DNA from: an uncultured Prevotellaceae bacterium | GTDB taxonomy: Bacteria; Bacteroidota; Bacteroidia; Bacteroidales; Bacteroidaceae | Reading direction: 5' to 3' | Assembly (NCBI GenBank): GCA_900320565.1 | Contig: ONSR01000021.1 | Coordinates: 1 to 51,295, forward strand | Length of the DNA: 51,295 nt | In this document: piece after piece, positions 1-51,295 of the stretch | Layout of the letters: every line of letters starts with the position of its first letter | Position numbering within the stretch: position 1 is the stretch's first letter | Notes under the pieces: model-generated | Databases searched by the model: none | What the model saw: the letters and a program-made list of their open reading frames with translations, nothing else | Told to the model about the DNA's origin: nothing | Program-made: the position numbers and the translations under genes

Positions 1-1
1 C

Positions 2-1567
2 AGACGTTTATATGTGGCTCACGGACAGAATGGGCCGATTTGCATCAATGGTAAGATGGCGAACCGTCATGGATTGATTGCCGGTGCTACTGGTACGGGT
101 AAGACTGTGACACTGCAGGTGCTGGCTGAGACGTTCAGCGAGGCTGGGGTGCCTTGCTTCATGGCCGATATGAAGGGCGACCTCTCGGGCATCTCGCAGA
201 CAGGCGCAATGTCCTCGTTCATCGAGAAGCGCTGTGCTGAGTTCGGCATCGAGAATCCTCAGTTCCACGGGGCTCCCGTTTGCTTCTACGATGTCTTTGG
301 TGAACAAGGTCACCCGATGCGCACCACCATCTCGAACATGGGGCCCGACCTGATGTCGCGTCTCATGGAGCTGAACGAGGTGCAGGCTGGCGTAATGACG
401 ATTCTCTTCAAAGTGGCTGACGAACGTGGTTTGCTCCGGCTCGACCTCAAGGACTTGCGTTCTATGCTGACCTACATAGCCGACCACGCAAGCGAACTGA
501 CGAAACGCTACGGCAACGTCTCGACGGCTAGCGTGGGAGCCATTCAGCGTGCCCTGCTCGCCCTCGAGAATCAGGGTGCTGACAAGTTCTTCGGCGAGCC
601 TGCTTTCGACATCATGGACCTCCTGCAGGTCAGCGCTGACGGCAAAGGCATGATGAATGTTCTGGCTGCCGACAAGTTGATGCACCAGCCCAAACTCTAT
701 TCCACCTTCCTGCTTTGGCTCCTCTCGGACCTCTACGCACGTCTGCCCGAGGTGGGCGACCAGGAATTGCCGCGTCTCGTCTTCTTCTTCGACGAGGCTC
801 ACACGCTCTTCACGGACACACCAAAGAGCCTTGTGGATAAGATTGAGCAGGTTGTCCGTCTCATCCGAAGCAAGGGCGTGGGCGTCTATTTCGTGACGCA
901 GAACCCCACAGATATTCCCGATTCTGTGCTCGCTCAGCTGGGTAACAGGGTTCAGCACGCGCTCCGTGCCTTCACGCCCAAGGAACAGAAGAACGTGAAA
1001 GCCGCAGCCGATACGTTCCGCGCCAATCCGGACTTCAAGACGGAAGATGCCATCATGGAACTCGGAACAGGCGAAGCGCTCGTCTCTTTCCTCGATGAAA
1101 AGGGCACTCCGAACGTTGTGGAGCGTGCCAAAGTGCTCTTCCCGCTCAGTCAAATCGGCGCCATCACAGCATCTCAGCGCGAGCAAATCATCAAGGCGTC
1201 GCGCATCTTTGGCCGTTACGACACGATGATAGACCGCGAAAGTGCGTTTGAAGTACTCCTCGCAGAAAGCGAAAAGGAAGAAGAGGCTCGCGAACTGGCA
1301 GAGCAGGAAAAGCAGGCTGAGAAGGAACAGAAGGAGGAAACGAAGTCGAAGAGCAAGAAGAAAGGCTTCTTCTCGAAGATTCTCTCTGCCGTCATCACAA
1401 GCGTCACAGCAGCCCTGGGCACTTATGTCGCCAATACGGTAACGGGTTCGAAGAGAAAGAGCAAGGACAGCCTCGGCAAAAAGATAACGAAGAGCACGGT
1501 CAGCACAGCAACCAGAACCGCTACCCGCGAACTCGGCCGAAGCATCTTAGGAAACCTGATTAAATAG
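2..1567 (+). CDS. HerA/HelP-like ATPase (DUF853), 5' end outside window
   Basis: Predicted ATP-dependent DNA translocase or helicase of the DUF853 (HerA-C-like) family, cytoplasmic. A Walker A motif GATGTGKT lies about 24-31 residues from the first in-frame GTG at 14, and a Walker [10 protein letters not shown] sits near residue 255. The reading frame is open to the left edge without a stop, and family members usually have some 15-20 residues before the KMANRHG motif, so the true start is probably just outside the window. The last ~130 residues hold a charged, Glu/Lys-rich probable coiled coil (about 415-450) followed by a hydrophobic stretch and a basic tail. The DUF362 gene follows after 25 bp on the same strand. 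The in vivo role of this family is poorly known. Confidence 0.85.
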
Positions 1568-1592
1568 TCAACTCCCCACAAACTAAATCACT

Positions 1593-2606
1593 ATGAACCC
1601 ACAAGAAAAAAATCTAGTACCAGGCACCGACGGCAATAAGTATGTGCCTTACGAACAGCGGACAGGCAACGAGTCCGTCGTCTATTTCACTCGAAAACTC
1701 TCTGCCGAAGGGCTCATCCAGGCTTACAGGCAGGTCAGCGGAAACATCTGCGGCAAGGTGGGTGTGAAGCTCCATACAGGCGAGCAGAACGGTCCGAACA
1801 TCATTCCTCGCGAATGGGTGAAGACCTTGATGGCAGGGGACTTGAAGGGCGCCAACATCATCGAGACTAACACCTACTACGAAGGCGACCGAGACACGAC
1901 GGAGAAGCATCGTGAGACACTCAAAGTGAACGGCTGGACCTTCTGTCCTGTCGATATCCTCGACGAGCAAGGCACAGCAACTCTGCCCATCAAGGGCGGC
2001 AAGTGGTTCAAGGAAATGTCTGTCGGAAAGAATCTGCTGAACTACGACGCAATGGTGGCTCTGACGCACTTCAAGGGACACACGATGGGAGGCTTCGGAG
2101 GCTCGAACAAGAACATCGGCATCGGATGTGCTGACGGACGAATCGGCAAAGCCATCATACATACCGTGAAAGGCTCCGACGACCAATGGAGCATCAGCGA
2201 AGAAGAGTTCATGGAACGTATGACGGAATCCGCGAAAGCCAGCATCGACTTCTTCGGGAAACACGTCACCTACGTCAACGTAATGCGCAATATGTCAGTC
2301 TCTTGTGACTGCGAAGGCGTGCTGGCAGAACCCGTTGTGACGCCTGATGTGGGCATCCTCTCCTCAACCGATATCCTTGCCATTGACCAGGCTTGCGTGG
2401 ACATCATCTACGCCATGACTGCCGAGGAGCATCACGATATGGTGGAGCGCATCGAGACGCGTCACGGACTTCGCCAGCTCTCCTACATGAAGGAACTCGG
2501 AATGGGCAACAATCGTTATGTCCTCATCGACCTCGATAATGATGGCAAACGCATCACAGCAGCCGATGCGGCAAAAGGATTGAAGCCTTTCGTCAGTAAA
2601 GATTAA
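1593..2606 (+). CDS. DUF362 domain protein
   Basis: 337-residue soluble protein matching the DUF362 family by its glycine-rich GGFGGSNKNIGIG stretch (about 165-177) and the conserved spacing of acidic and Cys residues around SCDCEG (about 231-236). Some family members carry a ferredoxin domain; no CxxCxxC cluster motif is visible here, so an iron-sulfur centre cannot be claimed. No signal peptide or membrane segment is apparent. It follows the HerA-like gene by 25 bp and precedes a lipoprotein gene by 22 bp, so co-transcription is likely. The biochemical function is unknown. Confidence 0.8.
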   Translation: MNPQEKNLVPGTDGNKYVPYEQRTGNESVVYFTRKLSAEGLIQAYRQVSGNICGKVGVKLHTGEQNGPNIIPREWVKTLMAGDLKGANIIETNTYYEGDRDTTEKHRETLKVNGWTFCPVDILDEQGTATLPIKGGKWFKEMSVGKNLLNYDAMVALTHFKGHTMGGFGGSNKNIGIGCADGRIGKAIIHTVKGSDDQWSISEEEFMERMTESAKASIDFFGKHVTYVNVMRNMSVSCDCEGVLAEPVVTPDVGILSSTDILAIDQACVDIIYAMTAEEHHDMVERIETRHGLRQLSYMKELGMGNNRYVLIDLDNDGKRITAADAAKGLKPFVSKD

Positions 2607-2628
2607 ACAAATTTGGAAAACTATTCGA

Positions 2629-3360
2629 ATGATGAAGAAAATAATGTTTCTAGGCTTCTGCATGATGTTGGCAGCATGCGGACAGAAAGCCACACAAGCG
2701 CCTGAAATTGAGTTCGTTGATGATGTTAAGGCTGCTCTCTCTGCAGACGGACAAATCAATCTCGACAACCTCGAATGGACACGAGAACCAGCAGGCTACG
2801 AAGTGAAAGGCGATACCATTTCAATCACAACAGCACCTCATACAGACCTTTGGCAACGCACCTATTATCACTTCCAGAACGACAATGCTCCCGTCCTGCA
2901 AATGAAGACGCGCGAGAAGTTCTTCAGCTTTGTCGTGAAGACCGACTTCACCCAAAGTCATCAGCGCTTCGACCAATGTGGTATCGTGATGTACCTCGAC
3001 AGCGAAAACTGGCTGAAAGGCTCTGTGGAATACGAGAACGAGGCGTTTCAGCATCTGGGCAGCGTCGCCACGAATAATGGCTATTCCGATTGGGCCACGA
3101 CAGCTATTCCTGCCGACGTGAAGACGATGTGGTACAGGTTCTCGAGGCGAGCCGACGACTACCTTATCGAATGCTCTACAGACGGAACAAACTTCAGCCA
3201 GATGCGCGTTTGCCACATGTATGCGGCAGCCGAGGAAATCCAGTTCGGCATCTATGCCTGCTCGCCAGAAGAATCATCCTTCACGGCACGCTTTACCGAC
3301 ATGAAGATAACAGAATGCGCTTGGAAGGCTCACGACGGACAACAACCTGACGAAGAATGA
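2629..3360 (+). CDS. DUF1349 lipoprotein (concanavalin-like fold)
   Basis: 243-residue predicted lipoprotein. The N-terminus has a short hydrophobic core ending in the lipobox LAAC (Cys16). The remainder resembles DUF1349, a concanavalin-like beta-sandwich: DLWQRTYYHF, a DQCGIVMYLDSENWLK segment and a C-terminal FGIYACSPEESSFTARF strand. Such modules often bind or act near carbohydrates. Two adjacent ATGs (2629 and 2632) are possible starts. Its stop overlaps the start of the GH59 gene by 4 bases (ATGA, 3357-3360), so translation is probably coupled. A joint role in glycan handling at the cell surface is an inference. Confidence 0.85.
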   Translation: MMKKIMFLGFCMMLAACGQKATQAPEIEFVDDVKAALSADGQINLDNLEWTREPAGYEVKGDTISITTAPHTDLWQRTYYHFQNDNAPVLQMKTREKFFSFVVKTDFTQSHQRFDQCGIVMYLDSENWLKGSVEYENEAFQHLGSVATNNGYSDWATTAIPADVKTMWYRFSRRADDYLIECSTDGTNFSQMRVCHMYAAAEEIQFGIYACSPEESSFTARFTDMKITECAWKAHDGQQPDEE

Positions 3361-5381
3361 AAATCCTGTATTCCTGCCTCCTGGCAACAATAAGCGTGCT
3401 GAACCTCTCGGCACAGACTGTTCGATTGAGCAACACTTCTCCGGGTAAACAATTCGACGGCATTGGTGTTGTTGATGGTGGTGGAGCAACTTCAGTCTTA
3501 CTGAAGGATTATCCAGAACCTCAGCGCAGCCAAATCATCGACATGGTTTACAAGCCCATGTTCGGAGCTTCTATCAGTGCTTTGCTCGTCGAGATTCCAG
3601 GCGATGGTAATTCCACTCAAGGCTCTATGCCTTCTCACAGCCATTCTCGAGGCGACGCAAACTTCGAGCGTGGCTACATTTGGTGGGTGATGAAAGCAGC
3701 CAAGAAATCCAATCCCCGTCTCTCGCTTGATGCCACCTCTTGGAGCGCTCCTGCTTGGGTGGGTAACTTCTGGAGCGAAGATATGGTCGATTATTATATC
3801 TCTTGGATGCAAGGATTGCGAGAGGTTCATGGATTGGAGTTGGATGCGCTAGGCTGTCACAACGAGAAAGGCTACAATTACGACTTTGCCAAGAACTTGC
3901 GTCGAGCCATGAACGAACGAGGCTTCGAGGATGTGAAGCTTCATGGCTTTGGTAATTGGGGCGACAGGAAGATGGACTTCCTGAAGGACATGCAGAAGGA
4001 TTCGGCTTTGGCTGCTTCTTTGGATGCCGTTTGTGCTCACACTTTCAGCGAGATTCCTCTCTCGAAAGAGCATCGTGCTATTTGCGAGGAACTGGGCAAA
4101 CCTATCTGGAATTCCGAGGACCATTTCTATTTGCCAGGCTTTGATGCGCTCATCAGTATCGTGAAAGGCTTCAACGAGAACTATATCGTCAGCGGTGCCA
4201 CAAAAGTCATCAACTGGTACGGCATAGCAGGCGTCTATCCTCTTGAACCATATTCCTATTATCCTGCGATGCTTCTTGCTCGAGAACCTTGGAGCGGAAA
4301 TTATGAAGTGCGCGAGGCACTATGGGGATATGCTCATTATGGGCAGTTCACACAGATTGGGTGGCGTTATGTTGACGATGGATGCAAGAAACTAAACGAA
4401 GGCGGTTCGATGGTTACCTTGCGCAATCCGGATTCGGGCGACTATAGTATTATTCTCGAAACGAAGGGCGCAAAGAGTGAGCAAGAGCTTAAGTTCAAGG
4501 TGGCAAAAGGTTTGAAGAAAGGCAACCTTTGCGTATGGTATAGTGATAAGAATCAGCAATTTGTCCGCCTTGAAGACATTAAACCGAAGGCAGGAACATT
4601 CAGCCTGAAACTTCATCCAGATGCTGTCTATTCCATTTCAACCCTTACAGGACAGCAGAAAGGTTCGTTTGCTGAAATTCCTGCGTCCAAGCCTTTCCCC
4701 CTTCCTTATTCCGACGATTTCGAGAGTTATTTGCCTCCATCAAGTTATGGCTATCTTCCTCATTATACGGCAGACCTGATTGGCTGTTTCGAACTTGCAG
4801 AAAGCCCAGACCATAAAGGCAAATGCATTCGCCAAACTGTTGGAGAACATACTCTTAGCTGGGCTCCAGAATGGCATCATTATACGATTCTGGGCGATTC
4901 GGCTTGGCGAGATTACGAAGTGAGTGCAGATGTCTGGCTGAATCCTGGAGACGAAGCTGCAGTGATGGGGCATCTTTGTGATGTAGGCTCTGGTTATGGA
5001 ATTTGGGCTAAAGGGTATTATCTGAAGCTCGATGATAAGGGCAACTGCACCCTTGTTCTGTCTTGTGGAAAACTCAACCAGAAAGAACTTATCGGAGATA
5101 AGGAACAGCAGGCTTTGATACGCGCTCGGAAAGATGTGGAAGTGGGAGGCGAATACACCCTTTCTTCAACAAAGGTAGAGGGCATCTCGGCTTGTAAGTG
5201 GCACAACTTGAAGTTGCGGTTCGAAGGAAAACAGTTGATAGGATATGTTGACAGCAAACCTGTTCTGTCGTTCACATCCCACCATTATCCGAAAGGTATG
5301 GCTGGTCTGATGGCTCCTTTGCATAAAGGTCGTGTCTGCACGCCATATTTCGATAACCTAAAGATTGACCGTGTAAATTAA
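3357..5381 (+). CDS. GH59 family glycosidase (galactocerebrosidase-like)
   Basis: 674-residue secreted enzyme of glycoside hydrolase family 59, whose known members are beta-galactosidases acting on galactosylceramide. After a signal peptide (about 1-19) the FDGIG and GGGATS motifs open the catalytic barrel. The acid/base Glu is probably E170 in HNEKGYN and the nucleophile E254 in NSEDHF, matching WNE and SSED in animal GALC. A beta-sandwich follows the barrel, and the C-terminal ~220 residues form a lectin-like (LamG-like) domain, as in GALC. The start overlaps the stop of the DUF1349 lipoprotein gene. The substrate in this organism is unknown; plant or host galactosides are plausible. No SusC/SusD pair or sulfatase is nearby. 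Confidence 0.9.
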   Translation: MKILYSCLLATISVLNLSAQTVRLSNTSPGKQFDGIGVVDGGGATSVLLKDYPEPQRSQIIDMVYKPMFGASISALLVEIPGDGNSTQGSMPSHSHSRGDANFERGYIWWVMKAAKKSNPRLSLDATSWSAPAWVGNFWSEDMVDYYISWMQGLREVHGLELDALGCHNEKGYNYDFAKNLRRAMNERGFEDVKLHGFGNWGDRKMDFLKDMQKDSALAASLDAVCAHTFSEIPLSKEHRAICEELGKPIWNSEDHFYLPGFDALISIVKGFNENYIVSGATKVINWYGIAGVYPLEPYSYYPAMLLAREPWSGNYEVREALWGYAHYGQFTQIGWRYVDDGCKKLNEGGSMVTLRNPDSGDYSIILETKGAKSEQELKFKVAKGLKKGNLCVWYSDKNQQFVRLEDIKPKAGTFSLKLHPDAVYSISTLTGQQKGSFAEIPASKPFPLPYSDDFESYLPPSSYGYLPHYTADLIGCFELAESPDHKGKCIRQTVGEHTLSWAPEWHHYTILGDSAWRDYEVSADVWLNPGDEAAVMGHLCDVGSGYGIWAKGYYLKLDDKGNCTLVLSCGKLNQKELIGDKEQQALIRARKDVEVGGEYTLSSTKVEGISACKWHNLKLRFEGKQLIGYVDSKPVLSFTSHHYPKGMAGLMAPLHKGRVCTPYFDNLKIDRVN

Positions 5382-5402
5382 ATCAAGAGGTAAGCATAAG
5401 AT

Positions 5403-5771
5403 ATGAAACTGCTTGGCAACATCATTTGGGTCGTCTTCGGCGGATTGGCGATTTCCATTGAGTATCTGATTGGAGCCGTAGGGCTGATAATAACAATCAT
5501 CGGCATTCCCTTCGGTTTGCAAGTCTTCAAGTTGGGCATACTTGCCTTGTGGCCGTTTGGTTCGAGGGTGAGAAAAATAGAACCGCAACACGGGTGTCTG
5601 AATCTCTTCATGAACGTGCTGTGGTTCTTTATTGGCGGCATTTGGATATGGCTCAGCCACGTCTTCTTTGGCATCCTCTTCTGCATAACCATCATCGGCA
5701 TCCCATTTGGCAGGATGCACTTCCGACTTGCAGGATTGGCTCTTTCTCCTTTCGGGAAAGAGGTTCTGTAA
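5403..5771 (+). CDS. yccF: YccF family inner membrane protein
   Basis: 122-residue integral membrane protein of the YccF (DUF307) family. The family hallmark, a duplicated ITIIGIPFG motif, occurs twice (about residues 30-38 and 96-104), each preceded by hydrophobic membrane helices. It is slightly shorter than E. coli YccF (about 148 residues). The start follows GAGGTAAGCATAAGAT, a plausible ribosome site, 21 bp after the GH59 stop. It converges with thyA with only 23 bp between the stops. Function is not established. Confidence 0.88.
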   Translation: MKLLGNIIWVVFGGLAISIEYLIGAVGLIITIIGIPFGLQVFKLGILALWPFGSRVRKIEPQHGCLNLFMNVLWFFIGGIWIWLSHVFFGILFCITIIGIPFGRMHFRLAGLALSPFGKEVL

Positions 5772-5794
5772 GGTTTCAGCCCTAAATCTCTCTC

Positions 5795-6592
5795 TTAAAC
5801 GCTTACCACGCCTTTGATGGCAGGGTAGGGGTCATAGTCTTCGAGGGTAAAGTCCTCGTATTGGAACTTGAAGATGTCCTTCACCTTAGGGTTGATGCGC
5901 ATTCGTGGCAATTTGCGAGGCTCGCGAGAGAGTTGCAGATGCACTTGGTCGAGGTGATTGAGGTAGATGTGTGTGTCGCCAGTCGTGTGAATGAAATCGC
6001 CTGGCTCGAGTCCGCAAACCTGTGCCATCATCATGCAAAGCAGGGCGTAAGAGGCGATGTTGAAAGGTACGCCAAGGAAGCAGTCAGCACTCCTCTGATA
6101 GAGTTGCAGCGAGAGTTTGCCGTTTGCTACATAGAACTGGAAGAAAGCGTGGCAGGGCGGCAGGTTCATGTTCTTGATGTCTGCCACATTCCAAGCCGAT
6201 ACGATGATGCGTCGGCTGTCGGGATTGTGCTTGATAGCATTGACGGCCTCTTGAATTTGGTCAATGAAGCCACCATCATAATCAGGCCAAGAACGCCATT
6301 GATAGCCGTAAATGTGGCCGAGGTCGCCTGTTTCGGGGTCTGCCCATTCATTCCAGATGCGCACACCTCGCTCCTGTAACCATTTCGCATTGGTATTGCC
6401 TTGCAGGAACCAAAGCAGCTCGTAGATGATGCTCTTCAAGTGAACCTTCTTTGTCGTGAGCAAGGGAAAGCCTTCGCTCAAGTCGAAACGCATCTGATGG
6501 CCGAATATGCTGATGGTGCCCGTACCTGTGCGGTCTTCCTTCTTGACGCCTTCGTCAAGGATTTTTTGTAGTAGGTCTAAGTATTGTTTCAT
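5795..6592 (-). CDS. thyA: Thymidylate synthase
   Basis: 265-residue thymidylate synthase that methylates dUMP to dTMP using methylene-tetrahydrofolate as carbon and hydride donor, in the cytoplasm. The length matches E. coli ThyA (264). The catalytic cysteine is C147 in [16 protein letters not shown] (N-terminus), [12 protein letters not shown] and FNIASYALL are conserved dUMP/folate-binding motifs. The usual QRSCD is QRSADC here, a neutral variant in some homologues. Its ATG overlaps the folA stop (ATGA, 6589-6592), so the dihydrofolate it produces is recycled by the enzyme encoded immediately upstream. It is the last gene of the ribE-esterase-folA-thyA run. Confidence 0.98.
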
Positions 6593-7080
6593 TTCCTAAT
6601 GTAATCTATAAAGTCATAGAACCGGTCGTTTTTTTCGTCGGGTTCGTGTTTCTCGAGGAAAGCGACTTCCCATTCGTCGCGATTGAACTCGGGGAAGAAA
6701 GCGTCTGCCTCCTTCGGCGTGTCGTGCACTTCTGTCAGGCAAAGGCGGTTTGCGAGCGGCAATGCTTCTGCATAAACGCTTGCTCCACCGATGATATAAA
6801 CATCTTCATCTTCGGAACAGCTGGCAAGAGCATCTTTGAGTGAGGCAAACCTTTCTGCTCCCGGAAAGTCCTTCTTGCTGCGGGACAGGACAACATTCCT
6901 GCGGTTTGGGAGAGCGCCTTTCGGCAGGCTGTCGAAGGTCTTGCGCCCCATAATGATGGTGTGACCGGTAGTGAGTGCTTTGAAGCGCTTCAGGTCTGCT
7001 GGCAACCAGTAAAGGAGTTGGCCTTTCAGCCCGATAGCGTTGTTCTCGGCAATAGCGGCTATGATACTGATTTGTGCCAT
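6589..7080 (-). CDS. folA: Dihydrofolate reductase
   Basis: 163-residue NADPH-dependent dihydrofolate reductase, which regenerates tetrahydrofolate after the ThyA reaction. Visible hallmarks are the N-terminal [12 protein letters not shown] loop, [12 protein letters not shown], the NADPH-binding [12 protein letters not shown] and [14 protein letters not shown] motifs, and the family length of about 160. The start codon lies one base after the esterase stop (TAA at 7082-7084), and its own stop overlaps the thyA start. Both junctions indicate translational coupling within one transcript. Confidence 0.98.
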
Positions 7081-7081
7081 A

Positions 7082-8815
7082 TTACAACTTCTTCATTTCT
7101 TTCAGGAACTCGCTGATGCGTTCGAGATATGTGTAGCTGCCGGTTCCGGGAGAAGCTGTCCTTTGGAAGCAATGGTCGCGCGTGGCAAGGATGTGGAGCT
7201 CGCTCTGGATGCCCATTGCACGCATCTTTTCCCAAGTTTTGACGGAGTTCATGGAAGCCCAGCCGTCTTTATCGCCATGGACGAAGAGCATCGGAGCAGT
7301 CTTGAGGTCGAAGTTGAACTCGGGAACGAGCACGGCACTATCGTCAGTTCCGCTCGTCGTGTTGTGATTCTCATCTCCGTCTGTAAGTGCGTAAGCCGGA
7401 TAGATGCCGATGCCCCATTGCACGTTGCAGGGCTGCTTGTCGAGGTTATCAATGGGGAGGTAAGCCTGCTGAACGGAAGATGTTACGCCCATCAGGGTGA
7501 GGTGTCCGCCAGCGCTGCTTCCCATGATGCCGATGTTGTTGGGGTCGAGCCCATAGTCGGCAGCCTTGCTCTTGACGACACGAATGGCGCGCTGCAGGTC
7601 TTGCCAAGCCGAGATGTGCTTCTTCAAGCCTGTTTCTGCGGCGGGACGAGGTGTGCGATAGCGCATCGTGACGACTGCCATACCGAGACTGTTGAGATAG
7701 CGTCGGGCTGGAGCCACTTCAAAACCGTCGGGACCGTTACCCATATAGCTGCCGCCCGAATAGATAATCTGGATAGCTTTCGTCTTGAGGTTAGCAGGGA
7801 TGTGCCATTCGATGTAGGGCGTGCCTTGATTTTCTTGCACATAAGGCATCTTGCCGTCGGGCCAGATGTTTTCCTTGACGTATTTGTCGCGGTCGTTGTC
7901 GTTAGGGAAACGCTTCATTATCTCCACTTCGGGCTGAACGGGACCAAGCAGGCCCATTTGCGTGAGAAATTCTATGCCGCGCTCCAGACCGTAGGCGCCG
8001 TGTCCTTTTCCGGGATAGAGATGCAGTTCGGCAGGAATCTTCCGCTTGCGAAGCTGACGGAAAACTTGCGTCGAGGCGTTGGGGCTGTATGGGTCGTTAC
8101 CGCCGTGATGCAGACTCATCGGGCAAGTCTTCTCGTCGAAATGGAAGATGGTGTCGAGTTTGACGTCGGGACCATAACCGAGGCGCACATTCGGTGTACC
8201 GCCTTCGCTGTCGGAGAGGGCGTATGCGGGGGCGTTGACGATGGCGAAGTTCACATGGCAAGGCACATCGTCGAGGGCGTCAACGCGAGCGTAAGCAGGT
8301 GTTTGCGAACTTGTTGCAAGCAAGAGAGCCAAATGCGAGCCTGCACTCATGCTGATGGTGCCAATCTTCTCGGGGTCGAAGCCGCGCTTCTTTGCCTCGC
8401 TGCGAACCATTCGGACCGCTCTTTGTCCGTCCTCCCAAGCGCTCTTGTAGATGGGCAGACCTTCGGGTCGAGGCGTACGATAGACGAAGTTGACGCATTG
8501 GAAGCCGAGTTCCGTGAAGCGCTTCGTCCAAAGCGAGATGAGGTTGTTGTCGCAGGTGTTGAAGTAGCCGCCGCCCGAGATGAGAATCATGCAGCAGCCG
8601 TTCGGTGTCTGAGGTTTCTCCATCCATTCCAGGTAGGGCATTCTGGCTTTGTCGGGATTGAAGCCTTTGGCGTTGACTTCGGCCGTCATAGCCGCAATCT
8701 GTTGAGGCTGAGCATCGGGCATTTTGCCTTTCGGCCAGATGGAAATGTGCTTTCCTGCCTGAACATTGAGGAATGCAGAGAATAAGAGAATAAGAAAATA
8801 AGAAACCCTTTTCAT
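7082..8815 (-). CDS. Secreted protein with two tandem alpha/beta-hydrolase (esterase) domains
   Basis: 577-residue exported protein. A signal peptide (about 1-20) precedes two alpha/beta-hydrolase domains of the carbohydrate-esterase/Abhydrolase_3 type. Domain 1 (about 25-295) has oxyanion motif SGGGY (80-84), nucleophile S157 in SMSAG, and probable acid D241 and base H272. Domain 2 (about 316-577) has SGGSY (353-357), S434 in GSSAG, D515 or D517 and H548. Both domains begin with a WPxGKMP motif, so the gene arose by internal duplication. I chose the ATG at 8815 because it begins the signal peptide; the frame stays open upstream into ribE without a better start. Deacetylation of plant polysaccharides is inferred. 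It lies between ribE (11 bp) and folA (1 bp). Confidence 0.9.
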   Translation of the reverse strand: MKRVSYFLILLFSAFLNVQAGKHISIWPKGKMPDAQPQQIAAMTAEVNAKGFNPDKARMPYLEWMEKPQTPNGCCMILISGGGYFNTCDNNLISLWTKRFTELGFQCVNFVYRTPRPEGLPIYKSAWEDGQRAVRMVRSEAKKRGFDPEKIGTISMSAGSHLALLLATSSQTPAYARVDALDDVPCHVNFAIVNAPAYALSDSEGGTPNVRLGYGPDVKLDTIFHFDEKTCPMSLHHGGNDPYSPNASTQVFRQLRKRKIPAELHLYPGKGHGAYGLERGIEFLTQMGLLGPVQPEVEIMKRFPNDNDRDKYVKENIWPDGKMPYVQENQGTPYIEWHIPANLKTKAIQIIYSGGSYMGNGPDGFEVAPARRYLNSLGMAVVTMRYRTPRPAAETGLKKHISAWQDLQRAIRVVKSKAADYGLDPNNIGIMGSSAGGHLTLMGVTSSVQQAYLPIDNLDKQPCNVQWGIGIYPAYALTDGDENHNTTSGTDDSAVLVPEFNFDLKTAPMLFVHGDKDGWASMNSVKTWEKMRAMGIQSELHILATRDHCFQRTASPGTGSYTYLERISEFLKEMKKL

Positions 8816-8826
8816 ATATGAATTTA

Positions 8827-9432
8827 TTAATTTTGAAGTTCGTGCATTCGCGCAATGTATTTCCCAATGATGTCGAACTCGATGTTGACGACGGTTCCCT
8901 CCTTGATGGCGTGGAAGTTGGTGTTGTCGAAGGTGTAGGGGATGATGCAGACCTGGAAGGTGTCGGCTGTGGGGCGGCAAACGGTGAGACTGACGCCGTT
9001 GACTGTCACGCTCCCCTTATCGACGGTGAAATAGCCGTGCTTGACCATTTCCTTCGTGCTCTCGTATTTGAAGGTGTATTGATGGCTGCCTTGCTGGTCC
9101 TCGACGGCGATGCAGACAGCAGTCTGGTCAACGTGCCCTTGCACGATATGCCCGTCCAAACGTCCGTTCATCAGCATCGAGCGCTCCACGTTCACCTCGT
9201 CGCCCACCTTGAGCAGCCCGAGGTTGCTGCGCTCCAATGTCTCGCGCATAGCGGTGACGGTATATGAGTTGTCTTCGAGGCGCACAACTGTCAGGCAAAC
9301 GCCGTTGTGGGCGATGCTTTGGTCGATGCTAAGTTCCTCTACGAAGGGGCAGGTCAAAGTCAGATGGACGTTGTCCTGTTCATGTTCAATGGCGACCACT
9401 CGCGCCATACTTTCAATTATTCCGGAAAACAT
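8827..9432 (-). CDS. ribE: Riboflavin synthase, alpha chain
   Basis: 201-residue riboflavin synthase, which dismutates two molecules of 6,7-dimethyl-8-ribityllumazine into riboflavin and a pyrimidinedione. The start MFSGIIE matches the family MFTGIIE. The two lumazine-binding barrel repeats are visible: NGVCLTV (about 43-49) with ERSNLGLL in the first half, and VNGVSLTVC (about 145-153) with DNTNFHAIKEG in the second. It is the first gene of the minus-strand run ending in thyA and has a good TAnnTTTG promoter about 24 bases upstream of the start. Confidence 0.96.
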   Translation of the reverse strand: MFSGIIESMARVVAIEHEQDNVHLTLTCPFVEELSIDQSIAHNGVCLTVVRLEDNSYTVTAMRETLERSNLGLLKVGDEVNVERSMLMNGRLDGHIVQGHVDQTAVCIAVEDQQGSHQYTFKYESTKEMVKHGYFTVDKGSVTVNGVSLTVCRPTADTFQVCIIPYTFDNTNFHAIKEGTVVNIEFDIIGKYIARMHELQN

Positions 9433-9460
9433 ATGTCTTGTAGATTATCGTTTCAGGGCA

Positions 9461-9491
9461 CAAATTTACAAAATAAATTTGAAAACGCAAA
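9461..9491 (-). promoter_or_regulatory. ribE promoter (Bacteroidota type)
   Basis: On the minus strand, TTTG (9491-9488), a 19-bp spacer and TAAATTTG (9468-9461) match the Bacteroidota sigma-ABfr -33/-7 consensus. Predicted initiation near 9457 gives a leader of about 24 bases to the ribE ATG. Confidence 0.7.
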
Positions 9492-9602
9492 TAACTTATT
9501 CAGGTTTTAATCTTCAAACTTTAATTTTCAATCTTTCCTCGCCTCTTCCTCGAACCAGGTGAAGAACCTTCCTTGCCTTGTTCCATAGCTTAAGATTCTT
9601 GA

Positions 9603-12038
9603 TTAATCTACATCATAATATATCTGTGCAGAGCGATACTGAGGCATTGCGAGAATTTGGCTTTGAAGGACATGGAGGCGCTCGCGAACGGCTGACATCG
9701 GAGCCGACAACTCCATCTTCAGAATCAGCTTGCGGATGTGCATCTGCTGGACGCGACCGACGGGAGGTGTGTCGGGACCAAGCACACGCTCGCCGAATAC
9801 TTGCCCCAAAAGGCTTGCGAAGTCTTTTGACAGGCTATCTACGACGCTTTCGTTGCGATGCTTCAGATAGATAAAGATGACACGACAGAAAGGCGGATAA
9901 CGGAATAATTCACGCTCCTCAGCCTGCTCGGCATACATGCCTTCATAGTCGTGATTCACCACCTGCTGAACAATCGCATTTCCCGCATCACGAGTTTGTA
10001 GCACAACATGACCTACGGAACCTTTTCTGCCTGCTCTGCCTGCGACTTGCTCCATTAGTTGGAAAGCTCTTTCATAGCTGCGAAAATCAGGTTGGGCGAG
10101 CATCGTATCGGCGGAAAGGATGCCAACCAGACTGACGCGGTCGAAGTCGAGACCCTTCGTCACCATTTGCGTGCCGATAAGGATGTCTGTCTTTCCTTCC
10201 TCGAAGTCGTGCAGAATCTGTTCGTAGTTCTGCCGCGAACGCGTTGTGTCGAGGTCCATTCGCGCAATACGCGCTTCCGGCAGGATGGCTTGCAGCTGCT
10301 CTTCGATGCGCTCTGTTCCGTAACCTCGGCTGGACAGTTCGTTGCTCTCGCAGTTCGGACACATCTGCGGGATGTTGTAAGTCTTGCCGCAATAATGGCA
10401 AACCATTTGCCTGAAACCGCGATGAACAGTCAGGCTGACGTCGCAACTCTGGCAACGAGGCGTCCATCCGCAAGACTTGCACTCAAGGACGGGAGCGTAG
10501 CCACGGCGGTTCTGGAAGAGAATGACCTGCTGCTTTTGCTCTAAAGCCTTGCGGATGCGTCCCAACAACTGAGGCGAGAAGAAGCTGCTCATCAACTTCT
10601 TCCTGCGCATTTCCTGCACATCGATGACCTCGATATTCGGCAAGTTTAGCCCAGCAAAGCGCGTCTTCAAGGTGACGAGACCATACTTGCCGATGAGGGC
10701 GTTGTGATACGATTCCAGACTTGGTGTGGCAGAACCCAACAAGGCTTTCGCGCCAGCTTGTTTTGCAAGCACAAGGGCTGTGTTACGAGCGTGGTAGCGG
10801 GGTGCTGGGTCTTGTTGTTTGAAAGATGTTTCATGCTCTTCGTCGATGATGAGAAGGCCCAGGTTCCGGAAAGGAAGGAAGAGGCTGCTGCGTACACCAA
10901 CCACGATGTCGTAGGGTTTGTCGCTCAGCATTTTCTGGTAGAGTTCGACCCTTTCGTTGTCGGGATAGCGGGAATGATAGACGCCCATCCGAGAGCCGAA
11001 GACGCGACGAAGCCGTTCCGTCAGCTGTGCTGTCAAGACAATCTCGGGCAACATGAACAGAACCTGCTTTCCCTCTTCGATTGCCTTCTGCATGAGATGG
11101 ATGTAGATTTCCGTCTTACCGCTGCTAGTTACGCCGTGAAGCAGACAGACATTATGTTTCTTCCATTGCTCCTCGATGCTCTCCATTGCCTTTTGTTGAG
11201 CGGGAGTCAAGGGCGAGGGAGTCCCTTCTCTCTCATCTTGTTGCCCCTTAATATGTACTCTTTCGATAGGCTTTGCAAATGTTTCGAGAATACCTTTCTG
11301 GCAAAGTTCGCGCAGGATGGCGTCCGAGCAGTTCGCTTCTTGCAGCAGTCTTTGCTTTTCGATGGGAGTTTCGAGCCCAAGAAAACAAGCCAGCAAAGCC
11401 TCTTGTCGAGGGGAGCGATGCAGACTGTCAAAAGCTTCGTGCAAACGAGCTTCGTCGTGGTAGGTTTCAGCAAGCCGCACACAAGTCACGGTCTTTGGTT
11501 TATAAGTGCGACGTATTTCCTCCTTCATCCTTACGCCTCCCTTTTCTAGAAGGCTTTTTACAGCAGGTAGAATGCTCTTGATGCCGGTCTCTTTCTGTAA
11601 ACTCAGCAAAGTCTGTTCAGCCTTTATGCCAAGTGCTCGCCATATCTTTTCCTCGTTTGGCGAGAGAGGCGATTCGGCTTCCCAATCCTCGTTCAGCAGG
11701 ATAGTGCTCTCGCTCTCCAGCTTCAAACCAGAAGGTAAAGCAGCCTTGAAAACATCGCCAAGAGTACAGAGGTAGTAATCGGCAAGCCATTTCCACAAAC
11801 GCAGTTGCTCAGGCAAGATAATAGGATTTGCATCGAGCAGTTCCGAGACGGGCTTGGTGGAGTAGGGAGGCTTCTCATCATGGAGGCGAACCACAATCGC
11901 GGTGTAGAACTTCCTGTTTCCAAACGGCACAATCACTCGGCTTCCAACCTGCGTCTGTTGGGCCATTTCAGGCGGCAAAGCATAGGTGAAGGCACTTTGC
12001 AAAGGCAAAGGAAGTATGACGTCGGCAAATTGTGGCAT
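9603..12038 (-). CDS. priA: Primosomal protein N' (replication restart helicase)
   Basis: 811-residue PriA, the 3'-5' helicase that recognises stalled forks and reloads the replisome. The N-terminal 3' DNA-binding domain (FADVILPLPL...FTYALP) is followed by Walker A GVTSSGKT (about 302-309), the DEEH box (about 394-398), eight Cys in paired CxxC motifs (about 500-550) that form the two zinc sites, and helicase motifs V/VI (TKGLDFDRV, QVAGRAGR). I start it at 12038 (MPQFADV) because this matches the family N-terminus and a TACCTTTG promoter element lies just upstream. The frame is open for another 38 codons, but those would read through the promoter and an AT-rich heptamer repeat. Confidence 0.97.
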   Translation of the reverse strand: MPQFADVILPLPLQSAFTYALPPEMAQQTQVGSRVIVPFGNRKFYTAIVVRLHDEKPPYSTKPVSELLDANPIILPEQLRLWKWLADYYLCTLGDVFKAALPSGLKLESESTILLNEDWEAESPLSPNEEKIWRALGIKAEQTLLSLQKETGIKSILPAVKSLLEKGGVRMKEEIRRTYKPKTVTCVRLAETYHDEARLHEAFDSLHRSPRQEALLACFLGLETPIEKQRLLQEANCSDAILRELCQKGILETFAKPIERVHIKGQQDEREGTPSPLTPAQQKAMESIEEQWKKHNVCLLHGVTSSGKTEIYIHLMQKAIEEGKQVLFMLPEIVLTAQLTERLRRVFGSRMGVYHSRYPDNERVELYQKMLSDKPYDIVVGVRSSLFLPFRNLGLLIIDEEHETSFKQQDPAPRYHARNTALVLAKQAGAKALLGSATPSLESYHNALIGKYGLVTLKTRFAGLNLPNIEVIDVQEMRRKKLMSSFFSPQLLGRIRKALEQKQQVILFQNRRGYAPVLECKSCGWTPRCQSCDVSLTVHRGFRQMVCHYCGKTYNIPQMCPNCESNELSSRGYGTERIEEQLQAILPEARIARMDLDTTRSRQNYEQILHDFEEGKTDILIGTQMVTKGLDFDRVSLVGILSADTMLAQPDFRSYERAFQLMEQVAGRAGRKGSVGHVVLQTRDAGNAIVQQVVNHDYEGMYAEQAEERELFRYPPFCRVIFIYLKHRNESVVDSLSKDFASLLGQVFGERVLGPDTPPVGRVQQMHIRKLILKMELSAPMSAVRERLHVLQSQILAMPQYRSAQIYYDVD

Positions 12039-12046
12039 AGTGAGGG

Positions 12047-12054
12047 CAAAGGTA
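12047..12054 (-). promoter_or_regulatory. priA promoter -7 element
   Basis: TACCTTTG on the minus strand, an exact TAnnTTTG match. Initiation expected around 12043 would leave only about 5 bases before the ATG at 12038. No clear -33 TTTG is visible because the upstream DNA is an AAAATTG repeat. Confidence 0.5.
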
Positions 12055-12060
12055 CGAAAT

Positions 12061-12088
12061 AAAATTGAAAATTGAAAATTGAAAATTG
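12061..12088. repeat. Heptamer repeat AAAATTG x4
   Basis: Four perfect head-to-tail copies of AAAATTG directly upstream of the priA promoter. It belongs to a set of 7-bp repeats found at several gene boundaries in this window. Confidence 0.9.
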
Positions 12089-12157
12089 AAAAATATTTGA
12101 TGGGGTCGAAAGAAATGCTCCTGGAATAATCGTGGCAAAGGGGCTCTTCCAACTTAA

Positions 12158-12245
12158 CACGTTAAGTTCGCCAACATGGCACGTTAAGTTTGTCATCATG
12201 GCACGTTAAGTTTGTCATCGTGGCACGTTAAGTTCGCCAGTTACC
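12158..12245. repeat. 22-bp tandem array, family A (4 copies)
   Basis: Core CACGTTAAGTT starts at 12158, 12180, 12202 and 12224, an exact 22-bp period. The other 11 bases of each unit vary (for example CGCCAACATGG, TGTCATCATGG, TGTCATCGTGG). The first core is preceded by AACTTAAC, making a near-palindrome AACTTAAC-AC-GTTAAGTT at 12151-12168. The array lies between divergent priA and acpP. The same family recurs at 20481 and 33196. Confidence 0.95.
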
Positions 12246-12428
12246 TGAGTGATGATTGACATCTTCCCGCAAGTTCTCCTTCAAAAGAGCCTGAAAAATG
12301 CCTACTCGCGTCATTATAATATAATGTATTATGCGTAAGAATTCACCTTTTATTATTGCTCATTGCACCCCATTTGTGCACAAAAAAAGTTAAAATGTGC
12401 ATAATTCAGTATGTTTTTAGCCCTAAAA
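12246..12428. other. Non-coding AT-rich stretch upstream of the acpP promoter
   Basis: I see no gene or RNA here. A 9-mer TGCATAATT occurs at 12398-12406 and again at 12431-12439, 33 bp (about three helical turns) apart. The second copy overlaps the -33 region of the acpP promoter, so it could be a regulator site. Function is not established. Confidence 0.35.
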
Positions 12429-12460
12429 GTTGCATAATTGCGCAAAATACCTTTACTTTG
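12429..12460 (+). promoter_or_regulatory. acpP promoter
   Basis: GTTG at 12429-12432, a 20-bp spacer and TTACTTTG at 12453-12460, a 7/8 match to TAnnTTTG. Predicted initiation near 12464 gives a leader of about 90 bases to acpP. Confidence 0.6.
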
Positions 12461-12514
12461 CACCGCGAAATAAAAAAGAAGCATTCCCTCATTAACTTTC
12501 TTGGGGGAGAGAAA

Positions 12515-12543
12515 AATAGTAAATCGTAAATTGTTAAATTGTA
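12515..12543. repeat. Imperfect heptamer repeat in the acpP leader
   Basis: Four near-copies of AATNGTA (AATAGTA, AATCGTA, AATTGTT, AATTGTA) with one inserted base, ending 13 bases before the acpP start. Part of the 7-bp repeat class seen at other gene starts here. Confidence 0.6.
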
Positions 12544-12556
12544 AATAAACAAAGTT

Positions 12557-12790
12557 ATGTCAGAAATTGAAGCAAAAGTAAAAGAGATTATTGTTGATAA
12601 GTTGGGTGTTGATGAGGCAGACGTTACTCCCGAAGCATCATTCACAAACGACCTTGGTGCAGACTCTCTGGACACTGTAGAGTTGATCATGGAGTTCGAG
12701 AAGGCATTCGAGATCACTATTCCCGACGACAAGGCAGAGAAGATCTCTACCGTTGCTGATGCCATCGCATTCATCGAAGCAAACAAGTAA
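12557..12790 (+). CDS. acpP: Acyl carrier protein
   Basis: 77-residue, strongly acidic acyl carrier protein that carries growing fatty acyl chains on a 4'-phosphopantetheine arm. The attachment site is S37 in the [10 protein letters not shown] motif. Length and helical layout are standard for AcpP. fabF follows 113 bp downstream and rnc after that, the usual acpP-fabF-rnc order. A long leader with a heptamer repeat precedes it. Confidence 0.98.
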
Positions 12791-12795
12791 GAAAG

Positions 12796-12896
12796 CAATT
12801 CACAATTCACAATTCATAATTCATAATTGCCTTTCATTGCAGCCTGCTGTTGGCTTGCAGTTTTAATTATGAATTATGAATTAACAATTATGAATT
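12796..12896. repeat. AT-rich inverted-repeat element between acpP and fabF
   Basis: Left arm 12796-12829 (repeats of CAATTCA and CATAATT) and right arm 12865-12896 (AATTATGAATTATGAATT with AACAATTATG) are imperfect complements. They flank a GC-richer centre containing GCCTGCTGTTGGCTTGCAG. It can fold into a long hairpin and resembles elements at 19243 and 39034. It may attenuate expression between acpP and fabF (inference). Confidence 0.65.
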
Positions 12897-12903
12897 AGAT
12901 TAA

Positions 12904-14169
12904 ATGGAATTGAAAAGAGTTGTAGTGACAGGTATTGGTGCCGTCACTCCGTTAGGTAACACTGCTGCCGAGACGTGGCAGAACATGCTTAATGGTGTGA
13001 GTGGTGCTGCACCTATCACACATTTCGATGCATCCAAGTTCAAGACACAGTTCGCCTGCGAGGTAAAGGACTTCAATCCTGAGCAATTCATCGACAGGAA
13101 AGAGGCTCGCAAGATGGACCCCTATTGCCAATATGCATACTCTGCAGCCGTTATGGCTGTAGAAGACAGCGCTATGGACTTAGAGAAGGTCGATAAGAAC
13201 CGTGTTGGCGTCATCTTCGGCGTCGGCATCGGCGGCATGAAGACCTACGAGGAAGAAGTGACGGCCTACGCCAAGACAGCCGACACCATCGGCCCCAAGT
13301 TCAATCCCTTCTTCGTGCCCAAGATGATAGCCGACATCTGTGCCGGACACATCAGCATCAAGTACGGCTTCCACGGCCCCAACTACATCACTTCGAGTGC
13401 TTGTGCATCTTCGACCAACGCGCTTGCCGATGCTTTCAACCTCATCCGTCTGGGTAAGGCAGACGTCATCGTAAGTGGCGGTGCTGAAGCAGCAATCACG
13501 GCTGCAGGTGTGGGTGGCTTCACAGCTATGCACGCCCTCAGCACTCGTAACGACGAACCTCAAAAGGCAAGTCGCCCATTTAGCGCAAGTCGCGACGGCT
13601 TCGTGATGGCAGAAGGCAGTGCAGTCCTCGTGCTTGAAGAACTGGAGCATGCAAAGGCTCGCGGTGCGAAGATATACGCAGAGATGGCTGGTGCAGGCAT
13701 GAGTGCCGACGCTCACCACATCACGGCGTCGCACCCAGAAGGTCTTGGCGCAAAACTCGTCATGGAGAACGCCCTAGAGGATGCTGGCATGAAGCCTGCT
13801 GATATCGACTACATCAATGTGCACGGCACATCGACTCCCGTCGGTGACATCAGCGAATGTAAGGCCATCCTTGCTGTATTTGGCCAACATGCTTACGACC
13901 TCAATATCAGTAGCACAAAGTCGATGACGGGTCATCTGCTTGGCGCAGCTGGAGCAATCGAGGCAATGGCAAGCGTGCTGGCAGTCAAGGAGGACATCGT
14001 TCCGCCCACCATCAACCATGAAGACGGCGACGAAGACCCCGAGATTGACTATAAGTTGAACTTCACCTTCGGCCAGGCACAGAAGCGCACCGTTAGGGCT
14101 GCCCTGAGCAATACTTTTGGCTTCGGAGGTCATAACGCCTGCGTTATCTTTAAGAAGTACGCAGGATAA
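12904..14169 (+). CDS. fabF: Beta-ketoacyl-ACP synthase II
   Basis: 421-residue condensing enzyme that extends acyl-ACP with malonyl-ACP in fatty acid elongation. The thiolase-fold active site is complete: C167 in SSACASST, H307 in VHGTST and H344 in SMTGHLLGAAG. The N-terminus RVVVTGIGAVTPLG and the C-terminal NTFGFGGHNA are family signatures. It uses the AcpP encoded just upstream; rnc starts 4 bp downstream. Confidence 0.98.
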   Translation: MELKRVVVTGIGAVTPLGNTAAETWQNMLNGVSGAAPITHFDASKFKTQFACEVKDFNPEQFIDRKEARKMDPYCQYAYSAAVMAVEDSAMDLEKVDKNRVGVIFGVGIGGMKTYEEEVTAYAKTADTIGPKFNPFFVPKMIADICAGHISIKYGFHGPNYITSSACASSTNALADAFNLIRLGKADVIVSGGAEAAITAAGVGGFTAMHALSTRNDEPQKASRPFSASRDGFVMAEGSAVLVLEELEHAKARGAKIYAEMAGAGMSADAHHITASHPEGLGAKLVMENALEDAGMKPADIDYINVHGTSTPVGDISECKAILAVFGQHAYDLNISSTKSMTGHLLGAAGAIEAMASVLAVKEDIVPPTINHEDGDEDPEIDYKLNFTFGQAQKRTVRAALSNTFGFGGHNACVIFKKYAG

Positions 14170-14173
14170 GGCC

Positions 14174-14944
14174 GTGTCTGCCGAAAACCTGATAGACGCG
14201 ATAAGGTTACCCTTCCGCAAGGATAGGGAACTTTGTCGCGCTTTTCGTGATATGCTGGGCTTCTATCCGCACAAGATAAGCCTCTATCAGGAAGCCTTGA
14301 TGCACAAGTCGATGCTCGCTCATGCCAAGAGTGGCTCGCCTCTCAACAACGAGCGGCTCGAGTTCCTTGGTGATGCTGTTCTGGATGCAGTTGTAGGCGA
14401 GATAGTCTTCCACCACTTTCCAAAGAAGCGAGAAGGCTTCCTCACCAATACAAGAAGCAAGATTGTGCAGCGAGAGTCGCTCGGAAGGCTGGCAACGGAA
14501 ATAGGACTCGACAAGCTTATCCGCCAGAACGAACACAACAAGACGCACAACAGCTACCTTGCCGGCAACGCTTTCGAGGCCCTAATCGGTGCCATCTATC
14601 TCGACAGAGGCTATGGGCATTGCAAGACCTTCATTCGCAAGAAGATAATGCATCGCCTCATAGACATCGACAAACTGGCTTATCAGGAGGTTAACTTCAA
14701 GAGCAAACTGCTGGAATGGTGTCAGAAACATAAGGTCTCTCTCGAGTACATCCTGCTCGACGAGACAAAGACAGAAGACGGTTCGCCGCTCTTCAACACA
14801 AAGGTGGTCATCAATGGGCACGAATGTGCTCGCGGCAAAGGTTATTCGAAGAAAGAAAGCCATCAGAAGGCAAGCCGTAATGCCCTGCATCGCCTCAAGC
14901 ACGACAGAAAGTTGCATGACGAAATAGTAAATAGTAAACAGTAA
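14174..14944 (+). CDS. rnc: Ribonuclease III
   Basis: 256-residue double-strand-specific endoribonuclease that processes rRNA precursors. The catalytic domain has the signature ERLEFLGDAVLD (about 60-71) and the second metal-binding segment GNAFEALIGAIYLD (about 131-144). A dsRNA-binding domain follows, with GYSKKESHQKASRNAL near the C-terminus. I start it at GTG 14174 because AGGATAAGG lies just upstream and the length fits relatives. An in-frame ATG at 14117 would overlap fabF by 53 bases and add a non-conserved N-terminus. The last codons (IVNSKQ) are encoded by a TAGTAAA heptamer repeat that runs to the next start. Confidence 0.95.
   Translation: MSAENLIDAIRLPFRKDRELCRAFRDMLGFYPHKISLYQEALMHKSMLAHAKSGSPLNNERLEFLGDAVLDAVVGEIVFHHFPKKREGFLTNTRSKIVQRESLGRLATEIGLDKLIRQNEHNKTHNSYLAGNAFEALIGAIYLDRGYGHCKTFIRKKIMHRLIDIDKLAYQEVNFKSKLLEWCQKHKVSLEYILLDETKTEDGSPLFNTKVVINGHECARGKGYSKKESHQKASRNALHRLKHDRKLHDEIVNSKQ
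14922..14942. repeat. Heptamer repeat AAATAGT x3 at the rnc end
   Basis: Three copies (AAATAGT, AAATAGT, AAACAGT). They encode the last residues and stop of RNase III and end 4 bases before the GH3 start codon. Confidence 0.7.
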
Positions 14945-14946
14945 AT

Positions 14947-16455
14947 ATGTCGCTGACTAATATCATACGTCCCATCTTCACTCCTCGCCTCCACAAACTC
15001 GACCTTTATCAGACTGAGGCAGAGGCGTTGCAAAGAGGTGTCCTAAAACGTATGCTTGGCAAAGCCGCCGAGACGGAATGGGGTAGGGCACACGGTTTCG
15101 ACAAGAACCTTAGCTATGAGGACTTTGCCCAGCAAACACCTCTCAATACTTACGAAGAACTGAAAGGCTACATCGACCGCATGAGGCATGGCGAGAAGGA
15201 TGTACTTTGGCCCGGAAAAGTGAAGTGGTATGCGAAGTCGAGCGGTACGACAAACGACAAGAGCAAGTTCATTCCAGTCAGCAGTGATGGCTTGCACGAC
15301 ACACATTACGCAGGCGGAACCGATGCTGTTGTTTGGTACTTGCGCAACAATCCGAAGAGCCGCATCTTTGATGGCAAAGCATTGATTCTTGGCGGCAGTC
15401 ATGCTTCGAACTACAACTTGCCTGGCAGTCTCGTGGGCGACCTCAGTGCCATCCTTATCGAGAACATCAATCCGCTTGTCAACCTTGTTCGTGTGCCCAA
15501 GAAAGCCACAGCTTTGCTCAGCGACTTTGAGGTAAAGCGTGACCGTATCGCAAGGGAAGCCATAAAGCGAAACGTTACTAATCTGAGTGGTGTGCCTTCT
15601 TGGATGCTTTCCGTCCTCAACAGAGTCATGGAACTTAGCGGCAAGCAACATCTCAACGAGGTTTGGCCGAACTTGGAGGTCTTCTTTCATGGTGGTGTTG
15701 CCTTTACGCCTTATCGCGGACAATACGAGCGCCTCATTACCTCGCCCGGCATGCATTACATGGAGACTTACAATGCCTCGGAAGGCTTCTTTGGCTTGCA
15801 GGACGACCCGAGTGATGTGGCAATGAGTTTGATGATTGATTACGGTGTCTTCTATGAGTTCATTCCGATGGATGAGTTCGACAAGGAAGAGCCGACTGTT
15901 GTGCCTCTTTGGGGTGTTGAGACGGGCAAGAACTATGCGATGGTCATCTCCACATCAAGCGGGCTTTGGCGTTACATCATCGGCGACATGATTCGTTTCA
16001 CGGAGAAGAATCCCTACAAGTTTGTCATTACAGGTCGAACGAAGTCCTTCATCAATGCTTTTGGCGAGGAACTCATCGTCGATAATGCTGAGAAAGGATT
16101 GGCCGAGGCGTGCAAGCAGACAGGAGCCGAAGTGCTGGAATATACTGCGGCGCCAGTCTTCATGGATGCCGACGGAAAGTGTCGTCACCAATGGGTTGTG
16201 GAGTTCAGTCGCGAGCCTGATAATATAGATGAGTTTGCCCGCATTCTCGACGAGAGCCTCCAGCAGATAAACTCCGACTACGAGGCAAAGCGGTACAAGG
16301 ACATTACGCTTCAAAGGCTTGAACTCATCAAGGCCCGCCCAGGCGTCTTCAATGACTGGCTCAAACAGAAAGGCAAACTTGGCGGACAACATAAAGTGCC
16401 CCGCCTTTGCAACAATCGTGACATCATAGAGCAAGTGTTGTCACTCAACGAGTGA
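14947..16455 (+). CDS. GH3-like acyl-adenylating enzyme
   Basis: 502-residue protein of the GH3 auxin-responsive promoter family, part of the ANL adenylating superfamily. Plant members conjugate amino acids to acyl hormones; the role in Bacteroidota is unknown. The ATP-binding loop is KSSGTTNDKSKF (about 97-108). METYNASEGFFGLQ (about 275-288) and a C-terminal GRTKSFINAFGEEL segment match the family. There is no signal peptide. It starts 2 bases after the rnc stop and is probably in the same transcript as acpP-fabF-rnc. Confidence 0.9.
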   Translation: MSLTNIIRPIFTPRLHKLDLYQTEAEALQRGVLKRMLGKAAETEWGRAHGFDKNLSYEDFAQQTPLNTYEELKGYIDRMRHGEKDVLWPGKVKWYAKSSGTTNDKSKFIPVSSDGLHDTHYAGGTDAVVWYLRNNPKSRIFDGKALILGGSHASNYNLPGSLVGDLSAILIENINPLVNLVRVPKKATALLSDFEVKRDRIAREAIKRNVTNLSGVPSWMLSVLNRVMELSGKQHLNEVWPNLEVFFHGGVAFTPYRGQYERLITSPGMHYMETYNASEGFFGLQDDPSDVAMSLMIDYGVFYEFIPMDEFDKEEPTVVPLWGVETGKNYAMVISTSSGLWRYIIGDMIRFTEKNPYKFVITGRTKSFINAFGEELIVDNAEKGLAEACKQTGAEVLEYTAAPVFMDADGKCRHQWVVEFSREPDNIDEFARILDESLQQINSDYEAKRYKDITLQRLELIKARPGVFNDWLKQKGKLGGQHKVPRLCNNRDIIEQVLSLNE

Positions 16456-16483
16456 GTTCATAATTTATAGTCCACAGTTCATG
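16456..16483. repeat. Heptamer repeat, GTTCATA type, x4
   Basis: GTTCATA, ATTTATA, GTCCACA, GTTCATG fill the whole gap between the GH3 stop and the lipoprotein start; the ATG at 16481 is part of the last unit. The same heptamer occurs at 47794-47828. Confidence 0.7.
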
Positions 16484-18430
16484 ATGAAGGCGAAGCACGT
16501 ATTTGCAGGTATGACCTTGCTGCTTATGGCAGCTTGCGCAAGCATCGGGGCTCCCGATGGCGGCATCTTTGATGAGATACCGCCGAAGGTCATTGCATCA
16601 TATCCGGCAGATCGCTCTGTAGGCGTAAATGAGAAGAAGATGCGTATTCGTTTCGATGAATTTATCAAGCTCGAGAATGCCAGCGAGAAGGTCATTGTGT
16701 CGCCTCCCCAGATTGAGCCTGCCAATATTCGTGCCGACGGCAAGAGTGTTAAAATAACACTCTATGATTCTTTGCAGGCTAACACAACATACACGATCGA
16801 CTTCAGCGATGCCATTGTTGACAACAACGAGGGCAATCCGATGGGGCACTATACCTATAGTTTTAGCACAGGCGAGGCGATTGATACGATGGAAGTGTCT
16901 GGCGTAGTGCTTAATGCTGCTGACTTGGAACCCGTGAAGAGCGTGCTGGTTGGCCTCTATCCCTTGGATTCTCTTTTTAACGACTCCATCCTCAAGAATA
17001 AACCTTTCAGTCGTGTATCAAGAACCAATGGCTCGGGCCAGTTCTGCATTAAAGGCGTAAAGCCAGGTAAGTATCTTGCGTATGCCCTGGAAGATAAGGA
17101 TGGCAATTTCCTCTTCTCTCAGAAGAGCGAACGAATAGCCTTCATGCAAGACACCTTTACGACTTCTTGCAAATGGGATGTGCGTATGGATACGATTTGG
17201 CGAGACTCGACCCATTACGATTCCATTCTGGTCAGTCCTTATGTCCATTATTATCCCGACGATTTGGTGCTTGAAGTGTTTCTTGAGGCAGGTCAGGATC
17301 AGCATCTGCTCAAGATGGAACGTCCAGACCCCGACATCATTAAGTTCTTCTTTACAGCTCCTGCTGACTCATTGCCTGTTATAAAAGGACTCAACTTCGA
17401 TGAGAAATGTCTTGTGGCAGACGCATCGTCGCATAACGACACTATAATCTATTGGGTTACCGATACCGCATTCACGCATCGGGAGGACACGATGAAGTTT
17501 GAGATTTCCTTCCTCGAGACAGATACGTTGGGTGTGTTGCGTCCCCATACTGAGAGGTTTGAGGAAGCACCGAGGGTAACTTGGTCAAAGATTTACAGGG
17601 AGAAACAGAAGAAGATTCAGGAATGGCAGAAACAAAGGGAAAAGCAGTTGAAGAAGTCGAAAGTACCTTTGGCTCATGAAGATAACCCGTATGAAAAGTC
17701 ATTCTTGGAGATTTCCGTGAAGCCGACAGGCAATCTCGACCCCAATCAGAATGTCCATTACATGGCCCAGCAACCTATAGCGAGTGTTGATACGACACGC
17801 ATGCACTTTTATCAGAAGGTGGACAGTAACTGGGTTCCGGAGCCTTTCCTTTTCTTGCCAGACCGTGATGTAAAGTCATACACGCTTTATGCGGAATGGG
17901 AGCAGAAGAAGCAGTATCGGTTTGTTGTTGACAGTGCTGCGATAGTTGGCGTGATGGGTGACCATTGCAAGTCAATTAAGAATGAGTTTACAGTAAAGAG
18001 CGAGGATGAGTACGGTACGCTTTTCGTGCACGTCATCATGCCTGACACCGCTCGCATCATTGTACAATTGCTGAACAAGAGCGATAAGTGCGTGGCTGAG
18101 CAGATTGCGGGGAAAGACGGGAGGGCTGACTTCTACTACCTGAAGCCAGCAGATTATTATATGCGTTGCTTTGTCGATAACGACAGAGATGGCGAGTGGG
18201 ATACCGGCGAATACGGCAAAGGTCTCCAGCCGGAGCGTGTCTTCTATTTCCCGCAACCTATTCATGTTAAGGCGAAATGGGATGTAGAGCAGGATTGGGC
18301 TCCGCTTGAAATACCTCGTATCGGGCAGAAACCTAAGGCAATTACGAAGCAGAAGCCTGATAAGAAGAAAGACGTCAAGTTGCGTAACAAAGAACGCGAA
18401 CTTAAGAAACAACAGGAGAAACAGAAGTGA
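16481..18430 (+). CDS. Ig-like domain lipoprotein
   Basis: 649-residue predicted lipoprotein. The signal sequence ends in lipobox MAAC (Cys19). Residues ~32-132 form a bacterial Ig-like (Big_5/SbsA-type) domain with PPKVIASYPAD and TYTIDFSDAIVDNNEGN motifs. A carboxypeptidase-regulatory-like beta domain follows (SGVVLNAADLEPVKSVLVGLY), and the C-terminal tail is very Lys-rich. The family is widespread in Bacteroidota and of unknown function, probably at the cell envelope. The start may be either of two adjacent ATGs. Its TGA stop overlaps the GTG start of the DUF3108 gene, so the two are probably translated together. Confidence 0.85.
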   Translation: MMKAKHVFAGMTLLLMAACASIGAPDGGIFDEIPPKVIASYPADRSVGVNEKKMRIRFDEFIKLENASEKVIVSPPQIEPANIRADGKSVKITLYDSLQANTTYTIDFSDAIVDNNEGNPMGHYTYSFSTGEAIDTMEVSGVVLNAADLEPVKSVLVGLYPLDSLFNDSILKNKPFSRVSRTNGSGQFCIKGVKPGKYLAYALEDKDGNFLFSQKSERIAFMQDTFTTSCKWDVRMDTIWRDSTHYDSILVSPYVHYYPDDLVLEVFLEAGQDQHLLKMERPDPDIIKFFFTAPADSLPVIKGLNFDEKCLVADASSHNDTIIYWVTDTAFTHREDTMKFEISFLETDTLGVLRPHTERFEEAPRVTWSKIYREKQKKIQEWQKQREKQLKKSKVPLAHEDNPYEKSFLEISVKPTGNLDPNQNVHYMAQQPIASVDTTRMHFYQKVDSNWVPEPFLFLPDRDVKSYTLYAEWEQKKQYRFVVDSAAIVGVMGDHCKSIKNEFTVKSEDEYGTLFVHVIMPDTARIIVQLLNKSDKCVAEQIAGKDGRADFYYLKPADYYMRCFVDNDRDGEWDTGEYGKGLQPERVFYFPQPIHVKAKWDVEQDWAPLEIPRIGQKPKAITKQKPDKKKDVKLRNKERELKKQQEKQK

Positions 18431-19221
18431 ACACCAGAAAATATATTATCATTCTGATTGCTGCCTTTTCTTTCGCAGCACATGTTTCCGCTCAATGTTC
18501 CGCGGAGAATACTGCCTTCAATGCTGGCGAGGAACTGACCTACAACCTCTTCTTCAACTGGAAGTTCGTGTGGGTCAATGCTGGTTCTGCTACGATGAAA
18601 GTCTCCCAGACACGGTGGGAAGGCAAACCTGGCTATAAGGCGTACCTCATCACACGCACCAGTCCTCGCCTGGACCGCTTCTTCCTGATGCGCGACACTA
18701 TACAGTGTATTGTCACGGAAGACTTGACGCCGCGTTATTACAAGAAGGGAGCCAACGAAGGCGGGCACTATTATGTGGACGAAGCCTGGTATTCCTATCC
18801 TGGCGGGAAAACCCATCTGCGTCAACGTTTCCAGAACCGTAATGGCGTTGTTACAGAGAAGACATACGACAGCTCCAAGTGTATCTACGATATGATGAGC
18901 CTGTTGCTGCGTGCCCGCTCTTTTGATGTGGATAACATGACTAAAGGCGAGAAGATTCGTGTGCCGTTAACAAGTGGGGACAAGGTGGAGGACATTACTC
19001 TCATCTATCGTGGCCGCGATAACTTCAAGATGAAGAGCACGGGCGTCACCTATCGTTGTCTGGTATTCTCCTTTGTGGAGTATCCCAAAGGAAAGGAGAA
19101 GGAAGTCATCACGTTCTATGTTACCGACGACGAGAACCACATTCCTGTCCGTCTCGACCTCTTCCTGCGCTTTGGCGTAGCAAAGGCTTATATCAATAAA
19201 AGCAAGGGGCTGAGGCACTGA
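18427..19221 (+). CDS. DUF3108 exported protein
   Basis: 264-residue protein with a signal peptide (about 1-22) and a DUF3108 domain. The segment GEELTYNLFFNWKFVWVNAG is the family opening, and DSSKCIYDMMSLLLRAR and TFYVTDDENHIPVRL are typical later motifs. It is predicted to be periplasmic or outer-membrane associated. The start is GTG 18427, overlapping the preceding stop (GTGA). Function is unknown; the tight link with the Ig-like lipoprotein suggests a shared envelope role. Confidence 0.88.
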   Translation: MNTRKYIIILIAAFSFAAHVSAQCSAENTAFNAGEELTYNLFFNWKFVWVNAGSATMKVSQTRWEGKPGYKAYLITRTSPRLDRFFLMRDTIQCIVTEDLTPRYYKKGANEGGHYYVDEAWYSYPGGKTHLRQRFQNRNGVVTEKTYDSSKCIYDMMSLLLRARSFDVDNMTKGEKIRVPLTSGDKVEDITLIYRGRDNFKMKSTGVTYRCLVFSFVEYPKGKEKEVITFYVTDDENHIPVRLDLFLRFGVAKAYINKSKGLRH

Positions 19222-19242
19222 ACTCAATACTGAATCCATATT

Positions 19243-19332
19243 TCTCAATTCATAATACATCCCCTCGCCTTGTTTCACGCAAGGTCTTGGGCGTAGCCTT
19301 TATACATTATATATTATGAATTATGAATTGGG
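19243..19332. repeat. AT-rich inverted element at convergent gene ends
   Basis: Left arm CTCAATTCATAAT (from 19244) and right arm ATTATGAATTATGAATTG (to about 19330) flank a GC-rich centre with CGCCTTG, CAAGGTC and GGGCGTAGCC. The right arm contains the stop codon of the UpxY-like gene. It lies between convergent genes, so it may also terminate transcription. Confidence 0.6.
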
Positions 19333-19845
19333 GATTACCGTCACGTCTTCAGCCTTGACCTCGACTGTAGCAGAACATGCTCCGGGAATCGTGACGATGA
19401 GGCGTTTCGCGCGATGGCCTTCTACGCGCTGAAAGTACCCTCGAATGCCTTGTAGAGGACCGCTTATCACCATTACCTCCTGACCTGGCTTGAACCGAAC
19501 CTGCTCGGCCGACACGATTTCCACAAAGTCGAGACTCGTTGTGCAGACCTTCATAAAGTCGTCCATCTGCCGTTGCGGCACGATGATTTTCTCCATCTTC
19601 CCATTCATTTGCCGCATCATATACTGCAGTTCTGGGCGGGACTTCTTCAGAGCCTGCATCTTTTCCTCGGTTGCATGAATGAAGATAAGGTTGTGGATGG
19701 CTGGTTCCAGCGTGTTTTTGAGGCGGATGCCCCGTTGCATGATGCGCCGCATCGGTACAAATGCCGGCACTCCCAAAGCGTCCATCTCGGCCTTGACCTT
19801 CATCTCGCGCCGGTATGTGACGCGCATCGCGAACCAATTCTCCAT
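19321..19845 (-). CDS. UpxY-type NusG-like transcription antiterminator
   Basis: 174-residue NusG paralogue. The NGN domain begins WFAMRVTYRREMKVKAEMD and the KOW motif is KPGQEVMVISGPLQGIRGYF (about 118-137). In Bacteroides, UpxY proteins promote read-through of long capsule operons encoded directly downstream. Here the gene stands alone: downstream it meets the convergent DUF3108 gene and upstream is tRNA-Pro. I start it at 19845 (MENWFAM), which fits the family; a start at 19911 would lie inside an inverted-repeat element. The target operon is not in this window. Confidence 0.85.
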   Translation of the reverse strand: MENWFAMRVTYRREMKVKAEMDALGVPAFVPMRRIMQRGIRLKNTLEPAIHNLIFIHATEEKMQALKKSRPELQYMMRQMNGKMEKIIVPQRQMDDFMKVCTTSLDFVEIVSAEQVRFKPGQEVMVISGPLQGIRGYFQRVEGHRAKRLIVTIPGACSATVEVKAEDVTVIPNS

Positions 19846-19861
19846 CGGAAAGTGTATATTT

Positions 19862-19927
19862 AAAAGTGAAAAGTGAAAAATGAGAGCGGTAGCAAATCCT
19901 TCATTCTTCACTCTTCATTCTTCACTT
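19862..19927. repeat. Inverted heptamer element upstream of the UpxY-like gene
   Basis: AAAAGTGAAAAGTGAAAAATG (about 19862-19882) is complementary to TTCATTCTTCACTCTTCATT and TCTTCACTT (about 19899-19927), with a 16-base centre. Transcribed toward the antiterminator gene it would form a hairpin in the leader, close to where a NusG-type protein might act (inference). Confidence 0.6.
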
Positions 19928-19933
19928 AACAAG

Positions 19934-20006
19934 TCGGAAAGAGGAGACTCGAACTCCCGACCCCCACGTCCCGAACGTGGTACGCTACCAACTGCGCTAC
20001 TTTCCG
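19934..20006 (-). tRNA. tRNA-Pro (anticodon CGG)
   Basis: On the minus strand a complete 73-base cloverleaf can be drawn. The acceptor is CGGAAAG/CTTTCCG with discriminator A. The anticodon arm is CCACG-TTCGGGA-CGTGG (anticodon CGG) and the T arm is GGGAG-TTCGAGT-CTCCT. CCA is not encoded. Confidence 0.95.
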
Positions 20007-20025
20007 AGTGGTCCTAAAACCGCTG

Positions 20026-20033
20026 CAAAGGTA
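20026..20033 (-). promoter_or_regulatory. tRNA-Pro promoter -7 element
   Basis: TACCTTTG on the minus strand, 19 bases upstream of the mature tRNA 5' end. The -33 region is weak. Confidence 0.55.
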
Positions 20034-20125
20034 CAACAATTAATTGAAAGTTGAAAGTCGAACGTTGAAAAAAGCGACAAACAGCGAGAAAAAATTACTT
20101 TTTCTGCCATTTTTTTATGGAAATG

Positions 20126-20157
20126 CTTGCAGGGTTCGGATTTTTGGCTTACCTTTG
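20126..20157 (+). promoter_or_regulatory. tRNA-Phe promoter
   Basis: CTTG at 20126-20129, a 20-bp spacer and TACCTTTG at 20150-20157. Predicted start near 20161, about 15 bases before the tRNA. Confidence 0.7.
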
Positions 20158-20175
20158 CACTCGCATTTGAAAAAT

Positions 20176-20248
20176 GGTGTCATAGCTCAGTTGGTAGAGC
20201 AAAGGACTGAAAATCCTTGTGTCCCCGGTTCGATTCCTGGTGACACCA
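20176..20248 (+). tRNA. tRNA-Phe (anticodon GAA)
   Basis: Acceptor GGTGTCA/TGACACC with discriminator A. The D arm contains GCTCAGTTGGTAGAGC, and the anticodon arm AGGAC-TGAAAAT-CCT reads GAA. The T arm has GGTTCGATTCC. It is 73 bases without an encoded CCA. Confidence 0.97.
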
Positions 20249-20254
20249 CATCAA

Positions 20255-20290
20255 ATAAAGCGTCAGACAACAGTCTGGCGCTTTATTCGT
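20255..20290 (+). terminator. Terminator of tRNA-Phe
   Basis: A 14-bp stem, 20255-20268 with 20273-20286 (ATAAAGCGTCAGAC pairs with GTCTGGCGCTTTAT, one G-U), loop AACA, followed by TCGTTTTG. Confidence 0.8.
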
Positions 20291-20318
20291 TTTGCCCATT
20301 ACGAAGCATGACGTCTGT

Positions 20319-20472
20319 CAACGCCCTATAGAGGAATGGTCAACGCCCTATAGAGGAATGGTCAACGCCCTATAGAGGAATGCTCAACGCCCTATAGGGG
20401 AACGCTTAACGCCCTATAGGGGAATGGCAAACGCCCTATAGGGGAATTTTCAACGCCCTCTGGAGGGTCTGC
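20319..20472. repeat. 22-bp tandem array, family B (7 copies)
   Basis: Units start at 20319, 20341, 20363, 20385, 20407, 20429 and 20451, an exact 22-bp period. The core is AACGCCCTATAGRGGAAT and the last copy is degenerate. The core includes the palindrome CCCTATAGGG in the later copies. The same family, in reverse orientation, lies on the other side of the 1730-residue protein gene at 26058. Confidence 0.95.
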
Positions 20473-20480
20473 CAACTATC

Positions 20481-20546
20481 CACGTTAAGTTTGCGAAGAT
20501 GGCACGCTAAGTTTACCATCTATCCACGTTAACTATGTCCGTTTAT
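20481..20546. repeat. 22-bp tandem array, family A (3 copies)
   Basis: Cores at 20481 (CACGTTAAGTT), 20503 (CACGCTAAGTT) and 20525 (CACGTTAACTA), 22 bp apart. It follows the family B array but is shifted 8 bp from its phase. Confidence 0.9.
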
Positions 20547-20760
20547 CGTGTTTTGATTGTCATTTTTAACTATTCTGAGCATCAAAAACGTACAAATAGT
20601 GTTATTATCCAAAAAAAGTTGGTTAAAAACTGTCAATATTAAAATTATTATTTGTACTTTTGTGATGGAATATTTTAAAGTTGATATACTATTTTGCCAA
20701 CACACGCCTATATACATTATTATATATATAATTATTTACTAACCTAAACAAAACAAAGCA
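20547..20760 (+). promoter_or_regulatory. AT-rich leader region of the GLUG/dockerin protein gene
   Basis: No gene seen. TACTTTTG at 20655-20662 matches TAnnTTTG and would start transcription near 20666, giving a leader of about 95 bases. No convincing -33 element sits 19-21 bp upstream, so a regulator may be needed or the call may be wrong. Confidence 0.45.
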
Positions 20761-23700
20761 ATGAGAAAGTTTACCTCTCTCGTCATCTTCGCCCTCATGT
20801 GGCTCGTTGGGACAGCTGCTTTCGCCGATGATCATGGATACGTGAACGGTATCTGTACGATGCACGACGCTTGCGACGCACACTTCGAGGCTCCTGAGAA
20901 GGATGCAGATGGCTTCTACATGCTCTACAATGCGGGCAATGTGGAGTGGATCTCGGACTTGGTTGCCAATGGCAATCTCGACCCTAACTGTAAGTTGATG
21001 AACGACATCGACTTTGAGAACATCGAGAACCTGCACCGTCCCATAGGTCCGGACGACGGCAAGAAGTACAACGGCACGTTCGACGGTCAGGGCTTCCGCA
21101 TCAAGAACATGATTATCAACCGTCCGAGTACAGAGCGTCAAGGCTTCTTCGGTGACCTTCGAGGCAACCCGAACAGTCGCGGCGAGGGTACGGTTATCAA
21201 GAACCTTATCATCGACAAGAGCTGCTCCATCACGGGTGCATTGCGTACAGGCGGCATCACGGGTACAGGTCAGAACCGCGACAAGGAGATTGTCATCATG
21301 AACTGTGTGAACGAAGCCAGTATTACTACTACAACCAAGAATGCTGGTGGCATTACTGGCGGCAGCACAAGCAATCATCCTATCTGGAGGATTGAGAACT
21401 GCGTCAACACAGGTACCATCACAGCTATGGGTAACGATAAAGGCGAGAAAGAGTCTGCCGGCATCTCAGGCTGGTTGGGCGACAACGGCTCTACCATTGT
21501 CAAGAACTGTATCAACATAGGCTATGTTGACGGCATCGACGGCAATGGTCGCGGCGTGGTCCGCATGAGCAGAGACTGCTGCGTGAACTGCTACGACCTC
21601 AGCGAGAACGAGATGAATTTCCAATATATCGACCATGAATTCGTGGCCGAAGACATCGTCAACGGCAAGCTTACTTACATCATCAACCAGCTGGCAGGCT
21701 CTATAGTCTATTGGCAGACACTTGGCACTGACGAATACCCCATGCCTTTCAGTACCAGCATGCAAGTCTATCTGCAAGGCGAAGTGATGTGTGATGGAAC
21801 TCCCATCGAAGGCGGAACCTATACGAACAATCCTGTTGAGCCTGTACGTCCGCCTCATGAATACAACGAAGGCACATGGTATTGCATCAATTGCGGCCAG
21901 ATTAACGACAGCTTCTGCGAGAAGGATGCCGACGGTTTCTATCAACTGAACAATGAGTTAGACGTATGCTGGTTTGCCGAGTTCGTCAAGGCAGGCAACG
22001 TTGAAGTAAACGCCAAGTTGAACAGCGACCTCGACTTCACAGACTATTCTATCGATTCAGAGGTTTGCTTCAGTGGTATCGGTGACCGCGACCACGGCTT
22101 CAAGGGTATCTTCGATGGCGGCTTCCATACCGTCAGCAACATGGATATGAGCTGGCGCGAAGGTGAGGAATGGGTTGGCTTCATCAACTTCCTCAACGGC
22201 GGCGCTACAGTCAAGAATCTTCGTGGCGATGCAACCTGCATCATCAGTGCCACGGGCAACGCAGGCTTCATCGGTGGCTCAACAGCTCCTGGTGACATCT
22301 TCCTGGAGAACATTGGCTTCGAGGGCGACGTAAACTGCTCAAGAGCAGGTGCTGGCGGCATCCTGGGCTGCAACACAGGTTCGCAGGCTCACATCTACAT
22401 GACGAATTGCTATTCAACAGGTTTCATCTCTGGTGCAAGTGTCAATGAGAACGGCGCCCTGAGTGCATGGCTCGGAAGTGGCGGCGCAGTTATCACCAAC
22501 TGCTGGTCGTCAGCAACGGTAAGCGGTGTGCAGAACGACGATAAGTATCTTGCTCGCTTCGACAACGCTACCTTCACCAATTGCTATAGCGTCAATGGTA
22601 CACCTCTTCAGTCAACAGTTATTGATGTAGAAGATGTATATAGTGGCGCTCTCTGCTACAAGCTCAACGGCGACCAGGAGAACATCCAGTGGTTCCAGGA
22701 CCTCGATGATCCTGAGTCAATACCATCATTCATGCCTGGTGGCAAGCAGGTATATGTTGTTGCAGAGATGCGTTGCGACGGTACATACGATCCTTCCGAG
22801 GCAAGCTATTCCAATACTCAAGGCTCTAGCATTCCCAGCCATCAGTATGTCGATGGCTTCTGTTCTGTCTGTCATCATCAAGACCCCGACTTCCCATTCC
22901 TGGATGTCTTCCCCAATGCTGACCACGATGTGAACACTGGCTACACAACACATAATGGCGGCGACGGCAGCAACCTTGCTTTTGAAAGCAGTGTTGTTGA
23001 GCACTGGAACTCTTCGTGGTTCGAGAGCTACCAGACCATCAAGAACCTTGAGCCTGGCATCTATCGCCTTCGTGTTCAAGGCTTGAGCCGCGTAGCTCAG
23101 TGGGGCAACGCAGAGCATAATGCATATGCAACAGGCGAACTTAGCGAAGATTATGCACCTCTCTATCACAGCAGCCAGTACTTCGCAGAAGTCAATGGCA
23201 AGAAGATTGCCAATCGATTCAAGGATATTACCGAAGACCGTCAGAAGGATCGTGTAGGTGAAACAGAGAACTACAGCGAAGAGACTGACGCTTGGGTGCC
23301 CAATTCTCGTACTGCCTGCATGAAGTACTTTGCTCGTGGCCTCTATTGGAACGAGCCTATCTACTTTGCAATTGAGAGTGCAGAGGATAGTGTAAATGTT
23401 GGTGTTGAGAACAGTCTTTACCTCTACGGTAACTGGACAGTATGGGACAGTTGGCGTTTGGATAAGTTGGAGGAAGGTGACATCAGCCTCATTCGTGAAC
23501 AGCAAATCGCTGCTATTCAGGAAGAACTTGAAGGACTTGAGCCTCAGGTTTCCCTGAAGGAAGCATATGAAGAAGCCTCAAGCGCCATTACAAATGCAAC
23601 GACTCTTGAGCAGATTATGGATATTGCAGATGTGTTGGCTCGCACTCCAAACCTTATTCGTAGGAGCCACCTTGCTTACGAGGCATTCCAATCTGCAATA

Positions 23701-25953
23701 GAAGCTATTACTGCCGAGCGTGCAGAGCGCACAGACCTCAATGGCGCAGCTACTGACTTGCTTGATAAGTATCTTAATCGCGTCGAGGATGAAAGTGATG
23801 AACTGCCTCATGGCACATTCCTCTATATTCTCAACGAGCGTCAGCTCAGCGAAGAAGAACTGACGGAGGAGATTGCTTTCGCAAAGACTCTGTATAATGA
23901 TGCTATTATGACGAGTATCAGTGTTGGCTCCGATGTAAGCAACATCATCAAGAACGCTGCCTTTACCGAAGATGGTAACTTCAAGGATTGGGAGACACAA
24001 ATCACATTCCAAGGCTCAGCAGGCAGCAACTTCAGCTCTAACACAGGTTTCACGGACATCTATCCCGTTGCTGGTACATGGAATACAGCTTTCAATGTAT
24101 CTCAGTATATTGTGGCCGACATTCCCGACGGCATCTACGAGCTGGAGGCTCCTGCCTTCTATCGTCCCGGCGGCAACGGCTTGGGCGACCTCGAGGGTAA
24201 TGACTACGTGCCCGCCGACCTCTTCATCAATGATTACTATACGCCTGTTATGAACATCTATGCAGGCCAAGTCCTCTATGAAGATGCCATCAACGGTGTG
24301 AACTGCCGTTACGATGCTTCCGGCGACCCCGAGGCTCCTCATAATGGCGAAGCAACAACGGCTCAGGACTTCGATACTGGCTCTGGTTATGTTCCAGAGC
24401 AGCGTCAAGCTGTCAGCTTTGCCTTTGGTGGCGGTCGCTATATAAATAATGTATATGGCGTCGTGACGAATGGCGAACTTCGTCTCGGAATCCGTAACAC
24501 CGGTAAGCCTTGGTATGAGAGCGGTATGACGATGTGGGGCAAGTTCAAACTAACCTATCGTGGTTACTCTGATGAGGTACTCGGAGCTATGATGCAGAAC
24601 TTCGAAAAGCATCTGGATGCCCTCAAATATGCTCGCGATGAGCAATGGAAAATGTTCTACAGCCAGAGCCACATTGATAACCTCGATGAATACATTGCAG
24701 AGGCTAATGCAGCCGTTTCTTCTGATGAAGCATCTATAGAGGATAAGTTGGCTGCCATTAAGAAGCTTAACGATGAATTCAATACCATCGAGGAAAGCTA
24801 TGATGCATATCAGGCACTTGTGGACTTGAGCGAATATTGTTATAATAAGGTTACAGAGCTACAAGAAACAGATCCAACTCTCAGCGATGCATACCAGTCT
24901 GTAGCAGATGAAATCAGTGATCATTATATGAGTGGTGATCTTACTGACGAAGAGGCACGCGAATATCGCGAGTCTATCCTGAATGATCCTGCTATTGGTG
25001 GCGGCTATTATGTTCAGGGCGACCTGATGGATTCCGAAGGCAATGAGCTTGTATATGGCCAGCATAGCACTGTTTATCCTATGGTAGCTCAGGATGACGG
25101 AACGTTCGTCGCTACCGGTGTAGTGGTGCAGAACCGTGCAAACTTGGCTAATGCCAATGCCCGTGCAGGTGTCTATATCAGTCGTTTGGAAGAAGTTTAC
25201 AAGGCTAACCAAGGCACACACCGTTTCGTGACACCAGCTGTTAAGAAGTTCTCTGTTGTTAAAGGCGCTGGCAATGATATCCAGATGATAGGCGGCACCT
25301 ACAACATAACCTATAATCCTGCTGACAGCAGCATCGTATTCGACCTTGTTGGTGAATATCCCTGGCACGATAACGTCTATGTCGTAGGTTCCATCCTTAA
25401 CGTCGATGGCCAGAAACACCGTTGGAAGAACGATGAGATGGCGCCTTTGGCTCATAAGGGCAATGGCATCTATTCTGGTATCGTTACTTTCTACAGAGAT
25501 GACCAAGAGAACATGTATCCCAACTTCACCATCTTCTCTTGCCGTTCAAATACGGCCTCTATCGAACACTCTACTGCTACCCGTGGCGGATGGAACGAAG
25601 GTCGTTATGGCAACGAAGAGAACAAGCTTATTCTCGAGGACGGCGTGACTATGGCTGACCTGATTCGCGGAGTGGACCGCAAGTGGTACATGAACTGGGA
25701 CGAGAGTGTAGAGGGTGATGCTCACGATTACCTTATTACTTTCGACATGAATCATGGTACTGTGCGTGTAGGCAGAATGAAGGGTGATGTCAACGATGAT
25801 AGCGAAGCAAATCTCGCAGACTATCAGACTATCTTGGGCCTCATGGCAAGAGATGCCGATGTGTCCGAGAATCCTGCTGCTGATGTCAATGGTGATGGCG
25901 AGATTAATCTTGCTGATGCTCAGACCATCTTGGGCATTATGGCTGCACAGTAA
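20761..25953 (+). CDS. Very large secreted GLUG-repeat protein with C-terminal dockerin
   Basis: 1730-residue exported protein, signal peptide about 1-22. Two related modules (about 45-270 and 380-620) each begin EKDADGFY and continue into GLUG-like repeats (FDGQGFRIKNM, GGITGG; FDGGFHTVSNM, GGILG), expected to form a beta-solenoid. Cysteine pairs recur between modules (GICTMHDAC, YCINCG, GFCSVCHHQ). A jelly-roll-like domain (about 720-860), a helical FIVAR-like stretch, a second beta domain (about 1070-1260), another helical stretch and an outer-membrane glycan-binding-like segment follow. The last ~57 residues are a dockerin: two calcium loops of the form DVNxDxE with LADYQTILGLMA and LADAQTILGIMA. 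It is probably a surface adhesin or glycan binder. No enzyme active site is seen. A strong hairpin follows the stop. Confidence 0.85.
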   Translation: MRKFTSLVIFALMWLVGTAAFADDHGYVNGICTMHDACDAHFEAPEKDADGFYMLYNAGNVEWISDLVANGNLDPNCKLMNDIDFENIENLHRPIGPDDGKKYNGTFDGQGFRIKNMIINRPSTERQGFFGDLRGNPNSRGEGTVIKNLIIDKSCSITGALRTGGITGTGQNRDKEIVIMNCVNEASITTTTKNAGGITGGSTSNHPIWRIENCVNTGTITAMGNDKGEKESAGISGWLGDNGSTIVKNCINIGYVDGIDGNGRGVVRMSRDCCVNCYDLSENEMNFQYIDHEFVAEDIVNGKLTYIINQLAGSIVYWQTLGTDEYPMPFSTSMQVYLQGEVMCDGTPIEGGTYTNNPVEPVRPPHEYNEGTWYCINCGQINDSFCEKDADGFYQLNNELDVCWFAEFVKAGNVEVNAKLNSDLDFTDYSIDSEVCFSGIGDRDHGFKGIFDGGFHTVSNMDMSWREGEEWVGFINFLNGGATVKNLRGDATCIISATGNAGFIGGSTAPGDIFLENIGFEGDVNCSRAGAGGILGCNTGSQAHIYMTNCYSTGFISGASVNENGALSAWLGSGGAVITNCWSSATVSGVQNDDKYLARFDNATFTNCYSVNGTPLQSTVIDVEDVYSGALCYKLNGDQENIQWFQDLDDPESIPSFMPGGKQVYVVAEMRCDGTYDPSEASYSNTQGSSIPSHQYVDGFCSVCHHQDPDFPFLDVFPNADHDVNTGYTTHNGGDGSNLAFESSVVEHWNSSWFESYQTIKNLEPGIYRLRVQGLSRVAQWGNAEHNAYATGELSEDYAPLYHSSQYFAEVNGKKIANRFKDITEDRQKDRVGETENYSEETDAWVPNSRTACMKYFARGLYWNEPIYFAIESAEDSVNVGVENSLYLYGNWTVWDSWRLDKLEEGDISLIREQQIAAIQEELEGLEPQVSLKEAYEEASSAITNATTLEQIMDIADVLARTPNLIRRSHLAYEAFQSAIEAITAERAERTDLNGAATDLLDKYLNRVEDESDELPHGTFLYILNERQLSEEELTEEIAFAKTLYNDAIMTSISVGSDVSNIIKNAAFTEDGNFKDWETQITFQGSAGSNFSSNTGFTDIYPVAGTWNTAFNVSQYIVADIPDGIYELEAPAFYRPGGNGLGDLEGNDYVPADLFINDYYTPVMNIYAGQVLYEDAINGVNCRYDASGDPEAPHNGEATTAQDFDTGSGYVPEQRQAVSFAFGGGRYINNVYGVVTNGELRLGIRNTGKPWYESGMTMWGKFKLTYRGYSDEVLGAMMQNFEKHLDALKYARDEQWKMFYSQSHIDNLDEYIAEANAAVSSDEASIEDKLAAIKKLNDEFNTIEESYDAYQALVDLSEYCYNKVTELQETDPTLSDAYQSVADEISDHYMSGDLTDEEAREYRESILNDPAIGGGYYVQGDLMDSEGNELVYGQHSTVYPMVAQDDGTFVATGVVVQNRANLANANARAGVYISRLEEVYKANQGTHRFVTPAVKKFSVVKGAGNDIQMIGGTYNITYNPADSSIVFDLVGEYPWHDNVYVVGSILNVDGQKHRWKNDEMAPLAHKGNGIYSGIVTFYRDDQENMYPNFTIFSCRSNTASIEHSTATRGGWNEGRYGNEENKLILEDGVTMADLIRGVDRKWYMNWDESVEGDAHDYLITFDMNHGTVRVGRMKGDVNDDSEANLADYQTILGLMARDADVSENPAADVNGDGEINLADAQTILGIMAAQ

Positions 25954-26001
25954 ACGCCTATTCCCTTCTTTTCGGAGCAAGGGTTACAAATGAATAACAA
26001 A

Positions 26002-26030
26002 TCCCCCTGCGGTTCAGTGCCGCAGGGGGA
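26002..26030. terminator. Hairpin after the GLUG/dockerin gene
   Basis: Perfect 11-bp GC-rich stem TCCCCCTGCGG / CCGCAGGGGGA (26002-26012 with 26020-26030) and 7-base loop, followed by TTATTATATG. It is probably the terminator for the upstream gene, and its symmetry may also serve recG from the other side. Confidence 0.75.
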
Positions 26031-26057
26031 TTATTATATGCATGCGGGGGGATGGGC

Positions 26058-26145
26058 CATTCCCCTATAGGGCGTTGTTCATTCCCCTATAGGGCGTTGT
26101 TCATTCCCCTATAGGGCGTTTGTTGTTCCCCTATAGGGCATCATT
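26058..26145. repeat. 22-bp tandem array, family B in reverse orientation (4 copies)
   Basis: Units start at 26058, 26080, 26102 and 26124. The core CATTCCCCTATAGGGCGTT is the reverse complement of the family B unit at 20319. The two arrays flank the 5.2-kb GLUG/dockerin gene in opposite orientations. Confidence 0.95.
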
Positions 26146-26184
26146 AAAGGTATTAGTATGTGTTTATGGATATGTGAAAGGAGG

Positions 26185-28281
26185 TTATGAAATCTGGCTC
26201 CAGTCACGGTGTTCTTTTTTGAGTTCCTGCAGGTGGCGACGGAGCAGGGTGTTGTCCTGCGCCTGCAGCTCAGGGTCGGCATCAAGGACAAAGGATGCGG
26301 TGTCGCGGGCAAGTTGAACGAGTTGTCCGTCGCGACCGAGGTTGGCAAGTCTGAGATTGAAAGCGATGCCGCTCTGCTGTGTTCCCTCCAAGTCTCCCGG
26401 GCCACGTAGCTTGAGATCGGCTTCCGCAATCTCGAATCCGTCGTTCGTCTCTGTCATAATCTGCAGCCTTTTACGCGTCTCGGCAGATAACTTGTAGTTC
26501 GACACAAGTATGCAGTATGATTGTTCTGCACCCCTACCCACACGGCCGCGAAGCTGATGAAGTTGTGAGAGACCAAAGCGCTCAGCATTCTGGATTATCA
26601 TGACCGAGGCGTTGGGCACGTTCACGCCGACCTCGATTACGGTAGTGGCGACGAGAATCTGTGTCTCGCCCGACACAAACTTCTGCATCTCGACGTCCTT
26701 TTCGCTTGGTTTCATCTTGCCGTGTACCATGCTGATGCGGTACTGTGGGAATATCTCCTGAAGGTGGATGAACTCGTCCTGCACATTCTTCAGGTCAAGT
26801 TTCTCGCTCTCCTTCACCAGAGGGAAGACGAAATAGACCTGATGCCCTGCCTCAATCTCGCGGATGACACCTCGGTAGAGCTGTTCGGGCTGATTGTCGT
26901 ATATGTGCATCGTGCGGACAGGCTTGCGTCCAGGCGGCAGTTCGTCGATGATAGATACATCAAGGTCACCATAGACAGTCATGGCGAGGGTGCGTGGGAT
27001 GGGGGTTGCTGTCATGACCAGGACATGCGGACTCGTCTCGCTTTTGCTCCAAAGTTTGGCGCGTTGTGCTACTCCGAAACGATGCTGTTCGTCAATGATA
27101 ACTAAGCCGAGACTACGGAACTGCACATTGTCCTCGATGACTGCATGCGTTCCAATCAGGATGTTTACGCTGCCGTCCAGCAGCCCTTCTTCAATAGCTT
27201 TGCGTCGTTTACCCTTGACGTTTCCCGTCAGCAACTCGACACGAACAGGCATGTCCTTCAGGAAATTATGGAACGTCTGCAAGTGTTGCTCGGCAAGAAT
27301 CTCGGTGGGGGCCATGATGCAGGCCTGGCAGCCGTTGTCGATGGCAATGAGCATCACCATAAGCGCCACAAGTGTCTTGCCGCTCCCGACATCGCCTTGC
27401 AGCAACCGATTCATCTGGTGCCCACTGCTCATGTCGGCATGCATCTCGCGGATGACACGTTTCTGTGCCTCTGTCAACGGGAAGGGCAGGTAATGGTGGA
27501 AGAAGGTGTTGAAGGCATCGCCTATTCGAGTGAATCGTCTGCCCACACGTTCCTGCTGACGCTTGCGGGCATAGGACATGATGACGAGTTGGATGAAGAA
27601 TAACTCCTCGAACTTCAGCCGCATGTTTGCTGCAGCCAGTTCGTCAGCAGTGGTAGGGTAGTGGGCAGCCCGAAGCGCCTTATCGAGCGGCATGAGGTGC
27701 AGTTTCTCTATGAGATACTGCGGCAGCGTCTCGGGCAAAGTCCAGGTGAGCTTGCTGAGGAGCGAGCTGGTGAAGCGTTCCATGGTGCGCGACGTCATGC
27801 CGGCCTTCTTCATGCGCTCCGTCGTGGAATAGTAGGGCTGCATGCTCATCTTGCTGAGCGTCATGGTCTCAGGGCTGTCGAGGTCGGGATGGTTGACGCA
27901 AAGCCTGCCGCCATAGACGCTCGGGCGTCCGAAGAGAATGTAGTCCTTGCGTATCTTCACGCTCTTCTTGATGAAGCTGATGCCTTGGAACCAAGTCACA
28001 TCAAGGAACATCTCGCCGTCCCAGAAGTGGCCTGTCAGGTGGTGCTTACGTCCCTGTCCTGCCTCCTCGAAACTGAGGAACTGCCCCAAGACCTGTACGA
28101 AAGGCATCTCGGTGGTCAGCTCTTTTATCTTATAAAGGCGGCTGCGGTCGATGTGCTTGTAAGGGAAGGTGTACAACAAGTCGTGCCAGGTCTTGATGCC
28201 CAGCTCGGCTTCCAGAGTCTTAGCCCTCGATGGGCCAATGCCTGGAATGTAGGTGATGGCTTGTTGCTTCAGGTCTTCCAT
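26185..28281 (-). CDS. recG: ATP-dependent DNA helicase RecG
   Basis: 698-residue branch-migration helicase that remodels stalled forks and recombination intermediates. The N-terminal helix-hairpin-helix-like YIPGIGPSRAKTLE and the OB wedge domain (about 60-150) precede Walker A GDVGSGKT (296-303), the DEQH box (about 397) and motifs V-VI (ATTVIEVGVNVPNA, QLRGRVGRG). The length is normal for RecG (about 690). Its ATG directly follows the ispD stop (TAAATG), so it is the last gene of a DJ-1 - ispD - recG run. Confidence 0.97.
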   Translation of the reverse strand: MEDLKQQAITYIPGIGPSRAKTLEAELGIKTWHDLLYTFPYKHIDRSRLYKIKELTTEMPFVQVLGQFLSFEEAGQGRKHHLTGHFWDGEMFLDVTWFQGISFIKKSVKIRKDYILFGRPSVYGGRLCVNHPDLDSPETMTLSKMSMQPYYSTTERMKKAGMTSRTMERFTSSLLSKLTWTLPETLPQYLIEKLHLMPLDKALRAAHYPTTADELAAANMRLKFEELFFIQLVIMSYARKRQQERVGRRFTRIGDAFNTFFHHYLPFPLTEAQKRVIREMHADMSSGHQMNRLLQGDVGSGKTLVALMVMLIAIDNGCQACIMAPTEILAEQHLQTFHNFLKDMPVRVELLTGNVKGKRRKAIEEGLLDGSVNILIGTHAVIEDNVQFRSLGLVIIDEQHRFGVAQRAKLWSKSETSPHVLVMTATPIPRTLAMTVYGDLDVSIIDELPPGRKPVRTMHIYDNQPEQLYRGVIREIEAGHQVYFVFPLVKESEKLDLKNVQDEFIHLQEIFPQYRISMVHGKMKPSEKDVEMQKFVSGETQILVATTVIEVGVNVPNASVMIIQNAERFGLSQLHQLRGRVGRGAEQSYCILVSNYKLSAETRKRLQIMTETNDGFEIAEADLKLRGPGDLEGTQQSGIAFNLRLANLGRDGQLVQLARDTASFVLDADPELQAQDNTLLRRHLQELKKEHRDWSQIS

Positions 28282-28866
28282 TTATTTAAGGTCACTCGGC
28301 GTAGAGGCATCATCGGTGAAGGTTTCTGAATATGACTGCTCGTATGCCTTCTTTAACATGACGAGAGGGAACGTTTGTGGCGTCTGAACCAACCGATACT
28401 CGTCGCGAGGTCTCGTAATGCTCTTGCCGTCGGGAAGGATTTGCCGTATCGTCTCGACTACAGGCACTACAGGCACAACAGCCCTTCCTCCGGCTGCTGC
28501 TGCGTAGCAACGTTGAATGGTTTCTTTAGATATGAAAGGCCGCACGCCATCGTGTATGCCAACCACTGCATCTTCATCATCAGGCAAAAACGCTAAACCA
28601 TTCTTGACGCTATGGAAACGTGTCTCGCCTCCCTTCGCAATCAATTCTGGAGAACAGAAGTTATAATCCTGGCACAACTTTTGCCAGTATTCATGTTGGT
28701 CGGCAGGCAATACCAGGATAATCTCGATGCCGTCGAGGGCCTTGCGGAAAACCTCTATGGTGTGCATCAAGATGGGCTTTCCGTTAATAGGCAGAAACTG
28801 CTTTGGCACTTCTCCACCCATGCGAAGTCCCTTGCCACCTGCTACGATGATTGCATATGCCTTCAT
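28282..28866 (-). CDS. ispD: IspD (MEP cytidylyltransferase), C-terminal segment missing
   Basis: 194-residue homologue of 2-C-methyl-D-erythritol 4-phosphate cytidylyltransferase, which makes CDP-ME in the non-mevalonate isoprenoid pathway. The nucleotide-binding start IIVAGGKGLRMG and PKQFL motif, GIHDGVRPF and the VQTPQTF motif are all present. Normal IspD proteins run to about 220-235 residues. Here FTDDAS is joined directly to TPSDLK and a stop, so the usual intervening ~22 residues are absent. These normally include the ENIKIT motif whose Lys (K213 in E. coli) contacts substrate. The residues after DLK are also missing. The junction is in frame. Either the enzyme tolerates this, is impaired, or the deletion is an assembly artefact. 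Overlaps the DJ-1 gene by 4 bases. Confidence 0.85.
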   Translation of the reverse strand: MKAYAIIVAGGKGLRMGGEVPKQFLPINGKPILMHTIEVFRKALDGIEIILVLPADQHEYWQKLCQDYNFCSPELIAKGGETRFHSVKNGLAFLPDDEDAVVGIHDGVRPFISKETIQRCYAAAAGGRAVVPVVPVVETIRQILPDGKSITRPRDEYRLVQTPQTFPLVMLKKAYEQSYSETFTDDASTPSDLK

Positions 28867-29420
28867 CCCTCTACCAATTCCTGATATATCATGCCTTGAC
28901 GCAAAGGCTGTGATGCTCCTTCGCCAAGGAAGAAGTCAACAATCGTATAGCCAAACTCGAAGGCAGCTCCAGGACCTTTGCCTGTGATGATGTTGCCGTC
29001 TTGTTCCACGATTGCAGCGGTGTAGTCGGCTCCTCGCAGTTCTGATTCGAAGCCTGGATAGCATGTTGCATGACAACTATTGAGTACTCCCAAATGACCA
29101 AATACCAAGGGTGCTGCACAAATGGCTGCAATGGCACCTCCTGCTTCGTGGTGCTGCTTGATGGCATCTGTCAAGGGCTTGCATGCATCAAGATTCGTTG
29201 CGCCAGGCAGTCCACCAGGAAGAACAAGCATCTTTGCCTTGGAGAAGTCAACTTCTGAAAGAAGCAGGTCGGCCATGATACCAACGCCATGAGCACTCAT
29301 TACAACTCGTTCACCTGTGATAGACACAGTCTGCACTTCCAAGCCGGCACGACGTATGATATCAACCGGAGCGATGGCTTCGATATCCTCGAAACCTGTA
29401 GCTAAAAAGACATAAATCAT
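28863..29420 (-). CDS. DJ-1/PfpI family protein
   Basis: 185-residue cytoplasmic protein of the DJ-1/ThiJ/YajL group. The nucleophile-elbow Cys is C101 in AAICAAP, and the conserved acidic residue lies in GFEDIEA near the N-terminus. Family members are reported as glyoxalases, deglycases or redox-sensing chaperones; sequence alone does not choose. The stop overlaps the ispD start (ATGA). It is first in the run and is transcribed from a promoter that is back-to-back with that of nadK. Confidence 0.9.
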   Translation of the reverse strand: MIYVFLATGFEDIEAIAPVDIIRRAGLEVQTVSITGERVVMSAHGVGIMADLLLSEVDFSKAKMLVLPGGLPGATNLDACKPLTDAIKQHHEAGGAIAAICAAPLVFGHLGVLNSCHATCYPGFESELRGADYTAAIVEQDGNIITGKGPGAAFEFGYTIVDFFLGEGASQPLRQGMIYQELVEG

Positions 29421-29448
29421 ACCTTTATTATATATTAGGGGTTTCTGT

Positions 29449-29480
29449 TTTGCAAAGTTAGGAAAAAAACCTTAACTTTG
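29449..29480. promoter_or_regulatory. Divergent promoters of the DJ-1 gene and nadK
   Basis: Plus strand: TTTG 29449-29452, 20-bp spacer, TAACTTTG 29473-29480 (nadK, leader about 18 bases). Minus strand: TAACTTTG 29460-29453 (DJ-1 gene, leader about 28 bases). The two -7 boxes form an inverted repeat GCAAAGTTA...TAACTTTGC only 12 bp apart, so polymerases bound to each would collide. Confidence 0.7.
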
Positions 29481-29502
29481 CCACCCTAAAGCGAATTTAT
29501 TT

Positions 29503-30390
29503 ATGGAAAAGGCAAAAAGATGTGCAATCTTTGGGAATACTTACCAGCCAAAGAAGTGTGAGGCAGTGCAGAAACTCTTCGACGCATTGACGGCTTTCGG
29601 TATTGTTCCCCTTATTGACCGTCCGTTCTCTGAATATCTCAGTGAGGAAATGCATATTGCAGTTCCTGCTCATCAACTTATTACAGACGATTCCTTTGAG
29701 GCTGACTTTGCTGTAAGCATGGGGGGTGACGGCACTTTCCTCACAACTGCAATGAGGGTCGGAGACAAGCAGATTCCTATTCTTGGAATCAATACAGGCC
29801 GTCTTGGCTTCCTTGCTGACTTCTCGCTCGATGATATTACGGAAACCCTTAAGCATCTGCAGGAAGACTTGCTACGCAAAGAGAAATGTAACGTGCTTCA
29901 GGTTGAATGTTCCGAAGGACAGATGCAAGGTTATCCTTTTGCCCTCAATGAGGTTGCAGTACTCAAGCGTGACAATAGCAGCATGATAAGCATCCGTGTT
30001 GACCTTGGTGGTGAATACCTTACCACCTATCAAGCTGATGGCCTTATCGTTAACACGCCAACAGGCAGTACAGGTTATGCACTAAGCGTTGGCGGACCAG
30101 TAATGCTGCCTGGTAGCCAGAATCTTGGCCTTGTTCCTGTTGCACCTCATGGACTTACCGTTCGACCCTTGACTTTGCCTGATGATTTGGAGATAACATT
30201 GACTGTAGAGAGTCGCAGCCACAACTTCCTTGTGGCAATCGATGGCCGCAGCGAATCTTGTCAGGACTCGACGAAGTTAGTCATTCGCAAGGCTCCCTAT
30301 CAAGTTGTTGTACTGAAACGTCCAGAGACGACGTTCCTGCATACATTGCGTAGCAAACTCCTTTGGGGTAGCGACACGAGAAACCATTAA
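29503..30390 (+). CDS. nadK: NAD kinase
   Basis: 295-residue ATP-dependent NAD kinase, the source of NADP(H). Diagnostic motifs are GGDGTFL (74-80), LGINTGRLGFL (about 93-103) and the glycine-rich NTPTGSTGYALSVGGP (about 183-198). The length is usual. It is transcribed from its own promoter and followed after only 12 bp by an ABC exporter gene. Its NADPH product serves the FolA reaction, among many others. Confidence 0.96.
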   Translation: MEKAKRCAIFGNTYQPKKCEAVQKLFDALTAFGIVPLIDRPFSEYLSEEMHIAVPAHQLITDDSFEADFAVSMGGDGTFLTTAMRVGDKQIPILGINTGRLGFLADFSLDDITETLKHLQEDLLRKEKCNVLQVECSEGQMQGYPFALNEVAVLKRDNSSMISIRVDLGGEYLTTYQADGLIVNTPTGSTGYALSVGGPVMLPGSQNLGLVPVAPHGLTVRPLTLPDDLEITLTVESRSHNFLVAIDGRSESCQDSTKLVIRKAPYQVVVLKRPETTFLHTLRSKLLWGSDTRNH

Positions 30391-30402
30391 TCGTTGTACA
30401 TT

Positions 30403-32049
30403 ATGACAACATCCATTCGCGACCTTTTCTGTTGGCTTTGGCGTTCCTCTCGTGGATTGCGGCTGCAGGCGTTGCTCAATGCTCTCATTGGCATCCTGTC
30501 TGTTACCCTTGACTTTGCATTCATATATGCCACGAAGTGGACGATAGATATTGCTACAAATCGGGCAGAAGGCAGTCTTCGGATGGCAGCATACGCTCTT
30601 GTTGTCATAATGGTCAGCAAGATTCTGTTGGGGTTTGCCCGCAAATGGGTGAGTGCATTGCTTGGCGTTCGTTCCCTGAACATATTGCAGCAACGCTTGT
30701 TCTCGCATCTCCTGAAAAGCGAATGGAACGGTCAGGAAGACCGTCATAGCGGTGACACCCTGAACCGAATGGAACAGGATGTGCGTGATTTGACGTCATG
30801 CATCACGGAGACGTTCCCCGCTTTGCTTGAGGTGTCATATAGATTTGTTGGAGCCTTCCTCTATCTCTTCCACATGGACGGGCGTTTGGCTTGCTTGATT
30901 ATATGCATTGTGCCTTGCTTCCTTATTCTTAGTAAAGTATATGTTCGCAAGATGCGAACCATCACTCGCGACATCCGTTCTACGGAAAGTAAAGTGCAAA
31001 GCATCCTTCAGGAAAGCATTCAGCATCGTGCTATCCTCAAGACATTGGAGCGCACAGGAACAATGATTGAGAAGTTGGAACAGACACAGAGCACGCTTCG
31101 CCAGCATGTCCGTCATAGAGCAGTCTTTAGCAGTTCTTCTTCCACATTGCTCAGCATCGGTTTCGGAACAGGTTATTTGGTCACATTCCTATGGGGCGTG
31201 AACAGTTTACAGGCAGGTATCATCACCTATGGAATGATGATTGCCTTCATCCAACTTGTCGGACAGATACAGGGACCATTCCGTGATATGACTCGCTTCA
31301 TTCCTGTTCTCATCAGCACTCTGACTGCAAGCGAACGTCTTATGGAACTCGAGGAGATGCCTTTGGAAGATGATGCCAATCCTATTACCTTCAGGGAGGG
31401 TGCAGGTGTGCGAGTTTCAGATGTCTCCTTCCATTATAAGGAGAATGGACGCGCCATCTTGAGTCATTTCTCCTGCAACTTCCCCAAGGGCTCCACAACA
31501 GCCATCCTTGGTGAAACAGGTGCGGGAAAGACAACACTCATACGACTTATCCTTGCTTTGCTTAAGCCCAAGGATGGACTGATTGAAATGTACGACGAGA
31601 CGAAGGCAGTTGCGGTTTCTCCTCGAACGCGCAACAATCTTGTTTATGTTCCGCAGGGAAACACTCTGTTCAGCGGAACAATTCGTGAGAACCTTCTGCT
31701 TGGCAATCCTGATGCGACAGAAGGTGATATGCGTGAGGCTCTTGAAACGGCTTGCGCAGGTTTCGTGATGGATCGCCCGGATGGCCTTGATGCCGTTTGT
31801 GGAGAGCTCGGAGCAGGTCTTAGCGAAGGGCAGGCACAACGTATTGCCATTGCCCGCGCGCTGTTGCGTAAAGGTTCGGTATTGTTGCTCGATGAAGCGA
31901 CAAGTGCACTTGATATGCAAACAGAACAGCAACTCTTAAAGAACCTAAGTAATCGTGATGCTGGTCAAACTGTCATTTGTGTTACACACAGACCAGCCGT
32001 TATTGCCTATTGTTCGCAGGTTATTGAGATGAAACGTGTCGAAAATTGA
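30403..32049 (+). CDS. ABC exporter half-transporter (permease-ATPase fusion)
   Basis: 548-residue inner membrane exporter with about six transmembrane helices (about 20-300) fused to an ATPase. Walker A GETGAGKTT (about 370-378), signature LSEGQAQRIAIARALL (from about 473), Walker B VLLLDEATSALD (about 490-501) and switch His in CVTHRP are all intact. It probably works as a homodimer. I start at ATG 30403; a TTG three codons upstream is possible. The substrate is unknown. It lies 12 bp after nadK, probably in the same transcript. Confidence 0.93.
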   Translation: MTTSIRDLFCWLWRSSRGLRLQALLNALIGILSVTLDFAFIYATKWTIDIATNRAEGSLRMAAYALVVIMVSKILLGFARKWVSALLGVRSLNILQQRLFSHLLKSEWNGQEDRHSGDTLNRMEQDVRDLTSCITETFPALLEVSYRFVGAFLYLFHMDGRLACLIICIVPCFLILSKVYVRKMRTITRDIRSTESKVQSILQESIQHRAILKTLERTGTMIEKLEQTQSTLRQHVRHRAVFSSSSSTLLSIGFGTGYLVTFLWGVNSLQAGIITYGMMIAFIQLVGQIQGPFRDMTRFIPVLISTLTASERLMELEEMPLEDDANPITFREGAGVRVSDVSFHYKENGRAILSHFSCNFPKGSTTAILGETGAGKTTLIRLILALLKPKDGLIEMYDETKAVAVSPRTRNNLVYVPQGNTLFSGTIRENLLLGNPDATEGDMREALETACAGFVMDRPDGLDAVCGELGAGLSEGQAQRIAIARALLRKGSVLLLDEATSALDMQTEQQLLKNLSNRDAGQTVICVTHRPAVIAYCSQVIEMKRVEN

Positions 32050-32109
32050 GCAAAATGTGCAGGAAAGTAGGCTAATTTGCCTTGCGATGTTAAATTATTG
32101 CAAAAAATG

Positions 32110-32141
32110 TTTGGAAGTTATAATAATAAAGAATAAATTTG
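32110..32141 (+). promoter_or_regulatory. Promoter of the outer-membrane barrel gene
   Basis: TTTG 32110-32113, 20-bp spacer, TAAATTTG 32134-32141: a full consensus match. Leader about 33 bases. Confidence 0.75.
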
Positions 32142-32177
32142 CAGGAAGAAATAAACAAAAACTAATACATACACGTT

Positions 32178-33098
32178 ATGAACTTATTGAAAATATTGCC
32201 CGCAGCAATGCTGTTAAGCGTGAGTCTTGGTGCGTTTGCTCAGGATGATGAAGAATTGGATGCCGTTGCAGAGGATGAAGTGGCAGAAGTTGTTGTCCCA
32301 ACTAATCCAAGCGATGGGAAGTTCTTCCATCGTGTACAGCTCGGTTTTGTCGGCACAAATGCTAAATATATAAATAACTGTGAGACACGTCCAGCTAGAG
32401 TGCCTGCAAGCGAGAAGTATTTCCTGAAAGGCTTAAGCCTGGGTTGGATGGGTGACTTCAGTATCGCAAAGCGTTTCCCCCTCTATCTGGAACTGGGTGG
32501 AAGTCTGGCTTGGGAAACAGGAAGCACCACAGGTAATACCGTGACACACCGTATGAATACAGGCGAAGGTGTGGTTAACGAGTATAAATACAGAGTTAAT
32601 GCTGTCACGTTTACTATTCCTATTAGTGTCAGCTACCAGTTCAGGGATGTTGCCAATGTTAAGGGACTGACGGTTGCTCCTCTGGTAGGTCTTTACGCTC
32701 GATTCAATATCCTTGCGAAACGTAAACAGACGCTAACACAGACGGAATATAGCGAGAGTGTTGATGGCAGGGACGTTATTCAAAGCGTTACTGTCACAGA
32801 GGAAAACAAGAGTCTGATGGAGTATAAGCAAGATGGCGGCTGGATGGAAGGACGTGGACATACAGGCAAGCTGCTGCAGGTTGGTGGGCAGATTGGCGTG
32901 AATGCTTTCTACAAGCATTACAGCTTCGGACTCTCCTATATGTGCGACTTTATTCCTTTTGCTAAGCATAACAGCCCGCTTGGCTTGTATGAAGTGGAGA
33001 AGAGTGTAGGTGGTGTTGATCCGAGAAGCGGCACAGGCTGCGACATGAAGATCTCTACAACACACAACTTCGCTTTGACAGTTGGTTACATATTCTAA
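32178..33098 (+). CDS. Outer-membrane beta-barrel protein
   Basis: 306-residue exported protein. The signal peptide (about 1-21, ending AFAQ) is followed by an acidic stretch (DDEELDAVAEDEVAE) and alternating hydrophobic beta-strands ending in an aromatic residue (VGYIF), as in outer-membrane barrels. The strand pattern and length fit an 8-10-strand OmpX/OprF-like or porin-like barrel of the Bacteroidota outer membrane beta-barrel type. The ligand is unknown. It has its own promoter and terminator, so it is monocistronic. Confidence 0.8.
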   Translation: MNLLKILPAAMLLSVSLGAFAQDDEELDAVAEDEVAEVVVPTNPSDGKFFHRVQLGFVGTNAKYINNCETRPARVPASEKYFLKGLSLGWMGDFSIAKRFPLYLELGGSLAWETGSTTGNTVTHRMNTGEGVVNEYKYRVNAVTFTIPISVSYQFRDVANVKGLTVAPLVGLYARFNILAKRKQTLTQTEYSESVDGRDVIQSVTVTEENKSLMEYKQDGGWMEGRGHTGKLLQVGGQIGVNAFYKHYSFGLSYMCDFIPFAKHNSPLGLYEVEKSVGGVDPRSGTGCDMKISTTHNFALTVGYIF

Positions 33099-33122
33099 TT
33101 GAATTTAATACATAGCTAATAT

Positions 33123-33160
33123 AACACCGCCTCGAAGAAACTTCTCTTCGAGGCGGTGTT
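33123..33160 (+). terminator. Terminator after the outer-membrane barrel gene
   Basis: Perfect 16-bp stem (33123-33138 with 33145-33160, AACACCGCCTCGAAGA) and 6-base loop, then CTTATTGTGTTG. Very stable. Confidence 0.85.
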
Positions 33161-33195
33161 CTTATTGTGTTGACGTGATGCCTTTGTCAACATGG

Positions 33196-33261
33196 CACGT
33201 TAAGTTTGCAAATTAGGCACGTTAAGTTTGTCAACTCGGCACGTTAAGTTTGCGAACTACC
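33196..33261. repeat. 22-bp tandem array, family A (3 copies)
   Basis: Core CACGTTAAGTTTG at 33196, 33218 and 33240. Variable halves end in AATTAGG, AACTCGG and AACTACC. It lies between the convergent barrel gene and rprY, after the barrel terminator. Confidence 0.95.
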
Positions 33262-33285
33262 CGTGTCTCATTTCCTTGAGGTCAC

Positions 33286-33990
33286 TTATTCCTGCGTCAA
33301 GTTAGGCACGATGAGACGGTATCCTCTGCCGTGTACATTGTTGATTTCAATGTCTGGATCTGCCTTGAGGAGCTTGCGAAGCTTCGTGATATAGACGTCC
33401 ATGCTACGAGCATTGAAGTAATTATCGTCCATCCAGATGGTCTTAAGCGCCAGGTCACGTTCCAGCACATCGTTGACATGCACGCAGAGCATCGTCAGCA
33501 GCTCACTCTCTTTGGTAGTCAGCTTGGTCTGCTGGTCACCAAGTATAAGCACCTGACGCTGTGTGTCGAAGATGAACTTTCCGAGCTGGAAGCGTGTCAT
33601 ATTCTTCTGCTCCTTGCTCTTTACGCGTCTGAGGATTGCTTCCATACGATAGACGAGTTCGTCCATTGAGAAAGGCTTGGTCAGGTAGTCATCTGCTCCA
33701 AGCTTGAAACCCTCGAGGATGTCCTCCTTCAGATTCTTTGCCGTAAGGAAGATGATGGGCACTTCTGTATTGACCAGTCGAATCTCCTTTGCCAGAGCAA
33801 AGCCGTCCATCTTTGGCATCATTACATCGAGCAGACACATGTCATACTTCCTTTTCATGAAGGCGCGATATCCAGCTTCGCCGTCAAGGAAGAGTTCAGC
33901 GTCGTAACCTTTAGCTTCGAGATACTCTCTAACAAGCATTCCGAGGCTCTCTTCGTCCTCGCAAAGCAAAATGTGAAGTTTCTGTTCCAT
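33286..33990 (-). CDS. rprY: Response regulator RprY (OmpR type)
   Basis: 234-residue two-component regulator. The receiver domain has the phosphoacceptor D55 in CLLDVMMPK, the acidic pair in CEDEE (10-13) and the conserved Lys in TKPFSMDEL. A winged-helix OmpR/PhoB DNA-binding domain follows, ending NNVHGRGYRLIVP. Sequence and neighbour match Bacteroides RprY closely, including the insertion of NYFNARSMDVYITKLRK. The rprX stop lies 31 bp upstream of the start, so the two are co-transcribed. Confidence 0.94.
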   Translation of the reverse strand: MEQKLHILLCEDEESLGMLVREYLEAKGYDAELFLDGEAGYRAFMKRKYDMCLLDVMMPKMDGFALAKEIRLVNTEVPIIFLTAKNLKEDILEGFKLGADDYLTKPFSMDELVYRMEAILRRVKSKEQKNMTRFQLGKFIFDTQRQVLILGDQQTKLTTKESELLTMLCVHVNDVLERDLALKTIWMDDNYFNARSMDVYITKLRKLLKADPDIEINNVHGRGYRLIVPNLTQE

Positions 33991-34021
33991 AGTTTTATCA
34001 GTTAAAAGTTAGTAATTGTGA

Positions 34022-35521
34022 TTAGTCTTGTGAAAGAGGAATTGTTATTGTGAATTTAGTTCCTTTGCCAGGTTCGCTGGTGGCCTTGATGGTGCCGTGG
34101 TGCAGCTCCACCATCTTTTGCACGTATGCTAAGCCAAGGCCAAAGCCTTTGACGTTATGTTTGTCGCCTGTATGTACGCGATAGAACTTGTCGAAGATGC
34201 GCTTCAAATCGTCCTTCCCAATGCCGATGCCGTTGTCGGAAATGCTGATACAGAAGTGTGTCTCACCTTGATTGTACGTCCGAACCTGAATGGCAAGCGG
34301 CTCGTCCTCGCGTCTGTACTTGAAGGCATTGTCCAGCAGGTTGAAGATGACATTTGTGAAGTGCATCTCGTCCGCGTTGATGAAAGGATTGAAGGCTTCG
34401 AGCTTCATGTCGAGCGTACCGCCGCTTTGTGTCACCTTCAGCGAGAATGTATCGACCACGTTCTCTGTTATCTCGTTTGCATCAAGTTCTTGCATCTTCA
34501 AGGCAATGTTGTTGTTGTCGAAGAGGCTCATCTGCAGGACTTTCTCCACTTGATAGCGAAGGCGTCGAGTCTCGCCGTCAATGACGTTGCCCAGACGTTC
34601 GTAAGTCTCTTCACTCTTGTTCACACTCTTGTCTGCAAGCATCTGCGCAGCGATGGAGATGGTCGAGATTGGCGTCTTGAACTCGTGTGTCATGTTGTGC
34701 ACGAAGTCATTCTTCATTTCGCTGATGCGCTTCTGTCTTACAACAAGATATATGGTGATGAGCGATGTAATAAGCAGGATGATGGTAAAGCCCATTGCAG
34801 GAGCCACATAACTTGCAACACCCATGATGAATTGCTTCTGGTCGGGGAAGTGTACTACGACAGTGCCCATTTGTCCCATCGGGTCACTGCGGAAGAGTGC
34901 CTGTTGATAGCTCGGGTCGATGCCCTCCTCTGTGTAGTCTTCACATCGATAGACCTCTCTGCCATCGCTTGTATAGACAATGAAGTGGAAGGGTAGGGTG
35001 ATGCCGTTTGCTTGCAGGGCATTCCTAAGGCAACCATCCAGTACGGCGGGGTTGAGTCGGTCCTGGAACCTCTGTTCGCTGGCTGTGTACATGACTGCAA
35101 AGATGACCTCGTCGAGCACGCCTTGTTCATAGATGAGAGCCTCGCGCGCTTGCTTTTGCAGGTTGCTGATGGTTTCTGCCAGTCTATTGTATTTGCTCAT
35201 TGTCAGCGAACCAAGTGGCATGCTTCTCCTGTTGGGCGATAGCGTGTCGAGTGGCAGTATGTGGGTAATGCGGAGGCTGTCTGGATGAACCATCTTCGTT
35301 TTTCCGTTATCGTGCTGGTTAAGCACTTTCTGCAAGTAACGGAACGTCTCAGCTTTCTCCAAATCACGTGAAGCCTGGTCAAGGCTGCGCCAGACATTCT
35401 CGTCGAATTGTTCTTGTCGCATCCTTATCATTTCCTTAGCATATCGTCCCTGCAAGTAAAGCAGCGAGATGAATGCTATGCAAACAACAAGGCAAATGAG
35501 CCAAATGTAACTTCGTTTCAT
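34022..35521 (-). CDS. rprX: Sensor histidine kinase RprX
   Basis: 499-residue inner membrane sensor kinase. Membrane helices at about 5-24 and 243-262 bracket a periplasmic sensor domain of about 215 residues. The H box HNMTHEFKTPIS carries the phosphoacceptor H279. N box NLLDNAFKY, G1 SDNGIGIG and G2 GFGLGLAYV form the ATPase domain. It phosphorylates RprY, encoded downstream. The signal is unknown. A TACTTTTG promoter element lies only 4 bases before the ATG, so the message may be leaderless. Confidence 0.94.
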   Translation of the reverse strand: MKRSYIWLICLVVCIAFISLLYLQGRYAKEMIRMRQEQFDENVWRSLDQASRDLEKAETFRYLQKVLNQHDNGKTKMVHPDSLRITHILPLDTLSPNRRSMPLGSLTMSKYNRLAETISNLQKQAREALIYEQGVLDEVIFAVMYTASEQRFQDRLNPAVLDGCLRNALQANGITLPFHFIVYTSDGREVYRCEDYTEEGIDPSYQQALFRSDPMGQMGTVVVHFPDQKQFIMGVASYVAPAMGFTIILLITSLITIYLVVRQKRISEMKNDFVHNMTHEFKTPISTISIAAQMLADKSVNKSEETYERLGNVIDGETRRLRYQVEKVLQMSLFDNNNIALKMQELDANEITENVVDTFSLKVTQSGGTLDMKLEAFNPFINADEMHFTNVIFNLLDNAFKYRREDEPLAIQVRTYNQGETHFCISISDNGIGIGKDDLKRIFDKFYRVHTGDKHNVKGFGLGLAYVQKMVELHHGTIKATSEPGKGTKFTITIPLSQD

Positions 35522-35525
35522 ACTG

Positions 35526-35533
35526 CAAAAGTA
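35526..35533 (-). promoter_or_regulatory. rprX promoter -7 element, abutting the start codon
   Basis: TACTTTTG on the minus strand; the final G is 5 bases from the A of the rprX ATG at 35521. Initiation would fall at or next to the start codon. Confidence 0.45.
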
Positions 35534-35558
35534 TTCATTTATGTTAAAGAATAAAGAA

Positions 35559-35586
35559 AAACGTCAGCACTTTCGTACTGACGTTT
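35559..35586 (-). terminator. Terminator of the EF-G2 gene
   Basis: Stem AAACGTCAG/CTGACGTTT (9 bp, 10-base loop). On the minus strand it is followed by TTTTCTTTATTC, a typical Rho-independent terminator for the EF-G paralogue. Confidence 0.75.
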
Positions 35587-35643
35587 AACTTATTTAAGAT
35601 TTGGGGTTTACTTAAGTTGTCCTTTTGTTAATTAGGATGTGTC

Positions 35644-37800
35644 TTAATCTTCCTTAAGTGTTGCTTGGTACTCAGCAATGAGCTTCTGCTGAACGTCAGC
35701 AGGAACGAGTTCATAGCTTGCGAACTTCGTGTTGAAGCTTGCACGGCCACCTGTCAGGCTGCTCAGAGCGGTGCTGTAGCTTGCCATCTCCTTAAGAGGA
35801 GCCTTTGCAGTAAGCTTCTCGTAACCGCTTTCGCTGCTCATGCCCATAATCATGGCACGGCGTCCCTGCAGGTCACTCATCACGTCACCCATCTTGTCGC
35901 TTGGAACAAGAACCTCTACGTCGTAGATAGGCTCCAGAATCTTTGGACCGGCCTCCTTGAAGGCTTGGGCAAAGGCCTGACGACCAGCAAGCATGAATGA
36001 GAGTTCGTTCGAGTCAACGGGGTGCATCTTGCCATCGTAAACGATAACGCGAACGTCGCGAGCGTAGCAACCTGTCAGAGGACCTTGCTCCATACGCTGC
36101 ATTACACCCTTCAGGATTGCGGGCATGAAGCGTGCATCAATTGCACCACCCACAACGCTGTTGATGAAGACGAGCTTGCCGCCCCATTCGAGGTCGATAG
36201 TTTCCTCGCTCTTTGCATTGATGCGGAACTCCTGACCACCGAAGCGATAGACTTCCTGAGTGGGAGTGCCTTCTACGTAAGGCTCAACGATGAGATGTAC
36301 TTCACCGAACTGACCGGCACCACCAGACTGCTTCTTGTGGCGATAGTCGGCACGTGCAGCCTTTGTGATGGTTTCGCGATAAGGAATCTTAGGCTCGTCG
36401 AAGACAATTTGAATCTTTTCGTTGTTCTCCATACGCCACTTGAGGGTGCGAAGGTGGAACTCGCCCTGACCATGAACAAGAATCTGACGAAGCTCCTTGC
36501 TCTGTTCGATCTGCCATGTCGGGTCTTCCTCACGCATCTTCTGAAGAGCGTTCATCATCTTCTCGGTTTCGCTCTCATTGACGGCACGGATGGCACGAGA
36601 ATACTTGGCATTGGGGAACTTGATGAAGTTGAACTTATTGTCGCAGTCCTTGCCGTTGAGGGTGTTGCCAGTCTTGACGTCCTTGAGCTTCACGCTGCAA
36701 CCGATGTCGCCAGCTACAAGTTCTTCCACCTTGATACGGGTGGCACCTGCACAGACAAACATCTGAGCAATGCGTTCCTTGCTTCCACGATCGGCATTGG
36801 TGAGGTCGTCGCCTTCCTTGACCGTACCGCTCATCACCTTGAAGTACTGTACTTCGCCAATGTGAGGCTCAACGGCGGTCTTGAAGAAGAAGAGGCTTGT
36901 TGGAGCTGTAGCGTCGGGAGCAATCTCCTCGCCGCGAGAGTTGAATACCTTGGGCATCTCGTCAACGAAAGGAACAACATTACCAAGGAATTCCATGAGG
37001 CGACGCACGCCCATATCCTTCACTGCATCTACGCAGAAGACGGGGAACATACCGCGACTGGCCAAGCCCTTGCGGATGCCTTCGCGCATCTCGTCTTCGG
37101 TCAGGTCTTCGCTTTCGAAGAACTTCTCCATGAGGGTTTCGTCGTGTTCTGCAGCAGCCTCGATGAGTGCCTTATGCATTTCCATTGCCTTGTCCATCTG
37201 GTCAGCGGGAATGTCTTCGATGGTGGGAGCACCGCCGTCGGGGCCCCATGAGTACTTCTTCATAAGGAGCACATCGATGAGGGAGTTGAAGTTCGGGCCT
37301 GTCTCAATGGGATACTGAACGGGCACAACTTTCGGACCGTAGATGCTGGTGAGCTGTTCCAGAAGTTGGTCGAAGTCGCAGTTCTCATCGTCGAGTTGGT
37401 TAACGAGGAAGATGACGGGCTTGCCCAGCTTCTCTGTGTAGCGGAAGTGGTTCTGTGTACCTACCTCAACGCCTGCAGCTCCCTTGAGCAGCAGGATTGC
37501 TGTGTCGGTAACATTCAGGGCTGTGATTGCAGCACCTGCGAAGTCATCACTGCCAGGGCAGTCGATGAAGTTAATCTTCTTGCCGTTCCATTCTACGTGG
37601 CAAACGGTGCTGAAGACGGAATAGCCGTACTCGTGCTCTACGGGGAAATAGTCGCTGACGGTTGTGTGCTGACTGACTCTACCGCGACGCTTGATGACAC
37701 CAGCCTCGTAGAGCATGGCTTCAGTCAAGGTCGTCTTGCCGGCTCCATCATTGCCAAGAAGGGCAATGTTCTTAATCTCATTAGTCTTGTAAGTCTTCAT
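35644..37800 (-). CDS. fusA2: EF-G paralogue (EF-G2) with altered GTPase motifs
   Basis: 718-residue translation factor of the EF-G2 type. Domains II-V are recognisable, with the C-terminal DVEVLVPSDKMGDVMSDLQGRR typical of EF-G domains IV-V. The G domain departs from canonical EF-G: G1 is GNDGAGKT (16-23); the switch I ERGIT becomes EYGYS; G3 DTPGHVDF becomes DCPGSDDF, so the catalytic His is S84; G4 NKMD becomes NQLD (134-137). A Bacteroides thetaiotaomicron EF-G2 has been reported to support translocation without GTP hydrolysis and to matter in the gut. This protein looks like the same kind (inference). Own promoter, about 37-base leader, and own terminator. Confidence 0.92.
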   Translation of the reverse strand: MKTYKTNEIKNIALLGNDGAGKTTLTEAMLYEAGVIKRRGRVSQHTTVSDYFPVEHEYGYSVFSTVCHVEWNGKKINFIDCPGSDDFAGAAITALNVTDTAILLLKGAAGVEVGTQNHFRYTEKLGKPVIFLVNQLDDENCDFDQLLEQLTSIYGPKVVPVQYPIETGPNFNSLIDVLLMKKYSWGPDGGAPTIEDIPADQMDKAMEMHKALIEAAAEHDETLMEKFFESEDLTEDEMREGIRKGLASRGMFPVFCVDAVKDMGVRRLMEFLGNVVPFVDEMPKVFNSRGEEIAPDATAPTSLFFFKTAVEPHIGEVQYFKVMSGTVKEGDDLTNADRGSKERIAQMFVCAGATRIKVEELVAGDIGCSVKLKDVKTGNTLNGKDCDNKFNFIKFPNAKYSRAIRAVNESETEKMMNALQKMREEDPTWQIEQSKELRQILVHGQGEFHLRTLKWRMENNEKIQIVFDEPKIPYRETITKAARADYRHKKQSGGAGQFGEVHLIVEPYVEGTPTQEVYRFGGQEFRINAKSEETIDLEWGGKLVFINSVVGGAIDARFMPAILKGVMQRMEQGPLTGCYARDVRVIVYDGKMHPVDSNELSFMLAGRQAFAQAFKEAGPKILEPIYDVEVLVPSDKMGDVMSDLQGRRAMIMGMSSESGYEKLTAKAPLKEMASYSTALSSLTGGRASFNTKFASYELVPADVQQKLIAEYQATLKED

Positions 37801-37840
37801 GACGTTTATTGTTTATGTTGATTAATACAGATTTTGGGCG

Positions 37841-37848
37841 TAAAGTTA
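37841..37848 (-). promoter_or_regulatory. EF-G2 promoter -7 element
   Basis: TAACTTTA on the minus strand (7/8 match), with CTTG at 37870-37867 upstream (18-bp spacer). Leader about 37 bases. Confidence 0.5.
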
Positions 37849-37902
37849 CTATTATTTCCTGTAATGACAAGGGCGGACAAATATGTTAAACAACATAAAA
37901 GC

Positions 37903-39057
37903 CTATTTCATCATGTCGCTTATGATGTCATTCGAGGTAAATATGCCTTCTTTTGTGAGGCAAAGGTGCTCGTCCTTGATGGATAAAAGGCTGCGTTCCA
38001 GGTGTGGTTTTGCTTGTGAAAGACAATAATCTCGGTCTTCTTGGGAGAGATCCTTAAGCGGAATGCCAGCAGAGGTTCTGAGGCGTGTCATGATAAACTC
38101 GTTGTAGAGGGATTCATCGTTCAGCGTCTCTGTTTCGTGCGGTACATCTTGCCCCTTGCCCCTTGCCCCTTGCCCCTCAACACTTTCAATATAGGCTTTG
38201 ATGTCTGGCAGGTTGGCTCGTCTCGTACGCTCGCCGTCGTAGGAATGTGCTCCGGCTCCAAGTCCCAGGTAGGGAATACTTTGCCAATAACTGCTGTTGT
38301 GACGGGAGTGGTATCCGGGCAAGGCAAAATTCGAGATTTCATAATGAAGGAAGCCTGCCTTGTTTGTTTCGGACATCAGGTAATCGTACATCTGTCGCGA
38401 CAGTTCCTCGTCTGCTTCCCTGACGAGACCTTGTTTCAGCATCGCATCGAGCCGCGTTCCTTCCTCATACGAGAGTGAATATGCGCTGAGATGCTTGATG
38501 CCGAGGCTCAGGGCAAGTTCCACATCATGTTTCCAATCATCAAACGACTGCCCTGGAAGTCCATAGATGAGGTCGAGGCTGATGTTCGTGAGCCCAGCTT
38601 CTTTGCAAGCCTTCACAGCATCAACTGTTTGCTGACTGTTGTGGCGGCGCCCAAGAAAACTCAGGAGTTTGTCGTTGAACGTCTGTGCCCCCATGCTGAT
38701 GCGATTGATGGGTGTTCTGGAAAGATTCCTCAGCCATTCGGGCGTAACGTCGTCGGGATTGGCTTCGATGGTTACCTCCGCATTGGCTTCTATCGTGAAA
38801 AGTCGGTCGATTTCATTGAAGAGTTCGTGAAGCAAATGTGCGGGCAAGAGGCTGGGAGTCCCGCCCCCTAAATATATAGTATGTACGCGCGTACCTTTTA
38901 TATAATGTCTTCGCAGAAGCATCTCCCTTTCGAGGGCTTTGACATACGAAGCCATAACGTCCTTCCCAAGGGTAGTGGAGTAGAAGTCACAATAGATGCA
39001 TCGCGACTGGCAGAAAGGGAAATGAAAATATAAAGAATTCAAAATTAATAAATTCAA
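37903..39057 (-). CDS. hemW: HemW-like radical SAM protein
   Basis: 384-residue radical SAM protein of the HemW (formerly HemN-like) family, a haem-binding chaperone in known cases. The [4Fe-4S] motif is C16-QSR-C20-IY-C23 and GGGTPS follows near residue 66. Other family motifs are RISMGAQTF, DLIYGLPGQ and GLGAGAHSY. Two oddities: the first seven codons (MNLLILN) lie in an AT-rich repeat element and differ from the usual short start, so the 5' end may have been remodelled. Also, residues near 295-304 (GQGARGKGQD) are encoded by a 7-bp tandem repeat. The next gene upstream, a DUF4827 lipoprotein gene, ends 99 bp away. Confidence 0.93.
   Translation of the reverse strand: MNLLILNSLYFHFPFCQSRCIYCDFYSTTLGKDVMASYVKALEREMLLRRHYIKGTRVHTIYLGGGTPSLLPAHLLHELFNEIDRLFTIEANAEVTIEANPDDVTPEWLRNLSRTPINRISMGAQTFNDKLLSFLGRRHNSQQTVDAVKACKEAGLTNISLDLIYGLPGQSFDDWKHDVELALSLGIKHLSAYSLSYEEGTRLDAMLKQGLVREADEELSRQMYDYLMSETNKAGFLHYEISNFALPGYHSRHNSSYWQSIPYLGLGAGAHSYDGERTRRANLPDIKAYIESVEGQGARGKGQDVPHETETLNDESLYNEFIMTRLRTSAGIPLKDLSQEDRDYCLSQAKPHLERSLLSIKDEHLCLTKEGIFTSNDIISDMMK
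38149..38176. repeat. Coding heptamer repeat TTGCCCC x4 inside hemW
   Basis: Four perfect head-to-tail 7-bp units. Gain or loss of a unit would shift the hemW frame about 80 codons before its end. Confidence 0.9.
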
Positions 39058-39155
39058 AATTCAAAACAAGAAAGGGTGAGTTAATTCAAAATTCTTAGGC
39101 GAAGGCTCACGGCATAGCCAATTTTGAAATTTGAATTTATAAATTTTGAATTAAC
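39034..39155. repeat. AT-rich inverted element covering the hemW start
   Basis: Left arm (about 39034-39066: runs of AATTCAAAATT and AATAAATTC) and right arm (about 39118-39155: AATTTTGAAATTTGAATTT, AAATTTTGAATTAAC) are complementary. The centre contains GGCGAAGGCTCACGGCATAGCC. Similar in layout to elements at 12796 and 19243. It spans the hemW start codon (39055-39057) and stops just short of the DUF4827 stop codon. Confidence 0.65.
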
Positions 39156-39156
39156 T

Positions 39157-39855
39157 CTAGTCTCTCATCTTCTGGAAGGTGAGCTCGTAGAAGCAGGGAT
39201 AGACATTGCTCGAGGCGCTGACGTGACCTTCACTGTGGGGCACGATAAGTCGCACCTTTGCAATGCCATCTTCGGGGCTGTCTTGTCGTCCGATGCGAAT
39301 ATAGCTGAAAGGAATGAGCCAGCCGCTTGGCACGCTGGTGCTGCCATATTGGTTGTACATAGCGCCGCCACCGTTTATCTCCTTGTCGAAGTCGGCCACA
39401 AAGGTTCCCGAGTTGTTGGAGATCTTCATGATGTCAGGGCTTGGGTGCCAGTAGTTGGTGTTGTTGCGGAGCTGTATGCTGTCGCCCAAGATGTTGAATT
39501 CGATGAAGCGGCAAATGACGCGAGCCGTCTTGCCCTTTTCGAGCTTTTCGCCTGTGCCCTTCCTCACAATCTGCATATAGACGCCCGAGTTGCTGAACAG
39601 CACATATTCGTTCTGGCTCAGGTCGGTAGTCGAGTCCTGGGCAAGGAACGTCTCCTCGCTGATGGTTTTTATCTTGCCCACGTTGCAAACGACGTTGCCG
39701 TCCCTGTCGCGCACCACGATGTCGCGACTGAGGAACGAATTGATGGCTTTGTATTCCTTGTCTTTCTGTTCGGCATAGGTCTCAGCTTGCGAACAAGACG
39801 AGAGAAGCCCAGCCAGGAACACAAAAAGTGGCAGTATGAATAGTGATTTCTTCAT
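39157..39855 (-). CDS. DUF4827 lipoprotein (FKBP-like)
   Basis: 232-residue predicted lipoprotein: signal sequence with lipobox LSSC (Cys21). The body matches DUF4827, with an FKBP-type peptidyl-prolyl isomerase-like fold suggested by YVLFSNSGVYMQIVRKGTGEKLEKG and the C-terminal AKVRLIVPHSEGHVSASSNVYPCFYELTF. Isomerase activity is not shown for this family. It is probably anchored in the periplasm or outer membrane. Upstream of hemW on the same strand, but separated by the AT-rich element. Confidence 0.88.
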   Translation of the reverse strand: MKKSLFILPLFVFLAGLLSSCSQAETYAEQKDKEYKAINSFLSRDIVVRDRDGNVVCNVGKIKTISEETFLAQDSTTDLSQNEYVLFSNSGVYMQIVRKGTGEKLEKGKTARVICRFIEFNILGDSIQLRNNTNYWHPSPDIMKISNNSGTFVADFDKEINGGGAMYNQYGSTSVPSGWLIPFSYIRIGRQDSPEDGIAKVRLIVPHSEGHVSASSNVYPCFYELTFQKMRD

Positions 39856-39885
39856 ATGAATGTCAGTGTAGTATAATCATATTTA

Positions 39886-40227
39886 TTAGAATACGGCAGC
39901 AATCCTTGAGATTTTCTTGAGTTGTTCAAAGAATGACTTGTCACGTTTTGCCGCTATGAGATTGTATTTCATTTGCAGTGAAAGCAGGGGAGCCGCGTCG
40001 AGACCAAGGGCTTGACCAATGAGTAAAGCCATTTCTGCGCTCAAAGGTCGTTTGGCATTCAGTACCTCGTTCAGTTGGCTTGGCGGCACACTAATCTCCT
40101 GTGCCAAGCGCCGCTGACTAATGCCACGAGCCTCCAACTCATCTTTAATTACCTCGCCAGGATGCGTGAGGTAATATGGTTCCAGGTTGTTGGCAATCAT
40201 TCTGTCTTCAGTTCCCTCTACAACCAT
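39886..40227 (-). CDS. HigA-like XRE-family regulator, no toxin partner visible
   Basis: 113-residue helix-turn-helix protein of the HigA (VapI-like) antitoxin family. The THPGEVIKDELEARGISQ start and QRRLAQEISVPPSQLNEVLNAKR HTH core are diagnostic. HigB toxin is normally encoded directly upstream; here the upstream 750 bp contain only repeat arrays, so the antitoxin appears orphaned. Two starts are possible: 40227, and ATG 40200, which has GAGGGAAC upstream and gives a more typical N-terminus. A consensus promoter lies just upstream, and autoregulation is usual for the family. Confidence 0.85.
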   Translation of the reverse strand: MVVEGTEDRMIANNLEPYYLTHPGEVIKDELEARGISQRRLAQEISVPPSQLNEVLNAKRPLSAEMALLIGQALGLDAAPLLSLQMKYNLIAAKRDKSFFEQLKKISRIAAVF

Positions 40228-40247
40228 TATTGTCTGATAATCTGCTG

Positions 40248-40279
40248 CAAAGTTACGAACATTATCTGAAATTCACAAA
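40248..40279 (-). promoter_or_regulatory. Promoter of the HigA-like gene
   Basis: TTTG 40279-40276, 20-bp spacer, TAACTTTG 40255-40248 on the minus strand. Full consensus. Initiation near 40244 leaves 16 bases to ATG 40227 or 43 to ATG 40200. Confidence 0.75.
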
Positions 40280-40349
40280 TCTGAGAATATATTTTTTCAT
40301 ATAAGGCTCACGACGACTTGCAAAAAACCTCACAAGGATTCGTTATAAT

Positions 40350-40415
40350 CGACACGTCAATTGGGGTAAATCGACACGTCAATTCGGGCAAATCGACACG
40401 TCAATTTCGTTCCAA
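40350..40415. repeat. 22-bp tandem array, family C (3 copies)
   Basis: Core CGACACGTCAATT at 40350, 40372 and 40394, exact 22-bp period. Variable part GGGGTAAAT, CGGGCAAAT, then degenerate. First array of a repeat-rich gene-free block (40280-40835). Confidence 0.95.
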
Positions 40416-40428
40416 CACGACTGCCCGC

Positions 40429-40494
40429 ATATATTAGGGCGGCCGCCCCAATATATTAGAGCACACGACCTGATATGTTGGAGCGCCCGTCCAA
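40429..40494. repeat. 22-bp tandem array, family D (3 copies)
   Basis: Cores ATATATTAGGGC (40429), ATATATTAGAGC (40451) and ATATGTTGGAGC (40473), 22 bp apart. The first copy contains the 12-bp palindrome GGGCGGCCGCCC. The 97 bases after it (40495-40591) show nothing I recognise. Confidence 0.85.
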
Positions 40495-40591
40495 ACCTGA
40501 ATTTTATACTATATATGTAGGCTGTCTTCGAAATTTTGATTAAGTAAAGACCTCCAATGGAACAAGCAAACGGCAAGGTAAGATCTCCTAC

Positions 40592-40684
40592 ACATGTCCG
40601 GTACATGTCCGGTATATGTCCGGTATATGTCCGGTAGAAAAGCGGACATGTACCGAACAAGTACCGAACACATAGCGGACAACA
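40592..40684. repeat. 11-bp repeats in inverted arrangement (4 + 4)
   Basis: Four units ACATGTCCGGT or ATATGTCCGGT (40592-40635), a 5-base gap, then four degenerate reverse-complement units (AGCGGACATGT, ACCGAACAAGT, ACCGAACACAT, AGCGGACAACA; 40641-40684). Together they can form an imperfect hairpin of about 44 bp per arm. Confidence 0.9.
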
Positions 40685-40743
40685 ATAGGAGGAACATAGG
40701 AGCTTCCCGTGAGCAGCTATATGGATAGAATAGAGGTCTGTAC

Positions 40744-40787
40744 GAGAAGTACTAGAGGTTGACATGAGAAGTACTAGAGGTTGGCGA
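40744..40787. repeat. 22-bp direct repeat, family E (2 copies)
   Basis: GAGAAGTACTAGAGGTTG at 40744 and 40766, 22 bp apart. The core includes the palindrome AGTACT. Confidence 0.85.
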
Positions 40788-40834
40788 CCTCATGGAGAGC
40801 GACCACATTTGTCCGCACATCGACGTAGCCCTCC

Positions 40835-40872
40835 AAAAAGCCCGTAATTCCTCGAGAAATAGAATTACGGGC
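40835..40872 (-). terminator. Terminator of the 508-residue membrane protein gene
   Basis: Stem GCCCGTAATTC/GAATTACGGGC (40840-40850 with 40862-40872). On the minus strand it is followed by TTTTTGG. Confidence 0.8.
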
Positions 40873-40885
40873 ATCCGAAAAAAAC

Positions 40886-40972
40886 GGCCTGCAAGGCCAT
40901 CAAGCAATCAGCCCAAGGGGTGCTGCCCTGGGTTTATGACGCAGAAGGTGATTGCGCCCTGAAAGGGCAAAA
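40886..40972. repeat. Cluster of three short GC-rich hairpins
   Basis: GGCC-TGCAA-GGCC, CCCAAGGG-GTGCTG-CCCTGGG and GCCCT-GAA-AGGGC in 87 bases, just after the stop of the membrane protein gene. From memory, similar blocks with CCCTGAAAGGGC and CCCAGGG..CCCTGGG recur in Bacteroidales genomes as dispersed repeats; this was not checked. Confidence 0.6.
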
Positions 40973-40980
40973 GCTCGTGC

Positions 40981-42507
40981 TCAGTACGTGATGTAGTTTA
41001 AGCCCTTCGGATTGTTCACGAAGTCATAGTCGTCGTACAACTCTAACAGACACAAGCCTGCTCGACATACATTGGAGCCAGGCAGAGCCCAAAGTCCGTA
41101 GGTCAACTCCTTCGGTTCGCTCAAATCAAGGCGAATAGCAAAAGGCTCCATCATGGGCGGGACACTGAAGCGTTTTTCCATGCCCTGCACGCCAAATACG
41201 ACAGAGCAAGCACCTTTCTCGTCGTGGGCAAACGCGACGACCGAAATCAGATAGGTGCCAGGCTCAAGGAGTCGCTTTTGCCCCAACAGCAGCCCAGGCT
41301 TCGCTGGCTTGTCGCTCTGGTACTCCAGATAGATTTCGGAGTCTCCAAAGCCACGGCCTACATCGCTCTTGTGGACCAGACGGCAACAACTGGTGTCCTG
41401 TTCCGTCATCCAACCTTCTGGCAACGGTTCCTCATGGCCTTTCCACATGTCGGCAAATATACTCCATTTCGGAGGCTGCTGTACATTCTCCGCAATCTGC
41501 GCACTGTCCCTTAGTGCTACCAGCTCTTTAATATCTGTTTCAGTCTTAGCTTTTCGTATTAGGAAGAGGCGGAAGTCGTCAGCCTTCGCAAGGCAGTACC
41601 ATGGGAAATTGCGACTGGAACGAATCCCAATGCGTACCGAATCGTCCAGGACGACAAAGCGCAAAGCATTGTCCCACTTGCCTTGTTCTTCCGAAAAATA
41701 ATTCTTCACACGTTTTGAGAATGGCCCGGCATAGATTTCTACGTTGGTGCCAAAGCAGCCATCCATCTTGTCTTCTGCTTGTTCGTATTCGTAGCGCGCG
41801 GATTCTCTGTCTTTTGGCAGTTGCCAGGCCTTTGCCCGCAGCTCATACTCTCCGGCAGGCAAGCCATGCACGACCTGATAGACATCAAAGTCCTTCATGT
41901 AGTACGTCAGTGTGCTGTCTTCAGCCAACGTCACGCCTCCGTGCTCGAAGGTCCAGGCATCCAGCTTGTCTGGGTCAAAACCAGGATTGCTCAGCAAATG
42001 TGTCATATCCTTCGCACCACGAGGCAAACCCTCTTCCAGAGGAGCACGAAGGAAGAAGTGCCACAAAGCAAACCCGAGCACAACGGCAAGCAGGCACAGC
42101 ACCCCGGCCCTTATCGGAGTAATCAGAACTCTTCTAGTATTCCGATTACTCTGTCCTATCTCCTCCCCTTTAAGGGGAGGTCGGGTAGGGTCTTCTTCTT
42201 TAAAGGGAGACTTTTTCTCCTCCCCTTTAAGGGGAAGTCGGGTAGGGTCTTCTTCATCTGCCAAACCTCTTTCCTTGAGGAAATGTGCATAGTCCTCGCT
42301 GCCGACAAAGCGAGAAAGGATGTCGAGCGTGGAGCGTCGCGCATTCACCGATTCCCTGTAGCCCCATAGACGCATCAGCGTGTTGGCGCTCACCGTTTCG
42401 TGCGTCTTAGCCAGAATCTTCTCCGACAGATAGTCGAAGTCCGTACGCACCTTTGGCTTGAATTGCAATTGTCGCTCTACTTCCCTACATAATTCTTCGT
42501 GCTGCAT
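40981..42507 (-). CDS. Single-pass membrane protein, predicted N-terminal regulatory domain and beta-sandwich C-terminus
   Basis: 508 residues. The N-terminal ~80 residues (ELCREVERQLQF, FDYLSEKI, ANTLMRLWGYRE, STLDILSRFVG) match a domain found in many Bacteroidales proteins. It looks like a helical, possibly DNA- or partner-binding module; its function is not known to me. A linker (about 85-118) is encoded by a dispersed palindromic repeat. One membrane helix follows (about 132-153), then an extracytoplasmic part with carbohydrate-binding-like beta domains. I start at ATG 42507 because a consensus promoter lies at 42529-42559, inside the longer open frame that runs to 42573. It could sense an external ligand and signal inward (inference). 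Confidence 0.75.
   Translation of the reverse strand: MQHEELCREVERQLQFKPKVRTDFDYLSEKILAKTHETVSANTLMRLWGYRESVNARRSTLDILSRFVGSEDYAHFLKERGLADEEDPTRLPLKGEEKKSPFKEEDPTRPPLKGEEIGQSNRNTRRVLITPIRAGVLCLLAVVLGFALWHFFLRAPLEEGLPRGAKDMTHLLSNPGFDPDKLDAWTFEHGGVTLAEDSTLTYYMKDFDVYQVVHGLPAGEYELRAKAWQLPKDRESARYEYEQAEDKMDGCFGTNVEIYAGPFSKRVKNYFSEEQGKWDNALRFVVLDDSVRIGIRSSRNFPWYCLAKADDFRLFLIRKAKTETDIKELVALRDSAQIAENVQQPPKWSIFADMWKGHEEPLPEGWMTEQDTSCCRLVHKSDVGRGFGDSEIYLEYQSDKPAKPGLLLGQKRLLEPGTYLISVVAFAHDEKGACSVVFGVQGMEKRFSVPPMMEPFAIRLDLSEPKELTYGLWALPGSNVCRAGLCLLELYDDYDFVNNPKGLNYITY
42161..42254. repeat. Palindromic dispersed repeat within a coding linker (2 copies)
   Basis: CTCCCCTTTAAGGGGAG-type palindromes followed by TCGGGTAGGGTCTTCTT at 42161-42197 and 42218-42254, 57 bp (19 codons) apart, so the frame is kept. 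They encode EEDPTRLPLKGEE and EEDPTRPPLKGEE. Confidence 0.85.
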
Positions 42508-42528
42508 GTCGATAATGGTTTTACGCTG

Positions 42529-42559
42529 CAAAGTTACAAAGAATGACACAACTTTGCAA
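42529..42559 (-). promoter_or_regulatory. Promoter of the 508-residue membrane protein gene
   Basis: TTG 42559-42557, 20-bp spacer, TAACTTTG 42536-42529 on the minus strand. Leader about 18 bases to ATG 42507. It rules against the ATG at 42573. Confidence 0.7.
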
Positions 42560-42601
42560 CATCTTTGGCACACAAAAGCCCATCAAATAGCCCCTTCCAA
42601 T

Positions 42602-42634
42602 CAAATGGCACGCAAATGGCACATTTATGGCACA
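42602..42634. repeat. 11-bp tandem repeat (3 copies)
   Basis: CAAATGGCACG, CAAATGGCACA, TTTATGGCACA, exact 11-bp period, in the divergent intergenic region. TATATTTG at 42656-42663 may be a -7 box for the gene to the right; its -33 is poor. I see nothing else in 42664-42793. Confidence 0.8.
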
Positions 42635-42793
42635 CCGCACATTATTATATATGCATATATTTGCGGTCGAAATATATAATTATTAAAAATAATACGCAAA
42701 CAACAAAACTGAAAACAAATACAATTGTACAACCTTCACATCATGTAGAAAGATGCTGAAAGGCAAATATTATCTAAGTGATTGAACGGACGA

Positions 42794-43414
42794 ATGAATA
42801 AAAGTATTAATATAAACTATAACAATGACATGAAAGCAAGAGTAATTAACGTTTCAAAGAAAACAAATCAAAAGTATACCAAGAAAATAGTATGCAAAAA
42901 GAGTGTGACGATTCTTGTAAGTGTCCTTCCTGGGAATCTTCGAATCGGGGATACATTTAAGTCGGTCAGCGAAATGGCAAAAACTTTTGGTGCAAAAGTT
43001 CTGCCGCGACACGGCTTCGGATACATTGGCAAGACAGCATCGAATGCGGATGTTGCCGTATGGACTGTCAATATGGGTAAAAATCCTTACTGGAAGAACA
43101 AACTTCTTGACCACGGGAACACCCTTACTGAAAGGAAAATAAAGGGAGAGTCAAGAGCTGAGTTCCTGAATCGCGTCCGCAAAGACCTTGATTACGACGC
43201 CGATCAGCTTCGCCTGACATTTGCCAAAGACCAGAAAGGATTGCATTTCATTGGCGTTTTCCGACTGTCAGGTTTCGATGTTGACAACCAAACGACCACC
43301 TACAAGAGAGTGATTAACAAGCTCCTTCCTGTTTATTACAAGAGAATGACAAAGACTCAAACGATAACCATCGAAGAGAGCGTAGAGGCCACAGAAGGCA
43401 TGGTATTAGTCTAA
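42794..43414 (+). CDS. Uncharacterised protein upstream of the cohesin/dockerin cluster
   Basis: About 206 residues, basic, not recognised. No signal peptide or membrane segment. The first ~35 residues are Lys/Asn-rich. A conserved-looking middle (LRIGDTFKSVSEMAKTFG, HGFGYIGKTASNADVAVW) precedes a beta-rich segment (LRLTFAKDQKGLHFIGVFRLSGF, TTTYKRV). The latter resembles the small beta domains that close several nuclease-associated proteins, but the similarity is too weak for a call. Starts at ATG 42794, ATG 42830 or TTG 42782 are all possible; none has a clear ribosome site. The subtilase starts 27 bp downstream, so they may share a transcript. Confidence 0.6.
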   Translation: MNKSININYNNDMKARVINVSKKTNQKYTKKIVCKKSVTILVSVLPGNLRIGDTFKSVSEMAKTFGAKVLPRHGFGYIGKTASNADVAVWTVNMGKNPYWKNKLLDHGNTLTERKIKGESRAEFLNRVRKDLDYDADQLRLTFAKDQKGLHFIGVFRLSGFDVDNQTTTYKRVINKLLPVYYKRMTKTQTITIEESVEATEGMVLV

Positions 43415-43441
43415 ATATTAAACAAAAAAACATAAATAATA

Positions 43442-46400
43442 ATGAAACACAATTTCTCTATCTTGGGCCTTTTGCTGTTGCTGGGAGCAATGGCGATGCC
43501 GGCATTCTCGCAAGTTTCGAACGACAACGAGGATGAAGTGAACAAAGTGGACCAGCGCCTTGGGCAAGACTTTGTGCCTGGACAAGTTCTGGTCAAGATG
43601 AAAGACAGCTCGCCTGCTAATGTGCGACGCGTAAAAGGCAAATTCAAAAGCGCTGGCATCAGCCAGCTCGATGCTGTGCTTCAGGAGTTTGGCGTGGAGG
43701 GAATGGAGCAATTGCTTCCACATGAGAAGCCTGGACGCACGTTGCGTAAGGCTAAAGCATTCAATGGCAACATCATTCAGGAACGCGACCTGTCGCAACT
43801 CTACCTCTTGCAGATGAAGGAGGAGAAGCAGATGGAGACACAGCAACTCGTCGAACGCCTTGCCGAATTGCCCGAGGTGGAGTTTGCCGAGCCCAACTAC
43901 AAGGCATACATCATGGCAGATGTCGATGACTATGCTGCCGAGCCTCTCTACAACCAACAATGGGGACTTCCAGCCATCAATCTGCCTCAACTTTGGGGCG
44001 CAGAGAAGATTTCGCAGAAGCGTCCTGTCATTGCCATTCTGGACACAGGTATCGACATTTCTCATCCCGACCTCGCTGCAAACATCTGGACCAACACGGC
44101 TGAGGCTGAGGGCGAAGAAGGTTACGACAACGATAACAACGGCTTCAAGAATGATGTTCATGGCTGGGACTTTATCAACCAGACAGGCAACATTCGCGAC
44201 TTCAACGGTCACGGCACCCATTGTGCAGGCATTGCAGCTGCTGTTGGCAACAACGGTGTGGGCATCACGGGTGCCAACCCCGATGCCCTCATCATGCCCA
44301 TCACCATCATGCAGAGCGATGGCACGGGCGACCTTGCCACCATCATCCGTGGCATTGACTATGCCATAGCTATGGGAGCTGACGTTCTGAGCATGAGTAT
44401 TGGTACCTATGCCACTTCTGCTGCATTCGAGCAGGCATTGGGAAGAGCTTACCAGAATGCCATCCTCGTGGCTGCTGCTGGCAATGATGGCCGTTGCTTG
44501 ACTCATCGTCATCCAGGACGACCAGCACCCTTGCCTATGTTCCCCGCCGCTTACAACTTTGTCTTGGGCGTGCAGGCATCAACATCATCCGGAGCAATGG
44601 CAAGTTTCTCTAACTTTGACGACGATGGGGCTTTCTTCTCAGCATACGATGAAGATAAACTCTACAACTATGAGTTGCGTGCTCCAGGTGCAGGCATCCT
44701 CAGCACCTGGCCAGGCGGCAATTACAAACAGCTAAACGGCACATCAATGGCCTGTCCGTTGGCGGCTGGTGCATTGTCACGATTGATTCAATGCAAGGAA
44801 ATTGACAGCAAAGAAGAACTGTTCGGAGACCTCATTCACTCCACAATGCCAACTGGCGACCTTGACATCTATGCAGCCTACCAGATGAGTGATGCTAATC
44901 GTCAACCTACGCTTTCTTTTGTCACTTATACTATTGATGACAGCGAAGGAGATGGCGACGGATTGATAGATGCAGGAGAAATCATAGCTATCTATCCTAC
45001 ACTGCGCAACGATTGGGGTATTGCATCCAATATCCAAATAAGTGTAGAACTGGACGCACTGGAAGACCCAAATATCGTAGAATTTTTGGATGCTGATGTT
45101 GCTTTTGGTAATACATTAAGTGGATATGCCAAGAACACTGCAAGCACACCTCTCCGAATTAAAATTAGCGAGACATGCGCAGACAACCGTCATATTAAAC
45201 TCCTACTCAAAGCAATATGGGACAATAACACCTCAGGCATGCAACAGTCCATTGTCATTGTCGCAAATAATATGGTTAAGATAGGAGGTATGATAAGTGA
45301 AAATACCACTTTGACTGCCGACCATGTTTATTATGTAGATAATGACTTAGCCATTATGGAAGGTGCAACACTTACTATCGAACCTGGTACACGTTTGGAA
45401 TTTGCTGCTAACAAATCTCTTTCCTCATTTGGAAAACTTGTAGCAAAAGGAACACCCAAAAATCCGATTGTGTTTGCTAAACATATAGGACAAAACGGAT
45501 GGGGATTTATAAAAAGTCACAAACCGACAGGGGTATTAAAAAGCGGTACGGGTATATATACCAATAATGATATGACTCTATTTACTTTTTTAAGAACAGA
45601 TGATACGCCTAAAGCTTATAATTATAATTATGTTGTTAGTGCATATTATAATCCGTCCGAAGAAGAGAATCCGGGCAAGACATTTTGGTTAAGAGACTAT
45701 ATGAGTGGATTTAGGGATGAAAATAATACATATAGTCTAAACATACCTTCCCAGAGTTTAGAAAATCCTAATTTTTTGACCCCATTTGTTCAGAACGCAT
45801 TGGAAGATCTCAACAACTACATCAGCCAATGGCCTTCAGAACGAGATGATTTACATACTCAAGTATTTAACTGTGTATTGCGGACAGATTTTGGTTGGAC
45901 TAGTTATGCCTATCCGCGTGATAGCATTTCATATTGCAAGATAGAAGGATGCGGTAACTTTTCTGATCCGCCTTTTATGTATGATTGTATATTGGAGCCC
46001 AATCCTGGCGTAAATATTAATCTTGAAGAATTAGCGGGAGAACGTAATGTTATACAAAATGTTGTTTGGAATGGAGGAAGTAATGGAGCTGGCTCGAATA
46101 ATGCCACACAAGGACTAAAATTTACTAATATAATTAATAATGACTGGAGTGGTCGTATCGGTGATTTGCCAGACTACAGTATGATGTATAATAATAACTA
46201 TTTTAATAGTAAAACAACATGGGGGAAAACACCGTTTATGTTAAGGACAATGAATAAAGTTCCTTCTGTTTCCCATGCAGAGCACCCTTCTTATTTAGGC
46301 ACGGCACGTGAAGATTTAGTGCGTCCGTATTTATATGAGTTTGGCAACATAGGCAATGAGAGCTATATCACCTATGCAACTATTGATTTAAGTAACATGC

Positions 46401-47791
46401 CTTCTGAACCTATCCATGAGGCCCACGGCATCGTTTGGAAAGTAGTCGTCAACGGCTATGATGCACAGGATGAGTTTGAGCAACTGCCACCACTCGGTGT
46501 AGGACGCCATAAGTTCGAGGTCTATTTCAATCGTCCGATGAACAAGGAAGTGGCTCCGCAGATTTCCTTTGGCGTACGAGAGCCTTACACACAAAACGCT
46601 GTTGCTGAAGATGGCAGTTGGAACGAGGAAGGAACCATCTACACCGCATACAAGACTATCACTGGCAAAACCAAGAGTGACGGTTTGAACCGTATCTACG
46701 TCTATGGCGCTGAGGATGATGAGTTCTTCGAGATACCCTACGAGAATACCCGCTTCAACATCAACATTCAGGCTGCAGGCTCCATGGCTACAGGCTTTAT
46801 GGCAGAAGCAGGACTAGGTCGTGTGAACCTGACCTGGAACAATGACGAGAACAACTTCGACGACGCCATGGGATTCAATGTCTATCGCTACAATTATGTG
46901 GAGAAAGACTCGCTCGACCGTTATGGACGTCCGACTGGAGTGAAGATTATCGTTCCAGACACTATCCGTATTAATCAGGATATTGTCGATGTTGAGGCCA
47001 CTTCGTTCATTGACTATGATGTGAAGCCAGGCGAGACCTACTACTATTATTATAAGGTACTCTCTACGGACCTCCAGGAGTACGACATTTCGAACGTAGT
47101 GGCAGCTACACCACAGACAGGCGAATTGGGCGATGCCAACGGTTCTGGCGATGTGGATGTGGCAGACGTCATCACAACCGTCAACTACGCTGCAGGCCAG
47201 CAACCCAAGCCCTTCATCTTTGAGGCTGCCGACATGAACACAGACCTCAGCATCGACATCCTCGACGTCATCGGTATCATCAAGAAGATCATGAACCCAA
47301 GTGCCGGCACACAGGCATTTGAAGAAGCCACTGCAACCTATACCATCGAGAATGGTACGCTCTATGTGGAGAGTCCCGTCGCTCTGGCTGGCGTGCAAGT
47401 ACAGCTGGCATTAGATGGAAGAGGGAATAAGGAAGATGTCAGAGTAGCAGAAGACCTTAACGGATTTGAGCACACATCTGCCTGGCTCAGCGACAACGAC
47501 TACCTTTTCCTCGCTTACAACATGAACGGAAAGACGCTGCCCGCAGGCAAGCACGCTCTGCTCCACATTGGCAATGGCCTGATTGCCCAGATGCGTCTGG
47601 CCGACAATGCCGGTCACAATGTAGAGGCTATTGGCGACGATGCGACCAGGATAAACCGCATGGCAGGCGATGTGATGACCGTTCCCGGCATCTACGATTT
47701 GCAAGGTCGTAAGATTACAGGCAACAGCCAGTGGCAGGGCCAGTTGCCAAAGGGTGTGTACATCATCAATGGCAAAAAGGTGGTACGATGA
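43442..47791 (+). CDS. Secreted subtilisin-like protease (S8) with dockerin and sorting-type tail
   Basis: 1449-residue exported serine protease. Signal peptide about 1-23, propeptide about 25-160, S8 domain about 165-480 with D201 (ILDTGID), H257 (GHGTH), N348 (AAGNDG) and S435 (NGTSMACP). An accessory beta domain (DGDGLIDAGE, about 500) and a beta-helix-like segment (LTIEPGTRLEFA) follow, then ~350 residues not recognised, an FN3-like domain (VNLTWNN...FNVYRYN), a dockerin (about 1228-1285: GDANGSGDVDVAD, AADMNTDLSIDILD) and a C-terminal tail (IYDLQGRK...GVYIINGKKVVR) of the sort seen on Prevotella type-IX-like substrates. The DNA of the middle (about 45060-46400) is much more AT-rich than the ends, so part of the protein may have been exchanged. 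Confidence 0.9.
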   Translation: MKHNFSILGLLLLLGAMAMPAFSQVSNDNEDEVNKVDQRLGQDFVPGQVLVKMKDSSPANVRRVKGKFKSAGISQLDAVLQEFGVEGMEQLLPHEKPGRTLRKAKAFNGNIIQERDLSQLYLLQMKEEKQMETQQLVERLAELPEVEFAEPNYKAYIMADVDDYAAEPLYNQQWGLPAINLPQLWGAEKISQKRPVIAILDTGIDISHPDLAANIWTNTAEAEGEEGYDNDNNGFKNDVHGWDFINQTGNIRDFNGHGTHCAGIAAAVGNNGVGITGANPDALIMPITIMQSDGTGDLATIIRGIDYAIAMGADVLSMSIGTYATSAAFEQALGRAYQNAILVAAAGNDGRCLTHRHPGRPAPLPMFPAAYNFVLGVQASTSSGAMASFSNFDDDGAFFSAYDEDKLYNYELRAPGAGILSTWPGGNYKQLNGTSMACPLAAGALSRLIQCKEIDSKEELFGDLIHSTMPTGDLDIYAAYQMSDANRQPTLSFVTYTIDDSEGDGDGLIDAGEIIAIYPTLRNDWGIASNIQISVELDALEDPNIVEFLDADVAFGNTLSGYAKNTASTPLRIKISETCADNRHIKLLLKAIWDNNTSGMQQSIVIVANNMVKIGGMISENTTLTADHVYYVDNDLAIMEGATLTIEPGTRLEFAANKSLSSFGKLVAKGTPKNPIVFAKHIGQNGWGFIKSHKPTGVLKSGTGIYTNNDMTLFTFLRTDDTPKAYNYNYVVSAYYNPSEEENPGKTFWLRDYMSGFRDENNTYSLNIPSQSLENPNFLTPFVQNALEDLNNYISQWPSERDDLHTQVFNCVLRTDFGWTSYAYPRDSISYCKIEGCGNFSDPPFMYDCILEPNPGVNINLEELAGERNVIQNVVWNGGSNGAGSNNATQGLKFTNIINNDWSGRIGDLPDYSMMYNNNYFNSKTTWGKTPFMLRTMNKVPSVSHAEHPSYLGTAREDLVRPYLYEFGNIGNESYITYATIDLSNMPSEPIHEAHGIVWKVVVNGYDAQDEFEQLPPLGVGRHKFEVYFNRPMNKEVAPQISFGVREPYTQNAVAEDGSWNEEGTIYTAYKTITGKTKSDGLNRIYVYGAEDDEFFEIPYENTRFNINIQAAGSMATGFMAEAGLGRVNLTWNNDENNFDDAMGFNVYRYNYVEKDSLDRYGRPTGVKIIVPDTIRINQDIVDVEATSFIDYDVKPGETYYYYYKVLSTDLQEYDISNVVAATPQTGELGDANGSGDVDVADVITTVNYAAGQQPKPFIFEAADMNTDLSIDILDVIGIIKKIMNPSAGTQAFEEATATYTIENGTLYVESPVALAGVQVQLALDGRGNKEDVRVAEDLNGFEHTSAWLSDNDYLFLAYNMNGKTLPAGKHALLHIGNGLIAQMRLADNAGHNVEAIGDDATRINRMAGDVMTVPGIYDLQGRKITGNSQWQGQLPKGVYIINGKKVVR

Positions 47792-47793
47792 GA

Positions 47794-47828
47794 GTTCGTA
47801 GTTCATAGTTCATAGTTTATAGTTCATA
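47794..47828. repeat. Heptamer repeat GTTCATA x5
   Basis: GTTCGTA, GTTCATA, GTTCATA, GTTTATA, GTTCATA in the 46-bp gap between the protease stop and the next start. Same heptamer as at 16456-16483. Confidence 0.9.
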
Positions 47829-47837
47829 GACGAAGAA

Positions 47838-49907
47838 ATGAAAAATGAAATGCTTTCCATATTGTCAGTCCTGCTTCTGTGCTTTGGCATGGGAGCACGG
47901 GCTGGCAATATCGTGACAATAGGCACGGCAAGCGGGGCGTCTGGCGACGAAGTGACTGTCAGTGTCAGCCTTGCCAATACAGATGCCGTATCGTCGTTGC
48001 AGCTGAGCATCACCATGAATGAGCAGTTGTCGTTTGTCGATGGCTCGGCAGTGCTCGGCAGTCGATGCACAGACCATAGTGTAACGGCTGGTGTGAAGGA
48101 CGGTGCTCTGAACATCATGGTCTATTCGATGGGCCTTGCTGCCATCAGTGGCAATGAAGGCGAAGTGATGTCGTTCCGTCTGAAGCTGGGCAACCAGCCA
48201 ACGACGGTTGCACTCACTGCCTCGAAACTCATCCTGACCGATACTGATGGCAACACTGTCTCTGGAAGCACACAAAACGGAAGCGTTAGCATTCGCTGTG
48301 CCAAGGCGCAGTACAGTTCGATGACTGTTGACTTTGGCAGTGTTCCCATTCGCAGCACATACACACGAAACGTGACTGTAACGAATGTAGGAAACGAGCC
48401 TCTGGAGGTCACAGGTCTGCAGTTCAGTAAGTATCCGACGGACTTCTCTTCGACAACATCGTTCCCCTTTACCGTCAATGCAGGCAGCAGCGCCAGCATC
48501 AACATCACGTACGCTCCGCAGGAACGTGGTACAATTAATGAGACGGTGAAAGTGGTGTGCAACAGCATCTCCAAACTGAACAACATCTCCCTGAAGGCTC
48601 AGCCCTTTGCTGTGAATGAACTGCATGTGCAACCCACATCGGGCATTGCAGACGAGGTGGTAACGGTTAGCATGACGATGAACAACATGGATGCCATCAG
48701 TGGCTTCCAGTTTGAATTCACATTACCAGCGGCATTGACTTACATAGAGAACAGCTTCCAGTTGTCCGACCGCAAGCAAGGGCATTCTGTCGTGCAGACG
48801 CTGAAAGATGGAGTCTTACGCATCATAGGCTATTCATCGAGCGACACACCCTTCACAGGAAATGATGGTGAATTGGCAGCCATGCAGTTCCGCCTGAGCG
48901 GTCGCAACAGCGTGACTCTGAAGGCCAGCAAGGTAATCCTAACTGCAACCATCAACGGCCAGACGGAAAATGTGTGCTCGGCCGATTATGGTGCAACCGT
49001 CACCATCAGAAGCCCACGCCTCAGTGCAAACAGCACACTGAACATGGGGGCTACGCCCGTTACGCAGGATGCGGCAAGCAGCTTCGTAGTCCGCAACTAT
49101 GGCAATGCCCCATTGACCATCAACCGAGTAACGTTCAACAAAGAGGAATTATACGTCAAGCAGGAATTGCCACTGACCATTGCTGCCAATGGGAATGTTA
49201 CGCTCAACGTCGTCAATCCAGGCATAGAAGAAGGCGACTTCAGTGCCCTTATGCAAATCTACTCGAACGACCCGGAGCAACGGCTATGGAACGTCAATAT
49301 CACTGGCAATCGCTTTGCGCCGAACTATCTGTCGTTCACTGCTCCTGACATCTACACAGACGAAGACCTGGCAGTGAATGTCTCCATGAGTAACTACGAT
49401 GCAATCAATGGCCTGCAGTTCGACGTGGAATATCCCTCAACTTACTATGAGCCTACAGACGAACTTGTCACCACAGCCCGCTCTGCAGGACTGAGCGTAT
49501 CGCAACGCAGCATAAGTGCCAATACTGTCCGCTATTTCTTCTACTCGCTCTCCGATGCAGAGATTTCTGCAGGCGATGGAAACGTACTGACATTCAAACT
49601 ACAGGCAAAAGGCGATACGCCAGCAGGAAGCTATACACTCCGCATCACTAATGTCAAGTTGGGAACAGCTGACATGGTGAACAAGTATGCAGGAACAAAC
49701 ATCACGAGCAGTTTCAGTGTGAACAACTACGCCCTTGGAGATGTTAATCGAGATGGCAATGTTGACAGTGGAGACGTGATGGCCATCTATTCATCAATGG
49801 CCGGAAATAGCAATCCTGAGACACAGTCAAGATCAGACGTAAACAGTGATGGCCAGGTGGATAGCGGTGACATCATGGCCATATACAGCATCATGGCAGG
49901 TAACTAA
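47838..49907 (+). CDS. Triple cohesin-like protein with C-terminal dockerin (adaptor scaffoldin candidate)
   Basis: 689-residue exported protein, signal peptide about 1-22. Three cohesin-like modules (about 25-153, 258-391, 492-630) share N-x-DA(I/V)xx(L/F)Q and a later GNxGE or AGDGN...F(R/K)L motif. Between them lie two ASH/immunoglobulin-like domains (about 156-255 and 393-490: MTVDFGSVPI, STLNMGATPV). The last ~57 residues (633-688) are a dockerin with two calcium loops DVNRDGNVDSGD and DVNSDGQVDSGD, each followed by a MAIYSxMAGN helix. The layout is that of an adaptor scaffoldin: it can receive dockerins and itself dock onto a cohesin. No enzyme domain. Partners could be the protease upstream and the single-cohesin protein downstream (24-42 bp away). 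Confidence 0.85.
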   Translation: MKNEMLSILSVLLLCFGMGARAGNIVTIGTASGASGDEVTVSVSLANTDAVSSLQLSITMNEQLSFVDGSAVLGSRCTDHSVTAGVKDGALNIMVYSMGLAAISGNEGEVMSFRLKLGNQPTTVALTASKLILTDTDGNTVSGSTQNGSVSIRCAKAQYSSMTVDFGSVPIRSTYTRNVTVTNVGNEPLEVTGLQFSKYPTDFSSTTSFPFTVNAGSSASINITYAPQERGTINETVKVVCNSISKLNNISLKAQPFAVNELHVQPTSGIADEVVTVSMTMNNMDAISGFQFEFTLPAALTYIENSFQLSDRKQGHSVVQTLKDGVLRIIGYSSSDTPFTGNDGELAAMQFRLSGRNSVTLKASKVILTATINGQTENVCSADYGATVTIRSPRLSANSTLNMGATPVTQDAASSFVVRNYGNAPLTINRVTFNKEELYVKQELPLTIAANGNVTLNVVNPGIEEGDFSALMQIYSNDPEQRLWNVNITGNRFAPNYLSFTAPDIYTDEDLAVNVSMSNYDAINGLQFDVEYPSTYYEPTDELVTTARSAGLSVSQRSISANTVRYFFYSLSDAEISAGDGNVLTFKLQAKGDTPAGSYTLRITNVKLGTADMVNKYAGTNITSSFSVNNYALGDVNRDGNVDSGDVMAIYSSMAGNSNPETQSRSDVNSDGQVDSGDIMAIYSIMAGN

Positions 49908-49949
49908 CTGACATAAAACAATTAATCGCATTTGAAACTATTAATAAAT

Positions 49950-51152
49950 ATGAAAGAAAAGATTCTATTACTATCATTCTCTTTCTTGTTTGCATGGAAC
50001 ATTGGACTACATGCAGACAACATCATTTCAGTGAACGAGGTGAGCATCAGGCCAGGAAGCACAGCAGAACTGATAGTCAGTCTGGAAAATGATGCCGACT
50101 TCAAGGTATATGCATACGACTTCCGTCTGTATCTGCCCGACGGAATAGAGGTTGACACAAAAGCCAACGGCTCATACAATTTCACGCTTAAGGAACGTAA
50201 TGAAGACCATTCCACTAATGTGCAGATGACTTCGGACGGTGCCATACAGTTTGGTGTCAATAGTCCGACACTCTATCTGACTGGTAACTCTGGGCCTGTC
50301 TTGGGCATTATACTGAAAGCATCTGCAGGGCTGGCGGAAGGTACCTATCAGGCATCCATCGAACGCATCACATATGCCAACAAGGAAGCACAGACCGTTC
50401 ATCCTGTTAACATCACATTTGATATCGAAGTGAGAAACTTGGTTGTCCTCGACGAGAACTCTACTATTATGCCTGAAGCCACCAATGGAACAGTGGATGT
50501 CAATGTACTGCGAACAATCAGGGGCGGAAATTGGCAAACCATCGTTCTGCCTTTTGCCATGACTGAAGAACAAGTAACAGATGTGTTTGGCGATGATGTA
50601 GAGCTCGCAGACTTCGCAGGCTATGAGACTCAAGAAAACGAAGACGAAGAGATCGTTGGCATAAAAGTTAACTTCAACACTATCACATCCATAGAAGCAA
50701 ACCATCCTTGCATTATTAAAGTCAGTCAAGACATCTCGTCCTTCTCGGTTGAAGATGTAACAATCGAAGAACCAGAAGTAGAGCCAACAGTGGCTGCTGT
50801 CAAAAGAAACAGAAGACAATGGAGCGAACTGATTGGAACTTATGTGGCACAGACAGAGGTCCCAGAGAACACTTTGTTCCTAAACAGCAACAAATTCTAT
50901 TACTCAGATGGCACTATTAAGATGAAAGGCTATCGTGCTTATTTCGATTTCTATGATCTACTAACAGAAATAGAAGAAGGCGCGGGTGTGAAGATGTTCT
51001 TCAATATTGATGACGAGGAAACCGGCATTAAAGGAATAGACCAGAGGCAACGGACAAAGGATGATATCTATGACCTCAGTGGCCGCAAGATTGCTCAAAA
51101 ACAACAAAAAGGCATCTATATTGTCAATGGAAAGAAAGTAGTCATCAAATAA
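49950..51152 (+). CDS. Single cohesin-like protein with sorting-type C-terminal tail (anchor candidate)
   Basis: 400-residue exported protein. Signal peptide about 1-22 (start ATG 49950; a TTG at 49932 would add six residues before it). Residues ~24-163 form a cohesin-like module: VNEVSIRPGSTAELIVSLEN, YAYDFRLYLPDGIEV and GNSGPVLGIILKA. The central domain (about 188-340: GNWQTIVLPFAMTEEQV, YRAYFDF) is common near the C-terminus of Prevotella surface proteins. The tail IYDLSGRKIAQ...KGIYIVNGKKVVIK resembles that of the upstream protease and of type-IX secreted proteins. It could hold dockerin partners at the cell surface (inference). The next gene starts 10 bp downstream. Confidence 0.8.
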   Translation: MKEKILLLSFSFLFAWNIGLHADNIISVNEVSIRPGSTAELIVSLENDADFKVYAYDFRLYLPDGIEVDTKANGSYNFTLKERNEDHSTNVQMTSDGAIQFGVNSPTLYLTGNSGPVLGIILKASAGLAEGTYQASIERITYANKEAQTVHPVNITFDIEVRNLVVLDENSTIMPEATNGTVDVNVLRTIRGGNWQTIVLPFAMTEEQVTDVFGDDVELADFAGYETQENEDEEIVGIKVNFNTITSIEANHPCIIKVSQDISSFSVEDVTIEEPEVEPTVAAVKRNRRQWSELIGTYVAQTEVPENTLFLNSNKFYYSDGTIKMKGYRAYFDFYDLLTEIEEGAGVKMFFNIDDEETGIKGIDQRQRTKDDIYDLSGRKIAQKQQKGIYIVNGKKVVIK

Positions 51153-51162
51153 GGATACAACT

Positions 51163-51295
51163 ATGAGAAAGACATATATTATACCCTCAATAATGATTGT
51201 GCGCATGCAGACCGTCCATATGATGGCCGGCAGTGTATCATCAGACAAAGGCATAGATTATGGCGGGAAAGTGGGTGAAGACGATAACATAACCC
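51163..51295 (+). CDS. Start of a small Bacteroidales peptide gene (truncated by window end)
   Basis: ATG at 51163, preceded by AAGGATACAACT. At least 44 codons are visible: MRKTYIIPSIMIVRMQTVHMM then AGSVSSDKG. The pattern M(K/R)KTYxxPxxxVxxxxxxxM(L/M)A is familiar from a very common, uncharacterised family of 60-90-residue Prevotella and Bacteroides proteins. The 3' end lies outside the window. It sits 10 bp after the cohesin/anchor gene, so it is probably in the same transcript. Confidence 0.6.
   Translation, partial: MRKTYIIPSIMIVRMQTVHMMAGSVSSDKGIDYGGKVGEDDNIT

Follow-up and report, generated by a model that had tools for sequence, protein, structure and literature searches.

How would a modular joint known from cellulosomes come to sit between a protease and two neighbouring exported proteins of a Bacteroidota bacterium of a ruminant-gut type? 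We addressed this question in a 51,295-nucleotide stretch (hereafter, the window) from the genome of an uncultured Prevotellaceae bacterium (source MAG: 2.63 Mb, 89% complete). Three ORFs lie in a row on the + strand (43442–47791, 47838–49907, and 49950–51152; genes 1–3), with intergenic gaps of 46 bp (genes 1/2) and 42 bp (genes 2/3), and the single terminator-like site in 43200–51295 is on the opposite strand. An earlier note on this DNA had read the three genes as a subtilase with a dockerin, a three-cohesin protein with a dockerin, and a one-cohesin protein with a sorting-type tail; these modules, their order, the short gaps, and the common strand were all confirmed. Based on sequence and comparative evidence, two cohesin-dockerin joints appear to attach a secreted protease to the surface of this bacterium. 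Related bacteria seem to display other proteins with a kit of the same kind, the matching halves of which are encoded by adjacent genes. Signal peptides were called with a simple hydrophobicity rule, not SignalP, and all of the genomes are draft MAGs with gene starts from a simple ORF caller.

Gene 1 (1449 aa) encodes an exported S8 subtilase with a prodomain and a catalytic domain (residues 193–468; Pfam Peptidase_S8, 1.8e-49). Its subtilase motifs are complete, starting at residues 198, 256, 432, and 344, which we take to be the catalytic D, H, and S and the oxyanion N, respectively. An internal dockerin (47123–47287, residues 1228–1282; Pfam Dockerin_1, 24.1 bits, cut-off 22.9) shares 83–90% identity across six orthologues and 58% with L055, a locus from another family. 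It is followed by a short, divergent cohesin-fold domain (47324–47641, residues ~1295–1400) and a T9SS-type C-terminal tail recognized by pattern (47690–47788, from residue 1417). The cohesin-fold domain was undetected by the sequence profiles applied here and was found using AlphaFold and a fold search. The C-terminal model (mean pLDDT 58.5) is usable for this domain (10-residue blocks, pLDDT 62–88) and poor for the dockerin (pLDDT <50). All seven PDB matches with E ≤ 0.001 were cohesin chains, with low TM-scores (0.26–0.32, by query length), and profile-profile comparison with cohesins gave a weak match (12.5% probability, E 0.0023).

Gene 2 (689 aa) has a signal-peptide-like start followed by the order Coh1, ASH, Coh2, ASH, Coh3, and dockerin: three cohesin stretches (Pfam, 64.2 bits, cut-off 24.1) are interspersed with two ASH/HYDIN-type Ig domains, and the terminal dockerin (49731–49892; Dockerin_1, 42.5 bits) consists of two near-identical halves (SGDVMAIYSSMAG / SGDIMAIYSIMAG). 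Both this dockerin and that of gene 1 exceed the Dockerin_1 cut-off and contain two calcium-loop repeats, with loop residues assigned by eye. The gene 2 chain stops four residues past the dockerin and lacks a C-terminal sorting tail. Gene 3 encodes 400 aa from the ATG at 49950, a better fit than the TTG at 49932 in the ORF list, and comprises a signal-peptide-like start, a cohesin (50010–50438), a domain of ~200 aa (containing GNWQTIVLPF), and a T9SS-type tail. The cohesin scored 22.5 bits in the protein scan (just below cut-off) and 25.6 bits in the Pfam genome scan (above it), and a profile of gene 3 and its relatives matched solved cohesins (5n5p, 9.1e-6). The tail of the gene 3 family matches the C-termini of 4kca and 7jvi. 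The tails of genes 1 and 3 were found by pattern and not reported by the Pfam or NCBIfam tail models; the genome encodes both SprA (2660.6 bits) and the T9SS sortase (986.3 bits), supporting T9SS-type display.

We consider it likely that these parts form a surface chain with two joints, in which gene 1 docks on gene 2 and gene 2 on gene 3. The internal dockerin of gene 1 would bind one or more of the three gene 2 cohesins (joint A), the terminal dockerin of gene 2 would bind the gene 3 cohesin, presumably in a calcium-dependent manner (joint B), and the gene 3 tail would direct export and fixation outside the cell. Since gene 2 has a signal peptide and no T9SS tail, its display would depend on docking to tailed partners, whose anchors it would borrow. 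The order of enzyme, adaptor, and anchor that the earlier note had proposed gained comparative evidence at both joints.

For joint B, we collected 80 loci, with resemblance to the gene 3 family as the sole criterion. Of their 78 anchors, 70 are immediately preceded on the same strand by a tail-less gene that ends in a dockerin, always with a gap of <250 bp, and eight have no upstream dockerin gene; when pooled with the loci collected earlier, 84 of 99 distinct anchors follow such a gene. Other dockerin genes occur within the loci at a rate of ~2%. In L152 and L158, genes 2 and 3 are fused in the order cohesin, dockerin, cohesin, domain, and tail. The structural model of the dockerin-cohesin fusion had a mean pLDDT of 92, and its best PDB fold matches were cohesins; its domains are good, and its pTM of 0.68 is too low to establish that the dockerin is placed on the cohesin. 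In G019 (62% complete), where gene 2 was not found, a subtilase ends in a gene 2-like dockerin, and a cohesin-tail protein is encoded directly downstream of it.

Gene 2 orthologues were then compared with the window by percent identity of the gene 2 dockerin, the gene 3 cohesin, and the other domain of gene 3. Values were 86/90/84% for L105 and 69/78/46% for L106, and fell to 41/23/52% for L153 (gene 2 body: 65–76%) and 31/31/52% for L160 (gene 2 body: 46–60%). L134 lacks both the dockerin and the anchor cohesin, and its gene 2 is continuous with the anchor domain and tail. Thus, in these comparisons, the gene 2 dockerin and the gene 3 cohesin switch jointly, or disappear jointly by fusion. 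Dockerin distances are also correlated with those of the anchor cohesins (r = 0.55 for 59 pairs; 0.47 for 81 pairs), compared to values of 0.06 and 0.01, respectively, when the remaining domain of each anchor takes the place of its cohesin. The correlation of the dockerin with the adjacent gene 2 cohesin was just as high as with the anchor cohesin (0.57), and because dockerin and anchor cohesin adjoin in the DNA, co-inheritance could lift their correlation. A control within the cohesin was not significant, either for docking-face strands compared to opposite-face strands (0.391 vs. 0.326; 11.8% of resamples ≤0) or for the rank of the docking-face strand set among random sets (88 of 300).

This control result, and the proximity of the gene 2 end to the gene 3 start, would fit modules that are co-inherited as cassettes without binding, the dockerin and cohesin being relics or spacers. 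We regard this as highly improbable. The joint loss in L134, with fusion to the anchor domain, and the swaps in L153 and L160 speak against it, as does G055, in which a gene 2 without an adjacent anchor carries a dockerin nearly equal to those of two anchor-bearing loci of the same genome. The matched loci lie elsewhere in that genome, out of reach of neighborhood effects. Moreover, none of the 102 terminal-dockerin proteins in the examined loci has a T9SS tail. Such tail-less proteins make up 102 of the 125 dockerin proteins of the loci, and their abundance could be taken to mean that gene 2 is exported free of partners, by another route or with its terminal dockerin acting as a T9SS signal, and that gene 3 is merely a receptor; the P[QEMN] ending of 38 of the 84 terminal-dockerin proteins upstream of an anchor could be a signal of their own. 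We think this unlikely, given that a tail is found on the same chain once the dockerin is non-terminal or lost, as in the fusions and L134. Among the 23 internal-dockerin proteins of the loci, 18 have a T9SS tail by script, and 21 when three by-eye readings are included.

Joint A is supported by the number of cohesins in gene 2. An additional N-terminal cohesin is present in 16 of 18 gene 2 proteins with an internal-dockerin gene upstream, compared to 0/70 without an upstream dockerin gene and 0/5 with an upstream terminal-dockerin gene, even though the 16 cases represent only about six orthologue groups by eye. The two exceptions, in which an internal-dockerin gene precedes a gene 2 that lacks the additional cohesin, are L133 and L099, the latter with its gene 2 cut by a contig end. 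This match would be left unexplained if the gene 1 dockerin paired with the cohesin-fold domain downstream in its own chain, making the protease a self-contained T9SS cargo, with docking limited to genes 2 and 3. Dockerin, cohesin-fold domain, and tail do stand consecutively on gene 1, rows of cohesin, dockerin, cohesin, and tail occur in L101, L102, and L099, and a homologue in G083, a genome from another family, has a like row of subtilase, dockerin, and tail in a genome where cohesin profile A5 detected no cohesin. Because this homologue exists without a profile-detected cohesin, the gene 1 dockerin may also work within its own chain, for which the dockerin model (pLDDT <50) is too poor for judgment. 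As the sole function of this dockerin, own-chain pairing is in our opinion the less probable reading, and is the strongest of the competitors to the two-joint chain. The idea that the protease is anchored via the adaptor has comparative support, with the exception that the adaptor is not its sole means of anchoring, gene 1 having both a T9SS-type tail and a cohesin-fold domain. The suggestion that the system is built around a protease did not survive: none of 15 scanned homologues of genes 1 and 2 elsewhere had a peptidase domain over cut-off, and BspA-type LRR_5 was present in 10 of them and Big_2 in three, counting in each case the single protein with both.

To place the locus in its genome, cohesins and dockerins were counted across the whole MAG. 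The Pfam cohesin model found three places, all inside the window; the view that these are all of the cohesins in the genome was dropped when a profile of the family's own cohesins found nine places, five of them outside the window. Twelve dockerins exceeded the cut-off. One belongs to a further exported protein of the window (20761–25953, + strand, 1730 aa; Pfam dockerin 25.3 bits), which the earlier note had suggested as another client. Its terminal dockerin is unlike those of genes 1 and 2 and is shared with five other loci of the genome (61–88% identity), i.e., six dockerins form one class; in 100 relatives, a search that was too strict gave matches to this class in its own genome only. Further proteins with a cohesin and tail are encoded at C23 and C69. 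Given this different class and these alternative anchors, the cohesins in the window probably do not have 20761–25953 as a client.

The same data bear on whether gene 2 is a classical scaffoldin, whose three cohesins collect many dispersed dockerin proteins, including 20761–25953, at the surface. The 12 dockerins and the three cohesins of gene 2, which match the several cohesins expected of a cellulosomal scaffoldin, are in its favor. So is a survey of 37 same-genus genomes, in which at least six dockerins were present in all eight genomes with an orphan cohesin-tail protein, compared to 10 of 29 others; on this basis, dispersed dockerin pools probably exist in some genomes. For gene 2, however, this reading is quite improbable because the six-member class differs from the gene 1 and gene 2 dockerins, and further cohesin-tail proteins are encoded elsewhere in the genome (C23, C69). 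In addition, no glycoside hydrolase domain was found on gene 1, 20761–25953, or nine other scanned dockerin proteins from outside the window (leaving out the C39 fragment and a weak C29 match), and the scanned proteins gave one weak match to Pectate_lyase_5, below cut-off. A cellulosome identity was rejected, since the scanned dockerin proteins have no glycoside hydrolase domain and Pfam reported no CBM family in gene 2 (E up to 10).

Returning to the two-joint chain, a tentative generalization, which we hold to be somewhat short of an even chance, is that such proteins are split T9SS substrates. A tail-less protein would dock to one or two tailed partners, probably in the periplasm, and the complex would be exported and anchored as one. 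The two halves of a joint would be matched locus by locus, and some genomes would have a shared pool, with one orphan cohesin-tail anchor serving many dispersed dockerin proteins, comparable in a Gram-negative setting to sortase-anchored scaffolds. Cohesin and dockerin here look like a general-purpose clip that splits the work of display between adjacent genes, with one gene providing the business end and the next the T9SS anchor. If true, this would yield dozens of locus-specific cohesin-dockerin pairs and a route for T9SS display of proteins without a tail, and it would offer a simple way to test whether T9SS carries a docked passenger.

In Clostridia and Ruminococcus, cellulosomes and amylosomes consist of cohesin-dockerin scaffoldins, adaptors with both modules, and a separate cell-surface anchor protein. 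The present system resembles them in its cohesin and dockerin modules, an adaptor with both, and a separate anchor protein, and differs in the absence of glycoside hydrolases from the scanned dockerin proteins of this genome, in anchoring by T9SS-type tails, in partner genes that lie side by side, and in its cargo (a protease here, mostly LRR proteins among those scanned elsewhere). Clostridium perfringens also has non-cellulosomal cohesin-dockerin pairs on secreted proteins, and its cohesins 2jh2, 2w1n, and 2vo8 were among the fold matches of the gene 1 domain and fusion searches. Unlike the present system, these pairs are not known to have a T9SS anchor gene. Compared to T9SS type A cargo (Por_Secre_tail) of Bacteroidota, genes 1 and 3 are alike in their tails, by pattern, and in the encoded SprA and sortase, whereas gene 2 has no tail and is proposed to borrow one via docking.

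Among the matches listed from the open-licence PMC literature, titles and abstract openings did not describe paired cohesin and dockerin genes bearing T9SS tails in Bacteroidota. Passages in PMC6071333 interpret rumen metagenome cohesins and dockerins, including those in Bacteroidetes bins, as signs of cellulosomes, and a passage in PMC5831590 describes a rumen Bacteroidetes genome as having neither module, consistent with other Bacteroidetes genomes. The complex of Candidatus Stygibacter (Cloacimonadota) includes dockerin-bearing S8/S53 and C25 peptidases, comparable to gene 1, and a single CBM-containing scaffoldin of 3,755 aa (PMC8542988). It belongs to another phylum, and section 7 of that paper mentions neither a gene pair nor an adaptor, nor any matched switching (PMC8542988). 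The planctosome (Andrei et al. 2019), from freshwater Planctomycetes, is reported by the citing paper as a cellulosome-like structure for polypeptide degradation, likewise from a phylum other than that of this bacterium (PMC8542988).

The window spans an entire contig (C65) of a 2.63 Mb MAG (completeness 89.3%), and its named relatives are labelled as Bacteroidaceae, Prevotellaceae, Prevotella, Bacteroides, or Bacteroidales MAGs, many with titles naming a ruminant source; the nearest is the L105 locus of a yak-cecum MAG (gene 3 identity 85%). Three open reading frames with their modules, previously read as an enzyme-adaptor-anchor complex, were borne out by the ORF list and Pfam, except that gene 1 requires an additional domain and a tail, and gene 2 has no tail. 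Gene 1 (43442–47791, + strand) is a subtilase with catalytic motifs present and an internal dockerin, followed by a short domain and a C-terminal T9SS-type tail. The AlphaFold model of this domain is a beta-sandwich, and all PDB fold matches with E ≤ 0.001 were cohesin chains (7/7), with low TM-scores. Gene 2 (47838–49907, +), the adaptor with three cohesins, two Ig domains, and a terminal dockerin, stops four residues past the dockerin. Gene 3 (49950–51152, +), the anchor, comprises a signal-peptide-like start, a cohesin, a ~200-residue domain, and a tail. Because many gene 3 matches within the genus are limited to approximately residues 160–406 (domain and tail), these parts also exist without a gene 3-type cohesin. 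Elsewhere in the window, the small protein encoded shortly before gene 1 (42782–43414) has an SRA (SET and RING associated) domain match above cut-off, and 3357–5381 encodes a Glycosyl hydrolase family 59 (galactocerebrosidase-type) protein.

The genome contains T9SS genes (SprA: 2660.6 bits; sortase: 986.3 bits). Pfam and NCBIfam tail models reported neither the gene 1 nor the gene 3 tail; they were assigned by pattern, by the similarity of the gene 3 family's tail to the C-terminal ends of 4kca and 7jvi, and by two Por_Secre_tail matches in more distant proteins, each below the curated cut-off. Tail occurrence was surveyed in 125 distinct dockerin proteins; their loci had been selected for containing homologues of gene 2 or gene 3, so the sample is not random. 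The dockerin lies ≤40 residues from the end in 102/125 proteins, none of which carries a tail (0/102), and is internal in the other 23, of which 18 have a tail by script and 21 when three tails read by eye are included. Therefore, as a rule, a tail comes after the dockerin, whether in that same protein or in the one encoded by the next gene. Genes 2 and 3 are fused in frame in L152 (1125 aa) and L158 (1275 aa), giving the order Coh-Doc-Coh-domain-tail. Among terminal-dockerin proteins upstream of an anchor, a C-terminal motif recurs in L105–L184 and related loci (e.g., L107, L115, L121, L166, L180): 38/84 end exactly in P followed by Q/E/M/N, as do 35 of the 46 with ≥12 residues past the dockerin.

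Gene order was compared using homologues that resemble gene 3 itself or other members of its family. Across 80 loci of named genomes, 78 proteins qualified as anchors (N-terminal cohesin, domain, and length of 300–520 aa). For 70 of these, the gene immediately upstream is on the same strand, has a terminal dockerin, and lacks a tail; in 51 cases it has a tandem cohesin-dockerin as in gene 2. The remaining eight are in L118, L122, L130, L138, L142, L163, L174, and L182. When other loci were pooled, 84/99 distinct anchors had an upstream terminal-dockerin gene. Four anchors of the first locus set (L070, L091, L097, and L098; genomes G024, G045, G015, and G016) have a readable upstream neighbor that is not a dockerin gene. 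Three of these genomes contain 25, 29, and 19 dockerins, which would suit an anchor serving a dispersed pool.

Where an anchor follows, its cohesin changes together with the gene 2 dockerin (proposed joint B), whereas the other gene 3 domain does not. Six gene 2 orthologues (L105, L106, L134, L053, L153, L160) share 46–92% identity with the window in the three cohesins and 53–89% in the two Ig domains. Identities of the gene 2 dockerin, gene 3 cohesin, and other gene 3 domain are 86%, 90%, and 84% in L105, 69%, 78%, and 46% in L106, 41%, 23%, and 52% in L153, and 31%, 31%, and 52% in L160, in which the gene 2 body itself is only 46–60% identical. In L134, both dockerin and anchor cohesin are absent, and gene 2 is directly joined to the domain and tail of gene 3. 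The L053 gene 2 (genome G055) has no adjoining anchor; its dockerin is 36% identical to that of the window and nearly the same as those of L077 and L083 in this genome, both with anchors. In G019, with no gene 2 found, a subtilase ends in a gene 2-like dockerin and precedes a short cohesin-tail protein. Using distance matrices of 59 non-redundant pairs, gene 2 dockerins correlated with gene 3 cohesins (0.55; partial 0.40, 0/1000 permutations), and not with the other gene 3 domain (0.06); the correlation with the adjacent gene 2 cohesin was just as high (0.57). Because dockerin and cohesin modules adjoin in the DNA, a within-cohesin control was made, in which the strands that we take, from the cohesin literature, to form the docking face scored 0.391 and those of the opposite face 0.326, a slight difference that was not significant.

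For joint A, the proposed pairing of the gene 1 dockerin with a gene 2 cohesin, we compared 93 distinct genes that have a terminal dockerin, are complete, and have an upstream neighbor that could be read. A separate N-terminal cohesin, other than one that abuts the dockerin, occurs in 16/18 genes preceded by an internal-dockerin gene, in 0/70 without an upstream dockerin gene, and in 0/5 preceded by a terminal-dockerin gene. The 16 upstream proteins have 163–195 residues after the dockerin; the two exceptions are L099, in which the contig end cuts gene 2, and L133, whose upstream protein has its dockerin close to the N-terminus. The 16 cases fall into about six orthologue groups by eye, so the nominal Fisher value (6e-13, all 7 negatives included) overstates independence. 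Across the six orthologues, the gene 1 dockerin is 83–90% identical whether the gene 2 dockerin is kept, changed, or lost, which fits a joint of its own. L055, from another family, has an unrelated body in the gene 1 position, with below-cut-off matches to Omp28 and Cleaved_Adhesin; the dockerin of this protein, 58% identical to that of the window's gene 1, lies beside a three-cohesin gene 2 with its own tail. Counted against joint A is G083, with a subtilase, dockerin, similar following domain, and tail, in which the profile finds no cohesin.

Homologues of genes 1 and 2 at other loci were scanned with Pfam: of 15 proteins, 10 have BspA-type LRR_5 and three Big_2 (one with both), and none has a peptidase domain above cut-off (0/15; one M26_N match far below). 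The kit therefore looks general, with the protease as one cargo among others. On contig C113 of this genome, a CotH protein (L013:3304–6870) carries, one after another, a dockerin, a cohesin-like domain, Big_2, and a T9SS-type tail.

The dockerin protein at 20761–25953, suggested in the earlier note as a further client, is probably not one. Its dockerin is 61–88% identical to five others of the genome and unlike those of genes 1 and 2, and better candidate partners than the window cohesins lie on contigs C23 and C69. The C23 pair (L015:3676–5178) encodes first a 229 aa cohesin-dockerin protein, whose dockerin is of the same class, and then one of 253 aa that has a tail and partial cohesin matches. 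The C69 protein (L198:4365–4991) is an orphan 208 aa cohesin with a T9SS-type tail. By eye, the genes beside it resemble those of ribosomal proteins L20 and L35, and nine further genomes of this genus contain relatives of the orphan (54–71% identical). Among 37 same-genus genomes, at least six dockerins occur in 8/8 with such an orphan vs. 10/29 without. The orphan is possibly a shared anchor of dispersed dockerin proteins. A Pro/Thr-rich stretch with a dockerin at the start of contig C39 (L014:2–361), unlike the other dockerin proteins of the genome in style, may reflect misassembly or foreign sequence at the contig end. In another family of the order, L056 (G063:C25:205000–224900), from a genome with 37 dockerins, has two frames (2467 and 1239 aa) in which the window's cohesin protein is matched many times, and possibly represents a genuine multi-cohesin scaffoldin system.

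Cohesin-dockerin complexes have been proposed before. In PMC8542988, dockerin-bearing peptidases are already proposed for Candidatus Stygibacter, and a T9SS review is cited for the C-terminal domain of its scaffoldin. Among the open-licence papers listed by our literature search, no title or abstract opening pointed to the paired-gene arrangement, tail rule, two-joint triad, or switching; these would be new, whereas the complexes themselves are known. With no GH found on the dockerin proteins scanned and no CBM in gene 2, the system departs from a cellulosome, and that reading was rejected. The trio would work like scaffoldin-adaptor-anchor systems, with putative binding and putative hitch-hiking export.
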